From: Planctomycetota bacterium
Lineage (GTDB): Bacteria; Planctomycetota; Phycisphaerae; Phycisphaerales; SM1A02
Direction: 5' to 3'
Assembly: GCA_003671075.1 (NCBI GenBank)
Contig: QWPT01000007.1
Coordinates: 15,600-69,557, forward strand
Length of the DNA stretch: 53,958 nt
Part shown: in pieces, positions 1-53,958 of the stretch
Layout: each line of letters begins with the position of its first letter
Numbering within the stretch: the stretch's first letter is position 1
Notes under the pieces: model-generated
The model's input: only the letters and a program-made list of their open reading frames with translations
Told to the model about the DNA's origin: nothing
Database searches by the model: none
Made by a program: the position numbers and the translations under genes

Positions 1-858
1 GCGCAGCTGTGAATCGGTTCCGACCCCAAGAGTCCGCTCCACCAGCACGGTGCGTTTGGACAACTCGAACGCGCCGACAATGCCGCGCGGATCGATCGGC
101 GCCGACGGATTTTTCAGCTGCACGACGCTCGGCGCGGCCGCCCCCAGCATGAGCATGGTCGCGACGCCGTCCTTTGACCCGAGGGCAGCGATGGCGCCGT
201 CGCGGGCGAACAGGTGAGTCGGCTCCATCAGGTCAAGCGCGGGCAGCGTCTGCTCGACCCAGACCGCGTTGGCGCCCGACTCGCAGGAAATGCTTCCAAG
301 CCAATAGCGCTCAGGCGTGCGCGCATCGGCCCGGCGCACGCGCAGCAGCATGGTCAGAGTGTCGTGCGCAATCGCCATCGCGCGCACATCGCCGTCGACG
401 CTCGGCTTCGCAAGCAAGATGGGACTGCCACGGGGAAGCGTGCCCCAGTGTCCGGTCACCTCGTTCTTGACGGCGAACATGCTGATGATGAAGAGGCCTG
501 CGCCGCGATCGCCAGCTCCACCGCCCTGGCCGCGGGTCACGACCACCACGCGTGGTCCCTCGGCGGCGATCGCCTGAGGCTCCAGCGCAAATCGCATCAC
601 CAGCCGCTCGCTCGGGGCGGGCTCGTCGACGCCATGGTGCATGAGCACGAAATCAGCCGCCTTCGACGGAACACTGGCGGGATCCCCGGGCTGCGGCTCC
701 GATTTCACAACCCACCAAACATGGCCATCGCCCGCCGCCGACAGCGGAAGCACGCCAGGAAGATCGGCCGCGGCGAAGGACGCAATCGAGGACACGACCG
801 CGGACGCGATGCCGAGGATCACACCGATGCTGGATGCGCGCAATCGCACGAAACTCAC
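1..858 (-). CDS. Exported protein of unknown function, 3' end beyond the window
   Basis: This reading frame stays open to the window edge (286 codons seen) and is therefore partial. It starts with GTG, whose last two bases are part of the TGA stop of the next gene upstream (GTGA overlap), and GGGGAG sits just ahead as a ribosome binding site. The first 30 residues are a likely signal peptide (basic start, hydrophobic stretch, then SFAAADL). The rest has the feel of an extracytoplasmic beta-rich or propeller protein (segments such as GHVWWVV and YWLGSISCE), but I recognise no family. It is the last visible gene of a three-gene unit with the lipoprotein and the small protein upstream, so a shared envelope role is inferred. 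Confidence 0.7.
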   Translation of the reverse strand, partial: MSFVRLRASSIGVILGIASAVVSSIASFAAADLPGVLPLSAAGDGHVWWVVKSEPQPGDPASVPSKAADFVLMHHGVDEPAPSERLVMRFALEPQAIAAEGPRVVVVTRGQGGGAGDRGAGLFIISMFAVKNEVTGHWGTLPRGSPILLAKPSVDGDVRAMAIAHDTLTMLLRVRRADARTPERYWLGSISCESGANAVWVEQTLPALDLMEPTHLFARDGAIAALGSKDGVATMLMLGAAAPSVVQLKNPSAPIDPRGIVGAFELSKRTVLVERTLGVGTDSQLR

Positions 859-1826
859 TTCTCCCCGCCGACCATCGCCGGCGATATGACATGCTCAACC
901 GAGTCGGGATGGAGTTGGGCGATGAGTTCCTCAAGCACAAAGAAACGCGGCTTCATGCGCTTGCCCATTGCGATCGGCGCATCGAGATAGATGCGCGCAT
1001 CGCCCTTGGAACGCGTCGAGCGAACCTCGATCTTGCGCGCGACTTTCGGCCAGCCGCCTTGGGCAAGATTGGCCGCCTGCGCGGGCTCGTACTCGCTGAG
1101 GTTGGCCTGCAGCAACACCGCGCCCGATTTGTCGATCACGCGGATCATGGTGGGAAGCCCGTCGGCGCCGAAGCGCATGCGCGCGTCGATCTTGGGAAAT
1201 GGCTGGTAAACCAGCTCGAATCGCTGGTAAAGCGGCGCGTTGGCCGCGGCATCGGCGATCGCCATCAGCGCAATGTCCGTCGGCAACGGCTGCATCGCCG
1301 CCAGCGCGCGCACGCTTGACGGCGCGAGCAGCGTGAACTCACTCGCGCCAATGCCCTCGAGCGATTGCCCCCACACGCGCTCGTCGATGGTGTCGAAGAT
1401 GGTGAGGCTGGTCGGATCCTTGTCGAGTCGAAAAATCCAACCGCGCACGCCGTCGCTGCCAACCCAAAGAAGGTTGGTGCCGACCTTGGTGGCCCGCAGC
1501 GCGCCACGCCCGCCCGAGGCGAGAAAGATGTCCGCTTCACATTGGTCGAAATGCGATCCGTCCGCATCGCTGTAGCGCAACTCAAGCGACGCGCGCGACT
1601 CGAAAGTTTCCAGTCGCCCGACGCGGATGTTGTGGCGAGTGACGAAATCGGCGAAGAGCGCCTCGGCGTCGGACAACTCCATGCGCAATTGCTGCGGCGT
1701 CGGCGGCTCGCTCTGATCTGCGTTCACCGCGACTTTCGGCGCGCATGCGGTCAAGCACGCAATCGGCACGAACAAGAAGCCCGCCAACAACCCCACCAAC
1801 AACCCCGCCCACTCACCACGCGCCAT
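855..1826 (-). CDS. Lipoprotein, LolA/outer-membrane-lipoprotein-sorting-like, function unknown
   Basis: 323 aa. The chosen start, MARGEWAG, gives a signal peptide with a hydrophobic stretch (LLVGLLAGFLFVPIACLTAC) ending in a lipobox-like cysteine; frames further upstream add only arginine-rich residues. The start overlaps the end of the upstream gene by 14 bases, so translation is probably coupled. The mature part starts with a short helix and continues with alternating strands (RLETFESRASLELRYSDADG), which recalls LolA/DUF4292-type folds that carry lipids or lipoproteins. That resemblance is by general pattern only. The same operon continues into the exported protein at the window edge. Confidence 0.7.
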   Translation of the reverse strand: MARGEWAGLLVGLLAGFLFVPIACLTACAPKVAVNADQSEPPTPQQLRMELSDAEALFADFVTRHNIRVGRLETFESRASLELRYSDADGSHFDQCEADIFLASGGRGALRATKVGTNLLWVGSDGVRGWIFRLDKDPTSLTIFDTIDERVWGQSLEGIGASEFTLLAPSSVRALAAMQPLPTDIALMAIADAAANAPLYQRFELVYQPFPKIDARMRFGADGLPTMIRVIDKSGAVLLQANLSEYEPAQAANLAQGGWPKVARKIEVRSTRSKGDARIYLDAPIAMGKRMKPRFFVLEELIAQLHPDSVEHVISPAMVGGEK

Positions 1827-2352
1827 CAAGCACCTCGCCAAGTTGCTCGGTGACCTCGCGGGTCGCAGCCTCGTCGAGTTTCGGATTGACGACCGGGGTC
1901 GGCAATTCTCCCTCAGCAGCACCGCGGGCAAGAACCATCCAAGTCTCCGTTCCCTGCTCGCTCTGCGTTGCTGTCACGCGCAGCAGTCGCTTGCGCACCA
2001 GCAGCAGCATCAGCACAAAGCGAAAGCGCACCCGATGCGGGCGTTCGTCGGAACCGAGGCGGTCAAAGAGATCGAGCAGCGTTTGATCGTCGGCGAATCC
2101 GCGGCGTTTCTCGTTCACGCCCGCGACCTGGGTGCGCCAAAAAGCAATCACGCCGCCTGGTCCCTCCTTCGGGCGCAGCGGCGAATCCCAACCCGACTGA
2201 GAGTAGTCAAGCCGCACCAGCGGCGCGGAGAGATCATCCTCGCGCTCAACGAGTGCAACGATGCATGGTGAACCAGGCAGCAGTGGCGCGCCGGTCGCCG
2301 CGCACTGGCCTGAAGAACGGCCGATGTCCCAAGTGGTCGAGATCCTGCTCAT
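1813..2352 (-). CDS. Conserved hypothetical protein, first gene of a three-gene unit
   Basis: 179 aa, no signal peptide or membrane segment. The N-terminal part has a Cys-x2-Thr-Gly...Pro-Cys arrangement (residues about 17-30) like a small metal-binding or treble-clef-type knuckle. This is followed by LVEREDDLSAPLVRLDYS and a basic helical part, RFRFVLMLLLVRKRLLRV. I do not recognise a named family. A TATGAT hexamer lies 9 nt before the ATG with no Shine-Dalgarno sequence, and it is back to back with a similar TATGAT serving cdaA. The gene ends inside the start of the lipoprotein gene downstream. Confidence 0.65.
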   Translation of the reverse strand: MSRISTTWDIGRSSGQCAATGAPLLPGSPCIVALVEREDDLSAPLVRLDYSQSGWDSPLRPKEGPGGVIAFWRTQVAGVNEKRRGFADDQTLLDLFDRLGSDERPHRVRFRFVLMLLLVRKRLLRVTATQSEQGTETWMVLARGAAEGELPTPVVNPKLDEAATREVTEQLGEVLDGAW

Positions 2353-2361
2353 GAGGTCGCG

Positions 2362-2385
2362 ATCATACGGCGGGATGCGTATGAT
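2362..2385. promoter_or_regulatory. Divergent TATGAT -10 elements between the orf179 and cdaA genes
   Basis: TATGAT is present on the minus strand (2367-2362), 9 nt before the orf179 ATG, and on the plus strand (2380-2385), 11 nt before the cdaA ATG. No good -35 hexamer is seen at 16-18 bp for either. The short distances imply transcripts with almost no leader. Confidence 0.5.
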
Positions 2386-2396
2386 CGCCCCCTCCG

Positions 2397-3245
2397 ATGG
2401 GCTCCATTTTTGGCCTCTCCATCTCCGATGTCGCCGATGTGTTCAAGGCCGACGGTCCACTCGAGATCATCCTCGAGTTCGGTGTCATCTGGCTCGGCGT
2501 GTACGGCATGTTCCGCTTCCTGCGCGGGACGCGCGGCGCGGGCGTCGTCAAGGGATTCTTTCTCGTCGCGGTGGCGCTGGCGCTGATGATCCGCGTCTTC
2601 GGTGACGCGACCGACGGCTTCAGCCGGCTGCGCTTTCTCTTTGACCGCGCGTTCAATCTGCTGGCCATTCTCCTGGTCGTGGTGTTTCAGCCCGAGTTGC
2701 GCGCCGCGATGGGTCGCCTCGGCCGCGCGCAGTTTTTCGCCGCCCGCCGCGCGCAGGCTTCGGGTCTTGCCGAGGAAATCACCGACGCCGCCGAGTTCCT
2801 CTCCCGCAACCGTTTCGGCGCCCTCATCGTGATCGAGCGTCAGATCGGCATCGGCGACATCGCCGGCGGAACCGAGCTCGACGCCAAAGTTTCGGCAACC
2901 CTTCTGCAGAGCATCTTTTGGCCGAATTCCCCGCTGCACGACCTGGCCGTCGTCATCCGCAACGGTCGCATCTGGGGCGCTGGCGTGCAGTTGCCGCTGG
3001 CGGAGGAAGGCTCGGTCGCCAACACGCTCGGCTCGCGTCACCGCGCCGCCGTTGGCGTAACCCTCGACAACGATTGCCTCGCCGTGGTCGTGAGTGAAGA
3101 GACCGGCGGCATCCGCATCGCCGAGTCGGGCAAACTGTCCGAGCCGATCTCCACCAAGTTGCTGCGCGAGGAACTGCTGCGTCGACTCTCCGCGCAGCAG
3201 CCCGGCTTCGTCTTCGACCGTCGCGGCGAAGGATCGCCCGCATGA
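2397..3245 (+). CDS. cdaA: Diadenylate cyclase (c-di-AMP synthase), CdaA type
   Basis: 282 aa. Makes c-di-AMP from two ATP at the membrane. The N-terminal third has hydrophobic helices (IILEFGVIWLGVYGMFRFL, GFFLVAVALALMIRV, LLAILLVVVFQPELRAAMG), as in CdaA/YbbP, and the C-terminal half is the DisA_N domain. The RHR motif is intact (LGSRHRAAVG, near residue 216), but the usual DGA motif reads SPLHDLAVVI, so Gly is replaced by Leu. The gene overlaps cdaR by four bases (ATGA), the standard cdaA-cdaR operon. A TATGAT element lies 11 nt upstream. The family call is firm; whether the substitution affects catalysis is open. Confidence 0.93.
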   Translation: MGSIFGLSISDVADVFKADGPLEIILEFGVIWLGVYGMFRFLRGTRGAGVVKGFFLVAVALALMIRVFGDATDGFSRLRFLFDRAFNLLAILLVVVFQPELRAAMGRLGRAQFFAARRAQASGLAEEITDAAEFLSRNRFGALIVIERQIGIGDIAGGTELDAKVSATLLQSIFWPNSPLHDLAVVIRNGRIWGAGVQLPLAEEGSVANTLGSRHRAAVGVTLDNDCLAVVVSEETGGIRIAESGKLSEPISTKLLREELLRRLSAQQPGFVFDRRGEGSPA

Positions 3246-4396
3246 GCGCGCCCTCCACGCACCATCATCGTCACCAACTGCATCACCCCGCGCCCCATCG
3301 CCATGAAACCTGGCGCGAGCGTCTGCTCGGCTACGCGACCGTAACCGCCACCGCCGCCTTGGTCTGGTTTTGGGCGGCCAATCAGACCAAGCAAACTTCG
3401 GAAGTGAGCTTCCGCCTGCACTTCGTTCCTGGTTCGATCGAGAACCAGTTCGTCGGCCCCGACGAGCCACTGATGGTGCGCGTGCAATTTTCGGGATCGA
3501 GCAGCGCCGTCGAAAGCGCGGTCGAAGCAGTCAACGGGCGCACCATCGATGTCGCCGTCGGAACTTGCGGAATTCCCAGCGAAAGCGGCGGACATGATGT
3601 GGCGCTCGCCGATGTGATCGCGCGCATTGCCGCCGTTGCTGATGCCGGCGCGTCGGTGCGCTCGGTGCAGCCGCCCTCGACGGCCGTCGCTGTTGAAACC
3701 GCCGTCCGCCGCGAAGCGACCGTAACCGCACGCTTCGCCAACGCGCGCACCGCTGGCCAAACCACCATCGAGCCCGCGATGGTCCAAGTCGTCGTGCCCG
3801 CGACCCTCGCCGAAAGACTCCCGGCGTCCTTGGTCGTCGATGCCATGCTCACCACGGAAATGCTCGCGCATCTCGAACCCGGCCGACGCCATCAGGTCGA
3901 AGTTCCGCTGTCGCTCCCCGCCGAACTCGCCACCATCATCGGCCGCGCCCGCATCGACCCCTCCACGGCGCGCATCGTCTTCACGCTCACAAGCACCGAC
4001 GCCACCCTCACGCTCAAGCAGGTCGCCGTGCAGATTGCCGCGGCCACTGGCGAGTTGGCCGGCCGCTCCGTATCGCTCGCCCACAACGACGAATTCCTGC
4101 ACGAAGTCGTGCTCGCCGGTCCGCAAGACGCGCTGCGCTCCATCGAGCGCGGCGAGGCCAAGGTCATCGCCATCGTTCACCTCGCGCGCGAAGATTTCGC
4201 CCGCCGCACCGACCGCAAGGAAGTATCGGTTTGGCTGCTTCCCGCCGGCGTTCGGGTGGTGAGTGTGAACGGTGTCACAACCAACGCACCAAGCGTCGGC
4301 GTAGAAATCGTCGGCGTGGACAACACTGGTTTGAAAAACCTTGGATCGAAAAACCTTGGATCAGAAACCAGCGGTCTCGGAAACAGCGGGAAATAG
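3242..4396 (+). CDS. cdaR: YbbR-domain protein, regulator of CdaA
   Basis: 384 aa. CdaR proteins sit in the membrane with YbbR repeats outside and modulate the diadenylate cyclase. Here a His-rich N-terminus is followed by one membrane helix (LLGYATVTATAALVWFWA, residues about 23-40). Several YbbR-like beta repeats follow (for example VSFRLHFVPGSIENQFVGP and the later KVIAIVHLAREDF). The start overlaps cdaA (ATGA). The C-terminus carries a 15-bp tandem duplication that encodes KNLGS twice followed by a Gly/Ser-rich end, one of the many small repeat expansions in this window. Confidence 0.88.
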   Translation: MSAPSTHHHRHQLHHPAPHRHETWRERLLGYATVTATAALVWFWAANQTKQTSEVSFRLHFVPGSIENQFVGPDEPLMVRVQFSGSSSAVESAVEAVNGRTIDVAVGTCGIPSESGGHDVALADVIARIAAVADAGASVRSVQPPSTAVAVETAVRREATVTARFANARTAGQTTIEPAMVQVVVPATLAERLPASLVVDAMLTTEMLAHLEPGRRHQVEVPLSLPAELATIIGRARIDPSTARIVFTLTSTDATLTLKQVAVQIAAATGELAGRSVSLAHNDEFLHEVVLAGPQDALRSIERGEAKVIAIVHLAREDFARRTDRKEVSVWLLPAGVRVVSVNGVTTNAPSVGVEIVGVDNTGLKNLGSKNLGSETSGLGNSGK

Positions 4397-4423
4397 GCCG
4401 CCAACGCGACCAATGACCTTCCG

Positions 4424-5710
4424 TTAGTTCTCGACGCGCACGGCGTGATACGCCTTCTTGCCTCGGCGAACCAAGATCACTCCGCCCGGCAACGCATGCG
4501 CGCCGCGGACCACGAAGTCGATGCCGACCTTCTCGCCGTTGATGCTCACCGCGCCGTTCTGCACGAACTCGCGCGCCTCGCGCTTGCTCGCAGCACAAGT
4601 GGTTCCAGTGATGAAGTCGATGATGGGAACGCCCGTCGACAACGCACCCGCCGCCACGGCGCTCGACGGAAGATCGGCGGCGATCTCGGAAATCTGCCCC
4701 GCATCGAGCGATTGCACATCGCCGGAGAAGATCGCCTCGCTGGTCGCCCTCGCGCGCGCCAACTCAGTCTCGCCGTGGGTCATGCGCGTCATCTCCGCAG
4801 CAAGCGCCTTCTGCGTCTCGCGCTTTCCCGGCTCGGTGGCCAGCGAATGCGCAAGCGCGTCAACCGCCTGCGCGTCAAGAAAGGTGAACCAACGGAGAAA
4901 CTTCACCGCGTCGGCATCGGAAGTGTTCATCCAATACTGGAAGAATCGGTACGGACTGGTGCGGTCGGCGGTGAGCCAAATCGCGCCCTTCTCGGTCTTG
5001 CCGATCTTCTGCCCATCGCTGGTGGTGACCAACGGACAAGTCGCGCCAAAGCTCTCGTGCTGCTCAAGGCGACGGATGAGATCGATGCCCGAGACGATGT
5101 TGCCGAATTGATCGCTGCCGCCGAGCTGAATGGTGCAGCCATCGGCGCGATGAAGATGCAGGAAGTCGTACGCCTGCAGAATCATGTAACTGAACTCGGT
5201 GTAGCTGATCCCCTGCTCACGGCCTTCAAGCCGCGACGCAACCGAATCGCGGGCAATCATCTGATTCACCGAGAAATGCTTGCCGATGTCGCGCAGCATG
5301 TCGAGATACGACATCGAACTGAGCCAGTCGATGTTGTTGCGAATGATCGCCGCGCGCGGCCCGCTGAAGTCAAGAAAGCGGTCGAAGATCCGCTGCTGGC
5401 TGCGCGCGTTGTGTTCAGCGAGATCGCGGGTGAGCAGCTGCCGCTCCGCGCTCTTTCCACTCGGATCGCCGATCAGGCCAGTGCCTCCGCCCGAGACAAC
5501 GATGGGCCGATGCCCCGCGCGTTGCAGGTGCGCGAGAAGCTTGATGCCCATGAAGTTGCCGATGGTGAGACTGTCGGATGTCGGGTCGAAACCCGCGTAT
5601 CCCGCCCGCACACCCGAGGCGAGATGCGCCGCCAACTCAGGCGAGGTCGTCTGGTGCAGCATGCCACGCCAGGAAAGTTCGTCGAGGAATCCGTTCGTCG
5701 TCGTCGTCAT
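4424..5710 (-). CDS. tyrS: Tyrosyl-tRNA synthetase
   Basis: 428 aa, normal length for bacterial TyrRS. Charges tRNA-Tyr. Class I features: the nucleotide-binding region [17 protein letters not shown], in which the HIGH signature reads [18 protein letters not shown]; the tyrosine-pocket region [11 protein letters not shown]; and the KMSKS-loop equivalent [13 protein letters not shown]-terminal S4-type RNA-binding domain follows ([21 protein letters not shown]). It lies 18 bp downstream of tal on the same strand and may be co-transcribed with it; it converges on cdaR. Confidence 0.95.
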
Positions 5711-5728
5711 GTCGTGCTCGATCGATAT

Positions 5729-6826
5729 TCAGCGCGCCGCGGCAAGCGACGCGCGCTTGGTGCCGATCTTCGCCAGAAGATCGTTCCAACTCTTATTGAA
5801 CGAGTCGCGTCCCTCAATCTGCAACGCCTCGGCGAGCATCGGCAGGTCAACGCCAGCCTTGGTCGCCGCCGCAAGCGCAGCCTCGGCGGCCACGCCATCG
5901 GTCGCCATCGCGCCCTTGGGATTGCCCTTCTCCGCAACCGCGAGCAGCGTTTCCTCGGGAATGGTGTTCACGGTATTGGGCGCGCCGAGCACATCGCAAT
6001 AGAGGCACGGCGACAGCGCAGGATCCTTGGTACCCGTCGAAGCCCACAGCACCCGCTGCATGGTGGCGCCCTTGGCAAGGAGCGCCTTCCAACGCGGCGT
6101 CGCGTAGAAATCGAGCACCGACTTGTAAACGCGTCCCGCCATCGCAATACCGACGGTGTTCTGCAGGTTCGCCGGCAGCACCTTCGCGCTACCTCGATCC
6201 CATCGCGAAACGAACACGCTCGCCACCGAGCAGACGAACGGGTCGAGCCCCGCCGCCACCCGCCGCTCGATGCCGCGCGTATACGCCTCGGCAGCGGCGA
6301 GGTACTGCTCGGCCGAGAAAAGAAGCGTCACATTGATCGGAACGCCGCGGAAGATCAGCTCCTCGATCGCGGGACATCCCTCGGGCGTGCCTGGAACCTT
6401 GATGTAGAGATTCGGCCGACCCGCGCGCTTGTGCAGCTCAACGGCCTGCGCCACGGTGCCGACGGTGTCGTTGGCGAGCAGCGGCGAGACCTCGAGCGAA
6501 ACCCAGCCATCGACGCGCTTGGTGCGCGCATGGATCTCAGCGAAGAGATCCGCAGCGCGAGTCAGGTCGCTGATCGCGCAAGCAAAGAAGATCTCCTCGA
6601 TCGAGTTTCCCTTGGCCGCCAACTCGGCGACCTGCTGGTCATAGGTATTACCCGATCCGATCGCCTTCTCGAAGATGGTCGGGTTCGAAGTCAAACCAGT
6701 CACGGAGAGTTCGCGGATGTACCGCGCCAGCGTCCCCGAGTCGAGCAACGACCGCGTGATGTTGTCCAACCAAAGCGACTGACCAAGGGCGGCGAGACGA
6801 GCAGTGGGGAGCATGGCGGTAGTCAT
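5729..6826 (-). CDS. tal: Transaldolase
   Basis: 365 aa. Transfers dihydroxyacetone units in the pentose phosphate pathway. The N-terminus has the transaldolase signature [15 protein letters not shown], and the Schiff-base lysine lies in NLYIKVPGT. The length fits the longer actinobacterial-type Tal. A Shine-Dalgarno-like GAGAGGA precedes the ATG by about 9 nt. The gene is divergent from pgi across 117 bp, placing two enzymes that share the fructose-6-phosphate pool back to back. Confidence 0.95.
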
Positions 6827-6943
6827 AGGGATTTCCTCTCAGGTGTCTTCGGCACACTAACACAGCAAGCCAAGCGCAGGCGTGGTATCTCAGGCATGTT
6901 CCCCTGCCTCTCCGCGCGCAATTTTGCCGATGAAGGAACTCCT

Positions 6944-8707
6944 ATGGCTGCCAAGAAGAAGACGAACCGTTCAAGCGCCGCGCCTTCGACCAAGGTTGCA
7001 ACCACCTCCGCCCAGCCCGCCGCGCCCGTCGTGCCCGCTTGGCATATCGAGCCCGATCGCACCAAAGCGTGGAAGAAGCTGACCGCGCTCGCGAAGCGCG
7101 GCAAGAAGATGGACCTGCGCAGCGCCTTCGCCAAGGATCGCACCCGCGGCACCAAGTTCGCCTTCGACGCCCTCGGCATTCACCTCGACTACTCGAAAAA
7201 TCTGGTGGACACCGCCACCATGGACGCGCTCTTCGCCCTCGCCAGCGAGTGCGCCGTGGCCAAGCACATGAAGGCCATGTTCGCGGGCGAGGCGATCAAC
7301 CTCACCGAAAATCGCGCCGTGCTGCACACCGCGCTGCGTGCACCCAAGAACGCCGTCATCAAGGTCGACGGACGCAACATCATGCCTGATGTTCACGGCG
7401 TTCTCGACCGCATGGAGAAGTTCGCCAACGCTGTCCGCAGTGGCGCTTGGCGCGGTCACACCGGCAAGCGCATTCGAACCGTCGTCAACATCGGAATCGG
7501 CGGCTCCGACCTCGGCCCCGTCATGGCCTACGAGGCGCTCAAGGACTTCAGCGAGCGCTCGATCGACTGCCGCTATGTCTCCAACATCGACGGTGAGGAC
7601 TTCTATGAAAAGACCCGCGACCTCGATCCCGAAGAGACGATGTTCGTCGTCAGTTCAAAAACTTTCACCACCCTAGAGACGATGACCAACGCGCAGACCG
7701 CCCGCGCTTGGAGCCTCAAGAAACTCAAGGATCCAGCCGCGGTCGCCAAACACTTCGTCGCCGTCTCGACCAATGGCGCCGAGGTTTCCAAGTTCGGCAT
7801 CGACACCGACAACATGTTCGGCTTTTGGGACTGGGTCGGTGGCCGCTACTCGATGGACTCGGCCATCGGACTCTCGACGATGATCGCGATCGGGCCCGCC
7901 GGCTTTCGCGAACTCCTCGCGGGCTTCCATGACATGGACGAGCACTTCCGCACCGCGCCTGCGAAGAAAAACCTGCCGTTCATCATGGCGCTCATCGGCA
8001 TCTGGAATCGCGACTTCCTCGGATTCGAGACCGTCGCCGTCCTGCCCTACTGCCAGTACCTTCACCGTCTGAGCGCGTACCTCCAGCAATTGGAGATGGA
8101 ATCAAACGGCAAGCGTGTCCAGCTCGACGGCACTCCCTGCCGCTGGCAGACCAGCCCCGTGATTTGGGGCGAACCCGGCACCAACGGCCAACACGCGTTC
8201 TATCAAATGATCCATCAGGGAACTTCGCCAGTGCCCTGCGACCTGATCGCCTTCGCGCAGCCTCTGCACGACGTCGGCGCTCACCACGACATCCTGATGG
8301 CAAACATCTTCGCCCAAGGCGAGGCTCTCGCGTTCGGCAAGACGCCGGCCGAAGTACGCGCTGAAGGAAACCCCGCGTGGCTGGTGCCCCACCGCACCTT
8401 CCCCGGCAACCGCCCGACCAACACACTGCTCTGCGAAAAACTATCGCCGCGCATGCTCGGCCGCATTATCGCGCTGTACGAACACAAGGTGTTCGTGCAA
8501 GGCTCGATTTGGCGCGTGAACAGCTTTGACCAGTGGGGTGTTGAACTCGGCAAAGTCCTGGCCAAACGCATCATTCCCGAGCTTTCTGGGCCAAAGTCCA
8601 CCGCAAAGTCCACCTCCAAGTCCACCACGACGTCCACCTCGACGTCCACCCACGACAGCTCGACCAGCGCGCTCATCGCAAAGTACCGCGCGTTGCGCGG
8701 ACGCTAA
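6944..8707 (+). CDS. pgi: Glucose-6-phosphate isomerase
   Basis: 587 aa. Interconverts glucose-6-phosphate and fructose-6-phosphate. The frame is open for 2.5 kb further upstream, but that part is antisense to tal and tyrS. The start is chosen at the ATG preceded by AAGGA and followed by [11 protein letters not shown], a basic low-complexity leader. Family motifs: [26 protein letters not shown] and [13 protein letters not shown] (usually GGRYSLWSAIGLS). Near the C-terminus there is an insert of five 12-bp units (8593-8652) that encodes a KST/TST-rich stretch before the final helix, [13 protein letters not shown]. Confidence 0.95.
8593..8652 (+). repeat. Five 12-bp in-frame tandem repeats within pgi
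   Basis: Units of the form (a/c/g)a(a/c)gtccacc(n)c repeat five times and add a Lys/Ser/Thr-rich linker to the protein. The period is a multiple of three, unlike the intergenic arrays. Confidence 0.85.
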
Positions 8708-8719
8708 CATCGCGTTGAC

Positions 8720-9919
8720 TTGATCCAACGCATCTACCTTGATTCGAACGCAACGACGAAGCCCGCCCCCGAAGTGGTCGAGGCAGTCACGCACGCGTTG
8801 CGCGACACCTGGGCGAATCCATCGAGCGTGCATCGCGCTGGCGGCGAGGCCAAGCGTGTGCTCGAGCTCGCCCGCGAAAGCATCGCGAAGTTGATCGGCT
8901 GCCAGGAGCGTGAGATCGTGTTCACCTCGGGCGGAACCGAAGGCGCAAACCTTGCAATCCGAGGAACGCTCGAGCACTTCGCCACCAATGATTCGACGCG
9001 TCGGATGTTGGTGACGACCAAGTTCGAGCACAGCGCCGTGCGTGAACTCGCGCAACAGCTTGAGAAGCGCGGCACCGAGGTGGTGTGGCTTTCGAGCGCG
9101 AACGGCGCATCGGGAACGCCCGACCTCGACGAACTCGCCGCGCTGCTTCGCCAACGCTCCGACGATATTGCGCTCGTCAGTTTGATGTGGGCAAACAACG
9201 AGACTGGCGCAATCACCAACATCGCCCGCGCGGGCGCGCTTTGTCGCGAGCATGGTGTCCGCTTTCACACCGATGCGACCCAGTGGATCGGCAAGATGCC
9301 GACCGACCTCGCGGCGATGCAGGTCGACCTCGCGAGTTTCGCCGCGCATAAATTCCACGGTCCCAAAGGCGCCGGTGCGCTCTATGTGCGCAGGAATGTC
9401 GGGATCACCGAGCAGATGTACGGAGGCCCACAGGAGCGCGAGCGGCGCGGCGGAACTGAGGATGTCGCGGCGATCGCGGGATTCGCCGTCGCCGCACAAC
9501 TCGCGGGCGCGTGGCTCGCGACCGACGCCCCCAAGCGCGCTCAAACTCTGCGCGATGATTTCGAACGCGCCGTCGCCACCGCCAGCGGCGGCTTGATTCA
9601 TGCCGCCTCCACACCACGCCTTTGGAACACCACCAACATCGGCTTCGCCAAACTCGAGGCCGAGGCGATCCTGCTGCTGCTCTCCGAGCGCGGAGTCTTC
9701 GCGTCGGCAGGTGCCGCCTGTTCATCGGGATCGCTTGATCCATCGCCAGTACTGCTCGCGATGGGAATCGCACCCGAATTCGCCCACGGATCAATTCGGT
9801 TTAGCCTGTCCCGCGAGACAACGGCGGATGAGTGCGCCAATGCTGCAGCCATCCTGACGGCCGCCATCACGCGACTTCGAACCTCGACCGCAAGCGCCCT
9901 CGGCGAACGCGCGAAGTAG
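8720..9919 (+). CDS. Cysteine desulfurase (NifS/IscS family)
   Basis: 399 aa. PLP-dependent removal of sulfur from cysteine for Fe-S clusters or thio-modifications. The N-terminal YLDSNATTKPAPEVVEA is typical. The PLP lysine is in FAAHKFHGPKGAGALYV, and the sulfur-accepting loop cysteine is in AGAACSSGSLDPS. The best start is TTG at 8720, because the family motif begins within 6 residues and no ATG is available; there is no clear ribosome binding site. It follows pgi after 12 bp. No iscU or sufU partner is adjacent, so its cellular acceptor cannot be inferred. Confidence 0.92.
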   Translation: MIQRIYLDSNATTKPAPEVVEAVTHALRDTWANPSSVHRAGGEAKRVLELARESIAKLIGCQEREIVFTSGGTEGANLAIRGTLEHFATNDSTRRMLVTTKFEHSAVRELAQQLEKRGTEVVWLSSANGASGTPDLDELAALLRQRSDDIALVSLMWANNETGAITNIARAGALCREHGVRFHTDATQWIGKMPTDLAAMQVDLASFAAHKFHGPKGAGALYVRRNVGITEQMYGGPQERERRGGTEDVAAIAGFAVAAQLAGAWLATDAPKRAQTLRDDFERAVATASGGLIHAASTPRLWNTTNIGFAKLEAEAILLLLSERGVFASAGAACSSGSLDPSPVLLAMGIAPEFAHGSIRFSLSRETTADECANAAAILTAAITRLRTSTASALGERAK

Positions 9920-9941
9920 AGCCGAGGAGCCCCGCGTCGAA

Positions 9942-9984
9942 CCTAAAAACAAAGCGGACCCGGCATATGCCGAGTCCGCTTGAA
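9942..9984 (-). terminator. Rho-independent terminator of the tRNA-Leu gene
   Basis: A nearly perfect 30-base palindrome (AAGCGGAC...GTCCGCTT around CGGCATATGCCG) at 9952-9981 is followed on the minus strand by GTTTTT. It sits directly behind the tRNA 3' end. On the plus strand it has no T run, so it acts on minus transcripts. Confidence 0.75.
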
Positions 9985-10068
9985 TGCGGTCGAGAGGACT
10001 TGAACCTCCACGGGTTTAACCCCACTAGTACCTGAAACTAGCGCGTCTGCCGATTCCGCCACGACCGC
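9985..10068 (-). tRNA. tRNA-Leu (CAG anticodon)
   Basis: Read on the minus strand, this folds as a class II tRNA. The acceptor pair is GCGGTCG/CGACCGC, the anticodon stem CTAGT/ACTAG encloses the loop TTCAGGT, giving anticodon CAG (reads CUG), there is a long variable arm, and the T loop is GTTCAAGTC. The discriminator is A and the CCA end is not encoded. Length is 84 nt. Confidence 0.95.
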
Positions 10069-10124
10069 GTGGGAGGGACAGTGTACGGCCGAGTGCGCAT
10101 TGCTTCAAGCAACGGGAACACCTG

Positions 10125-10170
10125 AAAAACGCAGGCAGGGCGCGAGGAGCCCCTCACCGCCCTGTCTGCG
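10125..10170 (-). terminator. Rho-independent terminator downstream of recA
   Basis: On the minus strand a 13-bp stem (CGCAGACAGGGCG with CGCCCTGCCTGCG, one G.U pair) encloses a second small stem (GAGG/CCTC) and is followed by TTTTTC. It separates the recA side from tRNA-Leu. Confidence 0.75.
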
Positions 10171-10254
10171 CTACGCGAATGGACCGTACTGGCTGCGCTG
10201 ACTGCACTGGCGTCGCCGCGTGGCCTGGAGAGCCACTTGCGGTGAGCTAGATGC

Positions 10255-10310
10255 CGAGAGTTCGACGACGAGAGTTCAACGACGAGAGTTCAACGACGAG
10301 AGTTCAATCG
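10255..10310. repeat. Four 14-bp tandem repeats
   Basis: The unit cgagagttc(a/g)acga is repeated four times, the last copy diverging at its end. Non-coding. Confidence 0.85.
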
Positions 10311-10409
10311 CCGCCATCGCCGCCCCGCTTGGAGAGCCTGCGTGATCCCGGCGCCGCTCCGACACGGCGTTGCCCAGGATCAGCCGGCTCATCAGCGGCA
10401 CTGATTGGC

Positions 10410-10464
10410 GATCATGCGTTGATCATGCGTTGATCATGCGTTGATCATGCGTTGATCATGCGTC
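10410..10464. repeat. Five 11-bp tandem repeats next to the recA stop
   Basis: The unit gatcatgcgtt is repeated five times without change except in the last base of the last copy. The array starts 7 bp after the recA stop codon in the direction of recA transcription. Confidence 0.9.
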
Positions 10465-10470
10465 GATCAA

Positions 10471-11799
10471 TCACTCGTCATCGTCAGCGGCATCCTTCGG
10501 GGCAGGACCCTTGCCTCGGTTGGCGGCCTCGTTGGCTGCCATGCGCTTCTCGATGACGCGCTGGCGGATCTCCGCGAACAGCGCGGGGTTCTCCCGGAGG
10601 AAGCCCTTCGCGTTCTCGCGGCCCTGTCCGATGCGCGTGGTCTTGTAGTTAAACCACGAGCCCGACTTCTCGATGATGTTGTCCTCAACGGCGAGGTCGA
10701 CGAGGTCGCCCGTGGTCGAGATTCCTTCGTTGAACATGATGTCAAACTCGGCCTCGCGGAACGGGGGCGCAATCTTGTTCTTCACAACCTTGGCACGGAC
10801 GCGATTGCCAATATTGCGATCGCCGTCCTTGATCGCGCCGATGCGGCGGATGTCGATGCGGACTGATGAGTAGAACTTCAGCGCCTTGCCGCCGGTGGTA
10901 GTCTCGGGCGAGCCGAACATGACACCGATCTTCTCGCGCAGCTGATTGATGAAGATCACGATGCACTCGCTCTTGGCGATGGCGCCCGTGAGCTTTCGCA
11001 GGGCCTGCGACATCAGGCGAGCCTGAAGGCCCATCTGCGAATCGCCCATATCACCCTCGATCTCGGCCTTCGGAATGAGGGCTGCGACCGAGTCGATGAC
11101 GATGATGTCGACCGCGTTGGAGCGAACGAGCATCTCGCAGATCTCGAGCGCCTGTTCGCCTGTGTCGGGCTGCGACACCAGCATCTCATCAAGATTGACA
11201 CCGATGCGCTTGGCCCAGGACGGGTCGAGCGCGTGCTCGGCGTCGATGAAGGCCGCAACGCCACCTGTCTTCTGAGCGTTGGCAACGACAGTGAGCGCAA
11301 GCGTGGTCTTTCCGGATGACTCGGGGCCAAAGATCTCGATCACGCGGCCGCGCGGAAGCCCACGCCCGCCGAGCGCAAGATCAAGGCTGAGTGCGCCAGT
11401 GGCAATCGCTGGAATCGGGGTGAGCGAATCACCGTCGAGCCGCATGATCGAGCCCTTGCCGTAAGCCTTCTCGATCGCACCCATGGCGCGCTCGATGGCG
11501 GCAAGTTTGCCCTTGCGCTCTTCAACGGCCTTCGCCGCATCGATCTTGGCCTGACCAGTCAGAACGACCGGACGAGGCTTCTCTTCAATAGACGCGGCTG
11601 GACGGTTGATGTTGGCAGCAGTGTTGCCGGTGGTACTGGCTGAGGTACTGGCTGAGGTACTGGCCGCGTTACTGGTGGGAGTCGCCATTGAATTTGATCC
11701 TGTTGAAACTGAGGTGCCGCCGGTTGCTCGCGTGCTAGTCGGAGTACTGGTGGGCGTGTTCGTCTTTGCCGTGTTCGCTGTGCTGGTGGCTGCAACCAT
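10471..11799 (-). CDS. recA: Recombinase RecA with a long low-complexity N-terminus
   Basis: 442 aa against the usual 350 or so. ATP-dependent strand exchange and LexA co-protease activity. The core starts near residue 95 ([27 protein letters not shown]) and has Walker A GPESSGKT, the loop [15 protein letters not shown] with [12 protein letters not shown], and an acidic C-terminus. Residues 1-90 are almost entirely Thr/Ser/Ala/Asn with a 12-bp tandem repeat (SAST units). AGGGGAT lies 6 nt before the first ATG, which supports the long form. An internal ATG at residue 38 has AGGA further away and is the alternative. Confidence 0.95.
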
Positions 11800-11940
11800 C
11801 TTTATCCCCTGCTTTCGCCCCTTGCGGAGCCTGTTGAAGGCGAGTTGTTACCGAAATTGACTCGTTTTTACGCGCCGTTTCGGATGCCATTCACGCCCGA
11901 TTTGTGATTCCGCCTAGTTTGAGGGCGGCCGTTTTTTGAT

Positions 11941-11979
11941 TTTTGAACCTGACTTTCGAACCTGACTTTCGAACCTGAG
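11941..11979. repeat. Three 13-bp tandem repeats upstream of recA
   Basis: The unit ttt(t/c)gaacctga(c/g) is repeated three times, placing GAAC half-sites at 13-bp spacing. This may be simple slippage or a set of protein-binding half-sites. Confidence 0.7.
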
Positions 11980-12028
11980 AGAAGCGCCAGAACTCGCGTC
12001 CGCAGCACCCTCGCTTGTCCTTCGGACC

Positions 12029-12062
12029 GAACAGATTCCGTTCATATGTTCGGTGTATGTTC
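12029..12062. promoter_or_regulatory. Candidate LexA/SOS operator cluster for recA
   Basis: GAAC-N7-GTTC (12029-12043) is followed by GTTC-N7-GTTC (12048-12062). The second matches the direct-repeat SOS box known from Alphaproteobacteria. It lies about 230 bp ahead of recA. Whether this lineage's LexA reads such a site is unknown. Confidence 0.35.
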
Positions 12063-12244
12063 GTACCCTACCACATCGGCAAGATCCGCAAGGCAGACCC
12101 TACCTTTTTCCGAACAAATTTTGCACACTGAATATATGCGTTCGCAAAACGCCTCGGTCCCGCGCCCGTTTGCTTCAAGAATGCAAGGGAACCAGCGGCG
12201 CCCGATCGAGCGCTAGAAACGTACCGCCAAGCAGTCGCTGGCCA

Positions 12245-13216
12245 CTAGTAGTTCGGCGTCGGCGCTCGGAACTTCGCCATGTCAATGGACTTGAAATAGG
12301 CGATCGTTCGCACAAGACCTTCGCGCAGAGGGATTTTTGGCTCCCAGCCCAGGCGGGTTCGCGCGAGAGTGATGTCGGGCTTGCGCTGCAATGGATCGTC
12401 AGCGGGCAACGGCTTGGCATTGACGATCTGCGACTTGCCGCCGGTCAGTTCCACAGTCATCTCCGCGAGTTCGCGGATGGTGAACTCAATCGGATTCCCG
12501 ATGTTCACCGGGCCGGGCAAGCTGTCAGGCGCATTCATGAGCAACATGAATCCATCGAGCAGATCGTCGACATAGCAAAACGACCGCGTCTGAGTTCCCT
12601 CGCCGTAGATCGTGATCGGCTCGCCGGCAAGCGCCTGACGGATGAAGTTGCTCACCACCCGGCCGTCGTAGGGGTGCATGCGCGGGCCGTAGGTGTTGAA
12701 GATTCGCACCACGCGGATGTTGACCTTGTTCTGTCGGTGATAGTCGAAAAACAGCGTCTCCGCGGCCCGTTTGCCTTCGTCGTAGCAGGCGCGCGGACCG
12801 ATCGGGTTCACGCTGCCGCGATAGCTTTCAGGCTGCGGATGCACATCGGGGTCGCCATAAACCTCGCTGGTCGAGGCGTGAAAGATCTTCGCCTTCACGC
12901 GCTTGGCAAGGCCGAGCATGTTGATCGCGCCGAGCACGCTCGTCTTCATGGTCTTGATCGGATTGAACTGGTAATGGCCAGGCGCCGCGGGACAGGCGAG
13001 ATTGAAGATCTCGTCGACCTCAAGCATGATCGGCTCGGTTACATCGTGACGGATGAACTCGAAGTTTTTGCAGTCGAGCAGATGAGTGATGTTCGACTTC
13101 TGACTCGTGAAGAGATTGTCGAGGCAGATCACATCGTGGCCCATCGCAACCAGGCGGTCGCAGAGATGCGATCCGAGGAAGCCGGCGCCGCCAGTGACGA
13201 GAATTCGCTTGACCAT
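12245..13216 (-). CDS. uxs: UDP-glucuronate decarboxylase (UDP-xylose synthase)
   Basis: 323 aa, an extended short-chain dehydrogenase. Converts UDP-glucuronate to UDP-xylose for surface polysaccharides. The N-terminal NAD-binding motif is [14 protein letters not shown]. The catalytic triad is seen as [11 protein letters not shown] and YDEGKRAAE (Tyr-x3-Lys). The Uxs-type block [18 protein letters not shown] separates it from other sugar epimerases. TAAGAT lies 9 nt before the ATG, with no Shine-Dalgarno sequence. It stands alone and is divergent from anmK. Confidence 0.9.
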
Positions 13217-13280
13217 GGGGCGGCGATCTTACGGCAAACCGACGGTTGCAGAGTCAGCGCAACGCGAGGACGATGGTGCC

Positions 13281-14489
13281 ATGGGCCCGACCAACCGACC
13301 TTTGCGAGAGACCCCGCGCTTTGTGGTCGGCACGATGACGGGCACCAGCATCGACGGTGACCTCGATGCCGCACTCATCGAAATCCGCGGCGAGGCGCTC
13401 GATATGAACGCCAAGATCGTTGCGACCGGATCTTGGCCGCTCGGCGCAGTCGCGGCTGATCTTCGCCGCGTCGCCGCGCAAGAGCCTCTGACCGCAGGCG
13501 AATTCGCCCGTATCGCCCGTGCATTTGGCGAAATCCACGCCGACGCCATCGCGCTGCTGTGCGAAGGTGCAGGCGTACAGCCCGACCTCGTGGTGTTGCA
13601 CGGTCAAACCGTCTTCCACGCTCCGCCGCTCACCTGGCAACTGCTTGACCCGTGGCCAGTCGCGTTACGGATGAAGTGTCGCGTGCGCTACGACCTTCGC
13701 AGCGCGAACCTGGTGAGCGGCGGGCAAGGCGCGCCAATCACACCGATCGCCGACTACATCCTTTTCGCCAGCAATCGCGACCCGAAAGTTGTGATGAACC
13801 TCGGCGGCTTCATCAATGTGACGCTGCTGCCAACGCGCGGGCAAGGCATCTCGGCGATCCGCGGCTTTGATGTCTGCGCGTGCAATCATTTGCTCGACCG
13901 CGTCGCCCGCACGCGTCTGGGATCCGCATTCGATCGGGACGGCGAAGCAGCAACGCGCGGCAACAGCGATGTCGCGATTGCCCAACGCATCGCGCAAGCC
14001 ATCGCGCCGACGCACGCGCCCGGTGCCGCGCGGCGCTCGCTGGGAACCGGCGACGAGGCGGCGCGACTCGTCGAACTTACTGCGGCGCTCTCTCCGCAGG
14101 ATGCCTGTAGCACCATCGTCGAGGCGATCGCCGACGCAACCATCCGCACGCTTCGCGCGGAGCTCTCGGCGCCCGGCACCCTGCAAATCACGGCATCCTC
14201 GCACGAACCATCCACGCCGATCCCCCACACGCTGCTCGCAGGAGGATCGGCTCGGAATCGCGCGTTGCACGCAGCGCTCGCCCGTCGGTCGGGCGCAATC
14301 GTGCAAACGACCGACGAATGGAACGGCGTTCCCGTTGGAATGCGCGAAGCTGTGGAAATGGCGATTTTGGGCGCGTTGGCCGACGATGGCGTGCGCTATT
14401 CGTTGGCGCGAGTGACGGGCATCGCCTCGTTGATTCCCGAGTCGGCTGTGCTCGAAGCCCCGATTCTCGCAGAAAGAACGCAGGTCTGA
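13281..14489 (+). CDS. anmK: Anhydro-N-acetylmuramic acid kinase
   Basis: 402 aa. Phosphorylates and opens 1,6-anhydro-MurNAc during recycling of cell-wall muropeptides. The start MGPTNRPLRETPRFVVGTMTGTSIDG puts the phosphate-binding GTMTGTSIDGDLDAAL near the N-terminus, where GLMSGTSLDG is usual. Other family blocks are VVLHGQTVFHAPP, GQGAPITPIADYILF and MNLGGFINVTLL, and the C-terminal LLAGGSARNRAL. The frame is open further upstream, but that part is antisense to uxs. Together with uppP elsewhere in the window it indicates peptidoglycan metabolism. Confidence 0.9.
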   Translation: MGPTNRPLRETPRFVVGTMTGTSIDGDLDAALIEIRGEALDMNAKIVATGSWPLGAVAADLRRVAAQEPLTAGEFARIARAFGEIHADAIALLCEGAGVQPDLVVLHGQTVFHAPPLTWQLLDPWPVALRMKCRVRYDLRSANLVSGGQGAPITPIADYILFASNRDPKVVMNLGGFINVTLLPTRGQGISAIRGFDVCACNHLLDRVARTRLGSAFDRDGEAATRGNSDVAIAQRIAQAIAPTHAPGAARRSLGTGDEAARLVELTAALSPQDACSTIVEAIADATIRTLRAELSAPGTLQITASSHEPSTPIPHTLLAGGSARNRALHAALARRSGAIVQTTDEWNGVPVGMREAVEMAILGALADDGVRYSLARVTGIASLIPESAVLEAPILAERTQV

Positions 14490-14497
14490 ACAAAGTC

Positions 14498-14514
14498 TTC
14501 ACCAATCCTTGACA
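14498..14514 (+). promoter_or_regulatory. Candidate Pho box upstream of phoB
   Basis: TTCACC-AATCC-TTGACA, two hexamers at 11-bp spacing, lies 32 bp before phoB. The same arrangement occurs before pstS. The second hexamer would also serve as a -35 element. Confidence 0.45.
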
Positions 14515-14546
14515 GCGGAGGGGGCGCGCGCTCTACCGTACCTCCC

Positions 14547-15269
14547 ATGTCCAATGCGAAGGCACTAGTGCTCATTGTCGAAGACGAGCCCGAGATCGCG
14601 GAACTCATTGAGTTCCACGCCGAGCGTGCGGGCATGCGCGCTCGCAAGGTCCACAGCGGCCGCATCGCGCTTGATGTGATCAAGCGCGAGAAACCCGACC
14701 TCATCGTGCTCGATCTCATGCTGCCGGACATCGATGGCCTCGAGGTTTGCCGACGGCTGAAGCAGTCCGATGACACTCGGATGATTCCGATCGTCATGGT
14801 GACGGCCAAGGGCGAGGAAGCTGACATTGTTGCGGGCATCGAATTAGGCGCCGATGACTATGTCACCAAGCCCTTCAGCCCGAGCGTGCTCATGGCCCGA
14901 CTTCGCAATGTTCTGCGCCGAAATGGCGTCGCCGACGAGCCTTCGCCGACGAGTGACCGCATGGTGCTTCTTGAAAGCAAGCTCGTCATCGACATCGATC
15001 GCCACGAGATCCTCTGCGATGCCAAGAAGGTCGACCTGACATTGACCGAGTTTGGAATCCTCCATTACCTCGCCGGTCGTCCTGGCTTCGTGCGAACCCG
15101 CGACCAAATCATCAGCGCGGTCCATGGAAAGAGCACCGTACTTTCCAGCCGCACCGTCGATGTCCACATCACTGCGCTGCGCCGAAAGCTCGGCACGCTT
15201 GCCGATTGCGTCGAGACAGTGCGCGGCGTTGGATATCGCTTCTGCGAAGGTGCAAACGAAGAAGATTGA
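14547..15269 (+). CDS. phoB: Phosphate response regulator PhoB (OmpR family)
   Basis: 240 aa. The receiver domain (residues 1-125) has the acidic pair in VEDEP, the phosphorylated Asp in DLIVLDLMLPDIDGLEVC, the Thr in VMVTAKGEE and the Lys in YVTKPFSP. The C-terminal winged helix (residues 145-235) is of the OmpR/PhoB type (LTLTEFGILHYLAGRPGFV, SSRTVDVHITALRRKLG). It heads the phosphate cluster with phoR 79 bp downstream. The neighbours fix it as PhoB rather than another OmpR-type regulator. Confidence 0.93.
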   Translation: MSNAKALVLIVEDEPEIAELIEFHAERAGMRARKVHSGRIALDVIKREKPDLIVLDLMLPDIDGLEVCRRLKQSDDTRMIPIVMVTAKGEEADIVAGIELGADDYVTKPFSPSVLMARLRNVLRRNGVADEPSPTSDRMVLLESKLVIDIDRHEILCDAKKVDLTLTEFGILHYLAGRPGFVRTRDQIISAVHGKSTVLSSRTVDVHITALRRKLGTLADCVETVRGVGYRFCEGANEED

Positions 15270-15348
15270 TCCGCGCGAACGCCACAGACCTCGACGCGAT
15301 TGATCGGCTGCTTCCACAGCGCAAGCACGCTGAAATGTACACTTCGGG

Positions 15349-16713
15349 ATGATGATCGCACTTTCATCGGCCATCGGCCAAACATCCCAAGCGCTCTCCG
15401 ACGGCGGCTGGATCGCGGCTGGGGTTGTCGCGGCCGCATGGATCGGCACCTCGGCGATGCGCCGTCGCAGCCACCTTCGGCTTGAGAAGGCGCTGCTCGA
15501 CGACAACACCGCCGACGCCACCGGCCTCGGTGAGGAAACTTCGTTTCCGCTGATCGATTCGCTTGCGAGCGTTGCGATCCGCCGCATCCGCATCGAACGC
15601 CAACGCCAGTCGCTCGCGCAAGAACGCCTTGGCGAAATCGAGCGGATTCTCCGCGCAACTCCGATTGCAGTCATCGCGCTTGATCACTTGCAGCGCGTTC
15701 TTTCGGCCAATCCCGCCGCTGAGCGCCTGCTCGGCTTCGACGAAACTTCCGCGCGCGGGCGGCTGCTGCAGGAGGCCATTCGCCAACCTGGACTCAACCG
15801 CATGATCAGCACCGCGCTCGCCAATAACGGGCGGTTCGATGGCGAGCTCCATCTCGAACTCGATATGCCGCTGGAAGTACAGGTTTGCTGCGAGTCGCTT
15901 CACCACGAGGACCATCCCGCGGGGTTGGTGATCAGCCTCGTTGATGTGACGCGCATGCGCCGACTCGAATCGATGCGCAGCGAGTTTGCCGCAAATGTGT
16001 CGCACGAGCTGCGCACGCCGATCACAAACATCAAGGGATATGTCGAGACCCTGCTTCAGGTTGGGCTTGAAGATCCCGAGCGGATGCGCAGGTTTCTTGA
16101 GATCGTGCACCGCAATACGGTGCGGCTATCAGGAATCGTCGAGGACATTCTCACGCTCGCGTTTCTCGAGGAGCCCGAGGCGAAGCAAAGCCTTGCGCGG
16201 ACGTCGATTCGCGCAACCGAGATTGTGCAGCAGGTCGTGGAAGATCTCGGCTCTGCCGCCAATGCCAAATCGATTCGGGTTCAGATTTCCCCTGTTGGAA
16301 ACACGCGCGTCAGCGAAATCCTCATCCTCGCCAATCGATCTCTGGCCGAACAGGCCCTGGCCAACCTAGTCTCGAACGCGATCAAGTATTCAGCAGAGGG
16401 CACCGAGGTTGGGATCGAGATCTCCACCGAGGGGCCGCTCATCAGAATCGCCGTTGCCGATCAGGGCCCCGGCATTGCCGCGAAGCACCTTCCGCGAATC
16501 TTCGAGCGGTTCTACCGCGTCGACAAGGCGCGCGCGCGAACCCAAGGCGGCACTGGACTAGGACTCGCCATCGTCAAGCACATCGCATCTATCCATGGCG
16601 GCCAAGTCGAGGTCACAAGCCAGGTTTCGCAAGGCAGTCGCTTCAGTCTGTTGCTGCCCAAGGCAGCGGACGACTCGGGTGCCCACGCCGTTCCCGAAGT
16701 CAAAAGCCAGTGA
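15349..16713 (+). CDS. phoR: Phosphate sensor histidine kinase PhoR
   Basis: 454 aa. One N-terminal membrane helix (GGWIAAGVVAAAWIGTSAM), a PAS domain (residues about 90-190, ILRATPIAVIALDHLQRV), a HisKA dimerisation helix with the phospho-acceptor in VSHELRTPITNIKGYVETLL, and a HATPase domain (NLVSNAIKYSAEGTEV, DQGPGIAAKHLPRIFERFYRVD, GGTGLGLAIVKHIA). It partners PhoB. TACACT lies 5 nt before the first of two adjacent ATGs, so the transcript is probably leaderless. As in other PhoR proteins there is no large periplasmic sensor; the signal would come through PhoU/PstB. Confidence 0.92.
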   Translation: MMIALSSAIGQTSQALSDGGWIAAGVVAAAWIGTSAMRRRSHLRLEKALLDDNTADATGLGEETSFPLIDSLASVAIRRIRIERQRQSLAQERLGEIERILRATPIAVIALDHLQRVLSANPAAERLLGFDETSARGRLLQEAIRQPGLNRMISTALANNGRFDGELHLELDMPLEVQVCCESLHHEDHPAGLVISLVDVTRMRRLESMRSEFAANVSHELRTPITNIKGYVETLLQVGLEDPERMRRFLEIVHRNTVRLSGIVEDILTLAFLEEPEAKQSLARTSIRATEIVQQVVEDLGSAANAKSIRVQISPVGNTRVSEILILANRSLAEQALANLVSNAIKYSAEGTEVGIEISTEGPLIRIAVADQGPGIAAKHLPRIFERFYRVDKARARTQGGTGLGLAIVKHIASIHGGQVEVTSQVSQGSRFSLLLPKAADDSGAHAVPEVKSQ

Positions 16714-16736
16714 TTTACGCCTCCTTGAACCGTTTC

Positions 16737-16753
16737 TTTACCGAATCTTAACA
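16737..16753 (+). promoter_or_regulatory. Candidate Pho box upstream of pstS
   Basis: TTTACC-GAATC-TTAACA, again two hexamers at 11-bp spacing. It closely resembles the site before phoB and also the TTAACA-type PhoP boxes of Bacillus. It lies 82 bp before the pstS ATG. Confidence 0.5.
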
Positions 16754-16834
16754 TGCGTCCGCGACCCTTTCGCACTCGAAGAAACTCACAGTGTCTGGCC
16801 CGTCACCGCGCATATCACCGCTGAGAAATCATCT

Positions 16835-17842
16835 ATGAACACCATGATCAGACTCGCTTCCATCAGCCTCCTCGCCGCCGCGTCCGCTTTGATTGGCGCG
16901 ACCACCGATCAAGACGCCAAAGTTTCGTTGAGCACGCTCAAGGGCGCCATCAAGGTTGACGGTTCCTCCACGGTCTATCCGATCACCGAGGCCATCTCGG
17001 AAGAATTCAACAAGGTTGCGGCCAAGGTTCGGGTCACCGTCGGCATCTCGGGTACGGGCGGTGGATTCAAGCGCTTCTGTGCTGGAGAGATCGATGTCGC
17101 CGACGCTTCGCGCCCAATCAAGAAGGCTGAATTCGAGCTCGCGACCAAGGCAAGCGTCGAGTACATCGAGCTTCCCATCGCCTACGACGGTCTCACCATC
17201 GTCGTGCATCCGAAGAACACCTGGTGCAACTCTCTCACGCTCGAGCAAATCAAGCGGATCTATTCGGCCGCTGGCAGCGTGAAGACTTGGAAGGACATCA
17301 ATCCCGAGTGGCCCGACAAGGCGCTCAAGGTTTACTCGCCGGGAACCGACTCGGGAACATTCGACTACTTCAAAGAGACCACCGTCGGCAAAGACGGCTC
17401 TATCCGCAGCGATATGAGCGTTTCTGAAGACGACAATGTGCTCGTCCGCGGTGTCGCCGGAGACGAGGGCGCGATTGGCTTCTTCGGATGCGCGTACTAC
17501 TTTGAGAACAAGGACAAGGTGAAGGCCGTCCCCATCGATGCCGGCAAGGGCCCGATCGCCATCAGCGTCGAGTCCATCGAGTCGGGAGCCTACGCGCCCT
17601 TCAGCCGCCCTCTGTTTATCTACATCAACAAGAAGAGCGCCGAGCGTGCTGAAGTCCAGGCGTTTATTGACTTCTATCTGGCCAACGCTGGGAAGCTCGT
17701 CAGCGAGGTTGGATTTGTCAAGCTTCCCGACGCGATCTACGCCAAGGTGACGAAGAACTGGCTCGCACGCCGACCGGGAACTCAGTTCACCAAGCCGACC
17801 GGCGAGGCCGTCTCGGGATCGCTCGCCAATGTTTACGAGTGA
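16835..17842 (+). CDS. pstS: Phosphate ABC transporter, substrate-binding protein
   Basis: 335 aa. Captures phosphate outside the membrane for PstCAB. The start [22 protein letters not shown] gives a signal peptide. The first binding loop, [19 protein letters not shown], and the second, [27 protein letters not shown], are typical of the PstS family with [18 protein letters not shown] is the third phosphate contact region. It is followed by a hairpin and then pstC. The frame extends into phoR upstream, but only the chosen start gives an export signal. Confidence 0.94.
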
Positions 17843-17861
17843 ATGACGCTGGCAAACACAC

Positions 17862-17887
17862 ACAGCGGCGGCGAGAGCCGCCGCTGT
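17862..17887 (+). terminator. pstS-pstC intergenic hairpin
   Basis: An 11-bp perfect stem (ACAGCGGCGGC/GCCGCCGCTGT) with a GAGA tetraloop and no T run behind it. It lies 20 bp after pstS. It may attenuate transcription or protect the 3' end of the pstS mRNA, which would give more PstS than the membrane components. Confidence 0.6.
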
Positions 17888-17997
17888 ACCTTGAATCGGC
17901 GCACGGATCGTTCTGGAGCGTGCTCGGATGAGCCTTCGGGACGGCGTTGGCGGGTAGATCGCCCACCCAAGTACCTACCCGCCCGCGGAACCGCATC

Positions 17998-18954
17998 GTG
18001 ACCACCCTGCCCACAACCTCCACGCCGCGCGACCTCGACCAACTCGGTCGAACGAAGTCGGTCGCTGCGCGCGTGCTGCGCGAACGCTTGATCGTGGGCA
18101 CACTGGCGATCGCGGCTTGCTTCTCCATCTTGGTCACCTCGACGATCATCGCGGTGCTCGCCCAAGAGACTTGGGGATTCTTTCAGTTCCCCAATGTCAC
18201 CCTCGGCGATTTCTTCGGTGGGACCGAATGGAATCCGCTGCTCGGCGCCGAGAAACATTTCGGAATCTGGCCGCTGGTGAGCGGAACCCTGCTGGTCACC
18301 GTGATCGCCGCCACATTTGCCTTGCCCATTGGACTGGTGTGCGCGATCTACCTCAGCGAATACTCGTCGACGCGGGTGCGCGCGACCCTCAAGCCCGCGC
18401 TGGAAATCCTCGCGGGCGTGCCAACCGTCGTCTACGGATTCTTTGCACTCACCATCATCACGCCGGTGCTGCAGAAAGTCAGCCCCGCGTTCGGCAGTTA
18501 CAACGCGATGGCCGCTGGCCTGGCGACGGGCATCATGATTCTGCCGATCGTCTGCTCGATGTCCGAGGATTCGCTGCGCGCGGTGCCACGCAGTTTGCGC
18601 GACGGAGCGCTCGCCCTCGGTGGAACCAAGTTCGATGTGTCGGTGAAAGTGGTGGTGCCCGCAGCGCTCTCGGGAATCGTCGCGGCGTTCCTGTTGGCGA
18701 TCTCGCGTGCGATCGGCGAAACCATGATTGTTGCGCTTGCCGCTGGTGGTATCGCGCAAATCACCGCGAATCCAACGGCAGAAGTGCAGACGATGACCGC
18801 GTACATGGTGCAGATCTTTCTCGGAGACGCACCTGCCGTTGGCGTGGAGTACAAGTCGAGTTACGCGGTTGCATCCGTACTCTTCGTGATGACATTCGCG
18901 ATCACCATGATCGGCCAGTACATCTTGCGCCGATTTCGTGAGGAGTACGACTGA
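17998..18954 (+). CDS. pstC: Phosphate ABC transporter permease PstC
   Basis: 318 aa. Six membrane helices; the first is LIVGTLAIAACFSILVTSTIIAVLA. The permease core has LPIGLVCAIYLSEYSS, EILAGVPTVVYGFFAL and the EAA-type loop LPRSLRDGALALGGTKFDV. The start is taken as GTG at 17998, preceded by GGAA; a TTG 17 codons upstream is possible but adds no homologous sequence. Stop and the next start share one base (TGATG). Confidence 0.92.
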   Translation: MTTLPTTSTPRDLDQLGRTKSVAARVLRERLIVGTLAIAACFSILVTSTIIAVLAQETWGFFQFPNVTLGDFFGGTEWNPLLGAEKHFGIWPLVSGTLLVTVIAATFALPIGLVCAIYLSEYSSTRVRATLKPALEILAGVPTVVYGFFALTIITPVLQKVSPAFGSYNAMAAGLATGIMILPIVCSMSEDSLRAVPRSLRDGALALGGTKFDVSVKVVVPAALSGIVAAFLLAISRAIGETMIVALAAGGIAQITANPTAEVQTMTAYMVQIFLGDAPAVGVEYKSSYAVASVLFVMTFAITMIGQYILRRFREEYD

Positions 18955-19889
18955 TGGCGACTCCACGCTCCACCGCCTCGCGCATCTTCTCGAATCGCGC
19001 ATTCTTGCTGATCTGCCTGATGGCAACCAACATCGCGATGATCGTGTTGGCCGTGCTGCTGATCTCGATCTTCTGGCAGGGCTGGGGCACGCTGTCGTGG
19101 AAATTCATCACCAGCTTCGCATCGCGCAAGCCATCTGAGGCGGGGATTCTTGCGCCATTGATGGGCTCGGTCTGGGTCTGCGCCATTTGCGGGCTGGTGG
19201 CGTTGCCACTGGGAATCGGTACCGCGATCTTCCTCGAGGAGTTTGCGAAACGCACCCGCTTCACTCGCATCATTCAGACCAACATCATGAATCTCGCGGG
19301 CGTTCCGTCGATCGTTTACGGCATCCTGGGATTGACCGCGTTTGCCCGAATGTTCGGCGCCTTCGGAACAACCTCCGAAGACGCCATGAACTTCGGCGAC
19401 AGTGAAAGCCTGCTGTTTCTCCGCATTCCCTTCGGCTCGACCGTCTTGGCTGGCGGGCTCACGCTCATGCTGGTGATTCTTCCCGTCGTGATCATTTCGA
19501 CGCAGGAGGCGTTGCGATCGGTGCCGAGTTCGCTGCGATCAGGCGCGTTTGCGCTGGGCGCGACTCGTTGGCAGACGGTGTGGGCGATCACGCTGCCCGC
19601 AGCGATCCCGGGCATCATGACTGGTGCGATTCTTTCCATGAGCCGCGCCATCGGCGAGAGCGCACCGCTCCTGGTCATCGGTGGACTTCTGTTGGTGTTC
19701 AATACGCCGCAGAACCTCATGAGCGACTTCGCGATTCTTCCGCTGCAAATCTATAACTGGGCCGGTCGCCCGCAGGACAGCTTCCACGCTCTTGCGGCGA
19801 GCGCGATCATCGTGCAGCTTGCGGTGCTGCTCGTCTTCAATGGATTTGCCGTGTTTGTTCGGCAGAAACTGCAGAAGCCACTTCAGTGA
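18954..19889 (+). CDS. pstA: Phosphate ABC transporter permease PstA
   Basis: 311 aa. Six membrane helices starting at [23 protein letters not shown]. Family blocks are [31 protein letters not shown] and the EAA loop [20 protein letters not shown]. Pairs with PstC to form the channel. Its ATG overlaps the pstC stop, and its own stop overlaps the GTG of pstB (GTGA), so the three are translationally coupled. An internal region, [20 protein letters not shown], forms a longer periplasmic loop than usual. Confidence 0.92.
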
Positions 19890-20764
19890 CCGACTGCCCC
19901 GTGAGCCAATCCATGCCAACCGAACCACCGAAGCCCCTCACGACTCCCGCTCATGGACACCATGTTGCGGCGCAGCTGGCCATCCCGCTGAGCGCAAGCG
20001 CCCCCGCTACGGCAACGGCAATTCAGGCGCGCGGGTTCTCCAGTTGGTACGGGGAGTTTCAGGCGCTTAAGAGCCTCGATCTTGAGATTCCCGCGCAGCA
20101 GGTGACGGCGTTCATCGGTCCGTCCGGATGCGGAAAGAGCACATTTCTCCGCTGGATCAACCGCATGAACGATCCGATTCCGTCGGCACGCGCCGAAGGA
20201 ACGCTTGAGCTGCAAGGCAAGGATCTGCTCGCCAAATCGGTTGATGTGGTGGATCTTCGTCGTCGCGTCGGAATGGTGTTTCAGAAGCCCAATCCGTTTC
20301 CAAAGTCGATCTACGACAATGTCGCCTTTGGACCGCGCCTCCACAAGCATTACACGCGGGCCGAACTTGACGAACTTGTCGAGCGGAGTCTGCGATCAGC
20401 GTCGATCTGGAACGAGGTGAAGGATCGGCTGCGCAGTTCGGCGCTCGGACTTTCCGGCGGTCAGCAGCAGCGGCTGTGCATCGCGCGCGCGATTGCCGTT
20501 GGTCCTGAGGTCCTGCTTATGGACGAGCCGTGTTCGGCGCTCGATCCAAAGTCGACGCTTGCCATCGAGGAACTCATCGAGACCCTCGCCGACCGATTCA
20601 CCATCGTCATCGTGACCCACAACATGCAGCAAGCCGCGCGTGTCTCCGACCAGACGGCTTTCTTCTTCGAAGGCCGGCTGATTGAGTCGGGAAATACAGA
20701 GTCCATCTTCACCAAGCCGAAGATCAAGCAGACCGAGGATTATGTCACCGGCCGCTTCGGCTGA
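19886..20764 (+). CDS. pstB: Phosphate ABC transporter ATPase PstB
   Basis: 292 aa. Energises PstCA. Walker [11 protein letters not shown]-loop [18 protein letters not shown], signature [14 protein letters not shown], Walker [14 protein letters not shown] and the switch histidine in [14 protein letters not shown]. The GTG start overlaps the pstA stop. The first 45 residues (Pro/Thr/Ala-rich) precede the conserved start at [11 protein letters not shown] and are longer than usual, so a later start such as Met10 cannot be excluded. Confidence 0.94.
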
Positions 20765-20786
20765 CCGAAGTTAGGAAGGACCACCA

Positions 20787-21443
20787 ATGTCAGTAAACCT
20801 CCAATCGCGCGTCATCGACCTCCGCCGCAACCTGCTCGCCCTCGGCGCGGTGGTGGAGCAGCGGGTGATGAATGTCATTGATGTCATCCGCGACGGCGAT
20901 GTCGAACTCGCGCGCATCGTTCGTTCCGGGGACGCCGAAATCGACCAGATGCAACTCGACCTCGAGGCCGAATGCATGCGACTCTTGGCTCTGGGCAGTC
21001 CGGTGGCCGGCGACCTGAGGCTCATCCTGACGGCGATGCGCGTCTCCAACGAGCTCGAGCGCATCGCCGATATGGCCAAGGGAATTTCCAAGCGGGTGAT
21101 TCGCTTGGTGGATTCGGGAAACTACCGCTATCCGAGTTCCCTGGTTCAGATGGCCGAAGCCGCGCTGAACATGCTGCGCGATGTACTTATCGCCTTCTCG
21201 AACGAGGACATTCGCCTCTGCCTGGAAGTGCGCCGCGCCGATGCCTATGTCGACAATCTCAATCGCGAGGTTGTTGCGTGGGCGCGCGAGTGGATCGAGC
21301 AGGATGTCGAGAAATCAGGCGCTGCGATCGAGTTGTTGGCCATCGCCCAACGCGTCGAGCGGCTGGCCGACATCGTCACCGCTATCGCCGAGGACACCGT
21401 GTTTCTCGTCGAAGGTCGCTTGGTGCGCCACGGCCTCGAGTGA
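20787..21443 (+). CDS. phoU: Phosphate signalling protein PhoU
   Basis: 218 aa, all-helical. Two PhoU repeats: residues 1-105 (LRRNLLALGAVVEQRVMNVID, DAEIDQMQLDLEAECMRLLAL, ILTAMRVSNELERIADMAKGIS) and 110-215 (ERLADIVTAIAEDTVFLVEG). The E/DxxxD metal-binding clusters are kept (NELERIADMAK). Connects transporter state to PhoR. AAGGA lies 9 nt before the ATG, 22 bp after pstB. Last gene of the phosphate cluster. Confidence 0.93.
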   Translation: MSVNLQSRVIDLRRNLLALGAVVEQRVMNVIDVIRDGDVELARIVRSGDAEIDQMQLDLEAECMRLLALGSPVAGDLRLILTAMRVSNELERIADMAKGISKRVIRLVDSGNYRYPSSLVQMAEAALNMLRDVLIAFSNEDIRLCLEVRRADAYVDNLNREVVAWAREWIEQDVEKSGAAIELLAIAQRVERLADIVTAIAEDTVFLVEGRLVRHGLE

Positions 21444-21541
21444 ACGAGTCCGTTCGCGCAGGTTTCGCTCTGTAGGGGTTGCGCCCCAACGCCCTCGCTG
21501 ATTCTTGGCGGGGTTTCTGGCAATTTTCGAACGCTGGCGTA

Positions 21542-21560
21542 GACTCGGCTCGACCGAGTC
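21542..21560. other. Inverted repeat between phoU and orf168
   Basis: GACTCGG-CTCGA-CCGAGTC, a perfect 7-bp stem with a 5-base loop, without a T run. It overlaps a TAGACT -10-like hexamer (21540-21545) and could be an operator or the 5' end of the next transcript. Confidence 0.35.
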
Positions 21561-21570
21561 ACTGCACCAA

Positions 21571-22077
21571 ATGCGCCCCAACGCGACCAGCCGCCTCAGA
21601 ATCGAACGACAGCCTCATCCGAAGTTGGATGCGCGGGCTGAGCGTGTGTTTCGTCAAGCGGTTGCCCGCGAAATGCTGTTGGCGCGTGAGTCTGCGCGCG
21701 AGCCGGACTTTGATCCCAACGATGCGCGCTGGAGGCTCGCCACCGAAACGCAGCAGGCGTTGCAGGGCGCGGTGCTCGCTTACGAAGATCGACGCTCACT
21801 TCTAGCGCTCGCTCATCGAATGGGAATTCGTGCGTTTGACGCCAACCTGATCCTCGCCATCGTGCAGGATCGGGCGCGCCGCGGCGAGTCGCTTCAATCA
21901 GCGGCACCGACCATCGCCGTACTGCCTCGGCCAACGGCGGCGGCTTCGTCAGTGATGCCGTCATCAGTCGAACCGTCATCGGTAACACTGCCATCAGTAA
22001 CACTGCTTTGGGTTGCGGCAATCGCCATCGCCATGCTGGTTGATTCGATCCTCATCGCGTGGATCATCTTCAGCTGA
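21571..22077 (+). CDS. Hypothetical protein with a C-terminal membrane helix
   Basis: 168 aa from the ATG at 21571. Residues 15-100 are helical and charged (RVFRQAVAREMLLARES, DPNDARWRLATETQQALQGAVLAYEDRRSLLALAHRMGIRAFDANLILAIVQDRARRGE). A Pro/Ser-rich linker with 12-bp-type repeats (PSSVEPSSVTLPSVTL) follows, then one C-terminal membrane helix (WVAAIAIAMLVDSILIAWII). This is a tail-anchored layout with the conserved part in the cytoplasm. I do not recognise the family. Confidence 0.65.
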   Translation: MRPNATSRLRIERQPHPKLDARAERVFRQAVAREMLLARESAREPDFDPNDARWRLATETQQALQGAVLAYEDRRSLLALAHRMGIRAFDANLILAIVQDRARRGESLQSAAPTIAVLPRPTAAASSVMPSSVEPSSVTLPSVTLLWVAAIAIAMLVDSILIAWIIFS

Positions 22078-22080
22078 TCG

Positions 22081-22809
22081 TTAGGCCGCGAGAATGATCC
22101 GGACTTCAGTGAGGCCGATTCGCTCGGCAAAACCGAGTTCGACCAAAGCCTCCAGTGCGGCTTCCTGCTCGGCGGCCTTCTTGCTCAGCCCCCAGGTCGC
22201 CTTAAATCGGCGCCCAGCGAGCTCGACGCAGATCTCGAAGGACTTCGCGTGATCGGGCCCCTTCTCATCGAGCACGAGATAGGCCGGCGTGCCGAGATCC
22301 TTTCGTTGCAGCGATTGCTGCAGCACGCTCTTAAAGTTCTGCTGGTGGCCAAGGCGCGTCGATTCCTCGATGCGCTCGTTGAGGCAGTTCAAGATGAAGA
22401 TGCGCGCGGGATCGATACCGCCGTCGAGGTAGATCGCGCCGACGACTGATTCAAAGAGCGCGGCGAGAAGCGAATGGGGAAGCACCGTGCGGTCGCCCAT
22501 GCCCTTGCCCAATTGAACCGCGTCGGCGAGGCCGAGGTCGACGGCGATCTCGGCGCAGACGCGTCGGCTGACGGCGTTGGACTTGATCTTGGTGAGCTCA
22601 CCTTCGAGTTCACCGGGAAAGCGGCGGTAAAGATGCTCGCACACCACGGTTCCCAAGATCGCGTCGCCGAGGAACTCGAGTCGCTCGTTGCTTGCCACCC
22701 GGTTGGCGGCAATCGACGCGTGCACCAAGGCCTGCGCGAGCAAGGCCTTGTCGGTGAACTGATAACAAATGCGTTGCTCGATAATTTCGAGCGAGATCGC
22801 TTCACTCAT
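22081..22809 (-). CDS. rnc: Ribonuclease III
   Basis: 242 aa. Cleaves double-stranded RNA, including rRNA precursors. The catalytic domain (residues 1-155) has the signature NERLEFLGDAILGTVV and the second acidic site LFESVVGAIYLDGG. The C-terminal dsRNA-binding domain has FKSVLQQSLQRKDLGTPAYLVLDEKGPDHAKSF and GLSKKAAEQEAALEAL. It converges on orf168 with 3 bp between the stops and is divergent from rpmH, with 222 bp between. Confidence 0.95.
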   Translation of the reverse strand: MSEAISLEIIEQRICYQFTDKALLAQALVHASIAANRVASNERLEFLGDAILGTVVCEHLYRRFPGELEGELTKIKSNAVSRRVCAEIAVDLGLADAVQLGKGMGDRTVLPHSLLAALFESVVGAIYLDGGIDPARIFILNCLNERIEESTRLGHQQNFKSVLQQSLQRKDLGTPAYLVLDEKGPDHAKSFEICVELAGRRFKATWGLSKKAAEQEAALEALVELGFAERIGLTEVRIILAA

Positions 22810-23031
22810 AGGGATACCTGCCTTTGGGCAAGTCTCGGATTGATCGAAGCGAGTTCTCCAGGCGCCGCGAACGCCGCGGAGGCTGGAGGACTGTCATCGA
22901 TGTCTGAAATCTAACCTGATATCGACGGTTGCGAGTTGAACTTCGCAAGTTCTCCTGATTTCTACATGGTCGGATCGCTTGCGGAAGGCGCGGCACCCTG
23001 TTAGTCTTGTCAGCCCGCTCTAGAGGTCTTT

Positions 23032-23166
23032 ATGCACTATCCGCACAAACTCAGCCGCATTAAGAAGATTCGCAAATCCGGTTTCCGCAAGCGCATGTCC
23101 ACGCGCGCGGGCCGCAAAATCATCAACGCGAAGCGTCGGCTTGGCCGCACGCTGAAGCTGCGCTGA
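23032..23166 (+). CDS. rpmH: 50S ribosomal protein L34
   Basis: 44 aa, small and easily missed. The protein has the L34 core KIRKSGFRKRMSTRAGRKI followed by INAKRRLGRTLKLR; the N-terminus MHYPHKLSRI differs from the common MKRTYQPS. AGAGG lies 6 nt before the ATG, and TTGCGG-N17-TAGTCT upstream is a plausible promoter. In most bacteria rpmH is followed by rnpA; here it is followed by tandem repeats, a terminator and aroK, so it forms its own unit. Confidence 0.9.
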   Translation: MHYPHKLSRIKKIRKSGFRKRMSTRAGRKIINAKRRLGRTLKLR

Positions 23167-23174
23167 TCTGATTA

Positions 23175-23221
23175 CTCGATCACCCGATCGATCACCCGAT
23201 CGATCACCCGACCGACCGATC
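23175..23221. repeat. Tandem 12-bp repeats after rpmH
   Basis: About four units of gatcgatcaccc, the first and last degenerate. They start 9 bp after the rpmH stop. Confidence 0.8.
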
Positions 23222-23274
23222 GCTGACGGACTCCCGCCAGCACGCTTCGCTCGGCATCACCGTGATGCAATTTG

Positions 23275-23306
23275 CGCGCGACCGTAAGAAGGTCGTGCGT
23301 TTTTTT
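23275..23306 (+). terminator. Rho-independent terminator of rpmH
   Basis: A 9-bp stem (CGCGCGACC with GGTCGTGCG, one G.U pair), a loop of 7 and a run of seven T. It lies 110 bp after rpmH. Confidence 0.85.
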
Positions 23307-23361
23307 GGATCGGATGGTTGCGCTTCGGTGCGTTGCTTTCACAGGCCGCTAGGCTGACCGC

Positions 23362-23925
23362 ATGCCAACGCTTCCGCTGCGCCGACACATCATTCTCATG
23401 GGGCTGCGGGCATCGGGAAAGTCGACTTTGGGCGCTGAAACAGCGCTTTTACTCGGTGTGCCCTTCGTCGACCTCGACGATCGGACCCGCGCGATTCTCG
23501 GTGACCCCACGGTGGCCAAGGCGTTCGAGCGGGTCGGCGAACCTGGATTTCGTGCTGCGGAATCAACGGCGCTCGCCGAGGCACTCGCGCAGCCACCGCA
23601 AGTCATCGCCCTCGGTGGAGGGACGCCGACCGCGCCCCGAGCGGCAGACGCGTTGGCGGCCGCCCGGCGGGAATCCCGCGCGCTGTTGGTGTTTCTCGAT
23701 TTGCCGCTCGAACTCCTAGCCGAGCGCTTGGCGGCCCATCAAGGAGATCGCCCCAGCCTGACCGGCCGGGGCGTTGTGGAGGAGATCGAGGATGTGGCGC
23801 GCATGCGCCGCCCACTTTACGCGGCGCTGGCGGAGCTGCGCTTCTTCGAACCCTTGCGGGCAACGGCGTTGGTTTCGATCATCACTTCGCAGGTCGGCTC
23901 CGATTCCTCTTCAACGCGCGGCTGA
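23362..23925 (+). CDS. aroK: Shikimate kinase
   Basis: 187 aa. Phosphorylates shikimate in the aromatic amino acid pathway. P-loop GLRASGKST, shikimate-binding Asp and Arg in FVDLDDRTR, the block GEPGFRAAESTAL, and GGGTPTAPR. The lid arginine is in GDRPSLTGRG. TAGGCT lies 6 nt before the ATG with no ribosome binding site. The last 36 codons lie opposite the end of the PilZ gene on the other strand. Confidence 0.92.
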   Translation: MPTLPLRRHIILMGLRASGKSTLGAETALLLGVPFVDLDDRTRAILGDPTVAKAFERVGEPGFRAAESTALAEALAQPPQVIALGGGTPTAPRAADALAAARRESRALLVFLDLPLELLAERLAAHQGDRPSLTGRGVVEEIEDVARMRRPLYAALAELRFFEPLRATALVSIITSQVGSDSSSTRG

Positions 23926-24353
23926 GTAGGCGCGCGGCGCAGCCATTTCTGCGAGAGGTAGCGCTCGAGAGATTCGCGGGCGCCAGCGGCGAAAGTCTCG
24001 AATTCAACGACCATGCGCCTCGGTCCTGGATCGTCGATTTCGTCGAACACGCGCACAATGCGGCCTTCGGCACAGATCGGCTTTGTGCAGCCAGGAAGCG
24101 TGACCTCGACGGAAACTCGGGTACCCACAGGCAGCGGTTCATCGAGTTCGAGGCGGATGCCGCCGAGAGAAATCTCGTAGACATGGCCGTCCACCTGGCT
24201 GTCCACATGGCCTTCCACATGGCCGTCCACATGCTCCCCCTCGCGACCATTCGATGTCCGGTTCGAGGTTGCGAGAGGCGAAACCGCCACCGCGCTGTAC
24301 ATGGGGTCGACGGTGAATCGTTCGTGGCGGCGGCGGTCGTTGGTCTGCGTCAT
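23817..24353 (-). CDS. PilZ-domain protein
   Basis: 178 aa. PilZ domains bind c-di-GMP. The first motif DRRRHERF (RxxxR, residues 6-13) is present, and the second reads EISLGG where (D/N)xSxxG is usual, so binding is likely but not certain. Between the motifs sits an expansion of four 12-bp units (24182-24229) that encodes HVDG-like repeats. The C-terminal 36 residues overlap aroK in antisense by 109 bp. No output domain is attached. Confidence 0.75.
   Translation of the reverse strand: MTQTNDRRRHERFTVDPMYSAVAVSPLATSNRTSNGREGEHVDGHVEGHVDSQVDGHVYEISLGGIRLELDEPLPVGTRVSVEVTLPGCTKPICAEGRIVRVFDEIDDPGPRRMVVEFETFAAGARESLERYLSQKWLRRAPTQPRVEEESEPTCEVMIETNAVARKGSKKRSSASAA
24182..24229 (-). repeat. Four 12-bp in-frame repeats within the PilZ gene
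   Basis: The plus-strand unit catggccgtcca is repeated four times with small changes. It encodes (H/Q)V(D/E)(G/S) repeats. Confidence 0.85.
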
Positions 24354-24465
24354 GGCGATGGCTTGTCATCGGCACGAGGGCACTGGATTCGTTGACGGAT
24401 CCAACCATAGGTTGGAGATCGCTGTTCATACGCAAGAATTGCTCCCCCCCTGCTATCTTCGCGGC

Positions 24466-25470
24466 ATGTCGCAACCTGTCATCCTGCGCGGCGCCGAGGC
24501 GCCAATGGAGCCGCTCGTCGGGAAGACCATCGCCGTGCTCGGCTACGGCAACCAAGGGCGGGCGCACGCGCTGAACCTTCGGGATTCGGGGCTGCGCGTC
24601 GTGGTCGGCGGGCGTGCGGGGTCGCAGAAAGTTGAGCTGGCGAGCCGCGAGGGCTTCGAGGCGATGGAACTTTCCGCGGCGGCGATGCTGGCGGATCTGG
24701 CGATCATCGCCCTTCCCGACCAGGCGCAACCGACGGCGTGGGCGAAGTGGATCGAGGATGCGCTGCCGACCGGCGCGGTGGTTGGCTTCGTGCATGGCTT
24801 TGCCATTCGGTTCGGATTCATCACGCCGCGGGCAGATCTGGGCGTGGTGCTGGTGGCCCCCAAGGGTCCGGGCGCGACGGTGCGTGCGCGTTACGAGGAG
24901 GGACTGGGGATTCCCGCGCTCTTTGCCGTGGAACGCGAGAACGCCGCAGGCTGCGCGCGTGCCATGGCCATCGCTTGGGGTGCCGGTATCGGCTGCGCAC
25001 GCAGCGGACTCATCGAGGCGAGTTTCGCCGCCGAAGCCGAAAGCGATCTCTTCGGCGAGCAGGCGGTGCTGTGTGGTGGGCTGATGGCGCTGGTGCACGA
25101 GAGCTTCGCGCTGTTGGTCGAGGCGGGCTATTCGCCCGAGGTTGCCTACATCGAGTGCTGCCACGAGGTGAAGCAGGTTGCGGACCTCGTTTATGCGCGC
25201 GGGCCGGAGGGCATGCGGCGAGCGATCTCCGACACCGCGGAGTTCGGCGCGTTCGTTGCGGAAAACGCGCTTGTCGACGAGCATCTGCGCGCGAAGTTGC
25301 GAGCGCTGCTGACCGATGTCCGCAGCGGCGCCTTTGCCGAGCGTTTCATGCGCGACCACGACGCAGGGCATCCTGAGTTCCGCGCGTGGCGCAAGGCTTC
25401 CAGCGGCCATCCCATCGAGGCCGCCAGCGCAACGGTGCGTGGACTGATGCCGTGGCTCCGCGACGCGTGA
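24466..25470 (+). CDS. ilvC: Ketol-acid reductoisomerase
   Basis: 334 aa, class I length. Second step of branched-chain amino acid synthesis. The NADP fold has VLGYGNQGRAHALNLRDSG. The catalytic His is in VHGFAIRFGFI and the lysine in VAPKGPG. The two metal-binding carboxylate sites are in EASFAAEAESDLFGEQAVLCGG and in EVAYIECCHEVKQVADL. Family positions are kept, although the sequence is rather diverged. It stands alone, without ilvB, ilvN or leu genes. TATCTT lies 6 nt before the ATG with no Shine-Dalgarno sequence. Confidence 0.9.
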   Translation: MSQPVILRGAEAPMEPLVGKTIAVLGYGNQGRAHALNLRDSGLRVVVGGRAGSQKVELASREGFEAMELSAAAMLADLAIIALPDQAQPTAWAKWIEDALPTGAVVGFVHGFAIRFGFITPRADLGVVLVAPKGPGATVRARYEEGLGIPALFAVERENAAGCARAMAIAWGAGIGCARSGLIEASFAAEAESDLFGEQAVLCGGLMALVHESFALLVEAGYSPEVAYIECCHEVKQVADLVYARGPEGMRRAISDTAEFGAFVAENALVDEHLRAKLRALLTDVRSGAFAERFMRDHDAGHPEFRAWRKASSGHPIEAASATVRGLMPWLRDA

Positions 25471-25525
25471 CGATGCATGATCGATGCATGACTGGCGCAT
25501 GACTGGCGGATGACTGGCGGATGGC
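25466..25525. repeat. 11-bp tandem repeats overlapping the 3' end of ilvC
   Basis: After the ilvC TGA, units like atgactggcg(c/g) recur about four times at 11-bp spacing, preceded by two degenerate atgcatga copies. Each copy contains ATGA. The array runs up to the first possible ATG of uppP. Confidence 0.75.
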
Positions 25526-26408
25526 ACCGTCCGTTGCCGATAGATCCCGTGTGACCATTCTTCAAGCGATCATTCTTGGCCTCGTCGAAGGCGTAACCGA
25601 GTACCTGCCCGTCAGTTCGACCGGCCATCTCATTCTGACCGCGTGGCTCCTCGGTTTGTCCGAAGACGCAGCGAAAAAAGCTGCTCTCGACTCGTTCAAC
25701 ATCGTGATCCAGGGCGGCGCGATCTTGGCCGTGCTCGGACTCTATCGCGCGCGAGTTGCTGCGATGGTGAAAGGACTTTCCGGTGCCAACCACGCGGGAT
25801 TGATGCTGTTTTTGAAGTTGATCGTCGCGTTCCTGCCCGCGGCCGTGCTCGGACTGATGTTCAACAAGGCGATCAAGGAACGGCTCTTCCTGCCTATCCC
25901 CGTGCTCATGGCGCTTGGTGGCGGCGGCGTGCTTCTTCTCGTGCTTTCGCCGTGGATCCGCACGCTGGTCGGCCGCGAGCGCGACGAGAAGGACGATTTC
26001 TCGATGCTGTCGTTTCAGCACGCGCTGGCGATTGGATTCATGCAGGCGCTGGCGATGTGGCCAGGAACGAGCCGGTCGATGGTGACGATCTTGGGCGGCA
26101 TGCTGTTCGGACTCTCGCCCCGACGCGCGGCCGAGTTCAGTTTCTTGCTGGGATTACCCACGCTGAGCGCGGCCTGTGCGTATGAAATCTTTAAGCAGCG
26201 TGACGATCTCGGCGTGCGCATCGATGAACTCGGAGGACCGGCACCGATCTTGATCGGCCTTGCAGTTGCCGCGATTTCAGCGGCGTTTGCTGTGAAATGG
26301 CTGGTTGGCTACCTGTCGCGCGGCGGATTCGCGGTGTTCGGCTGGTGGCGCGTGGCGGTGGCGACGGCACTTGGTGCAGTGATTCTGAGCGGAAACATGA
26401 CGCTGTAG
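25521..26408 (+). CDS. uppP: Undecaprenyl-diphosphatase
   Basis: 295 aa from the ATG at 25521, or 285 aa from the GTG at 25551, which better matches the family N-terminus (TILQAIILGLVEGVTEYLPVSSTGH). Removes a phosphate from undecaprenyl pyrophosphate in the membrane for reuse in peptidoglycan synthesis. The catalytic Glu-rich first helix and PVSSTGH are present, as is the second motif, WPGTSRSMVTILGG. About eight membrane helices. The 5' end overlaps the ilvC-side repeat array if the first ATG is used. Confidence 0.92.
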   Translation: MAPSVADRSRVTILQAIILGLVEGVTEYLPVSSTGHLILTAWLLGLSEDAAKKAALDSFNIVIQGGAILAVLGLYRARVAAMVKGLSGANHAGLMLFLKLIVAFLPAAVLGLMFNKAIKERLFLPIPVLMALGGGGVLLLVLSPWIRTLVGRERDEKDDFSMLSFQHALAIGFMQALAMWPGTSRSMVTILGGMLFGLSPRRAAEFSFLLGLPTLSAACAYEIFKQRDDLGVRIDELGGPAPILIGLAVAAISAAFAVKWLVGYLSRGGFAVFGWWRVAVATALGAVILSGNMTL

Positions 26409-26430
26409 CGCCGATCCTGGGCCGCGCACA

Positions 26431-26937
26431 TCACAGATCGGCGTAGGAACCGCTCACTGGTTCGCCAAGCGCGGGGCGGAACTTTCCGATGAGCGTGCCC
26501 ACGCGTAGTCGCGTTGCGGCGGGATCGTCGCCGATGCCAACGATGCCTTCCATATCGAGGAAGTTGCCCAGGCCAGCCACTGCGTCGAGATGCACACGCA
26601 CATTTCCCGCGCGCCACAGCTCTCGGCGCTTGATGATGATGTTGGAGATCTTGCGGTCGAGCGAAGGCCAACGCACCGCGACCTGCGTTTCATCGAGGCT
26701 GGTCCAACGCGACACACGCGCGTTGGTTCGATCGGCGCGGTCGTACCAAATCCACTCTTCGCGAATGGTGCCCGTGTCCTCATTGCGCTCGACGCGACGC
26801 TTGAGGCGGCCTTCGGGCACACGAACATACTCGTCGGTCTGCAGCAACACGCCCATCGATCGCGCATCCATCACCAGACAAATCGATCGCGCGAGGCCAA
26901 TGTTGCGCAGTTCGGCCTTGAACTCGATGTTCTTCAT
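26431..26937 (-). CDS. CYTH-domain protein (class IV adenylate cyclase/triphosphatase fold)
   Basis: 168 aa. The N-terminus NIEFKAELRN and the block LLQTDEYVRVPEGRLKRRVE match CYTH enzymes, which bind triphosphate in a beta tunnel. LDAVAGLGNFLDMEGIV is the matching C-terminal block. The ExExK motif is reduced to ExK, as in several CyaB-like members. Activity could be cAMP formation, tripolyphosphate or thiamine triphosphate hydrolysis; the sequence does not decide. It lies 8 bp after orf184 on the same strand. Confidence 0.75.
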   Translation of the reverse strand: MKNIEFKAELRNIGLARSICLVMDARSMGVLLQTDEYVRVPEGRLKRRVERNEDTGTIREEWIWYDRADRTNARVSRWTSLDETQVAVRWPSLDRKISNIIIKRRELWRAGNVRVHLDAVAGLGNFLDMEGIVGIGDDPAATRLRVGTLIGKFRPALGEPVSGSYADL

Positions 26938-26945
26938 GCGGCGGC

Positions 26946-27500
26946 TTAGCCCCCGCCGCTCGCGCGCAACACGGAGTCGCGGGCAGCGGCGGCCTGTTGA
27001 GCGGTTTGCATGGGCATTCCCGCCGCAATGCGCGCAAGTTGTCGCTCGGCCTCAAGACGATCGGCAACCTCGAGCATCAACGCCGGGCACTGCGCATCGG
27101 CCGTGATTCTGTAGATGCGCCAAGCGGCGAGATCGGTGCTGGGATTTCCGGCGAACCACACTTCGCCACTACCCGCGGCCGCCGTCACGCTCACCAGATT
27201 GGTAGCGCCGCGCAGGATGTCCTGCGTCGGACAGCGCGTGATGGCACCACCGTCGCGGCGCGTTTCGATCTGAAAAATCGAGCGCTCGCTGGGGACGCTC
27301 GAAAGCGGATGAACGATTTGGATGAGCGAAACCTCGACCTGACCTTCACCCGAAGTTTCCACCATCGCCGTCGCGTGCACGATTACCTCGGGGCGCGCAA
27401 GAAAGCTGCCGCCGAGGAACCAGACGAGCAACGCCGCCAATGCGACAAAGACCGCGATGCGGAAGGAGAGATTGCGAACGCCGAGGAGGACTTGCGACAC
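26946..27500 (-). CDS. Membrane-anchored hypothetical protein
   Basis: 184 aa from a GTG start. One N-terminal membrane helix (FRIAVFVALAALLVWFLGGSFL) and then an extracytoplasmic domain of about 140 residues, with two isolated cysteines and the strand-rich segments EVIVHATAMVETSGEGQVEVSLIQIVHPL. The C-terminal helix is Ala/Gln-rich. Family not recognised. It lies between ligA and the CYTH gene on the same strand. Confidence 0.6.
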   Translation of the reverse strand: MSQVLLGVRNLSFRIAVFVALAALLVWFLGGSFLARPEVIVHATAMVETSGEGQVEVSLIQIVHPLSSVPSERSIFQIETRRDGGAITRCPTQDILRGATNLVSVTAAAGSGEVWFAGNPSTDLAAWRIYRITADAQCPALMLEVADRLEAERQLARIAAGMPMQTAQQAAAARDSVLRASGGG

Positions 27501-27527
27501 GGTGGTATGGATTCCGAGTCGGCGATT

Positions 27528-29975
<2,448 letters not shown>

Positions 29976-30010
29976 TTATATCGAAGCGGGACTTTTTCTC
30001 CTGCCCAGTG

Positions 30011-30039
30011 TTCCAATGAAACCCTTGGCTCTGTATCAT
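30011..30039 (+). promoter_or_regulatory. Candidate promoter ahead of the structured leader RNA
   Basis: TTCCAA (30011-30016), a 17-bp spacer and TATCAT (30034-30039). Transcription would begin about 7-8 nt later, just before the first stem of the structured RNA. Confidence 0.4.
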
Positions 30040-30050
30040 TTGGGCTCGCA

Positions 30051-30131
30051 TGAAGAGTTTGATCGTCCTCAGAGGGTAAGCCCTCGCGATCAACAGCAAC
30101 CGAGCGGGTGACCGCCACGGTGCTGAGGAAC
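30051..30131 (+). ncRNA. Structured leader RNA resembling a SAM-clan riboswitch
   Basis: TTGATCG (30059-30065) pairs with CGATCAA (30087-30093) around a GAGGG-TAAG-CCCTC hairpin. A second arm runs CAGCA...CCG...GCGG-GTGA-CCGC...CGG-TGCTG (30094-30125) with a GNRA loop. TCCTCA (30066-30071) is complementary to TGAGGA (30124-30129), a possible pseudoknot. The order GCAACC...GGTGCT followed by AGGAAC recalls the SAM-I/SAM-IV core (GGCAACC...GGUGCUAA.UCC). Against this, no clear closing P1 helix is seen and no methionine gene follows. The structure is well supported; the ligand is a guess. Confidence 0.45.
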
Positions 30132-30387
30132 ATCGAAAAACCGCGGCGTTCGCGGCAATTTCGGTGATGCGGTGCAGGACGGTATCTACCGTCTCTTCAT
30201 CAAACTGGCGTTCGTCACGGACGCTGGAACATTCCAATCTCTCCTGCTCGGGGGTGAAAAGACGGTTTGAAAAAACCTTGCGATCGCGGCTGTCGGTCTT
30301 TGCTGCTTGATCTCGGCGCACTTGCGTGCACTGAACTCAACAGCAAGTTCTACGACTGGCGCGTCGCAAATCGAAAGGACAGATTGC

Positions 30388-31419
30388 ATGCGATCGAGCC
30401 GCGTAAGCCAAACTCTTCGAACACTTGTTGAAATCGGCAGGCCTGCATTTGTGTGGGGCGCGCCGGGCGTTGGGAAGAGCGCCGTCGTCCAGTCTCTTGC
30501 CAAGAGTCTTGACCGGCCCGTCATCGACATCCGCGCACCACTGCTTGATCCAACCGATCTCCGCGGCCTGCCTGCGGTGGTGGATGGACGAGCGGTCTGG
30601 GCACCGCCGTCGTTCCTTCCCGTCAAGACCGACAAGCCGGGCATCCTCTTCTTTGACGAGCTCAACGCTGCTCCCCCGCTGGTGCAAGCGAGCCTTTATC
30701 AGCTCGTGCTCGACCGCCGCGTGGGCGAGTATGTGCTGCCCGATGGTTGGCAGATCATCGCGGCGGGCAACCGAGCCGAGGACAGGTCGGTCGTGTTCCG
30801 CATGCCCGCCGCGCTGGCAAATCGCTTCATTCACCTCGAATTTGAGCCGCATTTCGACGACTGGTCTGAATGGGCGGTCACGGCCGGAGTTTCGCCAGTG
30901 GTGATCGCGTTCATTGCGGTGCGGCGCGAATTACTCGCGCCAAAGCCGGGGGAAGCGGATGGAATCGCCTTCGCCTCGCCCCGTTCGTGGCACATGCTGA
31001 GCGATGCGTATCTCGCGCTCGGAACCGAAGCCGGAGCGCTCGAGGTGTATCAGGGCTGCGTCGGCAAGGGAGCGGCGATCGAGTTTCTCGAGCATGCGAA
31101 GAAGTCGCTCTCGATCGAGGTCATCGAGCGGATCATCGGGCGGCCAGACGATGCGGTGTTGCCGACGAATGCTGGCGACCTGTGGGTGCTGGTGAAGCAC
31201 ATCGCGCAGCGCGTCAGGGAGCCGAAAGTCACGGCGGCGCTTGGTTCACTGCTCGGGAGGCTCGGGGCTGAATGGGCGGTGCGGCTTGCGCGTGACATTC
31301 TGCGCGTTTCGCCTGCGCTCGCGTTCAATCCCGCCGTCGCGGCATTTGCGAAGCGCAACGCAGATGTCCTTGTGCCCAAGCGTGCAGAGAAATCCGGTTG
31401 CGCTGAGGGGGTTTCGTGA
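30388..31419 (+). CDS. MoxR-type AAA+ ATPase of the retron operon
   Basis: 343 aa. MoxR ATPases usually act with a VWA protein to remodel or activate a client. Walker A is GAPGVGKS (residues 24-31), Walker B ILFFDELNAAPP, sensor 1 in IIAAGNRAED and the arginine region in ALANRFIHLEF. The C-terminal half is helical. AAAGGAC lies 8 nt before the ATG. The stop overlaps the GTG start of the VWA gene (GTGA), so the two are coupled. Its place immediately ahead of a retron suggests it is part of the effector or its control. A stand-alone MoxR/VWA role is the alternative. Confidence 0.85.
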   Translation: MRSSRVSQTLRTLVEIGRPAFVWGAPGVGKSAVVQSLAKSLDRPVIDIRAPLLDPTDLRGLPAVVDGRAVWAPPSFLPVKTDKPGILFFDELNAAPPLVQASLYQLVLDRRVGEYVLPDGWQIIAAGNRAEDRSVVFRMPAALANRFIHLEFEPHFDDWSEWAVTAGVSPVVIAFIAVRRELLAPKPGEADGIAFASPRSWHMLSDAYLALGTEAGALEVYQGCVGKGAAIEFLEHAKKSLSIEVIERIIGRPDDAVLPTNAGDLWVLVKHIAQRVREPKVTAALGSLLGRLGAEWAVRLARDILRVSPALAFNPAVAAFAKRNADVLVPKRAEKSGCAEGVS

Positions 31420-32753
31420 ATTGCATGACCTCAAGCGACCAGGGGCTCGTGCGCATCGACGATCCCGAACTTGCGCGGGATATCACGCGCGCGCGAATGC
31501 AGCTGCTTCTTGAACAGCCATCGCTTGCCGCCGCTGTGATGCGCATTCCCGTTGTGCAAGTCCACAGCAACTTGCTCGCGGAAGGCATCGGTATCGCGCC
31601 GGGGGCGATCATCGTGTCGCAAGCGCTTCGGCTCAAGGCGCAGCAACTCGTCGCCTACGCCTATGGCCACAACATCATTCACGCGTTGTTCGAACACCTC
31701 GAGCGGCGAGGCCGTCGGCAAGAGAAGGAATGGAACATCGCGATCGATATCGCGACGGCCGCGCTCTATGACCCGATTCTCGATCCGTCGACGCAAAATC
31801 AGAGTTCGGAATACGACATTCGCCCGCCTCGATCAACGAAGTTCGACGCCCTAGTCCAGAGCCTTGGCCATCTGAGTTGCGAGCAAATTTATCAAAGACT
31901 GATCGAGGAACAACTCAACAAACCCGCTGCGTCGACGAGCTATTCAGAAGTCACTGAACACGCACTGCCGGCCGCGGTCAACTTGCAAACGAAAGAGTGT
32001 CCGCTGCGATTCGACGGCGATCCAACCGGATGTGGCCATCGCGCCGACCTCGATGCCTTCATAAGTCCGCAAAACCAAATCACCGGCGACGATCACGCAT
32101 TGCTGCTGCAGGAAGTCTCCGAGGCGCTGCAAAGTGAAGGTCGCCTGCCAGGCAAGGTGAGTGGGCAGTGGTCGGAACTTGCCAAGCGCAATCGAACCCG
32201 TCGCGTGCCCTGGGAGCGTGTGTTCATCGAGCGTCTCGACGGGCTGGTTCCCATGGACTACCAGTCGTATCCGTTTGCCAAGCGGCATCTTTGGCGCGGG
32301 GTTTTCTTGCCCTCCTGCGCGCGAACGGGCGTCGGGCGAATCCTCTTTGCAATCGATACCTCGGGCTCGATGTCCTTGGCCATACTCGGACAGGTCGTCG
32401 ACCAAATCGGTCAACTTCGCCAATGCACGCACTGCTCGATCACGATCGCGCATTTCGATACCACGGTTCTCCGAGTTCAAGATTACGACACCTTTGATGA
32501 TCCGATCGACCGTGGATCGCTTGAGATGCCTGGGCGCGGCGGCACTGACTTGCGCGCACCGTTCGGGCTGCTTGATCAGCGGATGTACAACGGTGAACTC
32601 TTCGCGGGAATCGTGATAGCAACCGATGGGTACGGTCCGCTTCCAAGCAAATCATCGCAAGTGCCCGCGATTTGGCTCGTCCCTGGCGCCGTTGCCAACA
32701 CGTTTAACCCCCCGTTCGGCTCTGTGATTCGCTGCGAGGCGGATTCATGTTGA
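31416..32753 (+). CDS. VWA-domain protein with a degenerate metallopeptidase-like N-terminus (DUF2201-like)
   Basis: 445 aa from a GTG start that overlaps the ATPase stop. The N-terminal part resembles the DUF2201 putative metallopeptidase domain. Where HExxH is expected the sequence is GHNIIHALFEH (residues about 84-94), so the catalytic glutamate is replaced by Asn; LERRGRRQEKEWNIAIDIAT follows as in the family. The C-terminal VWA domain has an intact MIDAS: FAIDTSGSMS, GRGGTDL and ATDGYG. A middle segment has a Cys/His set (CPLRFDGDPTGCGHRAD). It is the usual partner of a MoxR ATPase, and its gene ends 31 bp before the a1 repeat of the retron RNA. Confidence 0.8.
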   Translation: MNCMTSSDQGLVRIDDPELARDITRARMQLLLEQPSLAAAVMRIPVVQVHSNLLAEGIGIAPGAIIVSQALRLKAQQLVAYAYGHNIIHALFEHLERRGRRQEKEWNIAIDIATAALYDPILDPSTQNQSSEYDIRPPRSTKFDALVQSLGHLSCEQIYQRLIEEQLNKPAASTSYSEVTEHALPAAVNLQTKECPLRFDGDPTGCGHRADLDAFISPQNQITGDDHALLLQEVSEALQSEGRLPGKVSGQWSELAKRNRTRRVPWERVFIERLDGLVPMDYQSYPFAKRHLWRGVFLPSCARTGVGRILFAIDTSGSMSLAILGQVVDQIGQLRQCTHCSITIAHFDTTVLRVQDYDTFDDPIDRGSLEMPGRGGTDLRAPFGLLDQRMYNGELFAGIVIATDGYGPLPSKSSQVPAIWLVPGAVANTFNPPFGSVIRCEADSC

Positions 32754-32784
32754 TTTCCATTTCCTCTCCAGTCGGCGCGCATTC

Positions 32785-32980
32785 GGATTGGTGCTTTCAG
32801 GACATCGTTTGTCCTGGTGTTTCGCCAGGCGTGAGTCGCGACGTTCATCGCATCAGCTGCGATGACAACGCCGCGACTGCCCGGTTGCTCAGTGCAGTGG
32901 CTCCTCTCAACCGCGCAGACGCGCCGTTGTCACCGCATCTGATGTTTGCAGTTCGTTCAGGAGCCTGAAAGCACCAATCC
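32785..32980 (+). ncRNA. Putative retron msr-msd element
   Basis: 196 nt between the VWA and RT genes. Ends: GGATTGGTGCTTTCAGG (a1, 32785-32801) and its perfect 17-nt complement (a2, 32964-32980). Inside, CCTGGTG-TTT-CGCCAGG (32813-32829) is a 7-bp hairpin with a UUU loop, as in msr RNAs such as Ec86. Next is a 37-bp gapless stem, 32851-32887 with 32908-32944 (32 of 37 pairs complementary), with a 20-nt loop, as expected for msd. A second small hairpin, TCATCGCA/TGCGATGA (32845-32865), competes with the foot of the long stem. The RT gene starts 57 nt after a2. The branching G, probably at the a1 end, cannot be fixed by eye. Confidence 0.85.
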
Positions 32981-33025
32981 CCATGCATGCTCGTGGTTGT
33001 GGAAGTCGCCAAATGGCGCACACAG

Positions 33026-33032
33026 AAGGAGG
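33026..33032 (+). promoter_or_regulatory. Perfect Shine-Dalgarno sequence that fixes the RT start
   Basis: AAGGAGG stands 5 nt before ATG 33038. Earlier in-frame ATG 32987 lies next to the a2 repeat without any ribosome binding site. Such a strong site is rare in this window. Confidence 0.8.
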
Positions 33033-33037
33033 CCAAT

Positions 33038-36000
33038 ATGCTCAACGGATATCGTCGACCAAATTCAATGGCTTCGCAACAAGGAGAGCAGTGCATTCAA
33101 TCTGTACCTTTTTGCTCCACCTTGCCGAACATCACTTCCGGCTTGAAGCACTGGGAAATGGATTGCGTCCGCCCTTCTACCTACTTCAAATCCATCGCGC
33201 TCCAACTTTGGACCGAACTGCAGATCGACAAAAATTTCGCGAAGGAATTGCAGAGAAATCATCGCAGCGCCAACGGACTTCAATGTGTTCGCTACCTACA
33301 CGCGACCGCCAAATCGGATGCCGACCGCGCGCTCACTTGGTTGTTTGCAACGCATTTGCTACCGAGCTGGAAACTCCCGCAGCCAATGCTTCCCATGTTG
33401 CTCGCACAATTGCAGCGCGAGTACAAAGACGTCGCCCTCGTGCAAGCGATCATGCGCATGGCCGATCAATCGGTGAAGGCGGGCGAGGCCGGTCGTGCGT
33501 TTGATCATGAGTTGGATCATGAGTTTGATCATGCACCCGAAGCTCTCGTGTTCGTCGATTCGGCTGATGCTCACCTGTTCTTGGAAGCAGCCAACAAAAA
33601 ATGCTCAGCCGATGCTCCCCTCTGGATGTGTTTGAGCACCTGCGTGCGACCCGACCGGAATGCCGCAAATGGTGCATGTGCATGCCCCTGCCACGCCCTT
33701 GAACCGTTGTCGCAGTTACGCCGCTTGTATTCGTTGCTTGCCCGCGCGCACCGGCGCGTGCCGCAGGGGAAAAATGCGTTCGAACTTGAGACTTTGTTGA
33801 GCGTCACGGATCTAAGTACACCAAACCCGACGGCGCACGGGCCAGTGGATTTGCGTCAGACTTCTCACGTTGCCCACAATCGCATCGATCGCTTCGGCCT
33901 TGATTTCATCATCAATCAGCTCCCATTCGGGTCGGTGATCGCCGGACCGCTGCGCAGAGCCATGCTCGATACGGTCTTTCTTGGTGAGTTTGCACCGTTC
34001 CTCGATTCGATCGCGAACGAGGCTCCGCCGGCAGGCAGGATGCGGCAACTGACCGATCGGCAAATCTCACATGCGCATTCGTTACGCGTCAGACATCGCA
34101 ACGAGTGGGATTCGGCCATAGGCGCAACGCTCGACCTTGTCACGGCGCGATCAACGGACGCCATTCCTGCTGATTCCAACGCCATTCAAGAGGACTGCTG
34201 GAACCATCTACGGATCGTCGACGCGATATTGCACGAGGCAAATCCTCGTCGCCGAATCGGCGAGTATCTGCGACGCATCGTCGCGCGCGAGGGGCCCGCG
34301 TTGCAACCTGACGCAGCAACGAAATGCCAGCCGACAGAGCCGCTCCTCGAGGCGATGGAACTCATCGGCAGAGCACTGATACTGCGCGAACTCCGCTCGA
34401 CAGTCGGCGGCCCGAAACCACTGACGAGCACATCGACCATGGGCTTGCTTGGACGATTCGCCATGCCGAGCGAATCCATCAGCAACTCGCTCAAACTGAA
34501 TCTCCCAGACCCACCGATCGCCGCTACCCCAAGCGCGCCTGAAGGTCCTTGGTATCGCCGCCAAGCCAATGATCCAAAGCACACGAACTTGGATTCGATC
34601 AAGCACTGCCTCAGGTGTCTCTATGGATGCCGTAGTGACGCGATCATGCTTTCGATTGCCAGCGTTTTTGATGGCCCCACGAAAGCGGTCGCGATGGCCA
34701 CCAGTGGCAACTGGCTCAAGCCTGGCGCGCTGGCTCGTTGGATGAGGACTTCATCGATTCCGTCAAGCAACCGTTTCGACTTCGTGCGCCAACTGACCCT
34801 GACCCATGGCGACAAGTTGGACAAGCTGCTTCCGATGTTCGCTCGGGAAAGAACATGGGACGACCACAGGCCATTATTCAAAGGTCAACAGCGTCCAACC
34901 AACGCAACCGAACAATGGCTGGTTCAATCGATTGAACTTCCGCCAAAGTCCCTAGCGTTGCTCTCGCCTCGCGCACGCAAGGCCTATCTCGCCAATTTCA
35001 TTCGGCGATATGGCGACCTCGCAACCAAATTCCTTGCGCCGAATTTTCAGAGCAGGATTCAGAGAGAGAAGAATGGTCAGTTGGATTTCGCGGGCAATGC
35101 GTTGGGGACGGTTGCGTGCGCGGTCAATGAATTGCCGTGGCGAACGGTGCGCGCTGCACTCCCTCTGCATGTCATCGAAACCGTGATTTCAGAGTCCAAG
35201 TTTGGGGCAGCGCGAGTGCCCGCGTCAGTTCCCCCATCAGTCCCCCCATCAGTTCCACTGGCTGATGTCAAAAAGCTTTTTAGCTACCACGGAGAATCTG
35301 CGTTGGTGGTTTGGGCGCGCGCATGGCACAGAATCGTGAGCAGCGCTGCGACAACTCAGTCCGGAAAGGCGCGCGCAACCAAAGCCTTGATTCGCAATAT
35401 CTCCAAGGGCAAGTTCAATCTACAGTGCTTCTGCGAATTAGCGTCGCAGCCACCGAGCGCATCGAAATCCAAGAAACGATTTGTGTCCGATTTTGCGACG
35501 ACGATCCTTGCGATTCCCGCCATCGTTCAGGCTCTGGTTTCGCAAAGTAAGAGCCTTGATCAAACCTGGTTTCTGCTTCAGAATTCGCGCGGACACGCGC
35601 TTGCGGATTTGCCGCGGAGCCAACTTGAGAATTTCGTGCTCTCTATTGATTCTGATCTCCGCGATATCTCAGATGGCCCACCAGGAGATTCGCCGGCGGA
35701 TGCCAAAAAATTGAATCGACCTTACCGAAAGGCTTTGCGAAGTCCGTTGAATTTCGTGGCGCAGTTTGTTGATGTGATTGCGCGCAGGCTCTGCACCGTT
35801 TCGGCATCGGACGATGCAGCCATTACTGCGCAGAAAATCGATCTCGCGCGGCTGCTGCTCCGCGTGATCGCGACCCGGGAGTTGCGCGCGCCCGCAAGCG
35901 TCGAGACCATCGAGTTGTTGACACAACGGCTTTCGACGCGGCGGGATGCGCAACTCACACGCAAGGCCGCGCAAGGCAGGTGCAAGCCGCTCAAAGAGCC

Positions 36001-36970
36001 TGCCGAAGAAACCACCGTGCTCGCCGTGGCGCTTGAACTCGCAAAGCAAGGTCTCGCCGATGAGTTTCAGCAGGTGCTGATGATCACACGCACCGCCTCG
36101 CTCGACGATCGCTATCGCGCACACCGAATCCCAAAGAAACGCGGGGGAATGCGGGAGATCCACCAACCTGACGCGGACCTCATGAGACTTCAGCGAAAGG
36201 TGCTTGCCCGCTTCCTTGCCCGCGCGCCGATCTCGGAGCACGCCCACGGTTTCGTTCGTGGGCGCGGGATTCTCACCAACGCGCTCGAGCACACCGGCAA
36301 ACGCGTTGTACTCAATGTCGATATCCGCAACTTCTTTGGATCGCTTCCGATCGAACACATTCGTGCGGCGCTGAACCAAACGCGCCTACGTTCGCAAGTC
36401 CCCAAAACGGAAAATCAAGGCTGGGCCGTGCGCGATAGAGAGAGCCTGTCCCCCGCTGCGCTTGATGTGCTGGTGAAGATCGTGACCCGAGCCGGCTCAC
36501 TTCCGCAAGGTGCTCCGACGAGTCCGGCGATCACCAACATCGCGCTTCGGCACACCGATGGAATCCTGGCGAAGGCCTGTCGCCGAATCGGCGTTTCCTA
36601 CACGCGATATGCCGACGACCTGACATTCTCGGGAGCGGACGGACCAGTCCAGGGCATCGTTCCCTTTGTGCGTGAACTTCTCACGCGGATCGGGCTTGAG
36701 CTCCATCCCGACAAAACGCATGTGTATCGAAGTGGCCGCCAGCAGCTGGTCACGGGGCTGGTGGTGAATTCCTGGCCGAACCTGCCGCGACGCGACCGAC
36801 GCAGGATGCGTGCCGCAGCACATCGGCTTGGCACGACAGGAAAAGCGCTGCGTTGGAAGGGTTCGCCGATGAGCCTCGCGGGCTTTCAGGGGCGGCTCTC
36901 GCTCCTCAACATGGTTGATGAGTCGCGCGCGGATTCGCTGCGACTTCTCGCCAAGATGGAACCTCGATGA
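33038..36970 (+). CDS. Retron-type reverse transcriptase with a ~1000-residue N-terminal extension
   Basis: 1310 aa; retron RTs are usually 300-400. The RT domain covers residues 1020-1300: IPKKRGGMREIHQP; NAxxH as TNALEH (N1081); motif A VLNVDIRNFFGS (D1095); SLPQGAPTSPAITNIAL; the catalytic YADD (Y1191) in RYADDLTFSG; and VTGLVVN (V1238) of the retron thumb. Residues 1-1000 are mostly helical and unrecognised. A Cys cluster lies at 189-217 (CSADAPLWMCLSTC...ACACPCH) and two 12-bp in-frame repeats lie at 33501-33536 and 35226-35261. A HEAT/ARM-like scaffold is possible. It should copy the msd RNA upstream. The stop overlaps the next ATG. Base composition looks less GC-rich in the N-terminal part than in neighbouring genes. 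Confidence 0.9.
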   Translation: MLNGYRRPNSMASQQGEQCIQSVPFCSTLPNITSGLKHWEMDCVRPSTYFKSIALQLWTELQIDKNFAKELQRNHRSANGLQCVRYLHATAKSDADRALTWLFATHLLPSWKLPQPMLPMLLAQLQREYKDVALVQAIMRMADQSVKAGEAGRAFDHELDHEFDHAPEALVFVDSADAHLFLEAANKKCSADAPLWMCLSTCVRPDRNAANGACACPCHALEPLSQLRRLYSLLARAHRRVPQGKNAFELETLLSVTDLSTPNPTAHGPVDLRQTSHVAHNRIDRFGLDFIINQLPFGSVIAGPLRRAMLDTVFLGEFAPFLDSIANEAPPAGRMRQLTDRQISHAHSLRVRHRNEWDSAIGATLDLVTARSTDAIPADSNAIQEDCWNHLRIVDAILHEANPRRRIGEYLRRIVAREGPALQPDAATKCQPTEPLLEAMELIGRALILRELRSTVGGPKPLTSTSTMGLLGRFAMPSESISNSLKLNLPDPPIAATPSAPEGPWYRRQANDPKHTNLDSIKHCLRCLYGCRSDAIMLSIASVFDGPTKAVAMATSGNWLKPGALARWMRTSSIPSSNRFDFVRQLTLTHGDKLDKLLPMFARERTWDDHRPLFKGQQRPTNATEQWLVQSIELPPKSLALLSPRARKAYLANFIRRYGDLATKFLAPNFQSRIQREKNGQLDFAGNALGTVACAVNELPWRTVRAALPLHVIETVISESKFGAARVPASVPPSVPPSVPLADVKKLFSYHGESALVVWARAWHRIVSSAATTQSGKARATKALIRNISKGKFNLQCFCELASQPPSASKSKKRFVSDFATTILAIPAIVQALVSQSKSLDQTWFLLQNSRGHALADLPRSQLENFVLSIDSDLRDISDGPPGDSPADAKKLNRPYRKALRSPLNFVAQFVDVIARRLCTVSASDDAAITAQKIDLARLLLRVIATRELRAPASVETIELLTQRLSTRRDAQLTRKAAQGRCKPLKEPAEETTVLAVALELAKQGLADEFQQVLMITRTASLDDRYRAHRIPKKRGGMREIHQPDADLMRLQRKVLARFLARAPISEHAHGFVRGRGILTNALEHTGKRVVLNVDIRNFFGSLPIEHIRAALNQTRLRSQVPKTENQGWAVRDRESLSPAALDVLVKIVTRAGSLPQGAPTSPAITNIALRHTDGILAKACRRIGVSYTRYADDLTFSGADGPVQGIVPFVRELLTRIGLELHPDKTHVYRSGRQQLVTGLVVNSWPNLPRRDRRRMRAAAHRLGTTGKALRWKGSPMSLAGFQGRLSLLNMVDESRADSLRLLAKMEPR
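33501..33536 (+). repeat. Three 12-bp in-frame repeats in the RT gene
   Basis: Units ttgatcatgagt, tggatcatgagt and ttgatcatgcac encode FDHE, LDHE and FDHA. They share the gatcatg core with intergenic arrays elsewhere in the window. Confidence 0.85.
35226..35261 (+). repeat. Three 12-bp in-frame Ser-Val-Pro-Pro repeats in the RT gene
   Basis: The unit tcagttccccca and two variants encode SVPP, SVPP and SVPL, a flexible linker in the N-terminal extension (residues about 730-742). Confidence 0.8.
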
Positions 36971-38091
36971 CAATCACCCTGAACGCAGACTTTGACGGCA
37001 GTTTTTCGATGTACCGCACGATCATCGAGCGGTCGCTTCACTCGGCGATGCTGCCCTACCTGGCATTTGCGGCCGCGTATCGCGAGCACTCGGTTGCGGC
37101 TGCAGCGCGCGCGCATCTGGACGGGCTGATCGCGCTTGATCCGGCGGCGCAGAAACTCGTTCCCCTGATCACCCACGCGCTCACGCACGAGCGCGGAACC
37201 ATCCTCGAACCCTTCTGCTGCCCCGAGCCACTGCGCGCTCCATTGGCCGCCGCGATGGCGTTGCTTGCACGCGGCCGATTTCCCAAGGATGCCGCGCATC
37301 GATCGACGCTGTTGGTGAATCAATGCACGGGGTCGGCGTGGACAGGCGTCGAGTGCGATGCGGCGGGCGCGCGCGGCTTTCGCGTGCGTGACTTCTGTTC
37401 GCGGGTCAAGGCCGTCCAACCGCCGGTGCGCGCAGGAGGGCGTCCGTACGAGCCCGCCATTCCTCTCGCCTTTGATCTTGATCGCGCAGCGCGGGAGTCA
37501 CCACGCGCAGCTCTCGCACACATTGCGCTGGACGATGTCAATCCATCGCTCTCCATCGTTTTTGAAGCAGAGAGCATGCTGTACGGCGGAGAGAATTGTC
37601 GAGCTCGCGATGGCGCGCGGGCAAGTTGCGAATTGGCGTTCGAGGATCCTGGCATTCCTCTGCTCGACTTTGCAACCTCAGGCAAGCATGACTCCACCGG
37701 AAAGGGGATCGAGCTTGAAAAGGCTGTGTTTCGGCTGAATCCGACGCTCATGCTTCGCCTTGCGTCGATCGATGGACCAAAGCGCTTTGTCGCGCGCCGT
37801 GTTACGCGGGTGGACTCGCTCGTACATCAGCAAATTGTGGTCGGCGAGTTCGACGCCAACCGCGTCAGAGCGGTCCATGCTCCGTCCATAGCTTGGTCAG
37901 CGCCCTCGCACGACAGGATTCCGGCGGTGCAGCTGCATGAGGATCCCAACGCGCCCGGCTCGCTGCGCAGCCTGATCAATCTGCTGCTCGCTTCGGATTA
38001 CCAAGTGCCTGCCACCCACCCCACCCACGCAGAATTGCAGCACGACGAAATCTGGACAGCGCCGATGGTCGCCGCCATGACGCGCGGATGA
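36967..38091 (+). CDS. Unknown protein, last gene of the retron operon
   Basis: 374 aa. The ATG overlaps the RT stop (ATGA), so it is made with the RT. No signal peptide, membrane helix or motif that I recognise. The N-terminal 110 residues are helical and Ala-rich (SMLPYLAFAAAYREHS...AAARAHLDGLIAL). The rest is mixed with scattered Cys (PFCCPEP, NQCTGSAWTGVECD) and a block DDVNPSLSIVFEAESMLYGG. The last codons (MTRG stop) are the first unit of an 11-bp repeat array. By position it is the best candidate for a dedicated accessory or effector; no activity can be assigned. Confidence 0.75.
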   Translation: MTITLNADFDGSFSMYRTIIERSLHSAMLPYLAFAAAYREHSVAAAARAHLDGLIALDPAAQKLVPLITHALTHERGTILEPFCCPEPLRAPLAAAMALLARGRFPKDAAHRSTLLVNQCTGSAWTGVECDAAGARGFRVRDFCSRVKAVQPPVRAGGRPYEPAIPLAFDLDRAARESPRAALAHIALDDVNPSLSIVFEAESMLYGGENCRARDGARASCELAFEDPGIPLLDFATSGKHDSTGKGIELEKAVFRLNPTLMLRLASIDGPKRFVARRVTRVDSLVHQQIVVGEFDANRVRAVHAPSIAWSAPSHDRIPAVQLHEDPNAPGSLRSLINLLLASDYQVPATHPTHAELQHDEIWTAPMVAAMTRG

Positions 38092-38182
38092 CGCGCGGAT
38101 GACTCGCGGATCATGGGCGGATCATGGGCGGATCATGGGCGGATCATGAGCGGATCATGGGCGGATCATGGGCGGATCATGG
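38077..38182. repeat. 11-bp tandem array overlapping the end of the retron operon
   Basis: About nine to ten units. The first three read atgac(g/t)cgcgg and contain the stop codon of orf374; the next seven read atcatg(g/a)gcgg. The array separates the retron operon from the isomerase-like gene on the other strand. Confidence 0.9.
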
Positions 38183-38207
38183 GCGCACGCTCACCGCCGC
38201 GCAGCCC

Positions 38208-39038
38208 CTACTGAATTCCCCGCGCCTTCAGCATCTCCACCGCCGCGCGAATGTCGCCGACGCGATCCTCGCCGGCCTCGCGCTCGATCACGAGCCTCAC
38301 CGGCGCGGCGACCGCTCCGAGTGCGGCGAGGAACGCGTTCCAGTCGACCGCGCCCGTGCCCGCGCGCACCTCGCTGCCCCATGTGCCCGCGACCTTGGTC
38401 GCGATCGCGTCCTTGATGTGCACCTGCGCAATGCGCGGCGCGAGCACGCGCACGGCGGCAACGGGATCGCCCATCGCGTACAGAATCATGTTTGCGGGAT
38501 CGAAGTTCACGCCGATGGTTGGATCGCCCAGCGCGTCAAGTGCGCGGGCAAGCGTGTCGGCTGACTCCTGTCCGGTTTCGAAGGCGATGCGGGTGCCGTG
38601 CGCGGCAAAGATCGCGGCGAGCTCGCGCAGACGACCGAAAAGTTTCTCGCGCTCGGCGCCCGGCTCGTGCGGGATGAAGCCCGCGTGAAGCGTGACGAGC
38701 GTGATGCGTTGAGCACCTGCGATTTCGGCAACTTGCGCCGCGCGCGCGCGGGTGGCGGTCCATGTCGCGTCGGGCACCACGCCGCCGGTGACGCGAATAC
38801 TGTCGAGCGTCGAGTAGTCCTCGCCGACAGTCTCAAACATGCCGCTGGCGACCTGAATGCCCGCGCGGGCAAGCGCCGCAAAGACCCCACCCCACACCTC
38901 GGGCTTCACGGCGATCGGCGACAGCGCAAGTTGCACCGCGCCCGCTCCCGTGGCCTGGAGGCGCGTTACCAATTGTTCAGGATTTTCAGCCTGAAGACTC
39001 CAGGAGCAGACGGCGAGAGGCGCTGGTGAAATTGGCAT
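38208..39038 (-). CDS. Sugar phosphate isomerase/epimerase (TIM barrel, AP-endonuclease-2 family)
   Basis: 276 aa. A TIM-barrel protein of the hydroxypyruvate isomerase/inosose dehydratase group. Typical barrel strands: AVCSWSLQAENPEQLV; GIQVASGMF; ITLVTLHAGF, where GFIP replaces the usual metal-site Glu/His region; RIAFETGQESADTL; IGVNFDPANMILYA; and VHIKDAIA, with the metal-binding His. RLVIEREAGE carries the last Glu. The substrate is not identifiable. TAGAGT lies 6 nt before the ATG. Confidence 0.82.
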   Translation of the reverse strand: MPISPAPLAVCSWSLQAENPEQLVTRLQATGAGAVQLALSPIAVKPEVWGGVFAALARAGIQVASGMFETVGEDYSTLDSIRVTGGVVPDATWTATRARAAQVAEIAGAQRITLVTLHAGFIPHEPGAEREKLFGRLRELAAIFAAHGTRIAFETGQESADTLARALDALGDPTIGVNFDPANMILYAMGDPVAAVRVLAPRIAQVHIKDAIATKVAGTWGSEVRAGTGAVDWNAFLAALGAVAAPVRLVIEREAGEDRVGDIRAAVEMLKARGIQ

Positions 39039-39086
39039 CCGCGCACTCTACCGCCACGGCGGCGGTGATTGCACGGTCCGATTTGC

Positions 39087-39881
39087 ATGCACGATTCCAC
39101 CGAATCGCGCGCGGCCGCCGAGCACAACCAGCGGGCCTCGCGACTAGGATGCGCGGCTCGCCGAGCGACCTCTCCAGTGGATTCCGCCGACTTCAACCCC
39201 GCCTCCGAGCCTACGGCTGCGACCAACCGCATCGGTCTGCAGTCGGGGCCGATTCAAACTGGTTCGGCCGTGCAACAACCGAGCCGGCCGAGGACGCGCT
39301 TCGAGCGCTTCGAGGCCTGGGCGAGCAGGTTGTCGATCAAGAACAACTTCTGGCACAGCGTTTTTTCGCTCGTGTGGCTTCCCTACGCGTTTCGCTCGGG
39401 CATCCGCATGAGCGGCCTTCGCAAACTCTCGACCGAGCGCTTCACGGCGGTGCTTCCCTTTCGCCGCTTTAACCGCAACTTCTACGACGCAATGGCGGGC
39501 GCGGCGCTCCTAGGCAATTCCGAGGTGGCGGCGGGCATGTACCTGTTCAGCGTCTGCGGCGGCGACTACACCGTTGTCTGCAAAGAGATGCAGTACCGCT
39601 TTCTGCGTCCCTGCCTCGGGCCAGCGGTGTATCGGGTGGTCAAGAGCGAGGATGTTGAGCAGAAGGTCGCGCGCGGGGGCGAGTTCAATGTCGCGCTCGA
39701 CCTCGAGATCTACCAGCAGCAGTTGATGAGCAACCGCGAGGAATTGCTGGTTGGTCGGTGCAATATCACTTTCCACTGCACCCCCAAGACGATGGTGCGC
39801 GAGCGCGCCGACCGTCGCAAGGCCCGCGGCGAGCGGAAGGCGGCGCGCGCGCTCTCTGCGGAGCAGCCGCCAAACGGATGA
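39087..39881 (+). CDS. Hotdog-fold-like protein (DUF4442 type)
   Basis: 264 aa from the ATG at 39087. The first 75 residues are variable and disordered. From SIKNNFWHSVFSLVWLPYAFRSGIRMSGL the protein resembles DUF4442 proteins, thioesterase relatives with a hotdog fold. Expected blocks are TAVLPFRRFNRNFYDAMAGAALLGNSEVAAGMYLF and the final strand LVGRCNITFHCTPKTM. No catalytic residue can be named. The stop overlaps the start of the next gene (ATGA). Confidence 0.65.
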   Translation: MHDSTESRAAAEHNQRASRLGCAARRATSPVDSADFNPASEPTAATNRIGLQSGPIQTGSAVQQPSRPRTRFERFEAWASRLSIKNNFWHSVFSLVWLPYAFRSGIRMSGLRKLSTERFTAVLPFRRFNRNFYDAMAGAALLGNSEVAAGMYLFSVCGGDYTVVCKEMQYRFLRPCLGPAVYRVVKSEDVEQKVARGGEFNVALDLEIYQQQLMSNREELLVGRCNITFHCTPKTMVRERADRRKARGERKAARALSAEQPPNG

Positions 39882-40990
39882 ACTCGCGCACGCGCACGAT
39901 TCTCTCGGGTTTTGCCCTGGCGACCAGTTGGACCTGGTGCATCGGTATGTTCGCGCCGATCGTGATTGGACAACTGATGGGTTGGCCGGGGATCCTGGCG
40001 TTTGCGATTCCAAATGTGCTCGGCTGCGCGCTGTTCGGCTACCTGCGTTCGGCCGATCGTTCACGCCAAGAAACGCGCGATCACGCGTGGGCGATGGCGG
40101 TGTTCTCGGCGGCGACCGTTGCGTATCAAGTTTTTTTTGCGGGATGGCAATGGGGCCCGGTGTTGGCGGATTCCGTCGGATCGAGCGCGGGCGAAGGCAC
40201 GGCGATCGCGGCGGGCGCGGTCTTCGCGGCCGCCGTTGCGTTGGCGGCGCTGCCTCGGCGCGTCCTGTGGACGCTGGCGGCGATCGCGTTTCCGCTGAGT
40301 TTGCTGACCTTTGCCTTCCTGCCTTGGGGCGCGATGCACGCGATCTCGGGTCGAGGCGAATGGGCGCCGACGGACCTCGCGTTGGTGCTGCCGACGCTTG
40401 TGTTTGGCTTCATGCTGTCGCCGAACCTCGACCTGACCTTCCACCGTGCGCGCCAAGAAGTGCCCGCAGGCCAGTCGCCGCGCAATTTTGCCGTGTTCGC
40501 CGTCGCGTTCGCGTCGATGCTGCTGTTGACCTGCTGCTACCTCGCCGCCAGCCCGGGCGGACTCAACAATCCCGCCGTTCGCGCCCACATCGCGCTGCAG
40601 TTGGTGATGACTTGCGCGCTGCATTTGTCGGAGCTGCGCGTGGTGCGCATCGCGCCAACACCGCGCGCGCTGCTTGGTATCGGCGCGGGCTTGCTTGGTC
40701 TGGGCGCCGCGCTATTCGAACCAGGACGCGAGACTTATCTGCGACTTCTGGGCCTTTACGGGCTGCTTTTTCCTGCGTACGCCGCGCTGGCATTGCGAAC
40801 GGTGGGACGACCGACCGTTCCCGCGCTCATTGCGCTGGCGGTGTCAATCGCCATCGTCACACCGATTCTCGACCATGCATTCATCAACGGCCCAACGCTC
40901 GCGACCCCGCTTGCCGTGGTGGTGCCGCTGTTGGCCGTGGTCGCGTTTGGCCGACGCAGTGCAGTGGCGAGCAACGAGTTTCAGCGGTAA
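39878..40990 (+). CDS. Polytopic membrane protein of unknown function
   Basis: 370 aa. About ten membrane helices across the whole length (for example ILAFAIPNVLGCALFGYL, LLGIGAGLLGLGAALF, LAVVVPLLAVVAFG). A Trp/Gly-rich first loop, TSWTWCIGMFAPIVIGQLMGW, may be the conserved core. No transporter motif is seen. It starts inside the stop of the hotdog-like gene, so the two are probably made together. Confidence 0.75.
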   Translation: MNSRTRTILSGFALATSWTWCIGMFAPIVIGQLMGWPGILAFAIPNVLGCALFGYLRSADRSRQETRDHAWAMAVFSAATVAYQVFFAGWQWGPVLADSVGSSAGEGTAIAAGAVFAAAVALAALPRRVLWTLAAIAFPLSLLTFAFLPWGAMHAISGRGEWAPTDLALVLPTLVFGFMLSPNLDLTFHRARQEVPAGQSPRNFAVFAVAFASMLLLTCCYLAASPGGLNNPAVRAHIALQLVMTCALHLSELRVVRIAPTPRALLGIGAGLLGLGAALFEPGRETYLRLLGLYGLLFPAYAALALRTVGRPTVPALIALAVSIAIVTPILDHAFINGPTLATPLAVVVPLLAVVAFGRRSAVASNEFQR

Positions 40991-41047
40991 ATCCGCGGAA
41001 GAACGCTTTATCCACCGCGAGCGCCCCGTACCCTGCCGATAGGCACA

Positions 41048-42550
41048 GTGGCTTCGACTCACGCTATGGGCAACCCGTTTCAACCGCTCTCCAAGAAGGA
41101 CTTCGACTACGGCGCGGCGCAGCATCTGCTCAACCGCGCGGGTTTCGGTGGCACGCCTGCACAGGTGCGCGCGCTTGTTGAACTCGGGCTCGATGGTGGC
41201 GTCGACTACCTCGTCGACTTCCAAGGCCAGCGGGTAGCCGACGAAGGAATCGATTTCAAGAGCGACATTCTCCGCGCGCAGACGCCCGAGGAGCAGGAAG
41301 CGCTGCGGCGTGCGCGCATTGAGAAAGACAGCGAAACCATCGCGCGCCTCGAGCGCGAACGCCAACAACGCCAGACCGAGGACCGCGCACAGATCGCCGC
41401 GATGAAGCGCTGGTGGCTGGCGCGGATGATTGAATCGGGCCGGCCGCTGCAGGAAAAGCTCACGCTGTTCTGGCACGGACACTTCGCCACCGGCTACCGC
41501 ACCATCGAAAATAGTTGGCACATGCTGATGCAGAACGGCATGCTGCGTTCGCGCTGTGCAGGCAGTTTCGCCGATCTCGCCCGAGGAATCGTGAGCGATC
41601 CGGCGATGCTCAAGTACCTCGACAACGATGAGAATCGCAAGGTCAGCCCCAACGAAAATCTCGCACGCGAACTGCTTGAACTTTTCATGCTCGGCGAGGG
41701 CAACGGATACACCGAGCGCGACATCAAGGAAGGCGCGCGCGCGCTCACCGGCCGCACTTTCAAGGGCAACGAGTACTTCTTTGACAAGGCGCAGCACGAT
41801 GGCGGCGGCAAGCAAATCATGCACCGCAGCGGCAATTTCAACGGCGACGAACTGGTTTCGATCCTGCTTGAGCAACCGGCGTGTTCGCGCTTTATCGCCT
41901 TCAAGCTCTATCGCTTTTTTGTCAACGACGCGCCTGGCCTGACCCGCGACGGCGCTGAGACGATCGAGCGCATGGCCAAGGCGCTGCGCGACGGTCGCTA
42001 CGAATTGCGGCCGGCGCTGCGGGCGCTGTTCCGCTCGCAACATTTCTACGCGCTGGAAAATCGCCTAGCGATCGTGAAGAGCCCATCGCAACTCATGGTG
42101 CAAACCGTGCGCAGTCTTGGTACTCCCGTGCGCAGCGTCGATCGATTGGTGGAGGCGGGCGACCTCATGGGGCAAGAATTGTTTCAGCCGCCGAGCGTGA
42201 AGGGTTGGCCGGGTGGTCGATCGTGGATCAACACCGCGACCATGTTTACACGGCAAAACACCGCGGTCTACCTGGTGAGCGGACGCACCACCCGCGGGCC
42301 TGCGACTGGCGCGCCTGAGCCGTTTGACGCGATGCACCTTGTCGAACATCTTCGCACTACGACGGGAACGCTTGATCCTGGCGAGTGCGTGCGCAGCCTT
42401 GCGTCGTTCGCGCTCGGCGGCGATCCTGGACACGAGCGCATCACTGAACTCGAGGACTATCTCGGTTCGATCGGCGCGACCATCAACAATGAACGCGTGC
42501 AGGCCTTGCTCTGTTTGATTTCCGCGATGCCCGAGTATCAGCTGTGCTAG
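41048..42550 (+). CDS. DUF1800-domain protein
   Basis: 500 aa from GTG, or 494 from the ATG at 41066. DUF1800 features: HLLNRAGFGGTPAQVRALVELGLDGGVDYLVDF near the start, RWWLARMIESGRPLQEKLTLFWHGHFAT, HMLMQNGMLR, ENLARELLELFMLGEGNGYTERDIKEGARALTGR and VKGWPGGRSWINTATMFTR. Such proteins nearly always stand next to a DUF1501 protein, as here, with 8 bp between. The biochemical role is unknown, probably envelope or extracellular. Confidence 0.9.
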   Translation: MASTHAMGNPFQPLSKKDFDYGAAQHLLNRAGFGGTPAQVRALVELGLDGGVDYLVDFQGQRVADEGIDFKSDILRAQTPEEQEALRRARIEKDSETIARLERERQQRQTEDRAQIAAMKRWWLARMIESGRPLQEKLTLFWHGHFATGYRTIENSWHMLMQNGMLRSRCAGSFADLARGIVSDPAMLKYLDNDENRKVSPNENLARELLELFMLGEGNGYTERDIKEGARALTGRTFKGNEYFFDKAQHDGGGKQIMHRSGNFNGDELVSILLEQPACSRFIAFKLYRFFVNDAPGLTRDGAETIERMAKALRDGRYELRPALRALFRSQHFYALENRLAIVKSPSQLMVQTVRSLGTPVRSVDRLVEAGDLMGQELFQPPSVKGWPGGRSWINTATMFTRQNTAVYLVSGRTTRGPATGAPEPFDAMHLVEHLRTTTGTLDPGECVRSLASFALGGDPGHERITELEDYLGSIGATINNERVQALLCLISAMPEYQLC

Positions 42551-42558
42551 GAAACCCC

Positions 42559-43863
42559 ATGTTCGACGCTGCATTTACTCGACGACTGTTCCTCCAACGC
42601 GGCTGCGCACTCGCATCGATGGCCGCGACGGTGCCGTGTTTCATCGAGCGCAGTGCGCTGGGGATTCTGGGCGATCCGCTGCTTTCGTCGCAGCCGGGCG
42701 TGCCTGACGAACGCATTCTCGTGATCATCCAACTCGGCGGTGGAAACGACGGACTCAACACGGTGATTCCATTTGGTGATGACGAGTACTACCGCGCGCG
42801 GCCGCAGATTGGCGTGCGCGCGCCGGGCGCTGCCGCGCTCAACTCGCAGCCCGCGGCGCTCACTCTCGATGCCAACCGCGGCATCGGACTGCATCCCAAC
42901 CTCGAAGGCCTGAAGACGCTCTACGACGAAGGCGTGGTTTCGATCGTGCAAGGCGTCGGCTATCCGAATCCCAATCGGTCGCACTTCACCTCGATGGACA
43001 TCTGGCAGACCGGCCGGCTCGACGCCAAGGGATCGGGATGGATCGGCCGCTATTTCGACAACAACTGCAACGGAACTCCGACGCCCGAGGCCGCGATTGC
43101 CATTGGACGCAACGCACCGCTCGCGCTGGAGGGCGACATTCAGAAGGCGATCGCATTTGAGAATGCCTCGCTTTTCCGCTGGAATGGGCAAGATTTGCAC
43201 CCGTCGCTGAAGGAGCCTTATGACCGGCTGAATCGCGCGGGAGCGGGCGCGGCGCCTGCACACAACGAGCCCGAAACGCAGAAGTCGTTTCTTCTGCGCA
43301 CCGCTCTCGACGCGCAGGTGTCGAGCGACCGCATTCGCTCGGCGGTTGCCAAGGAGCCGCTGGTTGCCTATCCCGGCCACGGACTCGCGCAACAGTTGAA
43401 GATCATCGGCGCGATGATTCGCGACGGAATGCCGACGCGCGTTTACTACGCCAGCATGGGCGGATTCGACACGCACGGCGGCCAAGTGGGCACGCACGGA
43501 AATCTGATGCGCCAGTTCGGCGACTCGATCCTCGCGTTCCAGCGCGATTTGAAGCAGCAACACAACGATGCGCGCGTGACCACGATGGTGTTCAGCGAAT
43601 TTGGTCGGCGTGTGAAGCAGAACGCTTCAGGCGGCACCGATCACGGAACAGCGGCGCCGATGTTTCTTGTTGGCCCCGCAGTCAAGCCCGGCGTGTTCGC
43701 CAACCATCCATCGCTGATCGATCTCGATCAAGGCGACTTGAAGTACGCGATCGACTTCCGCTCGGTGTACGCGTCGGTGCTCGAAGACTGGCTGAAGGCA
43801 CCATCGGAAAAAATCTTGCGGGGCAAATTCGCCAATCCACGGCTGTTTAGCCTGAAGAGTTGA
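42559..43863 (+). CDS. DUF1501-domain protein
   Basis: 434 aa. The N-terminus FTRRLFLQRGCALASMAATVPCFI looks like a twin-arginine-type signal. The mature part belongs to the DUF1501 family, related to alkaline phosphatase/sulfatase folds. Its blocks are LVIIQLGGGNDGLNTVIPFGDDEYY, GIGLHPNLEGLKTLYDEG, SMGGFDTHGGQVGTHGNLM, TTMVFSEFGRRVKQNASGGTDHGTAAPMFL and DFRSVYASVLEDWL. AGGAAA precedes the ATG. Pairs with the DUF1800 protein upstream. Confidence 0.92.
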   Translation: MFDAAFTRRLFLQRGCALASMAATVPCFIERSALGILGDPLLSSQPGVPDERILVIIQLGGGNDGLNTVIPFGDDEYYRARPQIGVRAPGAAALNSQPAALTLDANRGIGLHPNLEGLKTLYDEGVVSIVQGVGYPNPNRSHFTSMDIWQTGRLDAKGSGWIGRYFDNNCNGTPTPEAAIAIGRNAPLALEGDIQKAIAFENASLFRWNGQDLHPSLKEPYDRLNRAGAGAAPAHNEPETQKSFLLRTALDAQVSSDRIRSAVAKEPLVAYPGHGLAQQLKIIGAMIRDGMPTRVYYASMGGFDTHGGQVGTHGNLMRQFGDSILAFQRDLKQQHNDARVTTMVFSEFGRRVKQNASGGTDHGTAAPMFLVGPAVKPGVFANHPSLIDLDQGDLKYAIDFRSVYASVLEDWLKAPSEKILRGKFANPRLFSLKS

Positions 43864-43880
43864 GAAGTTAGGATTCCATC

Positions 43881-44180
43881 ATGCGCATCACTGCCACCGC
43901 CACTGCCACCGTCATCGCCATCTTCTGCACCCTGCTTCCGTCGTGCGACGGATCCTCATCAGCTGCGAAGTTGTCCGAACCGATTTCGTTCAAGCTTCCG
44001 GTGAAAGGCATGCATTGCGAAGGCTGCGAGAGCGCGATCTGCGACAAGGTTGGCAAGGTCGCGGGCGTGACCGCGTGCAAGGCGAGCCATGTGAGCGAAG
44101 AGATCGAAGTGATCGCACCCGCCGAGCAAAAGGCCGCGATTACGGCTGCGATCAAACGACTTGGCTACAAAGTCGAGTAG
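43881..44180 (+). CDS. Heavy-metal-associated (HMA) domain lipoprotein
   Basis: 99 aa. A signal peptide with a possible lipobox (LLPSC, Cys at residue 22) and then a MerP/CopZ-like HMA domain: KLPVKGMHCEGCESAICDKVGKVAGV, where CxxC binds a soft metal ion such as copper, ending with AIKRLGYKVE. It follows DUF1501 by 17 bp. It probably binds metal outside the cytoplasmic membrane. Confidence 0.82.
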   Translation: MRITATATATVIAIFCTLLPSCDGSSSAAKLSEPISFKLPVKGMHCEGCESAICDKVGKVAGVTACKASHVSEEIEVIAPAEQKAAITAAIKRLGYKVE

Positions 44181-44213
44181 ACGTCGTGCCCACGCAGGCG
44201 CGGGTTCGGACTC

Positions 44214-44239
44214 GGCACTAGATCTCGACACTAGATCTC
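44214..44239. repeat. 13-bp duplication containing the nrnA stop codon
   Basis: The plus-strand unit cactagatctcg(a/g) is present twice in tandem; CTA in the right copy is the nrnA stop codon on the minus strand. A minimal example of the 3'-end duplications in this window. Confidence 0.7.
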
Positions 44240-45325
44240 GGCGCGGACCCGTTGCAGGACCTCGTCGAGCGTGCCCTTCTGCTTGGCGCCTGCGGCGTGA
44301 ATGTGACCACCGCCGCCGAAGCGACCAGCGAGTTCATTCACATCGATGAAGCTGCCTGCATCGTCGGCGGGCTTGGAGCGGAAGCTAAGCTTGATGATGC
44401 CGGCTTGCGCATCCTCGACCACCAGCACCGACGCGCGCACCGCCGCGATTTCCATGGGGATGTTGACGATGCCCGCGGTTTCCTCGGGCATTGCGCCGGT
44501 TTCGCCAAAATCATCGGCGCGCAGGCGCATCAAGGCGATGCGACCGGAGTTCAGCATCTCAAGGCTCGAAAGCGCACACGCCTGCAACTCGACGCGCGCG
44601 GCTCGGCTTGACTGCTCGATCTGCTGATACATCGCGTCTTTGTCGACGCCAGCCTCAAGCAGACGCGCGGCGAGGGCGAACTCGGCGGCGCGAGCGTTGG
44701 GAAAGCGGAACCATCCCGTGTCGGTGGCGATGCCCATGTAGAGCGCCTCGGCGATGGAACAACGCCCGCGCTCGTCAGCACCCGAACGCATATCAACGCC
44801 CAATGCATCAACAAGTCGCGCGAGAAGCGTGGTGCACGATCCGCACGACGCATCGACGATGCGCCGAGCCGCCACCGAATCGCCGCGCGCATGATGATCG
44901 AGTCCGATCACGCAATCGGCGCGCGAACGCAGCCACGGCGCGATGACTTCGAGCTGAGTCCATGCACCAGTATCGACGACGACGGCAAGGTCAAAATCGC
45001 CAACCGGCAACTCGACGGCGCGCGGATTCACATGCTTTACCGGAGTCGAACCCTCGAAGGAACGCAGGTTTCCCTCGCACGGATCGACGACCCAACCTTC
45101 GGCCGATACACCGATGGCCGCGCAAGCTCGCACCACCGCGAGCACCGATCCGAGCGCGTCGCCGTCAGGCTTCTGATGAGTCGTGACCAGCACGCGGCGT
45201 GCTGCGCGAAGTTCGCGGGAGATCGACTCAATGGTGGTGTTGGTTTCGTAGCTCGTTGGAAATCCGTTCGTCGTTGCGCAAAGGGGCGCGGTGTTATACC
45301 GCTTCCATCGACCGCACTGCAGCAC
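44231..45325 (-). CDS. nrnA: DHH-family phosphoesterase (NrnA-like oligoribonuclease/pAp phosphatase)
   Basis: 364 aa from GTG 45325. NrnA-type enzymes degrade short RNA, pAp or cyclic-dinucleotide breakdown products (pApA, pGpG). DHH domain: VTTHQKPDGDALGSVLAV, DLAVVVDTGAW, and IGLDHHARGD (the DHH motif itself). C-terminal DHHA1: RFGGGGHIHAAGA. No ATG is available near the conserved start. GTG 45325, inside ribF with GGAAG ahead, is the best choice, so the gene would overlap ribF by 32 nt. With cdaA in the same window, turnover of c-di-AMP products is a reasonable role. Confidence 0.88.
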   Translation of the reverse strand: MLQCGRWKRYNTAPLCATTNGFPTSYETNTTIESISRELRAARRVLVTTHQKPDGDALGSVLAVVRACAAIGVSAEGWVVDPCEGNLRSFEGSTPVKHVNPRAVELPVGDFDLAVVVDTGAWTQLEVIAPWLRSRADCVIGLDHHARGDSVAARRIVDASCGSCTTLLARLVDALGVDMRSGADERGRCSIAEALYMGIATDTGWFRFPNARAAEFALAARLLEAGVDKDAMYQQIEQSSRAARVELQACALSSLEMLNSGRIALMRLRADDFGETGAMPEETAGIVNIPMEIAAVRASVLVVEDAQAGIIKLSFRSKPADDAGSFIDVNELAGRFGGGGHIHAAGAKQKGTLDEVLQRVRAEI

Positions 45326-46205
45326 GATCGACTTCCATGCGCGAAAGCAACGCATCGATGGAATCGAACTTTTCCTGCGCGCGGATCCAATGATGGAAGC
45401 GCAGGCGCAGCTCGAAGCCGTACCAATCGAGCGCCAACGCGAGCGGCTTCCCATCGGCGGCCAGCAGCGTCGCTTCGCAGGTGCGCTCACTTTCTCCGAA
45501 AGTTGGCTTGGTTCCGATCGAAATTGCCGCGATCGCGGTGGTGCCATCGGGAAGCGTTGCGCTTCCCGCATACACGCCGTCGGCGGGCAGAATTCGTCCG
45601 CTGGCGTTGAGATTCATCGTCGGCCATCCGATGGTGCGGCCACGCTGGTCGCCGCGCACGGTCGGGCAGCGCAATTCGTAGGCGCGGCCAAAGACGCGAG
45701 CCGCGTCGGCCACCCGCCCCTGCGCCAACAGCGCGCGCGCAACCGAACTGCGCGCCTCGACGACCGATCCGTCGACCAGCTCAACGAGAATCGCCTCGGC
45801 CTCGTGCACCGAGAAACCGTGCGCGCCACCGAGCGTGCGCAGCGTGTCCATCGACCCGGAACGCCCCTTGCCGAAACGAAAGTCCGGCCCCTCCACGACG
45901 GCGTCGAAGCGCACCCGCGCGTGGATCTCCTCGATGAACTCCTCGGGGGAGCGTCCGAGAAGTTCCGCAGTGGGCTCGATTTCGATCACCTCATCGACAC
46001 TGCAGGCTTCGCGGAGCAGTTCGCGGCGTTCGGCGCTCGGGGTCAACCTCCCCATCGGCCGCTCGGGCCGAAGCACCGCCACGGGAAGCGGTTCAAAGGT
46101 GATCGCCGTCACTGAGCCGCCCTCGGCAAACCGCTTCGCGAGGCAAAACAGTTGCCGATGTCCGCAATGAACTCCATCGAAGTTGCCGATGACGATCGCC
46201 TTCAT
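45294..46205 (-). CDS. ribF: Bifunctional riboflavin kinase/FAD synthetase
   Basis: 303 aa. Makes FMN and FAD from riboflavin. N-terminal nucleotidyltransferase half: AIVIGNFDGVHCGHRQLF, VTAITFEPLP, EGPDFRFGKGRSGSMD. C-terminal kinase half: YELRCPTVRGDQRGRTIGWPTMNL, ILPADGVYAGSA and KPTFGE. The start MKAIVIGNFDGVH is set by the conserved N-terminus; the frame is open much further upstream, but there it is antisense to gdh. The end overlaps the nrnA start. Confidence 0.94.
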   Translation of the reverse strand: MKAIVIGNFDGVHCGHRQLFCLAKRFAEGGSVTAITFEPLPVAVLRPERPMGRLTPSAERRELLREACSVDEVIEIEPTAELLGRSPEEFIEEIHARVRFDAVVEGPDFRFGKGRSGSMDTLRTLGGAHGFSVHEAEAILVELVDGSVVEARSSVARALLAQGRVADAARVFGRAYELRCPTVRGDQRGRTIGWPTMNLNASGRILPADGVYAGSATLPDGTTAIAAISIGTKPTFGESERTCEATLLAADGKPLALALDWYGFELRLRFHHWIRAQEKFDSIDALLSRMEVDRAAVRSMEAV

Positions 46206-46298
46206 GCCAAACGCTTCGCTTGCTCGGTCGCCGCGACCTGCGGCGACGGTGGGAGTGAGGGTATCCTGCGCCGCTACGCTTTTTGAAACATACACGAA

Positions 46299-49235
46299 AT
46301 GACCACCGCGCCTTCCACGACCTCGACCTCCGCCTCCCCTGTCTCGGCTGACATCGTCGACGAACTGGCCAGCACCTTTCGCGCAACGGCCGAGAGCGTG
46401 GTGCCGTGGTTTGTTTCGCAGATGCCGCCGATGTACTTTCAGGACACCGATCGGGCGAGCCAGTTGGCGCACCTGCGCGCGATCATCGCGGCGAAGGCTT
46501 CCGACCGTCCGATCGACCTCACGCTTAAGAGCGAAGACGGCCGCCAACTCACGCTGATCAAGAACGCCAACTACCCCGGCGTGCTTGCTGAGCTGGTCGC
46601 GCAGTTGCCCATGGACCGCTCGCTGCGTGCGGCCAAGATTCACTCGAGCTTTGATGGCAAGCTGGTGCTCGACACTTTCGTGTTCGGCGACCCCGAACCG
46701 TTCGACAGTCGCGATCCGCGCCAGTCGGCCAAGCTCACCGACACCATTCGCTACGCCAAAGAGCGCGGACTCGATTGGACGCCCGACCAAATCTCCTCGT
46801 TTTTTGCGGGCTGCAGCGCTGAATATGTTCTGACTTGCACGCCGCTGCGCGTGGCGGCGCACTGGAAATTGTTCAGCCGCGTGAGCGGAACCGACGGGAC
46901 CATCGTCGAACTTGAGGCGGAGAGTCACCAAACGATGAGCCGCATCGTTGTGGTCGTTGAGAATGCGCGCACGCGCACCATGCTCGAGCGCACCGCGACC
47001 ATTCTTGCGCGCCACCACATTTCCATTCACCGCGCCTACCTCGACATCGTCAGGGGCGGCAAGGGCGGATCGGTCACCTTCGTTGGTTTCGTCGTGCAGG
47101 GTTCGGACGGCCGCGCGATTTCGCCCACGGGCGACACCTGGAATTCGGTCGTGCGCGACCTGCGCCGCATCAAGTGGGTCGATGACAAGGCGCTGGGAAT
47201 CGCTGGTCGCTGGCCGACGATTTCGCTCGATCGCTCTGAGGCCATGATCGCGCTGTGCAACCTCGCACATCAGTCGCTTTCGCCGCAAAATCGCTACCTT
47301 TGGACCCGTGAACGCATTCAGGGTTACGCCGAAGATTCGATCGCGGCCGCGATGTCGGTGGTCGACCTTCTGCTCGCGCGCTTCAATCCCGCTGGACCGA
47401 TGCAGGACGCGGAATTCGCCGCCGCTCGCTTGCGAATTGAGGCGGACATCGCCCACGATCCAAACGAGATGCACCGCACCGTGCTCTCCAAAATGCTCGA
47501 GGCGGTGGTCGCAACCCTGCGCATCAACTACTACCTGCCCGATCGCTTCGCGCTTTGCCTGCGCATCGATCCGACCTATCTCGCCAACGCCGAGCGCCCC
47601 GAGCGCCCGTACGCGACTTTCTTTGTTCATGGCCGCGGATTCGACGGTTTCCACAACCGTTTCCAAGACATCGCCCGCGGTGGCCTGCGCGTGATTCGCA
47701 CCACCAGCCTCGCCCAGCACACCCGCGAAAGCGAGCGCTTGTTCGACGAGGTCTACGGACTTTCGTGGGCGCAGCAGCTGAAAAACAAGGACATTCCTGA
47801 AGGCGGATCGAAGGCAGCCATTCTGCTCGAGCCTGGCGCCACCGTTGACCGTTGCGTGAAGGCGTTCGTGAATTCGATCCTCGACCTCATCGTGCAGGTG
47901 CCCGAAGTCAAGAAGCTCGTGGTTGATCGTTTTGGCCGCGATGAGCTCATTTACCTCGGCCCCGACGAGAACATCACTCCTGCGCACATCGAGTGGATCG
48001 TTGAACGCGCGCGTCGTCGCGGCTACGCCATGCCGACGGCGTTCATGAGTTCCAAGCCAAACGCCGGCATCAACCACAAGGTCTACGGCGTCACCAGCGA
48101 AGGCGTCAATGTCTTCCTTGAAATCGCGCTCAAGGCGCGCGGGATTGACCCGCGCAAGCGCCAGTTCACCGTCAAGATCACTGGCGGTCCCGACGGAGAT
48201 GTCGCGGGAAACATGATGCGCATCCTCGACCGCGACTACGGCAAAAACGCGGTGATCGTGGGCGTGGCCGACGGATCGGGTTCGGGCGAGGATCCCGAAG
48301 GCCTCGATCATGGCGAACTGGTGCGGCTCTTCAACGAGGCGCTGCCGATCGCGAGTTTCAATCCGGCGAAGCTTTCGCCGATGGGTCGAGTGACGCCGGT
48401 CGATGCGCCCGATGGCGCGCAGTTGCGCAATTCACTGCACAACCGCTTGGTGACCGACGCGTTCATTCCCGGCGGCGGACGGCCCGCGACCATTCACGAG
48501 GGCAACTGGCATGATTTCCTAACCGACGACGGAAAGCCGAGCGCGCTGGTCATCTCCGAGGGCGCGAATCTCTTCCTGACCCCGGGCGCGCGCGAGGAGT
48601 TGAGCAAGAAGGGCGTGACCATCATCAAGGATTCGTCGGCCAACAAGTGCGGCGTGATCTGCTCGAGCTACGAGATCAGCGCGTGCATGGTGCTTTCCGA
48701 CGAGGAATTCCTTTCGATCAAGGACGCGTATGTGGGTCAGGTGCTTGAGCGCTTGCGCGAACTTGCGCGTGTTGAGGCCGAGTTCCTCATGCGCGCCGAG
48801 AAGACGCACTCGGGCATGTCGCTGCCGAAGATCTCCGTCGAACTTTCGAAGGTGATCAACACCACCGCTTCGGCGATTGCCGCAGGCGTGCCCAACTGGT
48901 CCGCTGACGATCGCGAGCTCGCCAAGCAGATGATCCGCGACCACCTGCCCAAGGTCCTCTTCGATTTCGCGGGCGACCGCGTGTGGAAGAGCCTGCCGCA
49001 GTCCTACCAAACTTGGATCATCGCCAACCGACTCGCGAGCTCGATCGCCTATCGCGAGGGCATGGACTTCTTCGATGGCTGCGAGCCGGTGGAGATTGCC
49101 GACCTCGCGCGCCGCTACATGAAGAGCGACCTTGCCAACCGCGAGATTGTGGCGAAAGTGCGTGCATCGAACCTTGCCGACAAGGATCACATCGCAGCGC
49201 TACTCGAGCGTGGCGGAGCGCGCGCAGGGATCTAA
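46299..49235 (+). CDS. NAD-type glutamate dehydrogenase, large form
   Basis: 978 aa. Oxidatively deaminates glutamate to 2-oxoglutarate. The N-terminal 450 residues are the long regulatory part seen in large NAD-GDHs, with an ACT-like stretch (RIVVVVENARTRTMLERTATILARHHISIHRAYLDIV). The catalytic part has RFQDIARGGLRVIRT, the lysine block LKNKDIPEGGSKAAILLEP, KPNAGINHKVYGVTSEGV, and the NAD fold FTVKITGGPDGDVAGNMMRIL. A middle-sized member between the 450-aa and 1600-aa forms. Its last ten codons and stop form the beginning of a 75-bp tandem repeat. Confidence 0.9.
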   Translation: MTTAPSTTSTSASPVSADIVDELASTFRATAESVVPWFVSQMPPMYFQDTDRASQLAHLRAIIAAKASDRPIDLTLKSEDGRQLTLIKNANYPGVLAELVAQLPMDRSLRAAKIHSSFDGKLVLDTFVFGDPEPFDSRDPRQSAKLTDTIRYAKERGLDWTPDQISSFFAGCSAEYVLTCTPLRVAAHWKLFSRVSGTDGTIVELEAESHQTMSRIVVVVENARTRTMLERTATILARHHISIHRAYLDIVRGGKGGSVTFVGFVVQGSDGRAISPTGDTWNSVVRDLRRIKWVDDKALGIAGRWPTISLDRSEAMIALCNLAHQSLSPQNRYLWTRERIQGYAEDSIAAAMSVVDLLLARFNPAGPMQDAEFAAARLRIEADIAHDPNEMHRTVLSKMLEAVVATLRINYYLPDRFALCLRIDPTYLANAERPERPYATFFVHGRGFDGFHNRFQDIARGGLRVIRTTSLAQHTRESERLFDEVYGLSWAQQLKNKDIPEGGSKAAILLEPGATVDRCVKAFVNSILDLIVQVPEVKKLVVDRFGRDELIYLGPDENITPAHIEWIVERARRRGYAMPTAFMSSKPNAGINHKVYGVTSEGVNVFLEIALKARGIDPRKRQFTVKITGGPDGDVAGNMMRILDRDYGKNAVIVGVADGSGSGEDPEGLDHGELVRLFNEALPIASFNPAKLSPMGRVTPVDAPDGAQLRNSLHNRLVTDAFIPGGGRPATIHEGNWHDFLTDDGKPSALVISEGANLFLTPGAREELSKKGVTIIKDSSANKCGVICSSYEISACMVLSDEEFLSIKDAYVGQVLERLRELARVEAEFLMRAEKTHSGMSLPKISVELSKVINTTASAIAAGVPNWSADDRELAKQMIRDHLPKVLFDFAGDRVWKSLPQSYQTWIIANRLASSIAYREGMDFFDGCEPVEIADLARRYMKSDLANREIVAKVRASNLADKDHIAALLERGGARAGI

Positions 49236-49461
49236 GGACCTTCGCTTCACCTCAGCGCGCGAAGCACGCCGTGAAACACCGAGCGTGGCGGAGCGCGCGC
49301 AGGGATCTAACATCACGCGCTTCACCTCAGCGCGCGAAGCACGCCGTGAAGCACCGAGCGTGGCGGAGCGCGCGCGGGGATCGAACATCACGCGCTTCAC
49401 CTCAGCGCGCGAAGCACGCCGTGAAGCGCCGAGCGTGGCGGAGCGCGCGCGGGGATCTGAG
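49206..49461. repeat. 75-bp tandem repeats (about 3.4 units) starting within the end of gdh
   Basis: Units begin at 49206, 49281, 49356 and 49431. The first holds the last gdh codons and the TAA stop. Each contains gcttcac...gtgaagc as an inverted repeat around GC-rich sequence (agcgcgcgaagcacgcc), so each copy can form a hairpin. The length is 25 codons, and the frame on both strands stays mostly open, encoding a 25-residue Arg/Ala/Ser-rich repeat. There is no evidence for expression beyond gdh. Confidence 0.9.
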
Positions 49462-49532
49462 TGGCGTCGGACGTGCCGAATCAGACTCTCCCCTCTCGCC
49501 TGCACGGCCAAACTTGAGGTTAGAGTGCTGCC

Positions 49533-50309
49533 ATGCTGCCTCGACGCATCGGCCCTCTGCTCATCAGCGTTGCCTTGAGCGCGCTTGCAGCCGCTGCAAG
49601 CGCGTACGCAGTCGAACATCCGGTCTCGGTTGCAGTGTCGACCGAAACCACGCTTGAGCTCGTGCTGCGCACCGCGCCCGGCGACGCGAGCGATTCCACG
49701 CATCGCGTCCAATTCGAGCGCGCCGCGGGGGAACGATCGTGGCGACGCCTCGAATCGGCCGGTAGTGCGCTCGCCCCCTCGGCCACCATCGGCGCTCCGG
49801 TGCTTGAGTTCGCCGCCAGCAGCGATGCCGTGCAGTTGAGGCTACTCGGCCCCGCGATCGCTGAGGTCGCGGGCGACCGAGTCACGCTGGTCGCGCTGCA
49901 TGACCGCGACACCGCTCTTTGCATCTGGCGCAATGGCACCATCGCAGAGATCTGGAACGCCGACCCGCTCTTTCTAGTGGCTCTGGAAGGCATCACTGAG
50001 CGATCGCCTAAGTCGCCGAGCGCGAGGCTCCAGGCTGCGGCTGCAACTCCGGAAGGACGAGGCTCGACGCGCGCCGCCTGCTGCGCCGCTGTCGACCCCA
50101 ACATGCGACCCACATCGGGTATCGCGCTCGCCGCGGCCTGCTGCGACAAAGACCAATGCACGCGTGACGCTTGCGCGGCTGCACTCGACTACTGCGACCC
50201 CGCGGTTGAACCGAAGGATGATGCGGCATGGCGCGTGTACGTGGCTGCTTTCAAGGCACTCGCCGCGAAGCAGCAGGAGATGCTGCAACTGCGGAACCGC
50301 GCGAACTAA
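49533..50309 (+). CDS. Exported hypothetical protein with a Cys-rich C-terminal region
   Basis: 258 aa. Signal peptide (LLISVALSALAAAASAYA). The middle is strand-rich (VSVAVSTETTLELVLRTAP, LEFAASSDAVQLRLL). The C-terminal 80 residues hold ten or so cysteines, many paired (AACCAAVDP, AAACCDKDQC, LDYCDP), suited to disulfides. TAGAGT lies 6 nt before the ATG. Family not recognised. The final 20 codons overlap the end of the kinase gene on the other strand. Confidence 0.65.
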   Translation: MLPRRIGPLLISVALSALAAAASAYAVEHPVSVAVSTETTLELVLRTAPGDASDSTHRVQFERAAGERSWRRLESAGSALAPSATIGAPVLEFAASSDAVQLRLLGPAIAEVAGDRVTLVALHDRDTALCIWRNGTIAEIWNADPLFLVALEGITERSPKSPSARLQAAAATPEGRGSTRAACCAAVDPNMRPTSGIALAAACCDKDQCTRDACAAALDYCDPAVEPKDDAAWRVYVAAFKALAAKQQEMLQLRNRAN

Positions 50310-51924
50310 TCTTCGCGAGGCGCTCGCGTCGAGCGAGCACACCGATGCCAGGCGCCTGAAGCTGTTCGGCAAGCGCATCAGCGGCCACGGTCCGATCCTC
50401 TGTGGCTGGCTGATCGGCCGGGACATTGAACCCGAGCGCCATCGTGGCGAAGGCGCGCCGGACCTCTGCGTCTGCCCTATCGTCGTCCCGAAGCGCTGCG
50501 TAGGCGTACACCGAGGGCCAGACTCCGTCGCCGTAGGCTGCGAGTGCGGCCGCGAGCAGCATCTCTCGGCCGCGGTCGGTGGAACCCGTGCGCCGCGCTG
50601 CGGCAAGCTCGCCGCGCATCGAGTCGAAGCGATCGAGCAACTGCGCGTCGGCGAAGGAGGCCACGCCTCCCGTCTCGAGAATCTCTCGCGCAAGCCGATG
50701 CTCGAGCGGCGCTCCCGCTCCGATCTCGAGCGGTGAAATGCCAAAGAGCAACTGCGCTGCGTTTGCGACGGCCACCGGCTCGCGCGTCCAGCGCAACAAA
50801 GTGAACACCAACGCACTCGCCAGCAAGACCGCGAGCGTTCCCGTCACCCTCTGGCGCCGACGGCGACGCACGCGAGCCGCGTGGTCGAATTTCAACGCCT
50901 CGCTCTCTGGAGGCATGTCGCGCAAGAGCCAACCTCGGAGTTCCTGAAGCCGCGCTTGATCGCGCGCGCCAGGCAACCCGCTCGGAGGGTCGGTGCGCGA
51001 AACATCGCCCCGCACACCTTCGACTTCGATCCACGCGGCGCGGCCGAAGTCGACGAGTCGGGGCGTCCCGTTCAGGGAAACGATCACATTCGCGGGAGAA
51101 ATGTCGCCGTGGATGACGCCGCGTGCATGACAGGCGACGACGGCATCGTCGATCTTCGCGAGCAACGCCTCGCACTCGGCGCGCGTGTGCTCCTCGCAAG
51201 CCTTCCAGAGAACAAGCGGCATGCCCTCGACCAGCTCCGAGACGATGAAGACGGTGGGGCCTGCGAAGCCGAGGGCATCGAGCCCAATCCGCACCGCGCC
51301 AGACTCCACGATTTCACCCGCGTCGAGCACGCGCGCCACACCGCCGTGCGAGATCGCGCGTGCGGTTCCCGCCTCACGAAGCCGTTGCGCGACATCTGCG
51401 CGCGAGCAGGGAATCATCTTGAGCGCGGCCGACGCCGGCGCACCGCACTGAGAGAGGGTTCGATCGAGGACCTCAAAGACGCATCCCCATGCACCGCGGC
51501 CGAGTTCACGCACGATCTCGTAGCGCCCCCCGCCGTCGTCGAGCGCAGGACCAACGCACAGGCCGACGCAGGGTGCGGCGAGCTCGTCGAGGTCGCACGC
51601 GATCAAGCTCGCGGCGAGGCAGCGATCGATGCATGCTTGCCATTCGGGCCATCGAGCGCGCCATGCCTGCGCGAGTTGGGGCGCGTGTGCGCGCGCCGCG
51701 CCAAATGCCGTGAGCAGCAACGACTCCGCTGCGCGCGGTTCACGCGTGGGATCCAGCATCTGCGCGTAGCGCGCGATCGTCGGGACTTGCCCATAGAACG
51801 CGACCAGCTCCGCGACATCGCGTTCGACGGCGTCCTCGATGAGCTCGCCATCGCGCACCGACCACGGCGCCAGTGCGCTCGCATGCCAGCCCTTCGATTG
51901 CACCGCCGCACGATCCAAATTCAT
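50251..51924 (-). CDS. Membrane-anchored Ser/Thr protein kinase
   Basis: 557 aa. The kinase domain occupies residues about 130-320: the glycine loop ELGRGAWGCVFEV, the VAIK lysine in AALKMIP, HGDISPANV (HRD has become HGD) and VDFGRAAW (DFG present). One membrane helix (GTLAVLLASALVFTLLRW, near 380) separates it from an outside domain of about 165 residues without recognised repeats. The conserved N-terminal 120 residues look like a helical sensor or adaptor. TATCCT lies 7 nt before the ATG. Divergent from the sigma factor gene, a pairing common in planctomycetes. Confidence 0.85.
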   Translation of the reverse strand: MNLDRAAVQSKGWHASALAPWSVRDGELIEDAVERDVAELVAFYGQVPTIARYAQMLDPTREPRAAESLLLTAFGAARAHAPQLAQAWRARWPEWQACIDRCLAASLIACDLDELAAPCVGLCVGPALDDGGGRYEIVRELGRGAWGCVFEVLDRTLSQCGAPASAALKMIPCSRADVAQRLREAGTARAISHGGVARVLDAGEIVESGAVRIGLDALGFAGPTVFIVSELVEGMPLVLWKACEEHTRAECEALLAKIDDAVVACHARGVIHGDISPANVIVSLNGTPRLVDFGRAAWIEVEGVRGDVSRTDPPSGLPGARDQARLQELRGWLLRDMPPESEALKFDHAARVRRRRRQRVTGTLAVLLASALVFTLLRWTREPVAVANAAQLLFGISPLEIGAGAPLEHRLAREILETGGVASFADAQLLDRFDSMRGELAAARRTGSTDRGREMLLAAALAAYGDGVWPSVYAYAALRDDDRADAEVRRAFATMALGFNVPADQPATEDRTVAADALAEQLQAPGIGVLARRERLAKISSRGSAVAASPAASRRVP

Positions 51925-51970
51925 GGAGTGAAGGATAGCGGCCGTCGTCGACGATATTGCGAAGTGATTC

Positions 51971-52001
51971 TTGATCGCCCGCGCATTGCGCGCGGTATGC
52001 T
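51971..52001 (+). promoter_or_regulatory. Candidate promoter of the sigma factor gene
   Basis: TATGCT (51996-52001) ends 6 nt before the ATG; TTGATC (51971-51976) is 19 bp upstream of it. It shares the 83-bp divergent region with the kinase promoter element TATCCT (51937-51932). Confidence 0.4.
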
Positions 52002-52007
52002 CCGACC

Positions 52008-52601
52008 ATGGAGCGGACGCCGCACAACACCTGGGGCACGGACGAGTTTGTTCGAATTCTGGGCGAAATCGAACCGATTTTGCGCGCTCATGTTCGCCGA
52101 CGACGCGGGCAGCGCGATCCGATGCTGGCCACAAGCGACATCTGCGCATCAGTTGCCAGGCGTGCGGTCGAGTATCTGGCGCGCCCCGCCGAAGTCCCAG
52201 TGCAGACTGCGCTACCACCGCCGCCCGAAGTGGCTCGAACCGGTGCGATCAACTTCGTTCTCACGCTCGCCGACCGCACGATCTCGGGTGCGCTGCGAAA
52301 ACTCAAACGAGAGCATTCGACCATGCGCGGCGCCAGCGCACGCGGATTCGTCGTGCGGTCGGAGCACGGTGGGCGTGCTGTCCCGACCGAGTCCGCGGAA
52401 ATGCAGCGGGAGGGACTCCTCGCAGCGCTTGAAGAGAGCGACGAGACCGACCGCCTCATCGCGCAGCTGCGAACGCGCGGCAATCCATGGCCCGTCATCG
52501 CGAGCGAGGCGGGAATCTCTGCGGACAACTGCCGTCAACGCTGGTCGCGCCTGCTCAAGCGACTGTCGAGCCGACTGGAGCAAGACGAAGCCCAACGCTG
52601 A
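52008..52601 (+). CDS. RNA polymerase sigma factor, ECF-like
   Basis: 197 aa. The N-terminal region (residues 10-85) has the helical layout of sigma region 2 (ILGEIEPILRAHVRRRRGQRDPMLATSDICASVARRAVEYL). The C-terminal region 4 HTH is NPWPVIASEAGISADNCRQRWSRLLKRL. A diverged member; region 2 is weak and the linker is long. It may be controlled through the kinase encoded on the other strand. Alternatively it could be a plain HTH regulator. Confidence 0.72.
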   Translation: MERTPHNTWGTDEFVRILGEIEPILRAHVRRRRGQRDPMLATSDICASVARRAVEYLARPAEVPVQTALPPPPEVARTGAINFVLTLADRTISGALRKLKREHSTMRGASARGFVVRSEHGGRAVPTESAEMQREGLLAALEESDETDRLIAQLRTRGNPWPVIASEAGISADNCRQRWSRLLKRLSSRLEQDEAQR

Positions 52602-53053
52602 CGCGCCACGATGTGGTCGTCCCAGACCCGAATGCCAAAGCAACCGATTTGTCGGAAGTCCGAGTGCCCTTGCGTGAGCGCACCCGCATGCAAGCGGCCC
52701 ATCGGATTCGGCGAAGACGAAGGCGAAGGCGACGGCGAAACATGGCGAAACATGGCCAAACATGGCCAATCATGGCCAATCATGGCCAATCATGGCCGAC
52801 CCAATGACGGGCGGCGCTCGCGGTGGAACCGAGATTGCACAGCATGGCTCGATGTGCGCCAACGAGTTCCTTCACGCGCGGCGGTGCTGACTCCAAAGCG
52901 CGAAGCCTAGGAAACTGGCGCGCGCGAAAGCCCCAAAGTTACTGTGATTTTTTATATCAACTGTTACTATTTTTATTTCTTCTTGTCACAGCCCGTCCCT
53001 CGGCTGCCACTCCTCGCTGCCTGCACCAGTAAATTCATACCGAACCGTTTCGG
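52602..53053. other. Non-coding region with repeats and an AT-rich island
   Basis: About 450 bp. 52711-52740 has short gcgaag/gcgacg repeats, 52741-52800 has six 10-bp units, and 52936-52990 is strikingly AT-rich for this genome (two GTTACT copies, runs of T, and CTGTGA...TCACAG at the ends). The AT-rich part may be the promoter of the exported protein downstream. No convincing gene seen. Confidence 0.55.
52741..52800. repeat. Six 10-bp tandem repeats after the sigma factor gene
   Basis: Units catggcgaaa, catggccaaa, three identical catggccaat and catggccgac in exact 10-bp steps. Non-coding. Confidence 0.92.
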
Positions 53054-53905
53054 ATGAGCACTCCCAACTCGCACACACCGACGCTCAATCGGTCGTCGGA
53101 TCTGGTCAACGAAAGGGCTGCTCGCATGGAACAAAACTTTACGACGACCATGCTCGCTTCCAACGCTTCACCCCGCCTAGTCGGAGTTCGGCTTGGTTGG
53201 CGACTCGCCGCGCTGACGACGGCGATGTGCTGCCAATCGCTTTTGGGCGACCCACCGCCGGCTCCGCCGACTCCTCCCGCCGGCGAGACCGTTCCAGGAC
53301 AACCCGCCGTGATCCACGACATCACGCGCACGGACCCGTTCTGCCTGCGCGTGGAGCGGCTCATGGCCGATGGCATGCCCCGCGCCGCCGCGGTCGCGCA
53401 GGCATCGAGCGAGTTCGCTGCGGAGAACGCTGGGGAGAACGCTGGGGAGAACGCTGGGGAGAACCTTGGGAGAAACCAAGAGGAGTGCCTGTACAACGAA
53501 CTCACCGTTCTCTACTGCAACGCGGAGGGAAAGATCCATCGGTTCCAGATCCGACTCAATTCCAAGTGCGTTGACGACATGTGGGCCGTTCCTGGCTGCA
53601 CGCCGCTGACCTGCCCGCCCGGCGTGGTCCCTCCCGCGCCCTGCAACCTTCCGACCTGCGCATCCAGCGGGAATGTGCCGATGTGGGACACGACGATCAA
53701 TCCCGCATGCTTCGGTCTGCCAGCGACGGTCACCTGCGCATGGGTCTATCCCTCCACAACGACCCCGGAGTGGGGCCCGTGCGAGAAGATCATCGTCGAC
53801 TGCAGCTGCTTTCCCGAGTTCGCATCGTGCGTTGGACTGTCGATCGAATGCCGCAACCCCGCCGCGCCGAAGCAGGCAAACGACCCGTGTCCAAACTGCC
53901 AGTGA
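53054..53905 (+). CDS. Exported Cys-rich hypothetical protein
   Basis: 283 aa from the ATG at 53054. A second ATG at 53126 brings the likely signal segment (RLGWRLAALTTAMCCQSLLG) closer to the N-terminus and may be the real start. A Pro-rich stretch (PPPAPPTPPAGE), four 12-bp units encoding AENAGENAGEN-like repeats (53417-53464), and then a C-terminal 140 residues with about 20 cysteines in pairs (LTCPPGVVPPAPCNLPTC, DCSCFPEFASC, DPCPNCQ). Likely disulfide-rich and outside the cell. Family not recognised. Confidence 0.65.
   Translation: MSTPNSHTPTLNRSSDLVNERAARMEQNFTTTMLASNASPRLVGVRLGWRLAALTTAMCCQSLLGDPPPAPPTPPAGETVPGQPAVIHDITRTDPFCLRVERLMADGMPRAAAVAQASSEFAAENAGENAGENAGENLGRNQEECLYNELTVLYCNAEGKIHRFQIRLNSKCVDDMWAVPGCTPLTCPPGVVPPAPCNLPTCASSGNVPMWDTTINPACFGLPATVTCAWVYPSTTTPEWGPCEKIIVDCSCFPEFASCVGLSIECRNPAAPKQANDPCPNCQ
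53417..53464 (+). repeat. Four 12-bp in-frame repeats in the exported Cys-rich gene
   Basis: The unit gctggggagaac occurs four times (the first with one change), followed by a degenerate copy. It encodes AENAGENAGENAGEN. Confidence 0.9.
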
Positions 53906-53958
53906 TGCGGGAGTCTCAGAAAGCCGAGTGGGCGAACAGATTTGGATCGAGTCCGCCC

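What the first reader, a model, noticed from the sequence alone, without database searches (positions are those of the whole stretch)
32785..32980. Complete msr-msd layout visible by eye, with a UUU-loop msr hairpin
Perfect 17-nt a1/a2 repeats, a 7-bp hairpin with the G-UUU-C loop also found in Ec86-type msr RNA, and a 37-bp stem without bulges all fall in a 196-nt interval just before the RT. The chance of all four in the right order is low. A TCATCGCA/TGCGATGA hairpin overlaps the long stem foot and would compete with it, which may mark the msr/msd boundary.
Basis: partly seen in the sequence, partly recalled or inferred. Interest (0 to 1): 0.85.

Follow-up and report, generated by a model that had tools for sequence, protein, structure and literature searches.

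The report
Retron RNA beside MoxR–VWA gene pair
This is the RNA template of a retron, a bacterial element that makes small DNA molecules and usually serves in defence against phages, and here it travels with an unusual set of partner genes including an ATP-driven protein-remodelling pair.

Summary
Window 32785-32980 carries a perfect 17-bp a1/a2 pair, a 7-bp msr hairpin with a UUU loop, and a long msd stem (32 of 37 Watson-Crick pairs, five isolated mismatches), just before a reverse transcriptase (RT) with the retron motifs NAxxH and VTG. Related RT loci in planctomycetes, proteobacteria (mostly Burkholderiales) and one MAG labelled Akkermansia show the same layout in 11 of 13 testable loci, with different sequences and kept pairing: 13 of 17 pairs changed on both sides, 0 of 500 shuffles as high. 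One relative has two tandem copies whose msd stems differ by four compensatory pairs. The RNA has one match in its genome assembly.

The more interesting part lies outside the interval. The RT is the C-terminal end of a 1327-aa protein. Its clade (17 loci, one branch, support 100/92) carries a MoxR AAA+ gene in 13 of 17 loci and usually a VWA/metallopeptidase-like partner, an unnamed protein X and, in 7 of 17, a DNA methylase-like gene. No non-clade RT record in the same search had the MoxR. I read it as a retron wired to a MoxR-VWA module: a new variant of a known kind, mechanism untested. 'The competing hairpin marks the boundary' is not supported by homologues.

The parts
32785..32801 (+). 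a1 arm of the closing stem; its 3' end CAGG (32798-32801) probably holds the priming guanosine
   Evidence: perfect 17-bp complement of a2; seven homologues aligned have YAGG before the hairpin; the role of the G is inferred from PMC6868368
32813..32829 (+). msr hairpin, 7 bp, UUU loop
   Evidence: pairing kept with changed sequence in relatives; the strict pattern occurs once in the window (expected 0.02)
32834..32878 (+). alternative hairpin that competes with the 5' arm of the msd stem; role unknown
   Evidence: not clearly conserved
32851..32944 (+). msd stem-loop, arms 32851-32887 and 32908-32944; expected template of the msDNA (limits of the cDNA inferred)
32964..32980 (+). a2 arm
32987..36970 (+). 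retron-type RT with ~1000-aa N-terminal extension; RT domain at residues ~1036-1318; ATG at 33038 is an alternative start
   Evidence: PF00078 3.5e-19; best PADLOC model RT_XIII; NAxxH, YADD, VTG
36967..38091 (+). protein X, 374 aa, start overlaps the RT stop; no family match at E<=0.001
   Evidence: similar to the gene after the RT in L018 (7e-08); a gene in the same place in other relatives, with low similarity
30307..31419 (+). MoxR-like AAA+ ATPase
   Evidence: AAA_5 1.8e-09, AAA_3 3.6e-07; 36-57% identical to the MoxR of other clade loci
31416..32753 (+). VWA-like / metallopeptidase-like partner (DUF2201); MIDAS DTSGS kept, HExxH replaced by HNIIH
   Evidence: alignment; motif check

Best explanation
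The interval is the msr-msd RNA of a retron. [quoted passage not shown] The RT binds the UUU hairpin and copies the msd into a branched msDNA that folds into a long DNA hairpin. The RT's long N-terminal extension (in the one relative folded, L050, predicted all-helical, probably a solenoid scaffold), protein X and the MoxR-VWA pair form one operon-encoded system with it. I propose that the RT-msDNA complex is the sensor and that MoxR-VWA is the ATP-driven switch that remodels the complex or X when a phage disturbs the msDNA. Shown: sequence anatomy, covariation, clade, gene association. Inferred: msDNA, priming site, complex, defence role, who is sensor and who is effector.
For: Anatomy and stability. 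Covariation in 10 loci: 99.4% of cells paired, 13 of 17 pairs changed on both sides, 0 of 500 shuffles as high. Tandem copies in L070 with four compensatory msd pairs. NAxxH, YADD and the V-T of VTG invariant in 13 of 13 RTs; RT_XIII matched by 13 of 13, best for the window. One clade of 17 in a 90-row tree, support 100/92. MoxR in 13 of 17 clade loci, in no non-clade record. Defining features of msr/msd: PMC6868368, section 6 read.
Against: No msDNA, transcript or phenotype was observed. Rfam gave no retron match, and the RT is below the curated cut-offs of the NCBIfam retron models (best 179.8 bits against 235). a1/a2 arms and hairpins were found by searching for pairing, so one search is partly selected; in the control single-locus P is 0.03-0.15 for L050, L070, L116, L019 and L127 (its fixed 40-nt window cuts off all or most of the a1 of L019 and L127). 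No such RNA was found upstream of the RT in L051 and L052. CAGG is not among the priming motifs listed in PMC6868368. Between the tandem L070 copies six pairs of the structure are broken in one copy and 34 of 500 shuffles reach the observed score. The window's order (MoxR-VWA before the RNA) differs from that of the Burkholderiales loci. Its metallopeptidase motif has lost the glutamate. Window X has no significant match to the X of the Burkholderiales loci (alignment).
Confidence: 0.9

Rival explanations
1. The RT is a defence-associated (DRT/UG-type) or other non-retron RT, and the structured RNA serves another mode of synthesis, without 2'-5' priming.
For: Very long N-terminal extension and unusual partners; NCBIfam matches to Drt2 (43.8 bits) and Drt3a (24.6 bits), both far below cut-off.
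Against: NAxxH and V-T of VTG kept in 13 of 13; retron models score far higher, though also below cut-off in NCBIfam; a1/a2, msr hairpin and msd stem all present.
Confidence: 0.05
2. The hairpins are a leader regulating the RT gene (attenuator or ribosome-site mask), not a reverse transcription template.
For: In several relatives (L050, L070, L116, L238, L239, L240) a2 ends only about 7-8 nt before a possible RT start codon, so a regulatory effect is possible as well.
Against: Closing stem, 3-nt-loop hairpin and long msd stem in the retron order, kept by covariation; tandem copies in L070 differ mostly in the msd stem-loop (20 of 79 positions against 8 of 118 elsewhere).
Confidence: 0.03
3. 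The MoxR and VWA genes are an unrelated housekeeping pair that happens to lie next to a retron.
For: MoxR-VWA pairs are common in bacteria (recalled); gene order varies; in L019 no VWA match was found.
Against: 13 of 17 clade loci carry MoxR; the other four (L018, L052, L128, L048) are on contigs that end inside or within 1.7 kb after the RT (and contig lengths). No non-clade record had it. Found in planctomycetes and in proteobacteria.
Confidence: 0.12
4. The stem is a remnant of an inverted mobile element.
For: Long inverted repeats are typical of such remnants.
Against: One match in the 3.35-Mb assembly; the same architecture beside related RTs with different sequence.
Confidence: 0.01

Closest known systems
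Retrons, RT_XIII group of PADLOC-DB
   Same: RT_XIII is the best PADLOC model for the window RT (4.3e-75) and is matched by all 13 clade RTs scanned; msr-msd RNA upstream of the RT
   Different: No PADLOC match for the window N-extension at E<=10 or for five N-extensions and two X proteins of relatives at E<=1; window X has only one weak match, to a CARF model, E 0.019. Type XIII partners (ARM-repeat and SWIM proteins, recalled) not recognised; MoxR, VWA and methylase-like partners instead. The defining paper (Mestre 2020) was not held
Ec86/Eco1-type msr
   Same: Short stem with a 3-nt loop near a1; PMC6868368 says that removing a core with an 8-bp stem and three-base loop abolishes binding by RT-Eco1
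   Different: 7-bp stem here; different sequence (recalled); CAGG rather than the common TAGC
MoxR-vWA ternary conflict systems (Kaur et al. 2020, PMC7159879; passages seen)
   Same: MoxR AAA+ with a VWA protein as a proposed threshold switch of a conflict system
   Different: None of the four third components named there (VMAP, iSTAND, FtsH, beta-propeller) was recognised here; a retron RT and its RNA take that place. The main text mentions retrons once, as relatives of DGR RTs
MoxR-associated diversity-generating retroelements (PMC10907252; passages seen)
   Same: RT next to a MoxR ATPase and VWA proteins
   Different: There the RT is a DGR that mutates target genes; the word retron does not occur in that text

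Membership tests
Retron | RT with NAxxH (region X) and VTG (region Y), per PMC6868368 | tested here: met
   N, A, H and V, T invariant in 13 of 13 RTs; the G of VTG in 12 of 13 (L129 has N); window NALEH and VTG (definition)
Retron | 5' and 3' ends of the RNA complementary over ~8-30 bases | tested here: met
   17 bp perfect
Retron | msr with 1-3 hairpins of ~7-10 bp and loops of ~3-10 nt | tested here: met
   7 bp, 3-nt loop, covarying
Retron | msd folding into one long (~10-50 bp) stem with mismatches | tested here: met
   32 of 37 pairs, five mismatches
Retron | Priming guanosine in a conserved TAGC or listed variant | tested here: inconclusive
   CAGG in the window; YAGG in the other seven loci, though the window's copy does not fall in the same columns; CAGG is not a listed variant; not seen by eye in L019 and L127
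Retron | Branched 2'-5' msDNA | not testable with these tools
   needs experiment
Retron type XIII | RT of the XIII group | tested here: met
   RT_XIII best for the window RT
Retron type XIII | ARM-repeat and SWIM partner proteins (recalled, no call) | tested here: not met
   no PADLOC match to window N-extension or VWA at E<=10; X and MoxR only weak matches of other kinds; none for five N-extensions and two X proteins of relatives at E<=1. The extension of L050 is all-helical, so a diverged ARM fold is possible
MoxR-vWA ternary system | MoxR AAA+ plus VWA protein | tested here: met
   AAA_5 and DUF2201; VWA MIDAS DTSGS kept
MoxR-vWA ternary system | third component VMAP, iSTAND, FtsH or beta-propeller | tested here: inconclusive
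   Pfam: no match to window X at E<=0.001 or to L050, L129 and L116 X at E<=1, only a weak DUF match to L127 X; no clear PDB fold for X of L056

The most novel reading that the evidence does not exclude
A retron lineage in which the msDNA-RT complex is the sensor and a MoxR-VWA chaperone pair is the ATP-driven switch of a conflict system, with the RT fused to a helical scaffold, X as adaptor or effector, and, in some members, an operon-encoded DNA methylase that marks the long msDNA hairpin so that loss or change of the mark is the trigger. It would join two defence traditions, retrons and MoxR-vWA systems.
Probability: 0.35. Interest if true: 0.85.

Novelty: new variant of a known kind. Interest (0 to 1): 0.68.

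Why it matters
Retron partners described so far are mostly one effector or a fused domain (recalled); PMC13405049 (passages seen) speaks of sixteen subtypes distinguished by effector. A retron tied to a MoxR-VWA machine would link msDNA sensing to ATP-driven remodelling, and would make the proposed threshold role of MoxR-vWA pairs testable with a defined nucleic-acid trigger. The methylase-like gene in some loci gives a direct experiment on msDNA marking; a phage methylase triggers two other retrons (PMC12548924, passages seen). The tandem RNAs in L070 offer a natural swap experiment on the msd stem.

Tried and rejected
Rfam gathering scan of the window: only a tRNA, no retron family hit. Full-protein search of genome contigs with the window RT found no relative; the alignment search did. 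Viral contigs with the window RT domain: none; with A2: the best 80 of 371 relatives kept, up to 40% identity, none put in the tree or counted in the clade. Plasmids and phages: only partial RT matches below 60% identity. Methylobacterium locus L244 fetched, without annotation, not pursued. X of L056: AlphaFold mean pLDDT 75, best Foldseek E 0.035, best VIA Z 4.3, so no fold is claimed. N-extension of L050: pLDDT 84, pTM 0.54, all helices, weak solenoid-type matches only, best E 0.018. Competing hairpin as conserved switch: not supported. No sigma-70-type promoter consensus in 29800-38250 and no excess of terminator-like sites (10 against 8.1 in shuffles). A regex for further tandem RNAs was wrongly written and its output was not used; its identity counts were used. 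L207 matched the strict msr pattern by a short palindromic hairpin upstream of a 315-aa RT; treated as chance, not tested further. Whole-msd covariation over all loci was not scored: MAFFT did not align the msd reliably.

Rows dropped: one search used 10 of the 11 RNAs found (L239 left out, near-copy of L238). One search took L238, L239 and L240 with RT starts changed. One search left out 21 of the loci with an RT hit: duplicate fetches and divergent or fragmentary RT hits. One search used 8 of the 11 RNAs. One search used the MFE structure of L070 copy B without its small side helices. One search aligned 13 of the 17 clade RTs (L049, L238, L239 and L240 not in it). Six of the ten relatives' RNAs were folded singly.

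Literature searches behind 'not found in print': retron+MoxR+reverse transcriptase+msDNA, 0 papers; retron+type XIII+msDNA, 0; retron+MoxR, 2 papers: in PMC7159879 the one mention was read, the other, PMC10638138, was seen only in the listing; retron+vWA whole word, 0. The library lacks Mestre 2020, so prior mention there is not excluded.

Full report
Observation. The interval 32785-32980 lies between the end of a VWA-like gene (32753) and the RT frame (32987). It holds a perfect 17-bp a1/a2 pair, a 7-bp hairpin with a UUU loop and a long stem that is 86% paired (32 of 37 Watson-Crick, five single mismatches). The RNA fold of 32770-32995 is -113 kcal/mol, z -7.2; the part inside a1/a2 alone has z -4.0. 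In 200 dinucleotide shuffles of the 540-nt region none gave an a1/a2 helix of 17 bp beside such a hairpin; the longest was 9.

The RT. The frame 32987-36970 (1327 aa; an ATG at 33038 has a better ribosome site) has RVT_1 at its C-terminal end. RT_XIII is its best PADLOC model; the NCBIfam retron models match below their cut-offs. It has NALEH, YADD and VTG. It is the only RVT_1 match in its genome.

Relatives. Searches of genomes and contigs gave 17 loci that form one branch among 90 RTs with support 100/92: the window and L018, L019, L127, L128, L129 in its own family (6 of 181 genomes); L048 in a MAG labelled Akkermansia; and ten in proteobacteria, mostly Burkholderiales. They are rare: at high scores 6 of 400 genomes of the window's order, all in its family, 4 of 399 of the family of G411, 1 of 300 of its order (G411 itself) and 1 of 387 in the phylum of G417 (itself).

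The RNA in relatives. Of 17 loci, four lack upstream DNA (L018, L049, L128, L129). Of the other 13, 11 have a G-NNN-C hairpin of at least 7 bp flanked by an a1/a2 pair (with the arms of L019 and L127 set); L051 and L052 do not. Hairpins include CCTGGTG-TTT-CGCCAGG (window), TCTGGTG-TTT-CGCCAGA (L048), CCTGGCG-CAT-CGCCAGG (L238), GCCGGCG-ATT-CGCCGGC (L116) and CGGGGTG-CTT-CGCCCCG (L019). The 3-nt loop closed by G-C was part of the search, so it is not independent evidence. On ten loci, with 10 a1/a2 pairs and 7 hairpin pairs, 169 of 170 cells pair, 13 of 17 pairs change on both sides, and 0 of 500 shuffles reach this; sliding the partners by 1 to 3 columns drops pairing to 41-57%. The arms were chosen for pairing, so part of this is selection; the per-locus shuffle control gave 0 of 200 for the window, L056, L048, L238, L239 and L240, and 0.03-0.15 for L050, L070, L116, L019 and L127. 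Six relatives folded singly have z from -4.9 to -7.9. The strict pattern CTGGYGNNTCGCCAG occurs in 11 of 245 loci held; ten are clade loci or copies of them, one is a palindrome in a viral contig. It misses L116, L019 and L127, whose stems differ in sequence.

Tandem copies. L070 has two RNAs, 1712-1908 and 2033-2229, before one RT. They differ at 20 of 79 positions in the msd stem-loop and 8 of 118 elsewhere. In the lower msd stem four pairs are changed on both sides, while six pairs of the structure are broken in one copy (34 of 500 shuffles reach the observed score, so this alone is modest evidence).

Neighbours. MoxR is found in 13 of 17 clade loci. The other four are on contigs that end in the RT (L052) or within 1.7 kb after it (L018, L128, L048); L052 and L048 have 3.7 and 5.7 kb of upstream DNA without it. 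In one search no record outside the clade had a match to the window's MoxR or VWA at E 1e-3. VWA is found in 11 of 17 (one partial, L240); L019 has none, and L129 ends inside its MoxR. After the RT lies X, about 310-420 aa, divergent (mean column identity 23%); window X resembles that of L018 (7e-08) but has no significant BLAST match to the Burkholderiales X. A methylase-like gene with an (S/G)PPY motif lies after the RT in 7 of 17: L129, L128, L048, L070, L056, L238, L239 (by eye; L052 cannot show it; Pfam checked for L056 only, N6_N4_Mtase 7.2e-21). Order in the Burkholderiales loci, where seen, is RNA, RT, (methylase), X, MoxR, VWA; in the window MoxR, VWA, RNA, RT, X; in L116 MoxR and VWA lie on the other strand. 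The VWA partner keeps HExxH in 9 of the 10 proteins in which the site was found; the window has HNIIH, so a peptidase activity is unlikely there.

Structure of partners. The N-extension of L050 is predicted all-helical with 44 helices (pLDDT 84); the best PDB matches are mostly solenoid proteins at weak scores. The window's own extension was not folded and gave no match to that of L050, so its fold is inferred. X of L056 gave no clear match.

Mechanism. From PMC6868368 (section 6 read), a retron RT binds a short msr stem with a three-base loop, primes from a guanosine at the inner end of a1 and copies the msd. The window has each element, with CAGG as the likely priming site. I expect a cDNA from about 32963 down into the foot of the msd stem. 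The competing hairpin 32834-32878 is real (0 of 2000 shuffles) and could form once the 3' arm has been copied, but is absent from the equilibrium ensemble and weak in relatives; I do not claim it as the boundary. MoxR-vWA pairs are proposed threshold switches in other conflict systems (PMC7159879, passages). By analogy I propose that here the pair acts on the RT-msDNA-X complex. This step is inference.

Comparison. As a retron it meets the sequence-level features tested except the priming motif, which is inconclusive; msDNA is untested. I do not file it as type XIII: its RT is closest to that model, but no type XIII partner was recognised. The searches named in Tried and rejected found no paper linking retrons with MoxR-VWA; the main classification paper was not readable here, so novelty of the association is provisional.

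Noticed in passing
L070 1712-1908 and 2033-2229: Two tandem copies of the retron RNA before one RT, differing mainly in the msd stem-loop.
   Followed up: partly
L129, L128, L048, L070, L056, L238, L239, just after the RT: A DNA methylase-like gene in 7 of 17 clade loci; absent at that place in the window.
   Followed up: partly
window 31416-32753: HExxH of the metallopeptidase-like domain reads HNIIH in the window, HExxH in nine relatives.
   Followed up: yes
L019 about 13100-19750: A CRISPR-like repeat array starts in the open frame right after the MoxR gene, with what look like type I cas genes beyond it (by eye in the ORF list); no VWA match there.
   Followed up: no
L022 8390-8450; L025 and L028 near the RT start (reverse strand): Perfect 18- to 30-bp inverted repeats with short spacers at or just upstream of the RT start in another planctomycete RT clade (clade of 9 rows, support 100/100); perhaps msd stems of another retron group.
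   Followed up: no
L051 and L052 upstream of the RT: Clade members without a recognisable msr hairpin in up to 1200 nt upstream.
   Followed up: partly
window 38124-38190: Short tandem repeat downstream of X (frame reads MGGSWADHERIMGGSWADHGR).
   Followed up: no
window 15349-16713: PADLOC model PDC-M43B matches at 3.6e-10 over its C-terminal part; possibly an unrelated signalling protein.
   Followed up: no
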